A DNA stretch of 39,415 bases, taken from positions 1-39,415 of the forward strand of contig JABXJT010000046.1 in the NCBI GenBank assembly GCA_013375455.1, given 5' to 3'. Numbering within the stretch: position 1 is the stretch's first letter; every line of letters begins with the position of its first letter. Source of the DNA: Candidatus Helarchaeota archaeon (GTDB lineage: Archaea; Asgardarchaeota; Lokiarchaeia; Helarchaeales; HEL-GB-A). The notes under the pieces are model-generated. The model was not told the DNA's origin and did no database searches. It saw only the letters and a program-made list of their open reading frames with translations. The translations under genes and the position numbers were made by a program. Positions 1 to 39,415 of this stretch are shown one piece after another.

Positions 1-60
1 GCCACAAAAGTTTTTTGGTTTTGTGGCAATATCACTAGCATGGGGGTGTGTGGTATTGCC
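1..60. other. Two overlapping inverted repeats at the window edge
   Basis: Bases 1-9 (GCCACAAAA) pair perfectly with 19-27 (TTTTGTGGC). A second repeat pairs GGCAATA at 25-31 with TATTGCC at 54-60. They share bases 25-27, so both hairpins cannot be fully formed together on one strand. This could be a terminator of a gene to the left, the end of a structured RNA, or a remnant of a mobile-element end. The upstream context is cut off, so no function is assigned. Confidence 0.4.
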
Positions 61-161
61 TATGTGTCTTATCGGGAAAAGCTTTATTTGAAATTATACT
101 TCTCATGAATAAGAAAAGTCAAATTACGAACCAAAGACGAAGAATTGGTGTTTAAAGATAG

Positions 162-1376
162 ATGAATAGAGAAAGTAAGCACTTTTTATTGAGTTTTTTT
201 ATAATCTCGATGGGTACTCCCGCACAATTCATATTTGCTGTGAAAAAAGCGGATCCCCTCACAGGTACCCTAATGGTCTCTTTTTATTTTATATTTTCAG
301 CTATCTCCAGTATTCTTTTTTCAAAATTATCTGATAGATTAATGCGACGAAAAATTTTCGCCATCATAGGATTCGTGCTTGTTGCCTCAGTGTTCATTGC
401 TTACTTTTTTGCATCATCTCCCTTCGAATTAATCGCGTGTTCGAGCATGGTAGGAATCGGATTTTCTGCCTATAATCCTACATCCAATGCTTTATTTTCA
501 GAGATGGAACCAACCATTCCTAGTGGCAAATTAATGAGTTATTTTTTCGTTGTTGCATCAGCAGGATGGGCCGTAGGATCTGTCATTGCAGGCGTGGTAG
601 ATCAGTATTTTGGTGATTATGTTTTCATCTTTGGCGCCTTCATAACACTTGTAGGTCTATCCATCTATTCTTTAAAAGTCCAAGATATTCCCTATGATCG
701 AAATAATGCCGAAGATATCAGAAAGTTCAAGAATTCTAAGCCAAATCCCAATCTCAAGATCTATTCCGTTTTAATAATAATCTTATCAATTGCAATGCTT
801 ACCCGACATTTGTGCGTCCAAGGTGGTTTCTCTCTTTTTCCAAACTATTTAGAGGCATCAACTTTAAAAGGTGGTCTAGAATTAGAATCCATCTCTATAT
901 CCCTTTTATTGGCTGTTAATATGACCACCCAGTCAATAATAATGATTCCAATGGGTCGATTGGTTGATCATAAAAAATTTGGAAGAAAGATTGTTCTACT
1001 TTTTGGTTTAATTGGCGCAAATATCACTGTTTTCGCGTGGTCTTTAATCTATATTCCTTGGATTATGATTTTTCCCCAAATGTTGATCGGGTTTGCATGG
1101 CCTGCATTGGCTACTGCTGCAACTGCCTTAATTACGGATATTACCACGAGACGTACTCGTAGTCAAGGTTTAGGGTGGTTTAACGCGGGATTGGCAATTG
1201 GTGGAAGCATTGGACCCATCGTTTCATTCTTCTTAATGATACAATCTACTGGCAATTACAGGTTTGTCTTTCAAATTCTCTCTCTTGTTCCTGTTGCAGG
1301 AATTATACTTGTTCTGATCGCCTTCTCGGAGAATAAATTGACTCATGAATATTATTTATTTAGAAGAAAAAAATAA
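162..1376 (+). CDS. Major facilitator superfamily transporter
   Basis: This is a 404-residue integral membrane protein with about 12 hydrophobic segments and the two-half MFS layout. The loop after the second helix has a motif-A-like stretch (SKLSDRLMRRK, about residues 54-64). The equivalent loop of the second half has MGRLVDHKKFGRK near residue 265. The central loop, about residues 175-200, is charged and cytoplasmic. The substrate cannot be read from the sequence; drug or small-metabolite export would be typical of the family. The ATG at 162 follows an AT-rich leader with a TATA-like CTTTATTT near 80-87. The end of the gene overlaps the start of the next by 32 bases, so the two are probably co-transcribed. 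Family call is firm, substrate unknown. Confidence 0.88.
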   Translation: MNRESKHFLLSFFIISMGTPAQFIFAVKKADPLTGTLMVSFYFIFSAISSILFSKLSDRLMRRKIFAIIGFVLVASVFIAYFFASSPFELIACSSMVGIGFSAYNPTSNALFSEMEPTIPSGKLMSYFFVVASAGWAVGSVIAGVVDQYFGDYVFIFGAFITLVGLSIYSLKVQDIPYDRNNAEDIRKFKNSKPNPNLKIYSVLIIILSIAMLTRHLCVQGGFSLFPNYLEASTLKGGLELESISISLLLAVNMTTQSIIMIPMGRLVDHKKFGRKIVLLFGLIGANITVFAWSLIYIPWIMIFPQMLIGFAWPALATAATALITDITTRRTRSQGLGWFNAGLAIGGSIGPIVSFFLMIQSTGNYRFVFQILSLVPVAGIILVLIAFSENKLTHEYYLFRRKK

Positions 1377-2799
1377 ACTAGAATTGTTTTTATTACGGTG
1401 GCAAAAATTGAAGCTAACTGATTTCTATTCCTCCTCATTGACGTTTACACAGCACGTACTTGCAGGTATCACAGATTCGGAAATAAAATTTCCGGTGATG
1501 TACTTACCAATTCAACGAGCCAAAAAAGTTGCAAAACTCGATATGGAACAAAAGGCTCGATGGTTGATGAATAAATTTGAGGATGTATTAGGTAATCGCA
1601 AATTCAAATATATCGTGGTAGGTGCGCCATCAGGAGGAATTTCACAATTCTGTACTGCGTTGGATGCTCCATTTCTCCCCTGCCATTTTTTACAAGTTCC
1701 TATTTATCGTCGCTATAAGTTTTTGCTTTCAAACGATCCCGATGATATAGCGAATTATTATCGAGCATCTATGGAAATCATCGACCCAATCATCAAGAAC
1801 AACGAGAATTGTAACGCGATAATGCATTATGACCCAATACACGACCGCCCCATAGTGAGCACGTGCCACACGCTTCGATTTAAATATCGTTATTTACCTG
1901 AAGCCTATCAAGAATTCATTTTAAATCATCTCGAAGATAACGGCACGATCATCTTTACCCACATACAACAAACCTGGCCTCAGTTCATTGTAAATGACCG
2001 CATTTTTTTCCAGGTTGGAGGTGCAGATGGCGTGCTCCCCGAAGAGTTCCTGACAGGTTCAGAAAAAATCGAAGCTTGGGCACAAAAGATGGAATTCCCC
2101 TATTCTGGTGGTTGGAATCTCAACGAATGTGGGGTAGGCACTTTTGAAAAACGGGACCGCCCCGAATCTGAATGGGGAAACCCACCCGAGCTCAAGGACG
2201 CGACAAAAGCGTTTTGTGAAGAAAAAAAACTAAATTTTCTTGCCATTACAACGACAGATTATAATCTCCCGGGCATTTTAGGGACTTATACGTTTTATAA
2301 AAAATTTTTAAAGAGTAATTTAGCCCCACGGGGTGTGGCCCTCGAGATATATACGGCTACCTTTTATTCCGCGATTTCGCGGTCTCGATATTTGCCGATT
2401 TGGGTGGTATTCCCGCCCAGCGGAAGTTATCATTACGCTTCCCGATTCCTAGAAGAAATTTACAACGAAATTCCCGACCTTCCCCGAAAAACAGCGCTAA
2501 CCACCATCCCTGCAGGTTATATAGGACAGAAATATCATTTCTCAGATAGCATCTCCTTTAAAGAATGGAAAGACCTTCTTTTGAAATACACCGAAACCCC
2601 AGAAGATTTAGTGGTAATCTATTTTAAAGGAGATAAAATTAACCTTGGTCCCGTTCGTATCTTTCTTGCCGTTCCAAAATTATATTCGCAAGCCTGGAAA
2701 TGGGGACAACAATTTCCATTAGAGAAATTCGAGCCCCTCGATGATGAGGACATCAAATGGGCTGCCCAAAAAGCGAACCTTCAGGTCTCTGAAGGATAG
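1345..2799 (+). CDS. Unrecognised 484-residue protein
   Basis: I do not recognise this family. The protein is soluble, without signal peptide or clear membrane segments. Its middle is rich in aromatic residues, Pro and Gly, with a hydrophobic strand followed by GAPSGG (about residues 91-100) that resembles the first strand and loop of a Rossmann-like or alpha/beta-hydrolase-like fold. Clusters such as HYDPIHDRP (about residues 161-169) and HTLRFKYRYLPEAYQEF look like conserved functional patches with several His and Asp. The start overlaps the upstream transporter gene by 32 bases, which suggests translational coupling and perhaps a shared substrate. Codon use and length support a real gene. 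A TTG or ATG further in could be the true start. Confidence 0.7.
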   Translation: MNIIYLEEKNKLELFLLRWQKLKLTDFYSSSLTFTQHVLAGITDSEIKFPVMYLPIQRAKKVAKLDMEQKARWLMNKFEDVLGNRKFKYIVVGAPSGGISQFCTALDAPFLPCHFLQVPIYRRYKFLLSNDPDDIANYYRASMEIIDPIIKNNENCNAIMHYDPIHDRPIVSTCHTLRFKYRYLPEAYQEFILNHLEDNGTIIFTHIQQTWPQFIVNDRIFFQVGGADGVLPEEFLTGSEKIEAWAQKMEFPYSGGWNLNECGVGTFEKRDRPESEWGNPPELKDATKAFCEEKKLNFLAITTTDYNLPGILGTYTFYKKFLKSNLAPRGVALEIYTATFYSAISRSRYLPIWVVFPPSGSYHYASRFLEEIYNEIPDLPRKTALTTIPAGYIGQKYHFSDSISFKEWKDLLLKYTETPEDLVVIYFKGDKINLGPVRIFLAVPKLYSQAWKWGQQFPLEKFEPLDDEDIKWAAQKANLQVSEG

Positions 2800-2821
2800 A
2801 TATCTAGAAATAAAATTAGGA

Positions 2822-3247
2822 TTAAATATCAACGACAAACCGCAGGATGACTTCTGACGGTTCCTGAATGATTTCCATCAAGCTATAGGTAGGGGCCTTA
2901 ATTTCCGTGCGAGATGGATGCTTTTCGGGATTGAACTCTTCCCCCCAACATTCACAGGTCATCTTATATTTATCCCCCTCCTTATTTACCTCAATTTCAA
3001 ACTTTGAAAATAATAAACCTTCTGTATCGAAAAAATATAGAAATTCATTGATCCATTCAAATAAAAGCGAGTCTAAATCCTCTGCTTCTACTCTTATCTT
3101 CCGCTTTTCATCGGGATCAATTGTCTTCAGATCTGTCATTGTGTCAAATAGAGCATAAGCTGCCTGAATGAGAGCCTCTTCTAGCGAACTACCACGCGCT
3201 TCTATGTAGACATCTGACGTGTGCTCCAAAAAGCGGAATCCAGCCAT
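2822..3247 (-). CDS. Archease (RtcB ligase cofactor)
   Basis: Archease activates the RNA ligase RtcB by promoting guanylylation and multiple turnover, and so supports tRNA exon joining after intron removal. The 141 residues match the usual archaeal length. The N-terminus carries the family signature FLEHTSDV (residues 6-13), the middle has the LxxALFDTMTD-type helix and the WINEFLYFFDTEG segment, and the protein ends with the characteristic FVVDI, whose last Asp belongs to the metal site in known archeases. It faces away from a twice-interrupted tRNA-Ser gene that starts about 100 bases upstream; that tRNA needs exactly this splicing pathway. Start ATG at 3247. RtcB itself is not in the window. 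Confidence 0.93.
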   Translation of the reverse strand: MAGFRFLEHTSDVYIEARGSSLEEALIQAAYALFDTMTDLKTIDPDEKRKIRVEAEDLDSLLFEWINEFLYFFDTEGLLFSKFEIEVNKEGDKYKMTCECWGEEFNPEKHPSRTEIKAPTYSLMEIIQEPSEVILRFVVDI

Positions 3248-3311
3248 GATAATGCCTTATTCAATTAAATATTAATTCTTACTAACAATTCATTTTTATG
3301 CATTCTTGATA

Positions 3312-3319
3312 TTTTAAAG
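3312..3319 (+). promoter_or_regulatory. Probable box A (TATA) of the tRNA-Ser gene
   Basis: TTTTAAAG lies 26-33 bases upstream of the first tRNA base, the distance expected for an archaeal TATA box. No consensus BRE is obvious. Assignment rests on spacing and composition only. Confidence 0.45.
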
Positions 3320-3382
3320 ATAAGAGTTTTTCAATCGATATGCCGCCGGGGTAGCCAAGCGGATTACGGCGCAGGCCTTGAG

Positions 3383-3401
3383 CTTGCTTCAAAATCAAGA
3401 A
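3383..3401 (+). other. tRNA-Ser intron 1, anticodon loop 37/38
   Basis: A 19-base intron at the canonical archaeal position. CTTG (3377-3380) pairs with CAAG (3396-3399) to give the 4-bp central helix. The 3-base bulges are AGC (3381-3383) and AAA (3400-3402), and cutting after the second base of each leaves G37 joined to A38. The intron-side helix is weak (TTG with CAA), so this is a relaxed bulge-helix-loop rather than a full bulge-helix-bulge. Confidence 0.85.
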
Positions 3402-3434
3402 AGTCTGTGACTCTTTGAGTCGCGGGGGTTCGAA

Positions 3435-3464
3435 TCCCATCGGAATATCACCGATGGGCGAGAT
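3435..3464 (+). other. tRNA-Ser intron 2, T-loop 59/60
   Basis: A 30-base intron with a near-perfect bulge-helix-bulge. The intron helix is CCCATCGG (3436-3443) paired with CCGATGGG (3451-3458) around loop AATATCA. The central 4-bp helix is TTCG (3429-3432) with CGAG (3459-3462, one G-T pair). The bulges are AAT (3433-3435) and ATT (3463-3465). Cutting after the second base of each bulge regenerates the T-loop TTCGAAT. Splicing by the archaeal endonuclease and RtcB is inferred. Confidence 0.85.
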
Positions 3465-3502
3465 TCCCTCTCCCGGCGCTTCTAATTTTCAAGATTTTTT
3501 AA

Positions 3503-4450
3503 TTAAAAATGTTTTATCAAACGTTCTCCTAACATACGAAATGCTTCATCAATGTTTTCAGAAGTTTTCGCAGATATTTCAATATAGGGCATGTCCAATT
3601 CCTTCGCTGATGCTTCTCCCTCTTCTCGCGTGACTTTTCGCTCTTCTTCCAAATCAATCTTATTTGCACACAATATACGCGGAAATTCTTTAGGGAGAAA
3701 GGTATTTAGCTCTGTATTCCAATAGCCAACATTTTTAAAAGAATCCGGGTGGGTCACGTCATACAAGATGAGTCCTCCCTGCGCCCCACCATAGTAAATA
3801 CGGCGCATGTCCTTCCAAAAAAGTTGACCGGCTATGTCCCAAATCTGAAAAACCACCAAGTCATCCCCGATCCAGTATTCATTCTTGACAATGCTCACGC
3901 CAATCGTCGGTTTGTACTCCGATTCAAACTTAGCATGCGCAAATTGAACCGTGGTGGTCGTTTTCCCGACACCTGCGTCCCCAATTATCACGATTTTAAA
4001 TACATATTCCCTCCTGGGCGTGATTTCTTTCTTCATTTGTTCTTCTGATTTTGGAACATCCGTGGAAACTGATTCTCCCTTCAGTATTCTATCGGCTTTA
4101 TTTGCAACATAGACACTATAGGCAGTCAATACCTGTTTATTGGCAAGTTCATCACAAATCGTGATCAGAACTGCATCGGGATTGATTTGGCGAAAAATAA
4201 ATCCCTTCCCAGGCGTGGATATTTGTTGCACGGTTTTCCTGAAATATCCCGTCTCAAGGTCAATGCGAATGATATCTGATATGTAACTGATTAAAGTCGT
4301 TAACGATCCGATTTCGCTTTCATCTAATCCTGACCGAATTATCGAGGTTAATATGGATCCATCCCGTTTCACGATGAAAACGGCTTCGGAACCGCTTGTC
4401 GCCGTGAGATAATTCTGTAACAACATGTTTAATGGCCCTATTTCTGCCAA
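3503..4450 (-). CDS. Roadblock domain-Ras-like GTPase fusion
   Basis: A 315-residue two-domain protein. Residues 1 to about 120 form a roadblock/LC7-like domain (AVFIVKRDGSILTS strand pair, then a long helix). A charged linker of about 25 residues joins it to a Ras-superfamily GTPase at about 148-315. All nucleotide-binding motifs are present: P-loop GDAGVGKT (157-164), switch I Thr in YKPTIG, WDIAGQ with the catalytic-type Gln (204-209), NKID (263-266) and SAK (293-295). There is no C-terminal Cys for prenylation, so any membrane link must go through the roadblock part or partners. In eukaryotes, roadblock and Rag-type GTPase modules work together in Ragulator/Rag and MglA/MglB pairs; here they are one chain. 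The TTG start at 4450 has a GAGTGAT ribosome site inside the end of the toxin-like gene upstream, only 6 bases away. Confidence 0.92.
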   Translation of the reverse strand: MAEIGPLNMLLQNYLTATSGSEAVFIVKRDGSILTSIIRSGLDESEIGSLTTLISYISDIIRIDLETGYFRKTVQQISTPGKGFIFRQINPDAVLITICDELANKQVLTAYSVYVANKADRILKGESVSTDVPKSEEQMKKEITPRREYVFKIVIIGDAGVGKTTTTVQFAHAKFESEYKPTIGVSIVKNEYWIGDDLVVFQIWDIAGQLFWKDMRRIYYGGAQGGLILYDVTHPDSFKNVGYWNTELNTFLPKEFPRILCANKIDLEEERKVTREEGEASAKELDMPYIEISAKTSENIDEAFRMLGERLIKHF

Positions 4451-4456
4451 TATCTA

Positions 4457-4936
4457 TCACTCTTTAATTTTATTTTGCTTAAAATTCTCAATAAATGTTC
4501 TAATTTCATTTAACACATTCGTTTTTATCGTTTCGATTCTCAAGACTAAATCTTTCATAAGTTCCCAATTCAAATCAAATGAGTAAGCATGCCTTGAAAA
4601 ATGCCTAAATCCCAGATATTTCCTTAAATATTTGCATGTATTTTCGTTCAGAACCTTATAATTTCGATTTTTAGTACGTTTTATCATTTGGTCAAGAAGT
4701 TCTATATGCCATTTTTCACCATAAGGTATTTTCCCATCTATTTTTCTAGCTATTTGCTTAAATATATTTTCCAATCCGTTATAAAATGAATGCAATAACA
4801 TAGCTAATGCGTTTAATTCAATGAAATCTGGCTCTTGGTCTTGCACTTTTTTTAATAAGGCTAGATAGGGTTCGAGAAGTTTCTCAATTTTCCTAATCTC
4901 GAATTTAATATCTTCGATGACCTTCTTATGTTGCAA
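4457..4936 (-). CDS. HepT-like HEPN ribonuclease toxin
   Basis: A 159-residue helical protein with the HEPN motif RHFSRHAY, which fits the Rx4HxY signature of HepT toxins. In the characterised family the Arg and His form the RNase site, and the Tyr is AMPylated by the MntA partner to neutralise the toxin. The gene overlaps the end of the MntA-type antitoxin gene by 11 bases, the usual order antitoxin then toxin. The N-terminal helix is rich in Lys and Glu and may form the dimer interface. It is followed after 6 bases by a GTPase gene, an unusual operon neighbour. Toxin activity is inferred from the motif and pairing. Confidence 0.87.
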   Translation of the reverse strand: MQHKKVIEDIKFEIRKIEKLLEPYLALLKKVQDQEPDFIELNALAMLLHSFYNGLENIFKQIARKIDGKIPYGEKWHIELLDQMIKRTKNRNYKVLNENTCKYLRKYLGFRHFSRHAYSFDLNWELMKDLVLRIETIKTNVLNEIRTFIENFKQNKIKE

Positions 4937-5216
4937 AAATGATTTCCCCTTCTTTTCTAATCTTATTTTTAAAATCCTCAGATATATAATCTAATGCAAT
5001 TAAATCTACTCTGTGATCAACAATAGAAGGGAGGACTGCCACAGCATCAAAATATTTTAAAGGCGAAATTCCTGACACGGCAAGATCTATATCAGAATAT
5101 TTATCATATGTTCCCTCTGCTAGAGATCCAAAGAGAATTATCTCTTCACAGCCAAGTGATTTTAAATATTCTATTGCCTTTGCAATTTTCTTTTCAATTT
5201 TTTTATCAACTTTCAT
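4926..5216 (-). CDS. MntA-like minimal nucleotidyltransferase antitoxin
   Basis: A minimal nucleotidyltransferase of 96 residues from the preferred ATG at 5216. An in-frame ATG at 5249 would add 11 residues and run into the divergent TPR gene. The signature GSLAEGTYDKYSDID matches GSx10DxD, the metal and ATP site of MntA proteins that AMPylate their HepT partner. The third acidic residue is probably the Asp in HRVDLIALD. The fold call is firm because motif spacing is exact. With the overlapping HEPN gene it forms a type VII-style toxin-antitoxin or phage-defence pair. Confidence 0.88.
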   Translation of the reverse strand: MKVDKKIEKKIAKAIEYLKSLGCEEIILFGSLAEGTYDKYSDIDLAVSGISPLKYFDAVAVLPSIVDHRVDLIALDYISEDFKNKIRKEGEIIFAT

Positions 5217-5319
5217 TCTCGATTCCCTAATTTTGTATAAAACCTTCAAGTGGTTGAAAAATAAAAAATTATTGATTTCAAATTCACTATCTTTTTATTC
5301 ATCGATTATTTTTACGAAA

Positions 5320-5922
5320 ATGGATAGTGATATGTTGGATTGGATGGGCAAAGAATATTTTAGAAATAAATTAAATGATTTTCGAAAAGCAACTGCTTAT
5401 ATTGATCGGGCTCTTGCAACTAATCCTAACAACAAAGAAGGGTGGAATCTTAAAGGAATCGCCTATTTATGGCTAAAAAACCATAAGGAAGCCATTAAAT
5501 GCTTTAATATTGCCCTCGAGATAGATCCCCTATTTTTAGATGCCTTACATTATAAAGGAATTACTTTCATCGAATTACAATTTCATGAAGATGCGATTAA
5601 ATGTTATATTAAGATCCTTGACATCCACCGGCATTCCATTGAAGCGTGGAATAATAAAGCATTTTCCTTAGCCCAATTAGGACGGTATGAGGAGGCTTTA
5701 ATGTGTTTGAATCAAGGAATCGAATTAAATCCATCACAAGCTAGTCTCTATTACAACAAGGCATGTATTGAATCCTTAAAGTTAATGCCGGACCAATCAC
5801 TAGATTCCTTAGAAAACGCAGTTAGTTTAGATCCGACCTATTACCCTCTGGCAGAAAGCGACCCAGATCTTGCCATTATTACTAAGCTTGAAGAATTTAA
5901 AGAATTAAAACGTTATTTGTGA
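5320..5922 (+). CDS. Tetratricopeptide repeat protein
   Basis: Four consecutive TPR units of about 34 residues fill the protein. Each has the W/Y-N/Y-K-G/A helix A and ExAxxCxxxAxxIxP helix B, for example KEAIKCFNIALEIDP and EEALMCLNQGIELNP. A shorter capping segment ends in FKELKRYL. Such proteins are cytoplasmic scaffolds for protein-protein contacts; the partner is unknown. The ATG at 5320 is preferred because the upstream extension to 5233 is low in complexity and overlaps the divergent MntA gene. It stands alone between oppositely directed genes. Confidence 0.85.
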   Translation: MDSDMLDWMGKEYFRNKLNDFRKATAYIDRALATNPNNKEGWNLKGIAYLWLKNHKEAIKCFNIALEIDPLFLDALHYKGITFIELQFHEDAIKCYIKILDIHRHSIEAWNNKAFSLAQLGRYEEALMCLNQGIELNPSQASLYYNKACIESLKLMPDQSLDSLENAVSLDPTYYPLAESDPDLAIITKLEEFKELKRYL

Positions 5923-6008
5923 GTGAAAATACCCTGCAAAGCTCTTGATTATTTATCGTTTAGATGCTTTCTCAAAGGAAAAAATAATTGATGTTGTTTT
6001 TCCGTGGT

Positions 6009-6797
6009 TCATTTCTTAAGATCCCGGAACTTGGGCTTGCGCTTCTCGACGAATGCGTTCTTTCCTTCGACCGCCTCATCAGTGCCATAGTAGAGCGAAA
6101 GGCCACCGACACCTAAATACGTGGCACCCGTCGTTCCATCAGTATCAGCTAGAAACGCATATTTCAACATCTTCAACGCCGTCGGACTCTTTTCTAGTAT
6201 TTCCTGACACCAACGATCCACTTCTTCGTCCAATTTCTCATAAGGCACGACAGCGTTCACGAGCCCCATCTCCAAAGCCTGCTGAGCAGTGTATCGACGA
6301 CAAAGAAACCAAATTTCTTTCGCACGTTTTATGCCCACGGCACGCATTAAGTCGCCGGTCCCGTAGCCTGGGTCAAAAGAGCCCACGCGCGGTCCCGCTT
6401 GTCCGAGCTGCGCATGCTCTGCTGCAATGCTGAGATCACAGGTAACATGCCACACGTGTCCGCCCCCAATCGCGTATCCATTCACGCGGGCGATGACTGG
6501 CTTGGGCAAGGTGCGGATCTGATGGGTCACGTGCTGCCAGCCCACCTCTAACGGCAATAAATACTGACCTTTATAACCTCCCTTCTCACGGGTCGTCTGA
6601 TCCCCGCCGGTACAGAACGCTTTTTCGCCAGCACCCGTGAACACAACGACTCCTATTTCATCATCGTTACAACGGTTGAAAGCATCAATCAATTCATGAA
6701 CGGTGTGCTGCGTGCATGCGTTATAGCGCTGCGGTCGATTGATCGTTATCCTCGCAACACCGTCTTTCTTCTCAAAAATTATTTCTTCATAATCCAA
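6009..6797 (-). CDS. MenB/BadI-like crotonase-fold enzyme
   Basis: A 262-residue enoyl-CoA hydratase/isomerase superfamily member. It has the oxyanion-hole segment AFCTGGDQ and the GYAIGGGH loop, then GPRVGSFDPGYGT, REIWFLCRRY and a C-terminal DTDGTTG and EKRKPKFR. These mark the subgroup with naphthoate synthase (MenB, closing the ring of menaquinone precursors) and BadI (opening the ring of 2-ketocyclohexanecarboxyl-CoA). The sequence mixes features of both: DPGYGT and PVIARVNGYAIGGG are BadI-like, DTDG is MenB-like. Substrate cannot be decided. The start is TTG at 6797, preceded by GAGGTGAT at good spacing. No other menaquinone or benzoate genes are nearby, and it is far from the beta-oxidation operon in the same window. 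Confidence 0.88.
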   Translation of the reverse strand: MDYEEIIFEKKDGVARITINRPQRYNACTQHTVHELIDAFNRCNDDEIGVVVFTGAGEKAFCTGGDQTTREKGGYKGQYLLPLEVGWQHVTHQIRTLPKPVIARVNGYAIGGGHVWHVTCDLSIAAEHAQLGQAGPRVGSFDPGYGTGDLMRAVGIKRAKEIWFLCRRYTAQQALEMGLVNAVVPYEKLDEEVDRWCQEILEKSPTALKMLKYAFLADTDGTTGATYLGVGGLSLYYGTDEAVEGKNAFVEKRKPKFRDLKK

Positions 6798-6938
6798 TTC
6801 GTTATCACCTCAATTTTATATTGATTAAGGCTAATTAACTGTTTTTCTCCATAAAAGCTAGAGTTTTTATTTTAATATTTATTGAAGCTTTTTGAACGGT
6901 GTTCCAATTAGATCTAGAACATCGATAGGGAGAGCGTT

Positions 6939-7559
6939 TTGACCACACTTGAAGAGTTAAGTAGGATTAAACGAAGAAGACTACAAGAAGAAAACCTGGC
7001 AATCATTCTTGTAATACTTATTCCTGTATTGTTTTTTCCTGGATACGTTTTGAATGATTACTTTTATTATTTAATAGGGTTTATAGCATATACAAGCATT
7101 GTAGGCGGAGTCGTTTTGTGGCTTGGATATTTCCGAACACTACGATGCCCTAATTGTTTAAACGAGCTGAAATATCAAAAAGATTACTCAAATTTATCAG
7201 CAAGTCGATTCCATTGTGGAAATTGCGGATTTTTCGAATCGCTTATTCCCGAGTTACCAGACATGCATCCCCAACATCTTATTATGAAATATGGGAAAAT
7301 CGTGTTTCTCCAATTCCCACCCCCATCTTCTCAAGCTATCAAGAATGTACCTCCAATTTTTTATCGTGAAAATGGAAAAATCGTAGGAATTTGCATAGTT
7401 TGTAACTTATCCATCACTGAATTTGAAGAGCAGCTCAAATGCCCATCCTGTTTCTCGCTGGCACATCAAACCCATCTCTTGGAATGGGCCAAAATTAAGG
7501 GGTATTGCCCGCATTGTAATTTTTCCTTGAAGTTTCACTCAGAAATGCAATATTGTTAG
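6939..7559 (+). CDS. Membrane-anchored zinc-ribbon/RING-like protein, copy 1
   Basis: A 206-residue protein with a short charged N-terminus, two membrane helices (about residues 18-60), a zinc ribbon (CPNC ... CGNC) and a C-terminal RING-like domain. The domain reads C-x2-C-x12-C-x2-C-x4-H-x2-H-x10-CPHC. A Trp sits three residues after the sixth ligand and Ile/Val precedes the second Cys, both as in E2-binding RING fingers. The ligand order is close to the Nse1-type variant RING. A membrane-bound E3-like or protein-binding role is inference only. TTG start with GGGAGAG upstream. First of four tandem paralogues. The zinc ribbon-RING linker is longer here than in the other copies (about 36 residues, including PDMHPQHLIMKYGK). 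Confidence 0.82.
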   Translation: MTTLEELSRIKRRRLQEENLAIILVILIPVLFFPGYVLNDYFYYLIGFIAYTSIVGGVVLWLGYFRTLRCPNCLNELKYQKDYSNLSASRFHCGNCGFFESLIPELPDMHPQHLIMKYGKIVFLQFPPPSSQAIKNVPPIFYRENGKIVGICIVCNLSITEFEEQLKCPSCFSLAHQTHLLEWAKIKGYCPHCNFSLKFHSEMQYC

Positions 7560-7569
7560 GGAGAGTTTT

Positions 7570-8127
7570 TTGACCACACTTGAAGAGTTAAGCGATATTA
7601 AACGAAAAAGACTTCAAGAAGAAAACCTGGCACTCATTCTTCTATTTCTTTTTATTGCATTCGCATATGCTGGAGGTGCTTTGAAAGAATACTTCTATAT
7701 AGCGTATTTGGTATATATAAGCATTGTAGGCGGGGTTATTTTATGGCTTGGATATCTCCGATCACTCCGATGCCCTAATTGTTTACAAAAGTTGGAATAT
7801 AGACGAGATCTAAATGATACATCATCAGCTCTCTTCTACTGTGAAAATTGTGGGTATCTTGAACTCCCTCCTTCACCTTCTCAAGGTGCCAAACAGGCAC
7901 TTCCAACTTCTTCATATGAAAAAGAAAAAATCATTGGTATTTGTATGGTTTGTGATTTACCCATCACTGAATTTGAACAGCAACTCAAATGTCCGTCCTG
8001 TTACTCGCTGGCGCATGAAACCCATCTCTTAGAATGGGCCAAAATTAAGGGGCATTGCCCGCATTGTAATTCTTCTTTGAAGCATATTCCAATCAGAGAT
8101 GCAATAATAGTAGGGAGAGAGTTTTGA
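7570..8127 (+). CDS. Membrane-anchored zinc-ribbon/RING-like protein, copy 2
   Basis: A 185-residue paralogue of the preceding gene, with the same order: amphipathic N-terminus (LEELSDIKRKRLQEE), two membrane helices, zinc ribbon (CPNC ... CENC), Pro-rich linker, then the RING-like C-terminus with CMVC, CPSC, HETH, W and CPHC. It starts with TTG ten bases after copy 1. Its stop overlaps the TTG start of copy 3 in the tetranucleotide TTGA, which implies translational coupling. The RING part is far more conserved than the membrane part, also at silent sites. Confidence 0.82.
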   Translation: MTTLEELSDIKRKRLQEENLALILLFLFIAFAYAGGALKEYFYIAYLVYISIVGGVILWLGYLRSLRCPNCLQKLEYRRDLNDTSSALFYCENCGYLELPPSPSQGAKQALPTSSYEKEKIIGICMVCDLPITEFEQQLKCPSCYSLAHETHLLEWAKIKGHCPHCNSSLKHIPIRDAIIVGREF

Positions 8128-8729
8128 CCGCGATTGAAGAGTTAAGAGAGATCAAACGAAGGCGAATTCGAGCTTTCAAATTATATTTAAGCATTGGAGG
8201 GAATTTAGTTATTTCTATGGTGCCATTTTTTAGTGGATTATTCGCCATTGGATTGGACCTTGAGATTTGCCTTTTTATCATATTAATAATAATTATTGTA
8301 TCTTTAAGCATTTGGGGTGGGCTCGGTATGTGGTCTGGTAAATTCAAAACAATACAGTGTCCTAATTGTTTGTGTAAGTTGGAATTTATGATTGTCTATG
8401 CAGATGGAAATCTCTTTAATATTTCAGCAAGTCGATTCTATTGTGAAAATTGTGGATTTCTTGAAATCCCTCCCCCACCTTCTCAAGGCACAGAAAATGC
8501 ACATCCAATTTCTTATCGTGAAAATGGAAAAATCATTGGAATTTGCATGGTTTGTAACCTACCCATAACTGAATTCGAACAGCAGCTCAAATGCCCATCC
8601 TGTTCCTCGCTTGCACATGAAACTCATCTCTTGGAATGGGCCAAAATTAAGGGATATTGCCCGCATTGTAATTCCACCTTGAAGCATATTCTAATCAGAG
8701 ATTTAACATTGGTAGGGAGAGTTTCTTGA
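8124..8729 (+). CDS. Membrane-anchored zinc-ribbon/RING-like protein, copy 3
   Basis: A 201-residue paralogue with the same domain order. The membrane hairpin differs strongly in sequence (LVISMVPFFSGLF and CLFIILIIIIV segments) and the zinc ribbon is wider between its Cys pairs. The RING-like end keeps every ligand (CMVC, CPSC, H-x2-H, CPHC) and the Trp. Its TTG start overlaps the stop of copy 2, and its own stop overlaps the start of copy 4, in both cases as TTGA. Confidence 0.82.
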   Translation: MTAIEELREIKRRRIRAFKLYLSIGGNLVISMVPFFSGLFAIGLDLEICLFIILIIIIVSLSIWGGLGMWSGKFKTIQCPNCLCKLEFMIVYADGNLFNISASRFYCENCGFLEIPPPPSQGTENAHPISYRENGKIIGICMVCNLPITEFEQQLKCPSCSSLAHETHLLEWAKIKGYCPHCNSTLKHILIRDLTLVGRVS

Positions 8730-9271
8730 CCGAGCTTGAAGAGTTAAGTGAGATTAAACGAAGGAAAAATCGATTTATTAAACTTGTAATCATCATTGGA
8801 CCGATAGAATTTATTTCCCTTATGCTCGGATGTGCCTTTAATAGATGGGATTGTTATTCAATAACGTTGGTATGTATAGGGATACTAGGCGGTTTTGGTT
8901 TTTGGGCTGGGGAATTCGACAAAATTCCTTGTCCATATTGTACTCACGAATTGGAATATAACGTGAAGATCTTAAATCTATCCGAAAGTCACTTTTATTG
9001 CGAGAATTGTGGGATTCTAAATCTTCCACCCGCGTATTCTGGCGCTACCGAACCTGCAACACCAAGTTACTATCGTGAGAAAGGGAAAATCATTGGAAAT
9101 TGCATTGTTTGTAACTTATCCATCACTGAATTTGAAGAGCAGCTCATTTGTCCATTTTGTTTCTCGCTGGCGCACGAAACCCATCTCTTGGAATGGGTCA
9201 AAATTAAGGGGTATTGCCCGCATTGTAATGCCCCCTTAAATAATAATTTGAAAAAAATTTACCATGATTGA
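8726..9271 (+). CDS. Membrane-anchored zinc-ribbon/RING-like protein, copy 4
   Basis: A 181-residue last member of the array. It has two membrane helices, a zinc ribbon (CPYC ... CENC) and the RING-like end (CIVC, CPFC, HETH, W, CPHC). Its last 14 residues (NAPLNNNLKKIYHD) do not match the tails of copies 2 and 3. The stop codon abuts an IS605-type hairpin, so the 3' end may have been altered by an insertion. TTG start, coupled to copy 3. Confidence 0.8.
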   Translation: MTELEELSEIKRRKNRFIKLVIIIGPIEFISLMLGCAFNRWDCYSITLVCIGILGGFGFWAGEFDKIPCPYCTHELEYNVKILNLSESHFYCENCGILNLPPAYSGATEPATPSYYREKGKIIGNCIVCNLSITEFEEQLICPFCFSLAHETHLLEWVKIKGYCPHCNAPLNNNLKKIYHD

Positions 9272-9310
9272 AAGCCACTTCCTTTAGGGAGTGGATGAGT
9301 TAAAAATACC
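9272..9310 (+). mobile_element. IS605-type right-end hairpin remnant 1
   Basis: CCACTTCC (9275-9282) pairs with GGGAGTGG (9287-9294, one G-T pair) around TTTA and is followed by ATGAGTTA. The AAGCC-stem-TTTAGG-stem-GGATGAG layout is typical of IS200/IS605-family right ends, where the RNA also forms the 3' scaffold of the TnpB guide RNA. No tnpB lies directly upstream, so this is a relic. Confidence 0.45.
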
Positions 9311-9421
9311 TTGAAAAGAAGTTGAGCAAGAAAATTTCTTTGCAGTGACTCTTAGAATACTTTCAGGTATCTCTCATACTTTTATAGGATAGAATCCCTT
9401 TATAGTATAAGTAACTTAGGT

Positions 9422-9535
9422 TGCTTAACTACCGTAGGGACTACGGGAAGTCACGCCTCTGGAGATCGTGTAAGACCTGCATTCGCGGGCAGTGGTCAAG
9501 GAAGGAGGAATCCATCTGCCTTGAGGCAGTGGTAG
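9422..9535 (+). pseudogene. tnpB 3' remnant with second IS605-type right end
   Basis: One frame from 9422 to the TAG at 9533-9535 encodes a short tail including TVGTTGSHASGDRVRPAF and ending ALRQW. It has the Gly/Ser/Arg-rich style of many TnpB C-termini. The last codons overlap a hairpin CCATCTGCC (9512-9520)/GGCAGTGG (9525-9532, one bulged T) followed by TAGTTCAA, the expected right-end structure. The catalytic domain is absent, so this is a deletion remnant. The identification rests on pattern memory rather than alignment. Confidence 0.45.
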
Positions 9536-9626
9536 TTCAAGTGGAACTTGAATCATAAATAACTTCTCTCAGGATTAATGAGTGACGTGAAACGGTGGTT
9601 TTACGACGTTACAACGAGTTTAGCAC
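9536..9626. other. Rest of the intergenic relic region
   Basis: Together with 9311-9421 this completes a roughly 350-base stretch without an intact gene between the RING-like array and the convergent membrane-protein gene. Apart from the two IS605-type ends and the tnpB tail, I see no further coding or RNA feature. A short inverted repeat (GTTCAAG at 9535-9541, CTTGAAT at 9547-9553) is present. Confidence 0.5.
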
Positions 9627-10430
9627 CTAATAATATCCCATAAAAAAGGGTATAGAAAATTGGAGGATATAAGGGAGCGTATAACTCACGATAAGGAGTG
9701 TAGCCACGGTGGAAAGCCGGACTTCTTTCTTTTGAAGTGCCAAGGTGAAGGCTATTATCCCCACAAATATCATAATGCTGGTACGAATGAGCATACGTTC
9801 GAGGGTCCAAAAGCCAATGGGTTGGATATAAGTCGCGAAATCAGGGATTTGGGGTCGGACAAGGAAGTTAAAATAGTCATTAGTTGTACCTCCCATTATG
9901 GCGATTCCGCCCGTAAAAATCAGAAGGAGTTTTTTTCGCTCCCTGTCGAAAACTCTTTCCTGGCGGGTAGATCGTGCGAGAAAGTCCACGTTGTAGTAGG
10001 AGCTAACAAAATAGGTCGCCATAATCAAATATCGTAAGGGGATTGCAAGAGCCCAATACGTGAAGAGAAAAACCGCACTGATGGGATGTACGGGGACTAT
10101 ACCATAAATTCCAAACTCCCATCGTAAAATCCAAGGTTCTCCAATCCAAAATAAACGACCTGTGGATAGGGAATCGATGAGGCCATCAAATACAAGGAAA
10201 AAAAAGATAATAGAGAAGAGACGTATTGGGGTTACCCCTAATCTTGGAAGAAGGAGCGATAAAAATAGCCAAGCTATCATAAACAATGGAAAAAGATCGA
10301 ACCCCTGTTTTGTTATTACGTTAACCCCTATTATTATTAACGTATATGTGGTCATTAACTGAATATAGAATGACTTCCATCGCGAATCGATGGAGGTCGC
10401 GAACCTATATTTTATAGGCTTTTTATCCAT
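9627..10430 (-). CDS. Polytopic membrane protein, unknown function
   Basis: A 267-residue protein with about seven hydrophobic segments, a Lys/Arg-rich N-terminus and a basic cytoplasmic loop near the middle (RSTRQERVFDRERKKL). I recognise no family motif. Asp and Asn residues lie next to membrane segments (VFDGLIDSLS and GGTTNDYFNF), which could line a polar site. It lies just downstream of the secreted peptidase gene on the same strand with a 32-base gap, so they may share a transcript. A role in export or anchoring of that peptidase is possible but unsupported. Confidence 0.72.
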   Translation of the reverse strand: MDKKPIKYRFATSIDSRWKSFYIQLMTTYTLIIIGVNVITKQGFDLFPLFMIAWLFLSLLLPRLGVTPIRLFSIIFFFLVFDGLIDSLSTGRLFWIGEPWILRWEFGIYGIVPVHPISAVFLFTYWALAIPLRYLIMATYFVSSYYNVDFLARSTRQERVFDRERKKLLLIFTGGIAIMGGTTNDYFNFLVRPQIPDFATYIQPIGFWTLERMLIRTSIMIFVGIIAFTLALQKKEVRLSTVATLLIVSYTLPYILQFSIPFFMGYY

Positions 10431-10462
10431 GATGGTTTTATGATTTGCAAATTTTTAAAATT

Positions 10463-13204
10463 TTATCGAAGAAAAACCAACTTGTTTTTCTTTTTGTTTA
10501 TGATGCTTATAGCGGTAACTAACCCGATGATGATGAAGATAAGTGAAAAACCAGGAATGCCTCCGCCACCAGGTGTTGGCTCTTGTGTAATTGTGAGATT
10601 ATAATGCATGTTATTTTCATAGTTAAAGACCATTATATAATAAAATCCCGTAATAGTTGGGGTAAATATTATTTGATCTTGATTCCCTATTTCAGTACTC
10701 CAGTCAATATAGTTGAGCAAGTCATCCAACAAGTATAAATCTAAATCTCCCTCTGAAACGTTGTAATCTAAAGTAATAGTAATTTGATAGCCCACTTGGG
10801 CGTATATTTCAAATATATCCCAATCAATTGCTGTCAAATTGGTATATACGGCGCCAATCGTCAGATATACTGCCTCATCAAACCAATCATTCTCTTCGTA
10901 AATGTCATCCCAGATCTCAGTTGTTTCATTAATACAGAGCGTGTAATTTAGATTAATCTCGTAGGCATCTACCTCGATAGAATAATTCCCAGCTGCAGGA
11001 ACGTTATAAAATATATATTCGTTATCCGTGAAAGATACACTGAAGGCAACTATGAACTGACTTGAATTGTATAGATATAGATCAATATCACCCTCCGCAT
11101 GATCAAAATAAAGCGAAATATTAATCCAGGTACTACTTGGCAATGAGATATTATAGAAATCGCTATTAATACATGTTAAATTCGTATAAATCACATATCC
11201 AGGCAATATCGTCGCAGTATTGAAATCGTTATTATATTCATAGACATCATCTACCCAAGATACTTTGGCAATAAGCGAATAGTTATCGTTATTTTGGTAG
11301 TCATGAACCTGAATGATATACCATCCAGTATAATCTGCACTTAACAAAATATTTTCATGATCAGCGGCGGTATGGCTTGCATCTAGCGAAATATTAAAGG
11401 CATCCCATAAATCTAAGTCTAAATCTCCTTCTGCATAATCAAATTCAATCGTTATGTTGATCAACCATCCTGCCGTAGCCCAAAATGCGTAGAAATCATC
11501 ATCTTGACAGATTAAATTCGAATAGAGGGTATTATTATCGATAAATGCGGCATTAGGGAAATCATCGTTTTCTTCAAAAATATCGTCATTCCAAAAGAGC
11601 GTCTCAATGTACAAATCATATGAAACGTAAGGATTGGGCGTGTATTGGCTTACTATTATTGTATAGTTACCTGATAATAAGGGATTATGGTAAATATATT
11701 CATTATCATCAAAACTTTCACTAAATTCGACTTCAGTTCCAGTGGGATCGTATAGATATAAATCGATATCATTTGTAATATAGTCAAATAAAAGAAAAAT
11801 ATCAATTTCATTTCCCACATCGAGTGTAATATTAAAAAAATCATACTCTACGGAGTAATTTCCGTCAATAACTAGATTATTGTAATATCCAGGAGTAATC
11901 GCGGCAGCTTCATCAAACCAATCGTTCTCTTCATAAAGATCATCCGCTTGAATAGAGGTACCGTTATTGTAATAATTTATCAAGAATTCATCCCACTTAA
12001 GATCCTGAGCAAACGTGGTATCGTTGTAGGTGTCGGAATAATCGAGAGAAGTTCGTGGAAAATAGATGCTCAATCCATGCGCCCCAGCTCGAGAGCTTGA
12101 ATGAGCTTCTTCTATAACAATCCCTGATATATTGTTCATCAAATATTGAGCAGATGTCACGACTGGTCCGCTGCAATAGGTTTGGATTTTTTGCGCGAAA
12201 TCATATAAATCGATATAAGACACTTCATCGAATTCCTGAGACGCGGCTCTTGCGGTATCAATGTCACTTTTTTGACCTGCAGCTATAGTCGCGTTCAAAT
12301 CGGTTATAAATAAATTCAAACTGTTGATAAATTCAGTAGATAATGCATTTGCTGCCGCTTGTGTTATGTCATCAAAAGGGCTTGAATAAAAATTACCATA
12401 TTTTATTACAATCTGCTGGCCTAATTGCTGAGGCGTGGCGGTGGGATTTACTCTTAAATAATTCAAAATATCATCGTAAGGATAGCCATCACCTGGCTCA
12501 AGTTCTTCAGAACCAATAATGACATCAACATAATCCTTTAATTGATAATGAACTTCGGTCGCGCCCATTAAACACGCATCGAACCCCACTAAATTTACAA
12601 AATTAGTCGACAGAACTGATGCGACTTCGGAAAGCGTCAAATAGTCATAACTATTGCTATCATCCCAACAAACGCCTCCAAGGCTATTTCCGTACATGAC
12701 ACCAGAACCGTGGTCCCAAAGTATCAATGCATAATTATCTGCAGGATAATTTGCCTTAGCCCATTGAATAAAACTTTGTAACGTGCTAGCAGAACCCATA
12801 TTTACCTCTCCCATATCTTGGACGACCGTTGAACTTATAGAACTTACGGAAAAATCTTTTGTAACATAAAAGCGTTTCGTACCCGTCCAATCACCATTAG
12901 ATGAGTCATATCCAGAGATTCGATCCATCTGGACGACGATATTTATGTTTGAATCACTTCCCTCCTCTTCCATTTCATTCATATCGTCAATTCCAGCTCC
13001 TTCTAAATTGCAATCAGCATCTAAATATACCATAAATGTCCAATCTTTCGAACCTGATGAAATTTCAAGCATGGAATTAAAATTTTTATCATTTGATCTC
13101 ATAACACCATTTGATATATTCAATAAATTACAATATAAGACCAAAATCCCGAGAAATAACGAAGCAAAAAAGATTATCTTTAAAAAACAATAGAATTTTC
13201 TCAT
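10463..13204 (-). CDS. Secreted clostripain-family (C11) peptidase with PPC-like repeats
   Basis: A 913-residue surface or secreted protein. An N-terminal hydrophobic segment (residues 10-28) acts as signal or anchor. The C11 peptidase domain follows, with WTFMVYLDADCNLE near 55-68, the catalytic His165 in WDHGSG and catalytic Cys211 in FDACLMG. The family cleaves after basic residues. From about residue 415 come four repeats of roughly 110-120 residues, each opening with D-x-Y/F-E-x-N-D and containing EGDLDLYLYD-like and GxYxIxVxxY-like strands. They resemble bacterial pre-peptidase C-terminal (PPC) beta domains. The C-terminus is tripartite (GIPGFSL, a membrane helix, then KKK), like PGF-CTERM-type sorting signals. 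The repeats are acidic and rich in potential Asn glycosylation sites. Confidence 0.9.
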   Translation of the reverse strand: MRKFYCFLKIIFFASLFLGILVLYCNLLNISNGVMRSNDKNFNSMLEISSGSKDWTFMVYLDADCNLEGAGIDDMNEMEEEGSDSNINIVVQMDRISGYDSSNGDWTGTKRFYVTKDFSVSSISSTVVQDMGEVNMGSASTLQSFIQWAKANYPADNYALILWDHGSGVMYGNSLGGVCWDDSNSYDYLTLSEVASVLSTNFVNLVGFDACLMGATEVHYQLKDYVDVIIGSEELEPGDGYPYDDILNYLRVNPTATPQQLGQQIVIKYGNFYSSPFDDITQAAANALSTEFINSLNLFITDLNATIAAGQKSDIDTARAASQEFDEVSYIDLYDFAQKIQTYCSGPVVTSAQYLMNNISGIVIEEAHSSSRAGAHGLSIYFPRTSLDYSDTYNDTTFAQDLKWDEFLINYYNNGTSIQADDLYEENDWFDEAAAITPGYYNNLVIDGNYSVEYDFFNITLDVGNEIDIFLLFDYITNDIDLYLYDPTGTEVEFSESFDDNEYIYHNPLLSGNYTIIVSQYTPNPYVSYDLYIETLFWNDDIFEENDDFPNAAFIDNNTLYSNLICQDDDFYAFWATAGWLINITIEFDYAEGDLDLDLWDAFNISLDASHTAADHENILLSADYTGWYIIQVHDYQNNDNYSLIAKVSWVDDVYEYNNDFNTATILPGYVIYTNLTCINSDFYNISLPSSTWINISLYFDHAEGDIDLYLYNSSQFIVAFSVSFTDNEYIFYNVPAAGNYSIEVDAYEINLNYTLCINETTEIWDDIYEENDWFDEAVYLTIGAVYTNLTAIDWDIFEIYAQVGYQITITLDYNVSEGDLDLYLLDDLLNYIDWSTEIGNQDQIIFTPTITGFYYIMVFNYENNMHYNLTITQEPTPGGGGIPGFSLIFIIIGLVTAISIINKKKNKLVFLR

Positions 13205-13371
13205 TTTCTTCCTCTCGTTCTCTGAATTTAAATACTCTTGAATTTACAAATGTTTATAATTATATATTAATCAGTCATTTATATCTGATTATATGAAACG
13301 GATCATTAAATAATGCAATCTAAATCACTTTACTAATTTGATTTTTTAGAAGTATCAATAGGTTGAATTAA

Positions 13372-14904
13372 ATGGGGCTTCCAAGAATTCTGGCGATGCG
13401 GCTTTCAAAATTCATTAAAAATTTCATTACACGCCCTTTCAAAGATCCAATAACGACGCAAGAAAACCTATTTCGTGAATTGATTCGTCGAAATCAAAAG
13501 ACTATTTTTGGAAAACGCCATAAATTTACTCAAATCCATTCTATCAAACAATTCCAAAAAAATTGCCCCATTACCAGTTACGAAGATTATGAATCCTACA
13601 TAAAAATGATCCTAGAAGGGAAATCAGGTGTATTAACAACTGCTAAGCAAGTGTATTGGGGTCAAACGAGTGGAACCTCAGGGACTCCGAAACTCATTCC
13701 CATTGTCAATCATACGTTTAAAACCGTGAATTTATCCAATATTATTCTATTTGTTTCATATATCGCTGAAGATCCACCGAATAATTCTCGATTTTTAGAC
13801 GGGAAAAGTTGTCATCTGGCCGCCTATCCCATCCTTCGCTATGAAGGAAAATTACCTGTTGGTTATGGCACCGGACTTTTCTCATATCCCCGCGGTGGAA
13901 CAGAAATATGGAAATATTTCACGAGATTCAAATTATACATTCCCATTCACCTTTTCAAGATAAAAAATATTGAAAAACGTTATTTTCAATTAACCAAGGA
14001 GATCATACACAAAGATTTCCGTCTATTTTCAGGCGTCCCCTCAATTGTCACGAATGCCTTTGAAAAAATTTTAGAAAATAGCTCTAAATTTGGTGTCCAG
14101 GCTCGTAAAATAAGAGATATTTTCCCAAATTACAATTTTAGCATGTTTGGTGGGGTGCCCGCAAAATTCTATATAAAAAAGTTAGAGACTATTGTTGGTC
14201 GTAAAATAGATTACCGAGAGCAGATATCTGCGACGGAAGGTGTATTTGGAATCCAGTTACAGGAAGCCCCTGGCTTTACCCCGATGGTCAATGCCAACTT
14301 CTTTGAATTCATTCCTGTCAAAAATTCAGATGATCGCTGCCTGATAAATGAAATCAAGAAAAATGAAGAATATTTTCTCGTCATCTCAGCTCATAATGGT
14401 CTATATGCATATAATGTAGGGGATATTATTAAATTTATTTCTGATGACCCGCCCCTATTTGTCTTCTCATCTCGTAAAGGGGTAGTAAATCTTGTAGATG
14501 AAAAAATTTCCTATGATGATATTTTATTCGCAATAAACCACGCTAATGAAGAGTTCAATGTGGTTCTTACAGATTTTTCGGCCGTAGGATTACGGTCTCC
14601 ATATTTTCATTATCTCTTCATTATAGAATTTGCGTCTAATCACCAGCCTGCCTCGTATTTAGACTATCTAAAAGCACTTGATACTTTTTTACAGAAAGCC
14701 AATGATGTCTACAGGTACTTTCGCCAAGATATAGGTATTTTAAAGTCACCCAAACTGTGGATTCTCCATCCTGGAAGTTTTTCTAAGGCACTAGAAGAAA
14801 GAAGTCGTCAAGGTGCCCCCCGTGAGCAACTTAAATTACCTCACTTAACTGATGACCCTGCATTTATGAAAAACTTTGAAGCAAATATAAAAAAGGAAGT
14901 ATAA
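13372..14904 (+). CDS. GH3-family acyl-adenylating enzyme 1
   Basis: A 510-residue member of the GH3 branch of the ANL adenylate-forming superfamily. In plants GH3 enzymes activate a carboxylic acid with ATP and join it to an amino acid; archaeal members are uncharacterised. Family marks are TIFGKRHKFTQIHSIKQF near residue 43, the ATP-binding TSGTSGTPKLIP near 99, YREQISATEGVFG near 282, and YNVGDIIKF near 345. No membrane segment or carrier domain is present. It stands at the left edge of the radical SAM island and has a close paralogue at 22260. A role in activating an acyl group for the radical SAM/beta-oxidation genes is inference. Confidence 0.88.
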   Translation: MGLPRILAMRLSKFIKNFITRPFKDPITTQENLFRELIRRNQKTIFGKRHKFTQIHSIKQFQKNCPITSYEDYESYIKMILEGKSGVLTTAKQVYWGQTSGTSGTPKLIPIVNHTFKTVNLSNIILFVSYIAEDPPNNSRFLDGKSCHLAAYPILRYEGKLPVGYGTGLFSYPRGGTEIWKYFTRFKLYIPIHLFKIKNIEKRYFQLTKEIIHKDFRLFSGVPSIVTNAFEKILENSSKFGVQARKIRDIFPNYNFSMFGGVPAKFYIKKLETIVGRKIDYREQISATEGVFGIQLQEAPGFTPMVNANFFEFIPVKNSDDRCLINEIKKNEEYFLVISAHNGLYAYNVGDIIKFISDDPPLFVFSSRKGVVNLVDEKISYDDILFAINHANEEFNVVLTDFSAVGLRSPYFHYLFIIEFASNHQPASYLDYLKALDTFLQKANDVYRYFRQDIGILKSPKLWILHPGSFSKALEERSRQGAPREQLKLPHLTDDPAFMKNFEANIKKEV

Positions 14905-14905
14905 T

Positions 14906-15145
14906 TTAACGATCGGTTTTCTTTTTACTGCCTCCTGACCTGAAGAGGATTGTAATCAACCCGAAGATGCCCCATATGTTTATTAGTTTAATGGTTTCAT
15001 CTCGACCCCATTTTTCATACGCCTGTTCAACCCTTTTTTTCATAAAAAACGAAAACAAAACCAAAGTGGGTAGAATTATAATTGAAAATATGAAAAGAGT
15101 GAAGGAGAAAACACGCGCAAAATATATTTCATTCTTCTTTTTCAT
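14906..15145 (-). CDS. Small single-span membrane protein of radical SAM island (A)
   Basis: 79 residues: a basic N-terminus, one long hydrophobic helix (about residues 9-35), then a cytoplasmic amphipathic tail with AYEKWGRDETIKLINIWG and a second hydrophobic patch FGLITILF. The +RR/KK...GRDExIKLxNxxGxFGLxxIL pattern recurs in three other tiny proteins, all next to B12-type radical SAM genes. This one is divergent from radical SAM gene 1 with a 74-base gap that must hold both promoters. No known family comes to mind. It may anchor the enzyme at the membrane. Confidence 0.72.
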   Translation of the reverse strand: MKKKNEIYFARVFSFTLFIFSIIILPTLVLFSFFMKKRVEQAYEKWGRDETIKLINIWGIFGLITILFRSGGSKKKTDR

Positions 15146-15219
15146 TGTAAATAGAAAAAGAATCTCAAAATAAAAAAATAATGTAAAAAGACCGAATAAA
15201 TAAAGTCAAGGAAACTGGA

Positions 15220-16620
15220 ATGAAAGTCGTTCTAATCTATCCTGGTGTGATTCTTAAAACGCCTACCATAGAAAAGGAATATAAGGACGTCCCTAACTTC
15301 AATTTACCGTTAGGAATTTTATATTTAGGGCAAGTGCTAAAAGATAACGGGCATGATGTTACATTATATGACCATTATGTCACTGGAGAACCGGTTGAAT
15401 CTGTGGTGGATTGGTTAAAAACAATAAATCCAGATATCGTTGGATTTTCTGTTTTAACTGCTAATCTTAATACTGCAAATGCAATTGCTAAAAACGCGAA
15501 AGAATGGAATCCCAATCTCATTACAGTCTATGGCAGCTATTTGCCCACCTTCTGTGCGCGAGAAATCTTAACCGATTGCAAATATGTAGATATTTGTGCT
15601 CGCGGCGAAGGAGAACATACGATTGTTGAACTCGCAGATGCTTTAGAAAAAAATAAACCACTAAAAAATGTCTTAGGGATTTCATATAGGCATAATGAAA
15701 AGATAGTGGAGAATCCTGATCGACCTCTCATCCAAGATTTAGATTCGATTTCATTCCCTAAGCGCGATTTGATTCGGCAATCTTACCAATTTTATGGAAA
15801 AATCGCCACGATCATCACGTCTCGAGGGTGCCCGTATTCCTGTCATTTTTGTTGTTGTTGGAAATTTTGCAAACGTCAATGGCGACTACGTTCCATTGAA
15901 AATATAATTGAAGAGTTAGCATATCTTCGGGCTAACGGATATAGAGAGTTATTATTTACGGATGATTGCTTCAATGCTAAACCAAAAAGAATCATGAAAT
16001 TATGTTATTTGATGAAGAAAGAGAAACTTGATTTTGCTTGGCATACTCTAGGGCGCGTGACTCAGAGCGAACCTCAATTTTTGAAGCTGATGGTCAACGC
16101 TGGTTGTAAAACATTGACATATGGCATCGAAAGCGCGAATCAACGCATACTCGATTATTATAGAAAGAAAGCCACTCCAATTATGGCTGAGCAAGCTGTA
16201 AAAAATGCCAAAAAAGCTAGAGTTGAAAATATTGGGGCAGGATTCATTATTGGAGCGCCCACAGAAACGCGTGAAGAGATTTTAAATACGGTGAGATTTG
16301 GTTTTAAGCTTCAAAAGTATGGGCTCAATAATCTTCAATTTCAGATGCTCTACGTGACTCCAGGTACTACGCTTTACGATGAGTTCGTCGAGCAAGGTCT
16401 CATTAACCCCGAGAAAGATTGGAACAAAGCGATCCCAGCAGTAGATCGTTATCCAAATTCCATAAGTAGCAAATATCTTGAACACCTATCACGAATAGCG
16501 TTCAGGGATTTTGTATCTAGTAAGAGTTTAATTATTTCTGAATATTTTAAATCGCTTAAAAGCATGTATCGAATGAAGGCGATCTCCCGTATTCTCCAAG
16601 CAGGCGGAAGAAATTTTTAA
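15220..16620 (+). CDS. B12-binding-domain radical SAM enzyme 1
   Basis: 466 residues. About 1-150 form a cobalamin-binding-like Rossmann domain (KVVLIYPGV strand, LGILYLGQVLKDNGHDV helix-strand, ARGEGE). The canonical DxHxxG base-off motif is not seen (YDHYVTGE instead). The radical SAM core has C204-x3-C208-x2-C211 for the 4Fe-4S cluster, extra Cys just after it (CCCWKFC), TDDCF, GIESANQRILDYY and IIGAPTET. The last 70 residues are helical and basic. Families of this layout include methyltransferases, ring-forming enzymes and the GDGT ring synthases GrsA/GrsB; the substrate is unknown. It is most like copy 3 (18652). Confidence 0.9.
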   Translation: MKVVLIYPGVILKTPTIEKEYKDVPNFNLPLGILYLGQVLKDNGHDVTLYDHYVTGEPVESVVDWLKTINPDIVGFSVLTANLNTANAIAKNAKEWNPNLITVYGSYLPTFCAREILTDCKYVDICARGEGEHTIVELADALEKNKPLKNVLGISYRHNEKIVENPDRPLIQDLDSISFPKRDLIRQSYQFYGKIATIITSRGCPYSCHFCCCWKFCKRQWRLRSIENIIEELAYLRANGYRELLFTDDCFNAKPKRIMKLCYLMKKEKLDFAWHTLGRVTQSEPQFLKLMVNAGCKTLTYGIESANQRILDYYRKKATPIMAEQAVKNAKKARVENIGAGFIIGAPTETREEILNTVRFGFKLQKYGLNNLQFQMLYVTPGTTLYDEFVEQGLINPEKDWNKAIPAVDRYPNSISSKYLEHLSRIAFRDFVSSKSLIISEYFKSLKSMYRMKAISRILQAGGRNF

Positions 16621-16656
16621 TCTCTGATGGATTAGAATTTTAAAGATAAGGGATGA

Positions 16657-16902
16657 TTATTCTGGAGTGGTTTCTTTTCGCCTGAGCAAAAACAAATCAA
16701 CTAATCCCTTGATATTACCCTGTAGGGAAATTTTCACGACGTTTTCCCTGCCATACCTATCGATTAATCTCTTTAACTCGCGCCTTAAGAAGCGGGAAAA
16801 TTGAATCAAAATTAAGGCGAGGAGAATGGAAAAGATAGAAAAGAGAACTGTTGTAATCATAGGCAGAACATATTTGGTCCAGATTGACGTCATTTCAAAC
16901 AC
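16657..16902 (-). CDS. Small single-span membrane protein of radical SAM island (C)
   Basis: 81 residues: one membrane helix (about 12-35), then a basic amphipathic helix with RRELKRLIDRYGRENVVKI and a tail GLVDLFLLRRK. It shares the position and the RYGRE/GRDE pattern of the other island partners but is the most diverged. It lies 8 bases downstream of radical SAM gene 2 on the same strand, so the two are surely co-transcribed. ATG at 16902 or at 16893. Confidence 0.68.
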   Translation of the reverse strand: MFEMTSIWTKYVLPMITTVLFSIFSILLALILIQFSRFLRRELKRLIDRYGRENVVKISLQGNIKGLVDLFLLRRKETTPE

Positions 16903-16910
16903 TTCTCAAC

Positions 16911-18302
16911 TCATTTTGATTTTCTTCTAGCTATATTAAAAATATTTTGAAGCCGATAGGGGCTTTTTACAGTCCGAAATATTTCTTTTAATAGAAATTT
17001 AGGGCGTGAAAGAAATTCTACAAATGCTTTATCAATTAATTTTTCAATAATTTCACGCTTAACTGCAGTTGGATAAATATCAGATGCAATTACATACTTA
17101 TTCCAGTCCTTCTCTTCGTTGATTAGTCCTTGTTTCACGGCTTCATTCCAAATTTCCGAACCTAAAAGAACATGTAATAATTGATACTGAAGGAACGTTA
17201 AGTCAAGCTCTAAGCCAAATTTTAAGGTTCTAATTATTTCTTGAACGGTTTCATCAGGACCACCAACCACGAATAAACCAGCAATATTTTCTATTCCTGC
17301 CTTCCTGGCGTTTTTGATAACCTTTTTGGACAATTCTGGGGTGATATTTTTATTATAATAATCTAGCATCCTTTGGCTTGCACTTTCTATCCCTAGCATT
17401 AAGTTATTGCAATTGGCATAATGCATTGTCCGAAAAACTTCTTTAGATCCTTTGTCTACCCTGCCCTCACAACTCCAAACCATATCAATTTTTTCTTTTC
17501 TCATTCTTTGACATAATTTTACAGTTCTTTTTTGGTTTACGATGAAACAATCATCCACGAAGCTAAATTCTTCATATCCTCTACTTTGTAAAAAGTGTAA
17601 TTCGGTCAAGATGTTTTCTATTGAACGTGGTCGCCATATTTCGCGTGAATCAGAAACTAAATGCACCGCACAGAATTTACATCTAAAAGGACAACCTCTA
17701 GACGTGGCAAGAACTGTAAATTTGTGGGGGCCTATTCGATAATTAAAATCTACTAATTTCTCGCGATCTGGAATTGGAATCGCGTCCAAATTTCGATTTA
17801 AGGGGGGTCTGGGGTTTGATTTAATCAAATCGTGTTCGCGGTAACTGAGCCCTGGGATCTCTTTCAAGTTCCTGCTCTTCATAACACTCCCAACGAATTT
17901 GGGAAATGTAGTTTCTGTTTCACCTCTAAGACAATAGTCAATATATTCGTATTTGCTAAGGAGTTGCGTGTAGGCAAGGGTGGCTAACACGTTTCCAAAA
18001 ACGATAATTAAATTATCATTCCATTCTTTAGCCAATTTTGCAATTTGGAGTGAGGACTCTAATGAAATGGTAAGAGGTGATAATCCTAGTATCTCAGGGT
18101 TTCTTTTTTTAATCCAATCCATTACTTCCGAATAAGAATACCCCAAAACATCTTGGTCTAGGATTTTTACTTCGTGTCCTTCTCGGCTTAAAATTTCTCC
18201 ATTATATAATAATCCTAAAGGTGGCCACGATTTTTGCCGCGTCTTAATGCCTAATTCTTGATGTAAAACAGGTGCTGGATTTATTAAGACAATACGAGCC
18301 AC
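16911..18302 (-). CDS. B12-binding-domain radical SAM enzyme 2
   Basis: 463 residues from a GTG start. The N-terminal cobalamin-binding-like domain (RIVLINPAP, PPLGLLYNGEIL) carries ILDQDVLG where DxHxxG would be, so the lower axial His is absent. The cluster Cys are C204, C208 and C211 (SRGCPFRCKFC). The GIESASQRMLDYYNK and VVGGPDET segments follow, then a helical tail RPKFLLKEIFRTVKSPYR. It sits between two small membrane-protein genes on the same strand (27 bases upstream, 8 bases downstream), a three-gene operon. Substrate unknown. Only about as similar to copies 1 and 3 as to copy 5, so it is a distinct subtype. Confidence 0.9.
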   Translation of the reverse strand: MARIVLINPAPVLHQELGIKTRQKSWPPLGLLYNGEILSREGHEVKILDQDVLGYSYSEVMDWIKKRNPEILGLSPLTISLESSLQIAKLAKEWNDNLIIVFGNVLATLAYTQLLSKYEYIDYCLRGETETTFPKFVGSVMKSRNLKEIPGLSYREHDLIKSNPRPPLNRNLDAIPIPDREKLVDFNYRIGPHKFTVLATSRGCPFRCKFCAVHLVSDSREIWRPRSIENILTELHFLQSRGYEEFSFVDDCFIVNQKRTVKLCQRMRKEKIDMVWSCEGRVDKGSKEVFRTMHYANCNNLMLGIESASQRMLDYYNKNITPELSKKVIKNARKAGIENIAGLFVVGGPDETVQEIIRTLKFGLELDLTFLQYQLLHVLLGSEIWNEAVKQGLINEEKDWNKYVIASDIYPTAVKREIIEKLIDKAFVEFLSRPKFLLKEIFRTVKSPYRLQNIFNIARRKSK

Positions 18303-18329
18303 TTTAATCAGTCTAGTGATGGTGTTATT

Positions 18330-18569
18330 TCATTCCTTTGAGCTTATTTTTTTCTTTGGAGGATTAAGGAGGATGGTTATGACACCAAAAACTCCCATGA
18401 TGTTGATTAATTTAAAAGTTTCGTCCCTTCCATAAGTTTTGAATGCCTGGTCAATCTTTTTTCTCATAAAAAACGAGATTGATATTAGCATTGGACAAAT
18501 GATAATGGAAAATACAAGCAATGCTATTGAAACTATTTTCATGATGAAGACGTTACCATTTTCTGGCAT
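18330..18569 (-). CDS. Small single-span membrane protein of radical SAM island (B)
   Basis: 79 residues, closely similar to the protein at 14906: membrane helix (about 9-33), then SFFMRKKIDQAF, GRDETFKLINIMG, FGVITILL and a basic C-terminus. It is first in the operon with radical SAM gene 2 and divergent from radical SAM gene 3. High similarity between A and B in both the membrane and tail parts argues for direct duplication with the neighbouring radical SAM gene. Confidence 0.72.
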   Translation of the reverse strand: MPENGNVFIMKIVSIALLVFSIIICPMLISISFFMRKKIDQAFKTYGRDETFKLINIMGVFGVITILLNPPKKKISSKE

Positions 18570-18651
18570 TGTTATCTAGATTTGAATGCTAAGTATTAAA
18601 ATATTAAATTTATCTAATTTAATCCAAGAAAAATCGAATGTTGAAAGAGAA

Positions 18652-20043
18652 ATGAAAGTCGTTGTGATCTATCCCGGGGTTGGTTTTTCAGAAGATAAGT
18701 CTGATGAAAAACCAAGAGTTACTCCTACCATCGTTATACCCTTGGGCATATTGTACATTGGGCAATTTTTAAAGGACCAAGGGCATAAGGTCAATCTATT
18801 TGATCACTTTGTTTCTGATCTGTCGATTAATGAAGTTGTTAATTGGATAAAAAAACTGAATCCCGATGTGCTAGGATTCTCGGTTGTAAATGCAAATCTA
18901 TTTACTGCGAATGCCATTGCAAAAGCTGCAAAAGCTTGGAATCCTAATTTAATTACAATCTACGGCGGTTATTTGCCCACGTTCTGTGCTCATGAAATTT
19001 TGACAGCATTTGAATACGTGGATTTCTGTGTACGGGGTGAAGGTGAATATATAATTACTGAGCTCATGGATGCCTTGGAACAAGGGAAACCAGTCAATGA
19101 GATTCTAGGACTTACATTTAGAGATAACGGAAAAGTAATAGACAATCCGGATCGACCTTTGATCGAGGATTTAGATAGTCTTCCTTTTCCAGATCGCGAT
19201 TTACTGAAGCAAGCCTATCTGTTCCACGGTAAAATCACCACTGTAATTTCATCACGAGGTTGTCCGTTTAGCTGTAAATTTTGTAGCTGCTGGAAATTTT
19301 CTCGAAGGAAATGGAGATTACGCTCCATGGAGAACGTCGTCGAGGAAGCACTGTATTTACAATCTAAAGGATTTAAAGAACTCATATTCACGGATGACTG
19401 CTTCACTGCAAGGAAGGACCGGGTTTTAAGACTATGTTACTTAATGAAAAAAGAAAAGCTAGATTTTGCCTGGCACACTCTAGGACGTGTGAGCCAGAGT
19501 GATACTCAATTTTTAAGGACGATGGTTGATGCAGGTTGTGTGACACTGACATATGGTGTGGAAAGCGCGAATCAACGCATACTTGATTACTATAATAAGA
19601 GAATTAATCCGGAGATGGCAATAGATGCAGTTAAAAATGCCAGAAAGGCAGGAATAGAAAATATTGGAGCTGGATTCATAATTGGAGCGCCCACGGAAAC
19701 GCGAGAAGAAGTATTAAATACTATTAAATTTGGATTTAAGCTCCAAAAAATAGGTCTGACTAATCTTCAACATCAGATCTTATTTGTTGCACCGGGCACT
19801 CAACTTTATGAAGATACTGTTGCCCAAGGGTTACTTGATCCAAAAACTGACTGGGTTCGTGGCATTCCTGCAGTTGATTTATATCCAGATTCCCTAAAAA
19901 AAGATTACCTATTAGCCCTCTCTGAATGGTCATTCAAAGTTTTTCTCACCAACAAGGGTTTTATCCTTAAAGAATTTTTAAAATCTATAAAGAGTTCGTA
20001 TCGAATACAAGCAATTTTCAGTCTTCTTCAAGGAAGACCGTAA
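18652..20043 (+). CDS. B12-binding-domain radical SAM enzyme 3
   Basis: 463 residues from the ATG at 18652, which matches the N-terminus of copy 1 (MKVV-IYPGV). An in-frame ATG at 18586 would add 22 non-homologous residues. Cluster Cys are C204, C208 and C211 (SSRGCPFSCKFC) followed by SCWKF. TDDCF, GVESANQRILDYYNK and IIGAPTETREE are shared with copy 1, which it resembles along its whole length. The cobalamin-like domain lacks the DxHxxG His in its usual form (FDHFVSDLS). The basic helical tail (KEFLKSIKSSYR) recurs in all copies and may contact membrane or partner. Confidence 0.9.
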   Translation: MKVVVIYPGVGFSEDKSDEKPRVTPTIVIPLGILYIGQFLKDQGHKVNLFDHFVSDLSINEVVNWIKKLNPDVLGFSVVNANLFTANAIAKAAKAWNPNLITIYGGYLPTFCAHEILTAFEYVDFCVRGEGEYIITELMDALEQGKPVNEILGLTFRDNGKVIDNPDRPLIEDLDSLPFPDRDLLKQAYLFHGKITTVISSRGCPFSCKFCSCWKFSRRKWRLRSMENVVEEALYLQSKGFKELIFTDDCFTARKDRVLRLCYLMKKEKLDFAWHTLGRVSQSDTQFLRTMVDAGCVTLTYGVESANQRILDYYNKRINPEMAIDAVKNARKAGIENIGAGFIIGAPTETREEVLNTIKFGFKLQKIGLTNLQHQILFVAPGTQLYEDTVAQGLLDPKTDWVRGIPAVDLYPDSLKKDYLLALSEWSFKVFLTNKGFILKEFLKSIKSSYRIQAIFSLLQGRP

Positions 20044-20068
20044 TATATCTGAGAGTGAGAGAGGATTT

Positions 20069-20518
20069 TTGAAAGTTAAAGACTTTAATTTTAAAAATGT
20101 TCTAATGAATTTTAGCTATTTCATGTGCATTTACATAATTACAATGATGATATTTCTTATCTGCGTTAATCCAATTATAAACTTTTATGAAACGGGGTTA
20201 ACGTTTCCCTTAATTGGTAAGCTATCCTACCCTGCATTTATGTTAATAAATGGTATGTTTGCAGCTATGTTTGGTATATTGTTTCTTTTTGTAAAATTGA
20301 GGTATGATTTAAATCTTGATAGACTTCTTCTTTTAGGAGTCACGATTCTGGCAGTGTTAATTCCATTAGATGCACACATAACTATTTACTTTTTTGCTCC
20401 AGAAGAGCATCCAAATGCCTATTGGATTGTGAATGATTTACTTCTTTTGTTTATAGTAATTGGAATCCTTCTTTTTCTCATTATCTATGAATTAAAAAAA
20501 ACTAAACACGTGGATTAA
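20069..20518 (+). CDS. Four-span membrane protein, unknown function
   Basis: 149 residues with four predicted membrane helices (about 13-34, 48-72, 83-108 and 117-140), short loops and a basic C-terminus. It begins with TTG 25 bases after radical SAM gene 3 on the same strand, preceded by GAGAGAGGA, so it is probably co-transcribed. I recognise no family. Acidic and His residues at helix ends (PLDAHITIYFF, PEEHPNAYW) are the only notable polar features. Confidence 0.7.
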   Translation: MKVKDFNFKNVLMNFSYFMCIYIITMMIFLICVNPIINFYETGLTFPLIGKLSYPAFMLINGMFAAMFGILFLFVKLRYDLNLDRLLLLGVTILAVLIPLDAHITIYFFAPEEHPNAYWIVNDLLLLFIVIGILLFLIIYELKKTKHVD

Positions 20519-20573
20519 TATCGGTTTCCCATTGAAGATATATAATTTGCTCTTATTTTGAATGAAAGAGTTT

Positions 20574-20798
20574 TTAATCAAATTTAGGCCGCTGTCTTTT
20601 TTCAATCAAATCAAAAATACCAAATAATCCCTTATACGATAGCAATCTTATGACGTCATCTCTTTCTTTTTCTTTTAATGCCCTTCTTAAGACTCCCTGA
20701 AAGAATTTAGAGAAAAACACCGCTCCGAATAGAAGTGGAAGAATTAAAAATAGAATTAATGTTTTGAATAAGATTTTCATCATTTTATCGTCTTTCAT
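20574..20798 (-). CDS. Small single-span membrane protein of radical SAM island (D)
   Basis: 74 residues: membrane helix (about 9-32), then VLRRALKEKERDDVIRLLSYKG with the FGIFDLIEKR tail. It fits the island pattern +RR...RDDxIRL...GLFGxxDL. It lies 4 bases downstream of radical SAM gene 4 on the same strand, so it is co-transcribed and probably translationally coupled. Confidence 0.7.
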   Translation of the reverse strand: MKDDKMMKILFKTLILFLILPLLFGAVFFSKFFQGVLRRALKEKERDDVIRLLSYKGLFGIFDLIEKRQRPKFD

Positions 20799-20802
20799 TC
20801 GA

Positions 20803-22197
20803 TCACACTATTCCTCGTTTGAAATTTTTTATAGATTGGATGATTATGTCAACGTAATAATCGTTTTTTAAAGCATCAAAGATTAATTTAATAAGATATC
20901 TTTTATTGAAGAATCGCACGAATCCTTCGTTAATAAGCTTTGAAATTACCTTTGTTGGCACGGAGGTAGGACAGATATCGGAGACTTGTAAACTTTTTTT
21001 CCAATCATCGTCATTCGGTGTATATAACTCCCTTTCTATTAATTCTTGATAAATTGAGGTTATGGGAATCGTTTCTAAAATTTGAAAGACTACGAAAGAA
21101 AGGTCTAATTTATTAGCGAATTTGACGGTAGCTGCGGCTTCAGCAAAAGTTTCATCTGGTGCGCCCAGTACAAAAGATCCATAAATAATTTCCATTCGTG
21201 CTTTCTTTGCCGTTTTGATGGCTTGTTCAATTTGATTGATCGTGATGCCCTTCATATAATAATCTAAAATTCGTTGGGTTCCACTTTCGATACCGAATAC
21301 TACCTTCTTATAATTGATTGAAACCAGGGCTCTCAACATATCATATGCAGCATTATCAATCCTGCAATCCCCTGAAAAATTGATATCATCTAATTGATTT
21401 CTCTTAATTTCAGCACATATCTTAAAGGTGCGCTTTTTATTCAAAGTAAAATTATCATCTACAAATAAAATATCTTTGAAACCCTGGTCTTTTAATAATT
21501 TTATCTCTTCAATTACATTACTGGCTGAGCGAGGGCGCCATTCCTTTCCTAATACCGCCGAAAAAAAACAGAACCGACACTTGAATGGGCATCCCCTGCT
21601 TGATAGGATTGAGGTCGATTTGTGTTGGAGGTGATAATTAAAATCTATCAGTTTTCGATCAGGGATTGGAAGTTCATCCAGGTTCTTGATTTTATCCGCT
21701 GCTGGTGTAGATTTTATGATATTATTTTCACGAAATGTAAGCCCCTTAATTTCCTTGACGTTCTGTTTCTTTTTAAAGAGATGATTAACGAGATTCAGCA
21801 GAATATATTCCCCTTCGCCCCGAATGCAATAATCAAAATCTAGTTCCTTCATAAGTTTTTCAGGGAAAAAAGTAGCAAAATAATTTCCAGCAATCGTAAC
21901 AATATTAGGGTTCCAAGCCTTCAATCTTTTCAATAAGTCAGCTGTAGTCCATAGGTTATCAAGCAACACTGAAAAACCTACGATCTTGGGATTCAATTTC
22001 TGAATGAGCTTCATTAACTCTGTATTTTTTTCTCCCGTAACGGCTTGGTCATAAACTTTAACACTATAACCGTTATCACTCAGAACCTGCCCTAAATATA
22101 ATACCCCTAAAGGGGGAACAGCGATTTGTTTTACGAGATATTCTCTTTCTCCTTGTTCGTCAACAAGATTTGCCAGATTTAATAATAAGATGTCCAT
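20803..22197 (-). CDS. B12-binding-domain radical SAM enzyme 4
   Basis: 464 residues. The N-terminal cobalamin-like domain (DILLLNLANLV, PPLGVLYLGQVL) has VYDQAVTGEK in place of DxHxxG. Cluster Cys are C203, C207 and C210 (SSRGCPFKCRFC). VDDNFTLNKKR, GIESGTQRILDYY and VLGAPDET follow. The C-terminal tail (RYLIKLIFDALKNDYY) is again helical and basic. It begins 62 bases from the divergent GH3 gene 2, and the small membrane protein D follows it. Confidence 0.9.
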   Translation of the reverse strand: MDILLLNLANLVDEQGEREYLVKQIAVPPLGVLYLGQVLSDNGYSVKVYDQAVTGEKNTELMKLIQKLNPKIVGFSVLLDNLWTTADLLKRLKAWNPNIVTIAGNYFATFFPEKLMKELDFDYCIRGEGEYILLNLVNHLFKKKQNVKEIKGLTFRENNIIKSTPAADKIKNLDELPIPDRKLIDFNYHLQHKSTSILSSRGCPFKCRFCFFSAVLGKEWRPRSASNVIEEIKLLKDQGFKDILFVDDNFTLNKKRTFKICAEIKRNQLDDINFSGDCRIDNAAYDMLRALVSINYKKVVFGIESGTQRILDYYMKGITINQIEQAIKTAKKARMEIIYGSFVLGAPDETFAEAAATVKFANKLDLSFVVFQILETIPITSIYQELIERELYTPNDDDWKKSLQVSDICPTSVPTKVISKLINEGFVRFFNKRYLIKLIFDALKNDYYVDIIIQSIKNFKRGIV

Positions 22198-22259
22198 TTA
22201 CCAATAATTTCTCCATTACAAATAAATAAATTATCATCCTACAACTTTTTTGAAGTGAG

Positions 22260-23801
22260 TTGATCGTGACGCTTATCCGATTTCTTGGCAGTATCTTTGC
22301 TAAACCACTCTATCGTTTTTTAATGAATCCATTTAAGGATCCGCTAAAAATCCAACGAAAGGTTCTGTCGAGAATTCTAAAAATAAATCAAAATACGCAG
22401 TTCGGAAAAGAGCATAAGTTTCATCAAATTTCATCCATAAAAAAATTCCAACAATCCATGGTGCCCCAAACTTATGATTATTTTCGCCCATACATTGACG
22501 CCATGACAGGGGGAAATTCGGATATTTTGATTCGTGGGAACCCAACATATTGGGGAAGAACTGCAGGCTCCACGGGTTCTCCAAAACTAATACCCATTAC
22601 GAATTACAGCCTTAGAAATGCAACCAATGGGACACTTCGTATTTACCTTTCTTATATTGCTGAAAATCCACGAGAACATTCTAAATTTCTTGATGGAACT
22701 GTCTGCTTTTTTAGTGCAAATCCTGCCTTGGAATACATAAACAACATACCAGTTGGATTTGGAACTGGAGTTTTTAGTCAATCGAGTCAAAACCAGATTT
22801 GGAGCCCCATTTTTCAAAAAAGAACATATTCTACGGGACATTTATTTGAAATTCAAGATATTCAACGACGCTATCAACGTCTTACTCGTGAAACTACACG
22901 CAAAGATATTCGAGTCTTTTCAGGTGTCACGACTGTTGTTTTGAATCTCTTAGAAGTAATTTTGAAATATTCTAGGATTAAAAATCCAAACATAAAAGAT
23001 ATAGCGACTTTATTTCCGAATTATCACTTTTCAATTCTCGGTGGAGAAGCACCGAAATTCTATGAAGATCGTCTTTTTTCATTAATTGGTAGAAAGATTG
23101 ATTATAGAGAAGTTTATGGGGCAACGGAGGAAATCATCGGGGTACAACTCCAAGAAAAGCCTGGTCTAACTCCTCTCTTAGATGCGAATTTTTTAGAATT
23201 TTCGCCACTTGATTCAGAAGAACGATTGCTCATTCAGGAAATAAAAAAGAATGTTGATTATAAGATTATCATCACGAATTTCAATGGTCTTTATGCATAC
23301 ACGCTCGGTGATGTCATTAAATTCATTAGCACTGATCCCCCTCTTTTTCTTTTCTCGCATCGCGAAGGAACAATTAACATGGCTTCTGAAAAAATGACGC
23401 TTAAGCAAATCTCCTACGCTCTTACTGCTAGTAACCAAGAACATAATTGCACGATTATTGATTATTGCGTTATTGGTAGATACAATCCAAAACCGCATTA
23501 TATCATAATCCTTGAATTCGCCAACCAGAATCCACCGAAGGAACAGAAATATCTTAAATCCTTAAATCAAAACTTGATGAAAATAAATCCCGTATACCGA
23601 GAGCAAATTCTCGGCATTCAAGCCATTATAGAACCAAAACTCTTGATCGTAAAGAATGGCACCTTTTTTGAATTGGAACAGCAGAATCTAGAAGCCGGAT
23701 TACCCATGGGACAACATAAAATCCAACATCTTTCTACAGATGAAAAATTATTAAACAAATTTTCTGATTACGTAATCAAAGAGGTAAATTTAAGCAGTTA
23801 A
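22260..23801 (+). CDS. GH3-family acyl-adenylating enzyme 2
   Basis: A 513-residue paralogue of the enzyme at 13372, similar along its full length. Marks are FGKEHKFHQISSIKKFQ, the ATP loop TAGSTGSPKLIP (Thr-Ala and Ser-Thr swaps relative to copy 1) near residue 102, YREVYGATEEIIGVQ, and YTLGDVIKF. Start TTG at 22260, or GTG two codons later. It is the first gene of a tight plus-strand operon: acyl-CoA dehydrogenase begins 30 bases later. That context suggests it activates, or releases as an amide or ester, the same acyl group the following genes oxidise. Confidence 0.88.
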   Translation: MIVTLIRFLGSIFAKPLYRFLMNPFKDPLKIQRKVLSRILKINQNTQFGKEHKFHQISSIKKFQQSMVPQTYDYFRPYIDAMTGGNSDILIRGNPTYWGRTAGSTGSPKLIPITNYSLRNATNGTLRIYLSYIAENPREHSKFLDGTVCFFSANPALEYINNIPVGFGTGVFSQSSQNQIWSPIFQKRTYSTGHLFEIQDIQRRYQRLTRETTRKDIRVFSGVTTVVLNLLEVILKYSRIKNPNIKDIATLFPNYHFSILGGEAPKFYEDRLFSLIGRKIDYREVYGATEEIIGVQLQEKPGLTPLLDANFLEFSPLDSEERLLIQEIKKNVDYKIIITNFNGLYAYTLGDVIKFISTDPPLFLFSHREGTINMASEKMTLKQISYALTASNQEHNCTIIDYCVIGRYNPKPHYIIILEFANQNPPKEQKYLKSLNQNLMKINPVYREQILGIQAIIEPKLLIVKNGTFFELEQQNLEAGLPMGQHKIQHLSTDEKLLNKFSDYVIKEVNLSS

Positions 23802-23831
23802 TTAATCAATTCTTTGAAATGAGGTATTTGT

Positions 23832-24974
23832 GTGGAAAATTTATTTCTTAATGAAAGGGAAATTGGATTAAAATCTGAAATAAGCGAGTTCCTAACAGAG
23901 CATTTGGAGCCCATTCAAGATCAAATTAATTTGAAAAAAGAAATACCCATTTCTTTGATACGAAAGATAGGGCAAAAAGGAATGTTTGGACCTTTAATTC
24001 CAAAAAAATATAAGGGAACCGATCTGGGCATAATTGCTCATTGCATTATTACGGAAGAACTTTCCAAGCGGAACGTGGCCGTTTCTGTAACCCGGACTCC
24101 CTGTATTTTAGATGGATTTACTCTTAAGACCCACGGAACTGATGAGCAAAAAGAGAAATATCTGAAGAAAATTGCTATGGGAGAAAAGCTCTGTAGCATT
24201 TGCGTCACGGAAGAGGGAGCCGGATCGGATGCTGCGGGTGTTAAAACCACTGCTGTAAAGGAGGGGGATGAATATATCTTAAATGGGTCAAAGAAATTCA
24301 TTACAAATGCAGGAATTGCTGATTATTATTTCGTTTGGTGCTTGACAAATCAAGAAGTGGATCCTCATTTAGGCATGAGTGTGCTTTTAGTAGAGAAAGA
24401 CACGCCTGGCTTCGAAATTGAAAGTCCTTATGGCTTGTTAGGTTTAAATGGTATTAAAAATGGGGTATTAACTTTCAAAGACGCACGAGTTTCAGCAGAG
24501 AATTTGATTGGTGAGGAAGGGAGGGGATTTCAAATTCTAATGTCCACCTTTAACGTTGAAAGAATAACACTAAGCTCCGAATGTAACGGAATTTCTCTTG
24601 CTGCTTTAGAAGCATCGAAAAATTACGCGAAAAAACGAATTCAATTCGGGAAACCTATTGCCTCATTTCAAGGCATTCGTTTAAAGATAGCTAATATGGC
24701 TACAACCCTTCAAGCTGCCCGATTATTAACATACAGTGCCGGGAAACTGGCAACTCAAAATTTGAATTATACAAAAGAAGCATCGATGGCCAAGGCATTC
24801 TCAAGCAAGTCTGCAGTGGAAATCGCACTAGAGGCAGTTCAAATTCATGGTGGTGAAGGATATACCGATAATTATCCAGTAGAGCGGTATTTACGTGATG
24901 CTAAATTCTTTCAAATAGGTGGCGGCACATCTGAAATCCAAAATCTAATAATTGCGCGAGAAGAATTGAAATAA
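23832..24974 (+). CDS. Acyl-CoA dehydrogenase
   Basis: A 380-residue FAD enzyme that makes the alpha-beta double bond in acyl-CoA, normal in length. The N-terminal helical domain is followed by CSICVTEEGAGSDAAG (FAD/substrate region, about residues 118-133) and KKFITNAGIADYY, then the C-terminal helices with AVQIHGGEGYTDNYPVERYLRDAK. The usual EGT Glu near the C-terminus is GGGT here. The catalytic base is probably Glu243 in NVERITLS, the position used by isovaleryl- and long-chain-type enzymes, which hints at a branched or long substrate. GTG start. Second gene of the GH3 operon. A truncated second copy of its C-terminal third is at 28916. No electron-transfer flavoprotein is in the window. 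Confidence 0.93.
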   Translation: MENLFLNEREIGLKSEISEFLTEHLEPIQDQINLKKEIPISLIRKIGQKGMFGPLIPKKYKGTDLGIIAHCIITEELSKRNVAVSVTRTPCILDGFTLKTHGTDEQKEKYLKKIAMGEKLCSICVTEEGAGSDAAGVKTTAVKEGDEYILNGSKKFITNAGIADYYFVWCLTNQEVDPHLGMSVLLVEKDTPGFEIESPYGLLGLNGIKNGVLTFKDARVSAENLIGEEGRGFQILMSTFNVERITLSSECNGISLAALEASKNYAKKRIQFGKPIASFQGIRLKIANMATTLQAARLLTYSAGKLATQNLNYTKEASMAKAFSSKSAVEIALEAVQIHGGEGYTDNYPVERYLRDAKFFQIGGGTSEIQNLIIAREELK

Positions 24975-24989
24975 TAATTAGAGGTTAAA

Positions 24990-25856
24990 ATGATGAATAT
25001 TAAGAAAATCTGTGTTATTGGTGCCGGTATAATGGGTGCTGGTATTGCCCAAGTGGCAGCAGCAGCTGGATATGTGGTTAATTTAGTAGATGTAAATCAA
25101 AAAATTTTAGATAAGGCCTTAGCTAGCATTCGAAAGAATCTAGACAACTTCTTCGTTCGTAAGAACAAAATAACAGCTGAGGATGCTCAGGCAATTGTAA
25201 ACCGGATAACTACGAGTACTGATCGAGAGGCGAGCGTTAAGGACGTGCAGCTAGTTATCGAAGCAATTTTCGAAGATATGGATACAAAAAAGAAACTGTT
25301 CAAAGAATTAGATGAAATTTGTGATGGTGGCGTAATATTGGGATCCAATACATCATCATTAAGCATTACTGAAATCGCATCAGGCGCAAAAAAGCAGGAT
25401 CGGATTGTTGGAATTCATTTTTTCAATCCAGCCCCAGTAATGAAATTGATAGAATTGATTAAAGGTAAAAATACATCCGATGAAACGATAGAAATTATTA
25501 AAAAATTCGCCGAAAGTTTAAAAAAAGTAGTAGTGACTATAAATGATACTCCAGGGTTTGTTACTACACGCCTTCTTTATGTATTATGCAATGAGGCAAT
25601 TAATTTACTTAATGATGATATTGCCAGCGCTGAAGATATCGATACAGCCTGTAAACTGGCGTTTAATTTTCCAATGGGCCCGATTCAATTATCGGATTTA
25701 GTGGGAAACGATGTCTACTTACATATCGGGCGATATTTAGAATCTGCTTTAAGCGAGAAATACAGCCCGAGCCCGCTTTTAGAGAAAATGGTCAAGGATA
25801 ATTTATTGGGGCGAAAGACGAAGAAAGGATTTTATGATTACGGGGAGAAAAAATGA
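24990..25856 (+). CDS. 3-hydroxyacyl-CoA dehydrogenase
   Basis: A 288-residue single-domain enzyme of the 3-hydroxybutyryl-CoA dehydrogenase type, NAD(P)-dependent. The Rossmann motif GAGIMGAGIAQ lies at about residues 11-21. SNTSSLSITEIA and GIHFFNPAPVMKLIEL contain the substrate-site Ser and catalytic His. NDTPGFVTTRLL precedes the C-terminal dimer domain, and the chain ends with KKGFYDYG. It follows the acyl-CoA dehydrogenase by 15 bases and its stop overlaps the enoyl-CoA hydratase start in ATGA. Confidence 0.94.
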   Translation: MMNIKKICVIGAGIMGAGIAQVAAAAGYVVNLVDVNQKILDKALASIRKNLDNFFVRKNKITAEDAQAIVNRITTSTDREASVKDVQLVIEAIFEDMDTKKKLFKELDEICDGGVILGSNTSSLSITEIASGAKKQDRIVGIHFFNPAPVMKLIELIKGKNTSDETIEIIKKFAESLKKVVVTINDTPGFVTTRLLYVLCNEAINLLNDDIASAEDIDTACKLAFNFPMGPIQLSDLVGNDVYLHIGRYLESALSEKYSPSPLLEKMVKDNLLGRKTKKGFYDYGEKK

Positions 25857-26614
25857 GTTCAATGAAATTTACTACTTTATTAGTCGAAATTGAAGAACGA
25901 ATTGCCACAATTACCGTTAATCGCCCCGAAAAATTGAATGCTCTAAATGAGACGGTCAAAGCTGAACTCAAAGATGCATTAAATAATTTGGAACGAGATG
26001 AGCAGGTCGATGTGATTATAATTACGGGCGCTGGCGAGAAATCCTTCGTAGCAGGTGATGACATTGCTGAATTTCCCACTCGTACAAAAGATGGTTTTCG
26101 CCCATTTCAAGCCATCACCCTTCAGATTGAAAATCTACGAAAGCCAGTAATTGCTGCAATCAATGGATACGCCCTTGGTGGAGGAACAGAACTCGCTCTA
26201 GCTTGCGATATACGAATTGCAAGCGAAACTGCTAAGTTCGGACTTCCAGAAATCAGCTTGGGGATCATCCCTGGCGGCGGAGGTACCCAACGCCTACCTA
26301 AAGTAGTTGGGAAAGCTAAAGCGCTCGAACTGATAATGACCGGCGATTTCATTGATGCAAAAACTGCAGAAGATATTGGATTAATTAATATGATTGTACC
26401 GCCTGCAGAACTCATGCAGAGAACCATTGAATTCGCCAAGAAGCTCCTTTCAAAGAGCCAAGTGGCCATTCAATGTGCAAAAGAAGCTGTGATGTATTCC
26501 ACGCACATTCCTATTAAGGAAGGATTAGAAAAAGAACTGGATCTCCTTTGGAAGGCGAAAAATACTGATGAATCGAGACAAAGAATTAACGAATTTCTTA
26601 AAAAGAAGAAATAG
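25853..26614 (+). CDS. Enoyl-CoA hydratase
   Basis: A 253-residue crotonase with both catalytic Glu: GGGTELALACDI and GLPEISLGIIPGGGGTQRL. The CoA-site stretch is NRPEKLNALNE and the oxyanion-hole loop AGDDIAEF. It hydrates trans-2-enoyl-CoA between the dehydrogenase steps. With the two upstream genes it supplies three of the four beta-oxidation steps; a thiolase is missing here, so the operon might stop at a 3-oxoacyl- or 3-hydroxyacyl-CoA or use a thiolase elsewhere. Last gene of the operon. Confidence 0.94.
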   Translation: MSSMKFTTLLVEIEERIATITVNRPEKLNALNETVKAELKDALNNLERDEQVDVIIITGAGEKSFVAGDDIAEFPTRTKDGFRPFQAITLQIENLRKPVIAAINGYALGGGTELALACDIRIASETAKFGLPEISLGIIPGGGGTQRLPKVVGKAKALELIMTGDFIDAKTAEDIGLINMIVPPAELMQRTIEFAKKLLSKSQVAIQCAKEAVMYSTHIPIKEGLEKELDLLWKAKNTDESRQRINEFLKKKK

Positions 26615-26722
26615 CTAGAATAAATTTAGTGAGTGAGAGGAAAAATGAATTAGCACCACAGGAACTCCTGCGCCACTTACTTCATAATATATGTTAATAT
26701 CTTTGATTTTTATTAACGGCAT
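26615..26722 (-). pseudogene. Alpha/beta-hydrolase N-terminal stub
   Basis: An ATG at 26722 opens a frame MPLIKIKDINIYYEVSG followed by PVVLIH, the typical first strands of an alpha/beta hydrolase up to the oxyanion loop. It then breaks off in HFSSHS and a stop, where the family would have HG. The rest of a roughly 260-residue enzyme is missing. The stub directly abuts the broken flavodoxin and probably marks a deletion junction. Confidence 0.55.
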
Positions 26723-26726
26723 ACGA

Positions 26727-27029
26727 ACCACACAAATTCTTGAAGACGCCATCCCAGTAGGCGGGGTTGGGATTTGTGTGCGTGCAGAAAAGGACAACTT
26801 TTTCAGGTGGATCTTCTGCTTATTTAACCAATTTATTTAGTCCTTTTCCAGCGCCATTAGTATATACGCCAGAACCTAGAAAAACATCATCATAGCTGTT
26901 GAGGCTAGTAGGATCAACATCCTTTACAGGTAGGGTAATCAGATCTACCCCTTGCAAGCCTTCCGCCATGCTTTTTGCTATTGCTGCAGTATTTCCTGTT
27001 TGGGAATCATAACAAATTAGAATTTTCAT
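26727..27029 (-). pseudogene. Broken flavodoxin gene
   Basis: From ATG 27029 the frame encodes MKILICYDSQTGNTAAIAKS, the flavodoxin FMN phosphate loop, then DVFLGSGVYTNGAGKGLNKLVK, where an in-frame TAA (26820-26822) interrupts it. Reading on in the same frame gives AEDPPEKVVLFCTHTNPNP and AYWDGVFKNLC, clearly the next flavodoxin strand and loop, before homology ends at the hydrolase stub. The gene thus has both an internal stop and a lost C-terminus. A truncated 69-residue product is unlikely to bind FMN. Confidence 0.65.
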
Positions 27030-27161
27030 ATCTCTTTCACCTATGGGATACTTCAAACCAATTATAGTTAACAAATTTTTATATGCATTGTCATTTGTTA
27101 ATGGGAGGGGAACTCTAGTGTATCTTGATATTTTGATATATCAGAGCAGATCACTCAAGAA

Positions 27162-28655
27162 TTAAATTGCACCTTCCTCTTGGGTCTCGCTGAAGTTCCG
27201 AATGGAAACATTGAGTGAGCGAGCCCCGGCGAAATCACTAAAATTTTGTAGATTACTAAGGACAACCCGGAACAAGTTTCTCAATTTATAGGAACTAGTG
27301 AAGAAACGAAAGAGGGTTTTTAGGATTCTTCGTGGGTTTAAAAAGAAATCCCTAAGTGCTTTTGTGACTATCGGGTTGAGGGTCGCCCTATCCATCCCTT
27401 GCCCTATTTCAAATGCAGTAACACCAGTTTCCCAATACAGTTCTTCATTTATTCGTCCTTCCGCGACGAGTTCAGACCACATATCTGATCCAGGAGTAAG
27501 ACTTAGAAGATTTAATAAAGGCAAGTCGATATCCAGCCGATCCGCAAATCTTAATGTATTTTGAATTTCAGAAAGGGTTTCATCTGGTGCTCCCACGACA
27601 AAGGACCCCATGATGAAAGGGATCTTCGCCTGTCTTGCTTTTTTTACGGCTAATACTGACTGGCTGGGTGTTATACCCTTTCGGTAGTAATCTAGAAGTC
27701 TCTGATTCGCGCTTTCAATACCATAAAATAGAACTCTACAATTTGAAGCCTGCATTCCTCTCAACATTTCTAGAGAGACCTGATCTACTCTACCCTCACA
27801 AGCCCAATCTACATCTATCCGATTTTTTTTCAATTGATTACAGAATTTCAACACCCGCTTCTTATTCACAGTAAAATGATCATCAATAAAGTTCAGGAAT
27901 TTAAACCCCTCATTCTCTAATAGTTCGAATTCTTCTATGATATTTTCAATTGACCGCACCCGAAAACCATAAAAATTATGGGAAGGACAGAATCTACAAT
28001 TGAAAGGACACCCTCTGGACGCTGAAATTGTTGTAAAACCAGAAGGAAATAAGTGTATTCCTCCCACAGCAGGTCTATAGTCATAATTCAGGATTTTCCT
28101 ATCTGGAAATGGTAGTTCATCGAGGTTTTTGAGTAATTCGCGATCCTCATTTCGCCTAATTTTTCCATCTTCCCTATATGTGATCCCTTTTACATTTTTT
28201 AATGATTTCCCTTTTGAAAATGCATCAACTAATTCTAAAAAAGTATATTCTCCCTCCCCTCTCACACACACATCCACAAAAGGATAGGCTTGTAGGATTC
28301 TAAAATCGTTAAATGTCGCGTGCCTGTTTCCAAATACAATTTTAAGGTTAGGATTCCATTTCTTTATTTCTCGTGAAATTATCCGTGAACTAACACTACA
28401 ATATGGGTGTATTAAAGCTGAAAAAGCTACAATTTCTGGATCTCTCCGCTTTATCCATTTTAAAATGCCTTCCAAATACATGTTGTGAGCGGTTTGATCA
28501 ATTATATCTACTTGATAACTGTTATTTTTTAAGATAGAACTGAGATATAAGAGACTTAGAGGTGGAAATAATTGAGTATTGGTAATTCCTTTCCTGCTTT
28601 CCTTCGGTTTGAATACGGGTCCTGGGTTTATTAATACAATACTAAACTTCATCAC
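27162..28655 (-). CDS. B12-binding-domain radical SAM enzyme 5
   Basis: 497 residues, the longest copy. The N-terminal cobalamin-like domain (FSIVLINPGPVF, FPPLSLLYLSSIL) has IIDQTAHNMY at the DxHxxG position, with a His three residues after the Asp but no following Gly pattern. Cluster Cys are C216, C220 and C223 (SASRGCPFNCRFC). IDDHFTVNKKR, GIESANQRLLDYYRK and VVGAPDET follow, and the tail is longer (RRILKTLFRFFTSSYK plus about 40 residues). Unlike copies 1-4 it has no small membrane protein beside it; its neighbours are gene debris on both sides. It begins GTG-ATG with GAGGTG at the start. Confidence 0.9.
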   Translation of the reverse strand: MMKFSIVLINPGPVFKPKESRKGITNTQLFPPLSLLYLSSILKNNSYQVDIIDQTAHNMYLEGILKWIKRRDPEIVAFSALIHPYCSVSSRIISREIKKWNPNLKIVFGNRHATFNDFRILQAYPFVDVCVRGEGEYTFLELVDAFSKGKSLKNVKGITYREDGKIRRNEDRELLKNLDELPFPDRKILNYDYRPAVGGIHLFPSGFTTISASRGCPFNCRFCPSHNFYGFRVRSIENIIEEFELLENEGFKFLNFIDDHFTVNKKRVLKFCNQLKKNRIDVDWACEGRVDQVSLEMLRGMQASNCRVLFYGIESANQRLLDYYRKGITPSQSVLAVKKARQAKIPFIMGSFVVGAPDETLSEIQNTLRFADRLDIDLPLLNLLSLTPGSDMWSELVAEGRINEELYWETGVTAFEIGQGMDRATLNPIVTKALRDFFLNPRRILKTLFRFFTSSYKLRNLFRVVLSNLQNFSDFAGARSLNVSIRNFSETQEEGAI

Positions 28656-28915
28656 CTCATTTCTTTTCCAATTTCTCCTTTAATTTCGAGGTATCATTCC
28701 CTCAGATCTATTATAAACCATTATTAGCTTAATTTGGAACTTTTAGTGAAATACTTTTAGATTATTTGGGGGGTATGCTCCGAGGCAAATTCATAATATT
28801 TTGAAATTGGTCAAATATTTATGTCTCAGATTATTTTGACTAAAAATTTGTATAACTTTCATGTTTAATAAATTGCTGGATGGTTTGAATTTTAAATGGG
28901 TTTACCAAAATTTCG

Positions 28916-29335
28916 GTGGAACCGTTGATTTTAAGCTCTGAATGCAATGGCATATCGCTTGCTGCCTTAGAAGCATCAAAAAATTACGCACGATCTCGAA
29001 TCCAGTTTGGAAAACCAATTGCCTCTTTTCAAGCCATCCGGCTTAAAATCGCACATATGGCCACCAAACTTCGGGCTGCACGATTGTTGACCTATAGTGC
29101 CGCCAGGTTAGCTAATCTGAATCTAAATTTCACGAGAGAAGCTTCCATGGCGAAGGCATTTTCAAGTAAATCTGCAGTAGAGATTGCCCTTGAGGCTGTT
29201 CAAATTTATTTGGGCGATGGTTATACAGATCAATACCCCGTGGAACGGTATTTGCGGGATGCCAAGTTTTTTCAAATCGGTGGTGGCACCTCTGAGATTC
29301 AAAACCTTATTATTGCTCGAGAAGAATTAAAATAA
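28916..29335 (+). pseudogene. Acyl-CoA dehydrogenase, C-terminal third only
   Basis: 139 residues nearly identical to residues 242-380 of the acyl-CoA dehydrogenase at 23832, from VEP(R in the parent)LILSSECNG to IIAREELK. The FAD and substrate domains are missing and no coding remnant precedes it beyond a few codons (FTKISVE). In AVQIYLGDGYTDQYP the His-Gly-Gly of the parent is changed. This is a partial duplication or a deletion product. A stable short protein cannot be excluded but would have no active site. Confidence 0.75.
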
Positions 29336-29363
29336 TGATTTAAAAATTAAGAGAGGGAGAAAA

Positions 29364-30188
29364 ATGCCTGAAATCAGAGTTAATAGTTGGAATGAATTAC
29401 ACGATATATTATTTGAAGGATGGCTTAATATAAAAATTAAGCGCTACCGGGCCCCACACGCATTCCGAGGGCTCTCGGACGCAAGATATAAATTAAAATC
29501 AACCCTAATGCGTTTAGATGGGCCTTATCCTAAACTTGAACCTCATCTTTTAGTGAATTTTAGAAGGTATTCTGGCATCGAAATGGTTAAATTTGATTCA
29601 ATGTGGTATTGGATGACTTTAGGGCAGCACCATGGCTTGCCCACGCGATTATTGGACTGGACATATTCCCCAATTATCGCCATGCATTTCGCCACGGCAA
29701 ATATAAAGAAATTCGACATCGATGGCGTCATTTGGGTAGTCGATTTTGCTAAAGCGCGAGAATTCTTGCCTGACCCACTGAAAGCGGAAACAGTAAAAAT
29801 AGATTCGCCAGTTTTTCCCATTGAGTCACTCGATCGTGTCATCACGGGCGATACGGAATACTTGAAAAATCTTAAAGAAGCCTTACAAAAACTCAAGTCA
29901 ATGTCATCATCTGAATTTGTAGTTTTTTTGGAACCCCCCTCCATCGACGATCGGATTCAAAACCAGTTTGCCTTATTTTCATTTATGTCAGATCCAACTA
30001 TAGCAATGGATGATTGGCTCAAAAAACAGGATATTTCAGGTCTCTGGCGTAAAATAATCATTCCTGCTAGCCTTAAGGGGGAAATTCGTGATAAACTGGA
30101 CCAATCGAATATTTCAGAACGAACTCTATTCCCTGGGCTTGATGGCGTTACCAAATGGCTTGCAAGGCACTATGGTACGATAAAATAA
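29364..30188 (+). CDS. FRG-domain protein
   Basis: 274 residues with the FRG signature. AFRGLSDARYKLKSTLMR (about residues 32-49) includes the FRG triplet that names the domain, and GQHHGLPTRLLDWTYSPIIA is near 90. FRG-domain proteins are scattered in bacteria, archaea and phages, often in defence or mobile contexts, without a settled biochemical role. The C-terminal third (WRKIIIPASLKGEIRDKL, ERTLFPGLDG) follows the family. ATG at 29364 with GAGAGGGAG upstream. It sits 28 bases after the truncated acyl-CoA dehydrogenase, in a rearranged region. Confidence 0.85.
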   Translation: MPEIRVNSWNELHDILFEGWLNIKIKRYRAPHAFRGLSDARYKLKSTLMRLDGPYPKLEPHLLVNFRRYSGIEMVKFDSMWYWMTLGQHHGLPTRLLDWTYSPIIAMHFATANIKKFDIDGVIWVVDFAKAREFLPDPLKAETVKIDSPVFPIESLDRVITGDTEYLKNLKEALQKLKSMSSSEFVVFLEPPSIDDRIQNQFALFSFMSDPTIAMDDWLKKQDISGLWRKIIIPASLKGEIRDKLDQSNISERTLFPGLDGVTKWLARHYGTIK

Positions 30189-30214
30189 GAGAAACAGACA
30201 GTAAAAAATATCTT

Positions 30215-31456
30215 CTATTTTTTCTTTCGTTTAAATATAAATTTCTTGAAATGTGATAGCACTCCATTATCCTTTCGGTGAAACTTACGTGCAGCCATAT
30301 CATAATAACGTAACATTAAGTCGGTCACCACTTCTACTGAATACTTTCTCTTTACCGTCTCATATCCCTTAGATCCCATCTTCCGGCATAGCTTTTCATC
30401 TTGTAACAGCGAGAGCATCTGATCAAACGCCTCGGATGGTTCTCTGAACAACATGCCATTGTCTGCGTGGGAGATCACATCTCCCATTCCGCCTGCACGA
30501 CGCGCGCATACGGGAAGACGATTTGCCCAATAATTAAGTAAGGTGATGTCGAAGACCTGCGCGCCATCTACAAAAATTACGCCCAAGCTACTCATGCGGA
30601 GAAGGTTAGAAAGGTCTTCGTCAGTGACATAGCCAGTAAAAGTCATATCATTAGGTGCCACTTTGTGGGCAAGGGTACGATATTTATTCAAATATGGCCC
30701 TTTCCCTACCATCAAGAAATGAGTATCGGGTTCTTCTTTGACAATTTGCGGAGCTAGATTAATAATGTCCGGAATCCGTTTCTCAGGGCTCATACGCCCA
30801 ACATAAAGCACGATTTTTTTCCCATTTAACGTATATTCGTCGCGGAGTTGCTGCATACGTTCCTCAGTGATCCGTTTGTGATTTTCGTGGAGATTGACAC
30901 AGTTTGGGAGAACGAACAATCTCTCTTCTTTGTACCCTTTTCGGATCAAATCTTTCCGAATGGCTTCAGCTGGTGTAAGCATCATATCGAATGAGTTGTA
31001 GATCAAGCGTTCAGCTAGATCTGTAAAGAATTTATAACGGACTGGGAGGAACCTCGGGGCATAATGCCGATAATGTTCGCCCGGCGTGTGGTAGGTGATG
31101 AGCTTTGGGCAGTTCTGCTTTTTTGCAAGCAAGGTAGCCGCCACACCATTCATAGGCCCATGCGCATGAATTGTATCGAATTTTTCTTCTTTCATCCGTT
31201 TAAAAATTAGTCCGAAAGGCATGGGTACTCTAAAATTCTTATATTTCCCCCCTGACAGCGAAAAAAGATGATGCTTTGTGATTTTATCGTGAATCTTCAC
31301 TATTTTTTTTTGTTTCAAATGTTGACACGGTTCGTAGACGTGAACCTCATGCCCCAATTTCACTAGTTGTTTCGACACCGCTTCAATAAAACTTGCCACA
31401 CCGTTCGGGAAGACTGGATTAAACGTCGGAACTTCGGAAAACATCGCTATGCGCAT
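30215..31456 (-). CDS. GT4-family glycosyltransferase
   Basis: 413 residues with the GT-B layout: FNPVFPNGVASFIEAVSKQL at the N-terminus, HAHGPMNG, HTPGEHYRHYAPRF, the inter-domain GRMSPEKRIPDI near residue 216, and VGKGPYLNKY. It is of the type that adds sugars to lipids or surface glycans from a nucleotide sugar at the inner membrane face. Oddly, the EX7E signature of the family is altered: in QVFDITLLNYWANRLPV both Glu positions are amides (Gln and Asn). The basic C-terminus (HFKKFIFKRKKK) could bind acidic membrane lipids. It stands alone, converging on the FRG gene. Confidence 0.88.
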   Translation of the reverse strand: MRIAMFSEVPTFNPVFPNGVASFIEAVSKQLVKLGHEVHVYEPCQHLKQKKIVKIHDKITKHHLFSLSGGKYKNFRVPMPFGLIFKRMKEEKFDTIHAHGPMNGVAATLLAKKQNCPKLITYHTPGEHYRHYAPRFLPVRYKFFTDLAERLIYNSFDMMLTPAEAIRKDLIRKGYKEERLFVLPNCVNLHENHKRITEERMQQLRDEYTLNGKKIVLYVGRMSPEKRIPDIINLAPQIVKEEPDTHFLMVGKGPYLNKYRTLAHKVAPNDMTFTGYVTDEDLSNLLRMSSLGVIFVDGAQVFDITLLNYWANRLPVCARRAGGMGDVISHADNGMLFREPSEAFDQMLSLLQDEKLCRKMGSKGYETVKRKYSVEVVTDLMLRYYDMAARKFHRKDNGVLSHFKKFIFKRKKK

Positions 31457-32027
31457 TCTACCAATACTCCAAGAACCGGTGCCTTTAATTTAACAACAAT
31501 ATTCTTTATCAACTAGACGCTTTTTTAAGAAACCAGTAATATTATTATCGAAAAAGGTATTTTAAATGTTTAGAATATCTGAAAATTTTGACGTATCAAT
31601 GTAGATCTTACACCACTCTACCTTACCAATTTTACAAAATCCTGTTTAAAATGCTTATCCACATTGTTTTTTAATTTTTTAAACACAAACTAGTTATTTT
31701 CCCTACATTTAATTAGAATTTTTTGCCATAAGTATGTCTATCTTTGGTTCTGATTTCAAACTAAAAAAAAGAAGATCTCAATCTTTAAAGCTTGTTTTTA
31801 GAAGGATTAACCTCTCTTTCCCATTATTTTGGACAGGTTTTGCCAATCTCTCCCCAATAATAGGGTCATGTACTATTTTAAATGATCAGAAACCAAAAAA
31901 AGACAAGATCAAAAATTGTATTTAAACAACAAAGAATATAAATTCTATAAGGAAAAACTTTAATTTTTGTCCAAGAAAATTGATTAGAAGAAAAAAAGGA
32001 TTTTAATTTTAATTGGGTGAAAGTCCC
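31457..32027. other. Long AT-rich intergenic region
   Basis: About 570 bases between divergent genes with no convincing coding frame, tRNA or repeat. A TATA-like ATATAAATT (31937-31945) lies about 90 bases before the V4R start and could belong to the V4R-GTPase promoter. The minus-strand promoter of the glycosyltransferase gene must also lie here. Bases 32015-32027 (GGGTGAAAGTCCC) form a small inverted repeat right before the GTG start and overlap the ribosome site. Confidence 0.4.
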
Positions 32028-32594
32028 GTGTCTGTCAGCGTGAATGAACCGAAAGAAATTCGGAAGATAGTCTTCAGTGCCCTCCTCACGGCATTGCATG
32101 AAGTTATGGGACGAGATGGCAAGAATTCGGTCCTTCGGTTTGCTGGACTTGACGAATATATTAATAAAGATATCCCTCCATCAGTAGAAGAGTCAGTATC
32201 TTTTAGCACGTTCAAAGCTCTAATAAACTCAATGCAGGATCTTTTAGGGCATGGAACGAGCGCAATCCTTTACGAATCAGGTCGAAAGTTCGCCATATAT
32301 CTCACCCCCTTCGGGTACTCTCTTCAGGAAGTTGTGGGTAAGTTAGCGAATTGGATCGGCGGCACCTGGTCGGTTTTGAAAGATAACGAAGAGAGCGTCG
32401 TGCAAGTTAAGAATAATCCTGTTTGTGAAGGAATGGTTTCAGAGGTGCCATCGTGCCACGTTATTAGTGGTGCTTTGTCAAAAATCAAAGAAGAATCCAC
32501 GGGTTTTCACTATATAGTAAAAGAGATTTCTTGTGAGTCTAAAGGAGACCCTCACTGCGAGTTTCATATAAATAAAAAGGATGAAGTGAAATAA
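32028..32594 (+). CDS. V4R (TRAPP/Bet3-like) domain protein
   Basis: 189 residues from GTG at 32028; an upstream TTG at 32013 is possible. The C-terminal two thirds match the V4R domain: SAILYESGRKFA, VVQVKNNPVCEG near residue 125, VPSCHVISGALSKI, and the end ISCESKGDPHCEFHI with conserved Cys and His. V4R domains bind small hydrophobic or metal ligands in bacteria. They are the proposed prokaryotic relatives of Bet3-type TRAPP subunits, which form the Rab exchange factor TRAPP in eukaryotes. Its stop is one base before the start of a Rab-like GTPase gene. A role as sensor or exchange factor for that GTPase is an inference from this pairing. Confidence 0.86.
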   Translation: MSVSVNEPKEIRKIVFSALLTALHEVMGRDGKNSVLRFAGLDEYINKDIPPSVEESVSFSTFKALINSMQDLLGHGTSAILYESGRKFAIYLTPFGYSLQEVVGKLANWIGGTWSVLKDNEESVVQVKNNPVCEGMVSEVPSCHVISGALSKIKEESTGFHYIVKEISCESKGDPHCEFHINKKDEVK

Positions 32595-32595
32595 A

Positions 32596-33114
32596 ATGGC
32601 ACGCGAACGAAAATTTGTCTTCAAGATCGTGGTCATTGGCGATGGGGCTGTAGGAAAGACCTCATTAATCGCAAGATTCGCTGAAAAAACATTTCAAGCT
32701 GAATACAAACCTACACTTGGTACAAATATCGTCATCAAAGAACTCAAGCTGGATAATAATAACATCAAGCTGCTGCTCTGGGATATTGCGGGACAGGCAA
32801 AGTGGCGTGACGTGAGGCATCTCTACTATAAGGGCGCCCAGGGCTGTATCTTAGTGTTCGATGTAACCAGGCCAGGGACATTTGATTCAATACCCTCGTG
32901 GCAAAAAGATCTCGTAAAATTCAGTGGAGATATCCCCCGTATTCTGCTGGCAAATAAAGTTGACTTATCAGACATACGTAAGATTACCACTGAGCAGGCA
33001 CAGGTATCTGCGAAGGACCTAAATGCTGCCTACTTTGAGACCTCGGCTAAAGACGGGACGCAAGTAAATGACGCTTTCGCGAAAATTTCTAGTTTAATTT
33101 TGAACAAAGTGTAA
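32596..33114 (+). CDS. Ras/Rab-like small GTPase
   Basis: 172 residues, a bare GTPase domain. P-loop GDGAVGKT (15-22), switch I YKPTLGTN, WDIAGQ (62-67) with catalytic Gln, NKVD (120-123) and ETSAK (148-152) are all intact. The layout is nearest Rab/Ras, not Arf (no N-terminal amphipathic helix). There is no C-terminal Cys, so no prenyl anchor. One base separates it from the V4R gene, so translation is coupled. It resembles the GTPase half of the roadblock fusion at 3503 (shared FKIVVIGDAxVGKT and WDIAGQ contexts), which suggests that both belong to one expanded family. Confidence 0.94.
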   Translation: MARERKFVFKIVVIGDGAVGKTSLIARFAEKTFQAEYKPTLGTNIVIKELKLDNNNIKLLLWDIAGQAKWRDVRHLYYKGAQGCILVFDVTRPGTFDSIPSWQKDLVKFSGDIPRILLANKVDLSDIRKITTEQAQVSAKDLNAAYFETSAKDGTQVNDAFAKISSLILNKV

Positions 33115-33257
33115 TCCACATTCCACGAATTCGCAAATCAATAAATTTTTATAAAATCCTGACCTGTGAAAGAATACAAAATCTTTATTAAATTAAATAA
33201 CTTTGAAATACCGAAACCGAAAGTTAGAATTTCATTGAAAACTTTCAAAGTTAAAGC

Positions 33258-33298
33258 GGATCCCGGCGGGATCCCTATATCTGCTCGAGAAATGAGCA
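33258..33298 (+). terminator. Paired hairpins between GTPase gene and ribosomal operon
   Basis: GGATCCC (33258-33264) pairs with GGGATCC (33268-33274) around GGC, and TGCTC (33282-33286) with GAGCA (33294-33298). They stand in the 282-base AT-rich gap before the S13 gene. They may end the V4R-GTPase transcript or sit in the ribosomal operon leader. No T-run follows, so the terminator reading is weak. I see no gene in the rest of the gap. Confidence 0.3.
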
Positions 33299-33396
33299 AT
33301 TTATGAATTAAATGAAAATATATGAACTCTAAGCCAAATGCCATAAAATTTACTGAATGAATATGGTTTGAAACACGAGATTATGGTTGATTAATA

Positions 33397-33867
33397 ATGA
33401 GTTTCCGACATATAATAAGAGTAGCTGGCACTGACCTTGATGGGAACTTAGTTACGCCGCTCGCCTTGACTAAAATCAAGGGAATTTCGATTAGATACGC
33501 TGAGATTCTCACAAAACTTGCCAATCTCGACCTTACGCAACGGTTAGGCTTCTTACCAGATAGAGAAATTAAAAAGATAGAGGAGTTGTTAAAGATTCCA
33601 GCAGCAGAAGCTCAAATTCCGTCATTTCTGACGAATAGGCGTAAGGACTACAAGTCAGGTGAAGATATTCATATGATGGGATCTACTTTGATGTTGGTTC
33701 ACAAGAGCGATATTGACCGAATGAAACGCACGAAGAGTCGGAAAGGAATGAGGCATCAATTAGGTTTGAAAGTTCGAGGCCAACGGACAAAATCGACAGG
33801 TCGAAGAGGGCAAATTGTTGGAGTCCATCGCCGAAAACTTAAACAGCAGATGAAAAAGAAAAAGTAA
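33397..33867 (+). CDS. rps13: Ribosomal protein S13 (uS13)
   Basis: 156 residues, archaeal length. It binds the head of the 30S subunit and contacts the P-site region. Marks are FRHIIRVAGTDLDGN, the helix-two-turn-helix KGISIRYAEIL, and the basic tail with GMRHQLGLKVRGQRTKSTGR. It opens the S13-S4-S11-Rpo3-L18e-L13-S9-Rpo10 operon in the usual archaeal order; the promoter must lie in the AT-rich stretch upstream. Confidence 0.97.
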   Translation: MSFRHIIRVAGTDLDGNLVTPLALTKIKGISIRYAEILTKLANLDLTQRLGFLPDREIKKIEELLKIPAAEAQIPSFLTNRRKDYKSGEDIHMMGSTLMLVHKSDIDRMKRTKSRKGMRHQLGLKVRGQRTKSTGRRGQIVGVHRRKLKQQMKKKK

Positions 33868-33884
33868 AAAAGTTGGATGAGTAA

Positions 33885-34409
33885 ATGGGTGACCCTAGAA
33901 AACAGAAGAAGAAATACAGAACACCAAGACATCCGTGGCAGAAAGAACGGTTAGAAGATGAACTAAAAATTCTTGGGCGATATGGACTGCGGAATAAAAG
34001 AGAAATTTGGAAATTTAAAACAAAAGTTGACGATTTTCGAAGCATCGCTAAGAGTTTACTCGCACTTTCCGCTGAAGAAGCTGCACTGAGACAACGTGAA
34101 CTGATGACCAAATTGGATCGCATTGGTTTACTCCCATCAAATGCTTCTCTCGATGATGTCTTGAGTCTTACAATTGACGATTTGCTGGAGCGCCGTCTCC
34201 AGACAATGGTCATTGAAAAAGGTCTTGCAACGTCATTAGATCAAGCTCGCCAATTTATCGCGCATGGGCACATTGCGATTGCAAACAATAAAATAACTTC
34301 CCCAAGTCATGTTGTCTTAAGAAAAGAGGAGGATTTAATTCATTATGCTCCTAGCTCCCCATTAAATAATCCCGATCATCCAATGCACCAACAACAACCA
34401 CAAGAATAG
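33885..34409 (+). CDS. rps4: Ribosomal protein S4 (uS4)
   Basis: 174 residues. GDPRKQKKKYRTPRHPW at the N-terminus is the archaeal/eukaryotic form. The S4 RNA-binding domain (ERRLQTMVIEKGLATSLDQA, FIAHGHIAIANNKI) covers about 103-150. The protein initiates 30S assembly at the 5' domain of 16S rRNA. It starts 17 bases after S13. The tail is Pro/Gln-rich and short. Confidence 0.97.
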   Translation: MGDPRKQKKKYRTPRHPWQKERLEDELKILGRYGLRNKREIWKFKTKVDDFRSIAKSLLALSAEEAALRQRELMTKLDRIGLLPSNASLDDVLSLTIDDLLERRLQTMVIEKGLATSLDQARQFIAHGHIAIANNKITSPSHVVLRKEEDLIHYAPSSPLNNPDHPMHQQQPQE

Positions 34410-34423
34410 AGAAGATGGATTAA

Positions 34424-34834
34424 ATGGCTGAAACGAAAGAGAAAGAAGAAAAGAAGCGATGGGGAATTGCCCACATTTTTTCCTCTTACAACGATACTAT
34501 CGTCCATATCACAGACGTTTCTGGCGCAGAAACGATTGCCAGGTATTCAGGGGGTATGATAGTTAGAGCTGACCGAGATGAAGCAACTCCTTACGCGGCG
34601 ATGCAAGCTGCCTTCCGAGCGGCAAATGAAGCGCGCGAAAAAGGTATAACTTCCCTCCATATTAAAGTTCGCGCACCCGGTGGTCATGGTCCAAAAACTC
34701 CAGGTCCAGGTGCCCAAGCAGCAATTCGCGCATTAGCACGGGCTGGATTACAGATAGGCCGCATTGAAGAAGTGACCCCCGTGCCACATGACGGCACCCG
34801 AAGACCAGGCGGACGTAGGGGTCGCCGTGTGTAA
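34424..34834 (+). CDS. rps11: Ribosomal protein S11 (uS11)
   Basis: 136 residues. The core has [35 protein letters not shown] and [23 protein letters not shown], and the end [18 protein letters not shown] is diagnostic. It lies on the 30S platform near the mRNA exit. A Lys/Glu-rich N-terminal extension of about 12 residues is typical of archaea. Normally Rpo3 follows within a few bases; here a 56-base AT-rich gap and an extra domain intervene. Confidence 0.97.
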
Positions 34835-34890
34835 CTGCATTATAATTCATAATAAAGATTGGTTATAATAATAAATCAGATGAAATAAAA

Positions 34891-36669
34891 ATGGTTAAGT
34901 TTGGAGTTACTACCCTACCATGGGACTTTTCAACTAGAGTAGAAAAGCGTGTGGAATGGTTTAATAAATTATCCGGAATTTCGGTGAAAAAAGAATGGAT
35001 TATTGAATTAGAACATATTCATAATTCATTCTTTTTGGATAATTATGATAAAATTAAGTTAAAACCATACACGATTCACATTTCTCCTTCTAAAAATCTT
35101 TTTACTAATGAAATAGCGGAAACTAGGAAAAGACATGTTAATAAGACGTGTGAAATGATTCAAAATTTTTATATGAAAAGTGGAGGTAAAATAAATCGAT
35201 TTATAATTCATGCTGAAACAATTTCAAGCACAATTCCCTACATGGCTCCCGACAAGAAAAGGATCAACTTTCTCGAAGAATCACTAGAATCTCTCTTAAA
35301 AAAGCTAAATAATAAAGATATTACATTGTATATAGAAAATGTTCCAAAATATAATAAAGAAGGCGGTCGGTCGAGCAATTACTTTTATCGAGTATCCAAG
35401 ATAATTGATGTGATTAAGAGGTTACATGGAAAGGGATATTCAAATGTTTATGTATGCCTGGATGTAGGACATTTACCAAGCCACAAGGCTATTATGAATT
35501 TAAAAAATCCAGAATTTATAAAGCATTTACATGTCCATAGTCCTAAAAAGAAACTTAGGCATTACTGTGATAATCATGGATTGGATATGAATATTTTCCC
35601 AAGTGATTTTTTTCAAAGATTATTCCAAAAATTAACTAATATCGAATCAGTTATTTTAGAACCAAATTTCAGAATTCCTGAACTTAAAGATTATAAAACA
35701 AGTAATGATAGAATCAAGATAATTGAAAAAACCATTAATTATTTAAAATCTCAAATAAAATCAAGAGAAAAACCGGAGAAGAAATTAAAAGAAAAACCAG
35801 AGAAGAAACTAAAAGAAAAACCAGAGAAGAAACTAAGAGAAATAATAATACCACCTGTAATTAGAATTTCTATCCTTGAACAAGAAGGAAATCACCTAAA
35901 AATAATCGTGGAAGGGATTAATCCCTCTCTTGCCAATTCATTGCGGAGAGTGATGATTGCTGAAGTCCCCTGCCTCGCAATTGAGGATGTGTGGATTGTA
36001 GAAAATAATAGTCCACTTTATGATGAGATAATATCACATCGCCTTGGGTTAATTCCATTAAAAACCGATTTAGAAAGTTATGTTCTGCCTGGTGTATGTG
36101 GGTGTGAAGGCGAAGGATGCCCGCAATGCCAGGTTGCATTTACTCTCAAGAAAGAAGCTATTGAAGAACCGATGATCGTATACGCAGAAGACCTAGAACC
36201 TGAAGATCCCGTTATCATTCCTGTCAACCCAAAAACACCGGTAGTGGAATTGGCTAAGGGACAACGAATAGTTCTAGAAGCGTATGCAAAACTTGGGATA
36301 GGAGAAATTCATGCGAAATGGCAACCGGTTGCCACTGTTGCCTATAAATTTTTACCAGAAATTAGAATTAATTATGAAATATGTGAAAAATGCGAAAAAT
36401 GTGTAGATGCTTGCCCCCGACAGATCTTATCCTTTAAGAATGACCGAATTCAAATCTCCAATGCGATGAGTTGCAACCTTTGCAAGGCTTGCGAAGAAGC
36501 CTGTGTAACTGAACCGGACAAGGCAATAAAAGTTGCTTGGGACTCAACTAAATTTATTTTTGCTATTGAATCCAGTGGTGCACTGCCCACAGAAAAAATC
36601 ATTAACATGGCTTGTCAGATCCTAAAAGGTAAAATTAATAACTTTTTAGAGCAATTAGAAACTCTATAG
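34891..36669 (+). CDS. rpo3: Xylose-isomerase-like TIM barrel fused to RNA polymerase subunit Rpo3 (D)
   Basis: 592 residues, more than twice the usual Rpo3 length. About 1-290 form a sugar-isomerase/AP-endonuclease-2-like TIM barrel with its metal-site pattern: HAET, LYIENVP, VCLDVGH, KHLHVHSP, DNHGLDMN, VILEPNF. Residues 293-316 are three copies of EKPEKKLK (last copy ends LR), encoded by a 24-base repeat. From about 318 comes a complete Rpo3: INPSLANSLRRVMIAEVPCLAIE for dimerisation with Rpo11, ISHRLGLIPL, and a ferredoxin-like insert with two full 4Fe-4S Cys sets (C498, C501, C504, C508 and C528, C531, C534, C538). No stop separates the parts, and no ATG, GTG or TTG stands at the normal Rpo3 start (first Met inside RRVMIAEVP), so Rpo3 seems made only as a fusion or its parts are cut afterwards. 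The barrel DNA is more AT-rich than its neighbours. Confidence 0.93.
   Translation: MVKFGVTTLPWDFSTRVEKRVEWFNKLSGISVKKEWIIELEHIHNSFFLDNYDKIKLKPYTIHISPSKNLFTNEIAETRKRHVNKTCEMIQNFYMKSGGKINRFIIHAETISSTIPYMAPDKKRINFLEESLESLLKKLNNKDITLYIENVPKYNKEGGRSSNYFYRVSKIIDVIKRLHGKGYSNVYVCLDVGHLPSHKAIMNLKNPEFIKHLHVHSPKKKLRHYCDNHGLDMNIFPSDFFQRLFQKLTNIESVILEPNFRIPELKDYKTSNDRIKIIEKTINYLKSQIKSREKPEKKLKEKPEKKLKEKPEKKLREIIIPPVIRISILEQEGNHLKIIVEGINPSLANSLRRVMIAEVPCLAIEDVWIVENNSPLYDEIISHRLGLIPLKTDLESYVLPGVCGCEGEGCPQCQVAFTLKKEAIEEPMIVYAEDLEPEDPVIIPVNPKTPVVELAKGQRIVLEAYAKLGIGEIHAKWQPVATVAYKFLPEIRINYEICEKCEKCVDACPRQILSFKNDRIQISNAMSCNLCKACEEACVTEPDKAIKVAWDSTKFIFAIESSGALPTEKIINMACQILKGKINNFLEQLETL
35767..35838 (+). repeat. 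Three tandem 24-base units encoding the EKPEKKLK linker
   Basis: Three nearly identical in-frame 24-base units (35767-35790, 35791-35814, 35815-35838), differing at a few third or single bases, join the TIM barrel and the Rpo3 domain. The unit is charged and Pro-containing, so it gives an extended, mobile linker. Slippage can change its copy number without frame loss. Confidence 0.9.
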
Positions 36670-36677
36670 GTGAAAAC

Positions 36678-37031
36678 ATGGCCAACACAGTCAAAACAAC
36701 AGATCCCCGCAGAAGAAGATTGATTCGCGCATTGCATAAAACAAAAAGAAGAATCTGGAAAACGGTCAGTGAATTCCTCAATAAATCCCGAAGCAATCGT
36801 ATCGTTGTCAATATCGGGAAAATAGATGTCTTCTCTGAAAATAATGATATTGTTCTCATCCCTGGTAAAGTGTTGTCTTCAGGAGAATTATCCAGATCGG
36901 TAACTATTGCTGCATTTTCTTGCTCGAAGAAGGCCAGGAAAAAAATCTTGAAAGCTGGAGGCGAATTTCTAAGAATTGAAGAACTTTTAGTACGAAATCC
37001 AGCAGGATCCAAAGTTAAGTTACTCACGTAG
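36678..37031 (+). CDS. rpl18e: Ribosomal protein L18e (eL18)
   Basis: 117 residues, archaeal/eukaryotic large-subunit protein. RLIRALHKTKRRIWKTVSEFL near the N-terminus, then VVNIGKIDVFS, IVLIPGKVLSSGEL and the GGEFLRIEELLVRNPAGS end all fit the family. It follows Rpo3 by 8 bases, as in other archaea. Confidence 0.96.
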   Translation: MANTVKTTDPRRRRLIRALHKTKRRIWKTVSEFLNKSRSNRIVVNIGKIDVFSENNDIVLIPGKVLSSGELSRSVTIAAFSCSKKARKKILKAGGEFLRIEELLVRNPAGSKVKLLT

Positions 37032-37043
37032 GAAGTGCTGATC

Positions 37044-37484
37044 ATGAAACCTAGAATAATTAACGCTGACGGATTAATATTGGGGCGCCTTGCCTCCAGT
37101 GTTGCAAAAATGTTACTGCTTGGCGAACGGGTTATTATTGTAAATGCTGAGAAGAGTGTCATTTCAGGGAAAAGAAGGACAACGCTAAATCATTATAAGG
37201 AACGGCAAAATATTCGCACTCATACAAATCCAACGAAAGGACCATTTTGGTTCAAAACTCCTAATCAATTGGTTCGTAGGACAATTCGGGGCATGCTACC
37301 TTGGAAAAAAGATCGTGGTAGACGTGCATATAGAAATCTTAAAGTATATATAGGAATACCAGAAGAACTCAATATAAATACAGCCGATATAGAAACCTTC
37401 TCTGATCATTCGATCGATCAATTGAAAGGCTCATTTATTCAAGTGAAAGAATTGGCTAAAGAAATTGGTTTTAAACACGAATAA
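37044..37484 (+). CDS. rpl13: Ribosomal protein L13 (uL13)
   Basis: 146 residues from ATG 37044. An upstream GTG at 37035 is possible, but AGGAAGTG ahead of the ATG makes a good ribosome site. INADGLILGRLASSVAKMLL, VNAEKSVISGKR and TIRGMLPWKKDRGRRAYRNLKVYIGIP are family hallmarks. An early assembly protein of the 50S subunit. Confidence 0.96.
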   Translation: MKPRIINADGLILGRLASSVAKMLLLGERVIIVNAEKSVISGKRRTTLNHYKERQNIRTHTNPTKGPFWFKTPNQLVRRTIRGMLPWKKDRGRRAYRNLKVYIGIPEELNINTADIETFSDHSIDQLKGSFIQVKELAKEIGFKHE

Positions 37485-37496
37485 TAAGGTTATATT

Positions 37497-37901
37497 ATGG
37501 TGAAATTGATTTTAACTTCAGGCAAAAGAAAAACAGCCATAGCTCGCGCTGTAATAACAGAAGGCAAAGGAAAGGTTCGAATAAATGGGATTCCCCTCGA
37601 GTTGTGGCAACCCGAACTGGCCCGATTAACGATAATGGAACCTATAATAATCGCAGGAGATAAATTCAGAAATAAAGTAGATATTAAGGTCAATGTAAAA
37701 TCCGGCGGGTTTATGGGACAAGCTATGGCTGTCAGAATAGCAGTTACTCGCGCAATAGACAAATTTTTTCAAAATCCTGAACTAAGAAGCAAGTTCATTG
37801 CATATGACCGTACCATGTTGGTGGGGGACTCCAGAAGATCCGAACCCAAAAAGTTTGGAGGGCCCTCGGCTCGTGCCCGGAAACAGAAGAGTTATAGATA
37901 A
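37497..37901 (+). CDS. rps9: Ribosomal protein S9 (uS9)
   Basis: 134 residues. [24 protein letters not shown] at the start, the [18 protein letters not shown] core helix and the long basic tail ending in ARKQKSYR, whose last residues reach the P-site tRNA, are all standard. Twelve bases after L13. Confidence 0.97.
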
Positions 37902-37928
37902 TTTTTTGAATTGAGGTGTTTTTAAGAC

Positions 37929-38129
37929 ATGATAATTCCAATCCGCTGCTTTACTTGCGGTAAGGTCGTCGCAGATAAATGGGAACCCTTTAATAAACGA
38001 ATTAGGGAAGGGGAAGATCCTAAAGCCGTGTTAGATGATTTAGGACTTAACCGCTATTGTTGTCGGCGGATGATACTCACCTACATTAACTTATTAGATG
38101 ACATTAGCAAATTTAGAAATCTAGGATAG
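37929..38129 (+). CDS. rpo10: RNA polymerase subunit Rpo10 (N)
   Basis: 66 residues, matching the Rpb10 family. Zinc ligands are CFTCGK (Cys7, Cys10) and the adjacent pair in RYCCRRM. The protein sits beside Rpo3 in the assembly platform of the polymerase. The stop TAG overlaps the presumed N-terminal codons of the next gene. Confidence 0.97.
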
Positions 38130-38137
38130 TATCAACT

Positions 38138-39127
38138 ATTTTTCAAGAAAGTCTTGCATCAGCACCTGGTAAATGTATCTTGACAGGTGAACATGCTGTT
38201 GTCTACGACGCCGCAGCAATTGTCGTGGCCATTGATCTCCACGCTCATACAAAAATTGGGCTTCGCTCGGACAAAAAATTCTCTATCAATTTGAAAGACC
38301 TTAATCTCCAAGAATCTATCTCAATTTCAAATCGCGTTCTAACTGAAATTCGCCCAAAAAATGACCAACTCTTACCCATCTGGCAAATTCTATCAACAAT
38401 ATATAAAACTCACGAATTAACGAATGGGCTTAATATTGAGGTGTGGTCTGATATTCCAGTTGGAGTTGGTCTGGGATCTTCCGCAGCCATTGCAGTGGCT
38501 ACAGCTGCTGCGCTTGATAGCTTATTTGAACTTCATCTAGGACTTGATTCAATATCTCAACTTGCGTATGAAGGTGAAAAAGTCACCCACGGGACACCAT
38601 CCGGAATTGACAACGCGATCTCAACACATGGTGGTGCAATTTTATTTAAAAAGCGGAAAATAAACCGAATAGAAATTCCATTTGAAATTCCCCTCCTTAT
38701 TATTAATAGTGGAATCTCACGCACGACAAAAACTCAAGTGAGTCACGTGAAGCATCAATTTCAACTTCATCCAATAATTTTTAAACACGTCTTTAACGCT
38801 ATTGATGCAATCTCTTTAAAAGTCGATCACGTGCTCCGCACACAAAAAATAGATGTATTGGGTGAATTAATGGATTATAACCAACATCTCTTACAAACCC
38901 TCGGAGTTTCCACGAAAGAACTAAATTCATTAATTGATCTCGCTAAATCTAATGGGGCATTGGGGGCAAAATTGACAGGGGCAGGTGGGGGCGGTTGCAT
39001 CATCGCCTTATTTGATGCAGAATCTACCAAAAAACAATGCATTAACCAACTTCAGCTAAGAAATATAGAATTTTTTGATACAAAAATTAGCCAATTCGGT
39101 GTCCAAATCCATCATACTCTAAAATAG
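38138..39127 (+). CDS. Mevalonate kinase
   Basis: A GHMP kinase that phosphorylates mevalonate in the isoprenoid pathway feeding archaeal ether lipids. Motifs are SAPGKCILTGEHAVVY at the N-terminus, the ATP loop PVGVGLGSSAAIAVATAAAL, GTPSGIDNAISTHGG with the catalytic Asp, and KLTGAGGGGCIIAL near the end. The conserved SAPGK is in frame but lies upstream of the first usual start codon (TTG 38180), which would remove it. In the open stretch after the stop at 38116-38118 there is no ATG, GTG or TTG; only ATA (38126) or ATT (38138) could start the full protein. I placed the start at ATT as a working choice. A frameshift relative to Rpo10 or a sequence error is an alternative. Co-transcribed with the ribosomal operon. 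Confidence 0.9.
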   Translation: MFQESLASAPGKCILTGEHAVVYDAAAIVVAIDLHAHTKIGLRSDKKFSINLKDLNLQESISISNRVLTEIRPKNDQLLPIWQILSTIYKTHELTNGLNIEVWSDIPVGVGLGSSAAIAVATAAALDSLFELHLGLDSISQLAYEGEKVTHGTPSGIDNAISTHGGAILFKKRKINRIEIPFEIPLLIINSGISRTTKTQVSHVKHQFQLHPIIFKHVFNAIDAISLKVDHVLRTQKIDVLGELMDYNQHLLQTLGVSTKELNSLIDLAKSNGALGAKLTGAGGGGCIIALFDAESTKKQCINQLQLRNIEFFDTKISQFGVQIHHTLK

Positions 39128-39415
39128 GCCTCAGACCTAAATTCTCAGCAGACTTCCTTAAAATTCCAAATCCTAAACTTATAATTTTATGCTCAAAAGA
39201 GTAAAAAATTTTCGTAATAAAATCCAATTTTATTTTTTTTATGTAAAAATAGTTGGATATACCCGTAAATTATAAACTTTTTATAAAATCATTTTCAGTT
39301 TATAATTAGAAGAATATAATTACGGTATGTTTTCAAGGGGATGAAATTTCTTAGTCAAATAATTCATCAGAAAATTAATTTAAAAATTCATAAATAAGAG
39401 GTTTTTTTACGATAA
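39128..39415. other. AT-rich region at the window end, no gene seen
   Basis: About 290 bases with long A and T runs and no convincing frame, tRNA or repeat. T-rich runs near 39229-39240 may end the operon transcript. The last bases could be the leader of a gene beyond the window. Confidence 0.4.

Follow-up and report, generated by a model that had tools for sequence, protein, structure and literature searches.

The gene for RNA polymerase subunit Rpo3 in the window (the whole stretch of DNA analysed, 39,415 nucleotides) is probably the product of a real and recent fusion, a reading to which we give a probability of about 0.6. A former gene for a metal-dependent TIM-barrel protein appears to have been joined in frame before rpo3, and Rpo3 would now be made only as a C-terminal part. 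The reading frame, the missing start codons, the intact Rpo3, the native gene order and the unfused relatives are all read directly from the sequence. Positions 34891..36669 of the forward strand form a single open reading frame of 592 amino acids with an ATG start and a TAG stop, in which a barrel (amino acids 1 to about 288) is followed by a lysine-rich linker and a complete Rpo3 (amino acids 324-592). Matches to the AP_endonuc_2 and Rpo3 domains within this one frame agree with the initial annotation, which had described barrel, linker and Rpo3 as one chain; its fusion layout stands, but Rpo3 begins at amino acid 324, not 318, and the barrel ends near amino acid 288. The features of the locus are:

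34424..34834, forward strand: gene of ribosomal protein S11, which natively precedes rpo3 (NCBIfam PRK09607.1, 232.7 bits, cut-off 182), in a position shared with L001 (Ca. Helarchaeota Hel_GB_A)
34835..34890, forward strand: leader of the fused gene, 56 nt
34891..35754, forward strand: barrel domain, amino acids 1-288, AP-endonuclease-2 superfamily (domain end set by us)
35755..35859, forward strand: charged linker, amino acids 289-323
35860..35862, forward strand: ATT codon of I324, aligned with the start ATG of the relatives
35860..36669, forward strand: Rpo3 (RpoD) domain, amino acids 324-592, with the stop codon
36382..36414, forward strand: first 4Fe-4S motif (C498, C501, C504, C508)
36472..36504, forward strand: second 4Fe-4S motif (C528, C531, C534, C538)
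36678..37031, forward strand: gene of ribosomal protein L18e, which natively follows rpo3 (NCBIfam PRK04005.1, 125.5 bits, cut-off 85), in a position shared with L001

The gene order around the fusion, S13-S4-S11-fusion-L18e-L13-S9, is identical in Ca. Helarchaeota Hel_GB_A, where an unfused rpo3 encoding 269 amino acids lies 29 nt after S11, and every neighbour scored above the cut-off of an NCBIfam model. The fused protein is recorded as a one-member cluster on two contigs, possibly both from one sample, and it represents one lineage.

Elsewhere in the window, five genes of B12-binding radical SAM type (BchE/HpnJ-like, all under the models' cut-offs) lie on both strands within about 13 kb (15220-28655). 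The two genes at 13372-14904 and 22260-23801, which match the OlsH (lyso-ornithine lipid synthetase) model under its cut-off (162.3 and 145.2 bits against 620), each adjoin a radical SAM gene. The 913-amino-acid protein encoded at 10463-13204 resembles clostripain in one region (115.9 bits, cut-off 550) and has at its C-terminus a Heimdall-CTERM-like signal that falls just short of its cut-off (22.9 bits against 24), and the segment at 4457-4936 is the second most AT-rich among 37 gene segments (29.2% GC).

Amino acids 325-591 of the fused protein scored 335.7 bits against the NCBIfam Rpo3 model PRK00783.1 (cut-off 153). Pfam detected RNA_pol_L (E 7.9e-16), RNA_pol_A_bac (E 1.8e-16) and Fer4, so that the dimerisation and insert domains (PF01193 and PF01000) were both found, and the nearest solved structures by sequence were archaeal Rpo3 (2pa8_D, E 2.6e-50). 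All eight cysteines of the two CxxCxxCxxxC motifs (C498-C508 and C528-C538) were invariant in an alignment of 44 sequences picked by us, which bears out the earlier description of an intact Rpo3 with two 4Fe-4S motifs. In the model predicted from 44 aligned sequences, ten-residue pLDDT means over the Rpo3 part were 78-97. A tree of 48 rows nested the fused Rpo3 in a 17-row clade (100/100) and paired it with P0093, at a support (90/80) short of the starred level; its branch length was 0.20 against 0.15 in its sister, and so the Rpo3 part shows no clear acceleration. Judged by this conservation, the Rpo3 domain would join RNA polymerase. Rpo3 and Rpo11 are reported to start polymerase assembly, and in Methanosarcina an N-terminal His tag on Rpo3 had no effect on growth (PMC5300874). 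Since N-terminal tags are tolerated on Rpo3 (PMC5300874) and also on Rpb3, the polymerase could plausibly bear the barrel on its surface through a flexible linker; the Rpo3 N-terminus accepts additions, at least small ones, the known tags being short peptides as against a domain of 290 residues.

The codon of I324 is ATT, where the relatives begin Rpo3 with ATG: a methionine stands opposite I324 in 15 of the 16 closest relatives, and the sixteenth (P0095), listed as 255 amino acids, starts later. The initial annotation had seen no usual start codon at the Rpo3 boundary, and this could be extended to every frame, as no ATG, GTG or TTG begins at 35724-35875; by this lack, a simple frameshift or a missed Rpo3 start was ruled out. 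The nearest such codons in frame are the ATG at amino acid 233, the last before the boundary, and the GTG at amino acid 340, inside Rpo3, where initiation would lose predicted strand 1 (amino acids 325-332) and most of strand 2 (amino acids 335-341). The sole CTG of the interval (35855) lies in frame +1, which has eight TAA stops from 35744 to 35858. An intein was also ruled out, since the extra part stands ahead of the entire Rpo3. The repeated EKPEKKLK linker noticed at the outset proved to be encoded by a tandem array (35766-35842; period 24, 3.2 copies, 94% matches), whose near-identical 24-bp repeats specify an EKPEKKLK-type unit three times, and pLDDT was below 50 across amino acids 288-320 in the predicted model.

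The initial annotation had called for a comparison with the Rpo3 length and N-terminal domain of related genomes. The 16 nearest Rpo3 relatives, from a search whose length window shuts out 592-amino-acid proteins, are unfused (255-299 amino acids, 64-79% identity), and those listed with an organism belong to Helarchaeota or Promethearchaeota. A search with the whole protein, limited to scoring the 7998 candidates with most words in common, gave 92 matches including the query, and the barrel Pfam domain was listed for none of the 91 other Rpo3/Rpb3-type proteins. From its Rpo3, the window probably belongs to the phylum of genome G001, in which 215 of 227 genomes matched the fused protein (12 were without a match at 1e-20); among the matches listed, which lay in query residues from at least 306 onward, there was no barrel-Rpo3 fusion, the open frames (258-393 amino acids) being too short. 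All four genomes in the order of Ca. Helarchaeota Hel_GB_A matched, with the listed matches again in query residues from at least 306, and in another phylum 121 of 121 genomes matched, from query residue 298 onward and in frames of at most 361 amino acids, with no such fusion. Rpo3 length varies little in the genomes searched here. No second domain above the Pfam cut-off was found in the long archaeal Rpo3 proteins P0002, P0003, P0007 and P0008. By eye, P0007 (344 amino acids), an archaeal-type Rpo3, has an unusually long insertion inside its insert domain, the Pfam match to which starts only at profile position 42. The initial annotation was aware of no described case, and our literature search, with preprints and most subscription papers outside its reach, likewise found no published description of such a fusion.

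The barrel matched Pfam PF01261 (AP_endonuc_2) over amino acids 74-259 (E 1.2e-9, 40.9 bits, cut-off 31.1). Profile alignment with endonuclease IV matched eight of the nine metal-ligand columns, with ligand-type residues at H63, H107, E149, D191, H194, H214, D227 and H229; the ninth, E257, lies beyond the aligned part and was placed by eye only, and it is in the eight aligned columns that the conserved metal-ligand pattern of the initial annotation stands. Endonuclease IV proper was rejected as the identity of the barrel, as no endonuclease IV (nfo) model was listed for it in a search with a limit of E 10, whose filters remove most matches beyond about 0.1, while an Asgard endonuclease IV used as control (L078) gave 324.5 bits. 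Its only curated match was CbiR cobamide phosphodiesterase, under threshold (22.4 bits, cut-off 105). Ketose 3-epimerase models were not listed for the barrel either; other Asgard superfamily members show sub-threshold matches to them. Structure prediction, which had been proposed as a check, gave a weak barrel model (mean pLDDT 57.9; ten-residue means 37-79 in the model from 44 aligned sequences). With this model the best Foldseek matches were members of the PF01261 superfamily, at TM-scores near 0.4, headed by D-psicose 3-epimerase, which ranked above Nfo; in VIA-align other TIM barrels ranked equally high. The barrel is probably of a metal-dependent enzyme type. Sugar-phosphate sensing, which the initial annotation had also suggested, found neither support nor contradiction in these results.

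Relatives of the barrel were scarce. None was found at E<=1e-3 among 639 candidate proteins, among solved structures by sequence at E up to 10, in plasmids and phages at E up to 0.1 or in PADLOC; none was confirmed in viral contigs, and the sole PHROG match was at E 0.2. A single-sequence search run without a positive control found no relative in the 227 genomes of the phylum to which the window presumably belongs. The PF01261 profile, which is not a control for that search, was found in 58 of 59 genomes there, and barrels of this type are common in that phylum. Other phyla gave six matches, in 4 of 398 genomes (phylum of G229) and 2 of 294 (phylum of G234), all partial (best 2.5e-7, 24-35% identity), and the five that were re-examined look like general superfamily members. 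The barrel, which has the lowest GC of the 37 gene segments, is nearly an orphan.

We propose that an AT-rich, divergent barrel gene was joined in frame ahead of rpo3, at or near its start codon, in one Helarchaeota-like Asgard lineage. The native start would have been lost by change of ATG to ATT, the charged linker would have grown by duplication of the 24-bp unit, and Rpo3 would now come solely as the C-terminal domain of the 592-amino-acid protein, though a second rpo3 may lie elsewhere in the genome. The 22 nt at 34871-34892, which comprise the last 20 nt of the leader plus the AT of the start codon, agree at 18 positions with the leader of rpo3 in L001, where the gene is unfused; 23 of 2000 shuffles reached this score, and the best of nine other leaders in the window scored 11 against 14. 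This single comparison, of AT-rich sequence, hints at insertion of the barrel at the start of rpo3, whose leader it would then have acquired. Rpo3 would still pair with Rpo11 and seed polymerase assembly, and one barrel per polymerase would hang by a flexible linker from the N-terminus of Rpo3, which is exposed. More tentatively, the barrel may be active, as a phosphoester hydrolase or an isomerase of sugar-(phosphate) type. Both an active barrel and any effect of its activity on transcription are inferred, and we are doubtful of the stronger proposal that a working metalloenzyme is built covalently into an assembly subunit, its reaction or ligand acting at, or reporting to, every transcribing polymerase.

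It is also possible, though we think it somewhat unlikely, that the fusion is real and the barrel a tolerated passenger, kept since a stop or frameshift within it would silence the essential rpo3. A frame ahead of an essential gene is shielded from stops, and therefore the open barrel frame is no proof of function or need. The fusion is known from one lineage only, signs of recency are present (repeats at 94%, the lowest GC of 37 segments), and the search of 227 genomes, run without a positive control, gave no barrel relative, all of which suit a passenger. At least eight ligand-type positions are intact, which argues the other way, though a recent event would leave them intact too. We find it improbable that free Rpo3 also arises, whether because a protease cuts the lysine-rich linker or because the ATT codon supports weak initiation. 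The low confidence of the linker prediction, such as a flexible stretch would give, and the position of the ATT exactly at the ancestral start favour it; but ATT is a rare start codon, and no Shine-Dalgarno-like stretch was seen in the 22 nt before it (AGAAATAATAATACCACCTGTA), a weak point, as none is clear in the leader upstream of the barrel ATG. An assembly or sequencing artefact joining two separate genes would fit the single lineage but is very unlikely: both flanks are syntenic with L001, the lack of starts in any frame and the open linker beside a stop-filled frame +1 would need several coordinated errors, and the protein is recorded on two contigs, which may or may not be independent. 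Least credible is the transcription-repair coupling raised in the initial annotation, with the barrel as a DNA-repair AP endonuclease tethered to RNA polymerase, which the absence of an Nfo match beside the strongly scoring control, the higher Foldseek rank of D-psicose 3-epimerases (with the weak barrel model) and the reading HISP where the endonuclease IV control has HTSY leave unsupported.

If the real, recent fusion that we favour is obligatory, it would show that a single subunit of the polymerase core is able to bear a domain of 290 residues, and the protein would be a natural means of probing possible links between transcription and metabolism or nucleic-acid chemistry. Were the barrel only a passenger, the fusion would still illustrate plainly how attachment to an essential gene can make another gene hard to lose.

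Compared with archaeal Rpo3 (RpoD, subunit D, with a ferredoxin-like domain), the fused protein has the same full-length Rpo3, both 4Fe-4S motifs and the native operon place, but is longer by 323 residues at the N-terminus and has no ATG, GTG or TTG start of its own for Rpo3. The barrel shares the family profile and most metal-ligand positions with the AP endonuclease 2 superfamily (PF01261: endonuclease IV, sugar epimerases, CbiR), but is too divergent for any curated subfamily model. Some eukaryotic gene models of Rpb3/RPAC1 type also join a polymerase subunit of the same family to a second domain in one predicted chain, and these four models speak against treating fusion in this subunit family as without precedent; none has a TIM barrel. 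The nematode P0064 combines an Rpb3/RPAC1-type part with a glycosyltransferase domain that is N-terminal, as in our fusion, but is an unverified prediction that may represent two merged neighbours. P0070, P0072 and P0083, from Coemansia fungi and equally unverified, combine a MADS/SRF Pfam domain with an Rpb3-type part; P0072 differs from our fusion in that its added part is DNA-binding-like and lies on the C-terminal side. Recurrence in several Coemansia isolates suggests either a real eukaryotic fusion or a repeated merging of gene models. Lineage-specific N-terminal additions on polymerase subunits are described for Rpo6 in Asgard archaea and Bathyarchaeota, including one helix-loop-helix fragment in Thorarchaeota (PMC13257274), and for AC40 (PMC13374769); as these sources describe them, they are disordered, charged or helical stretches, whereas the addition to Rpo3 reported here resembles an enzyme.
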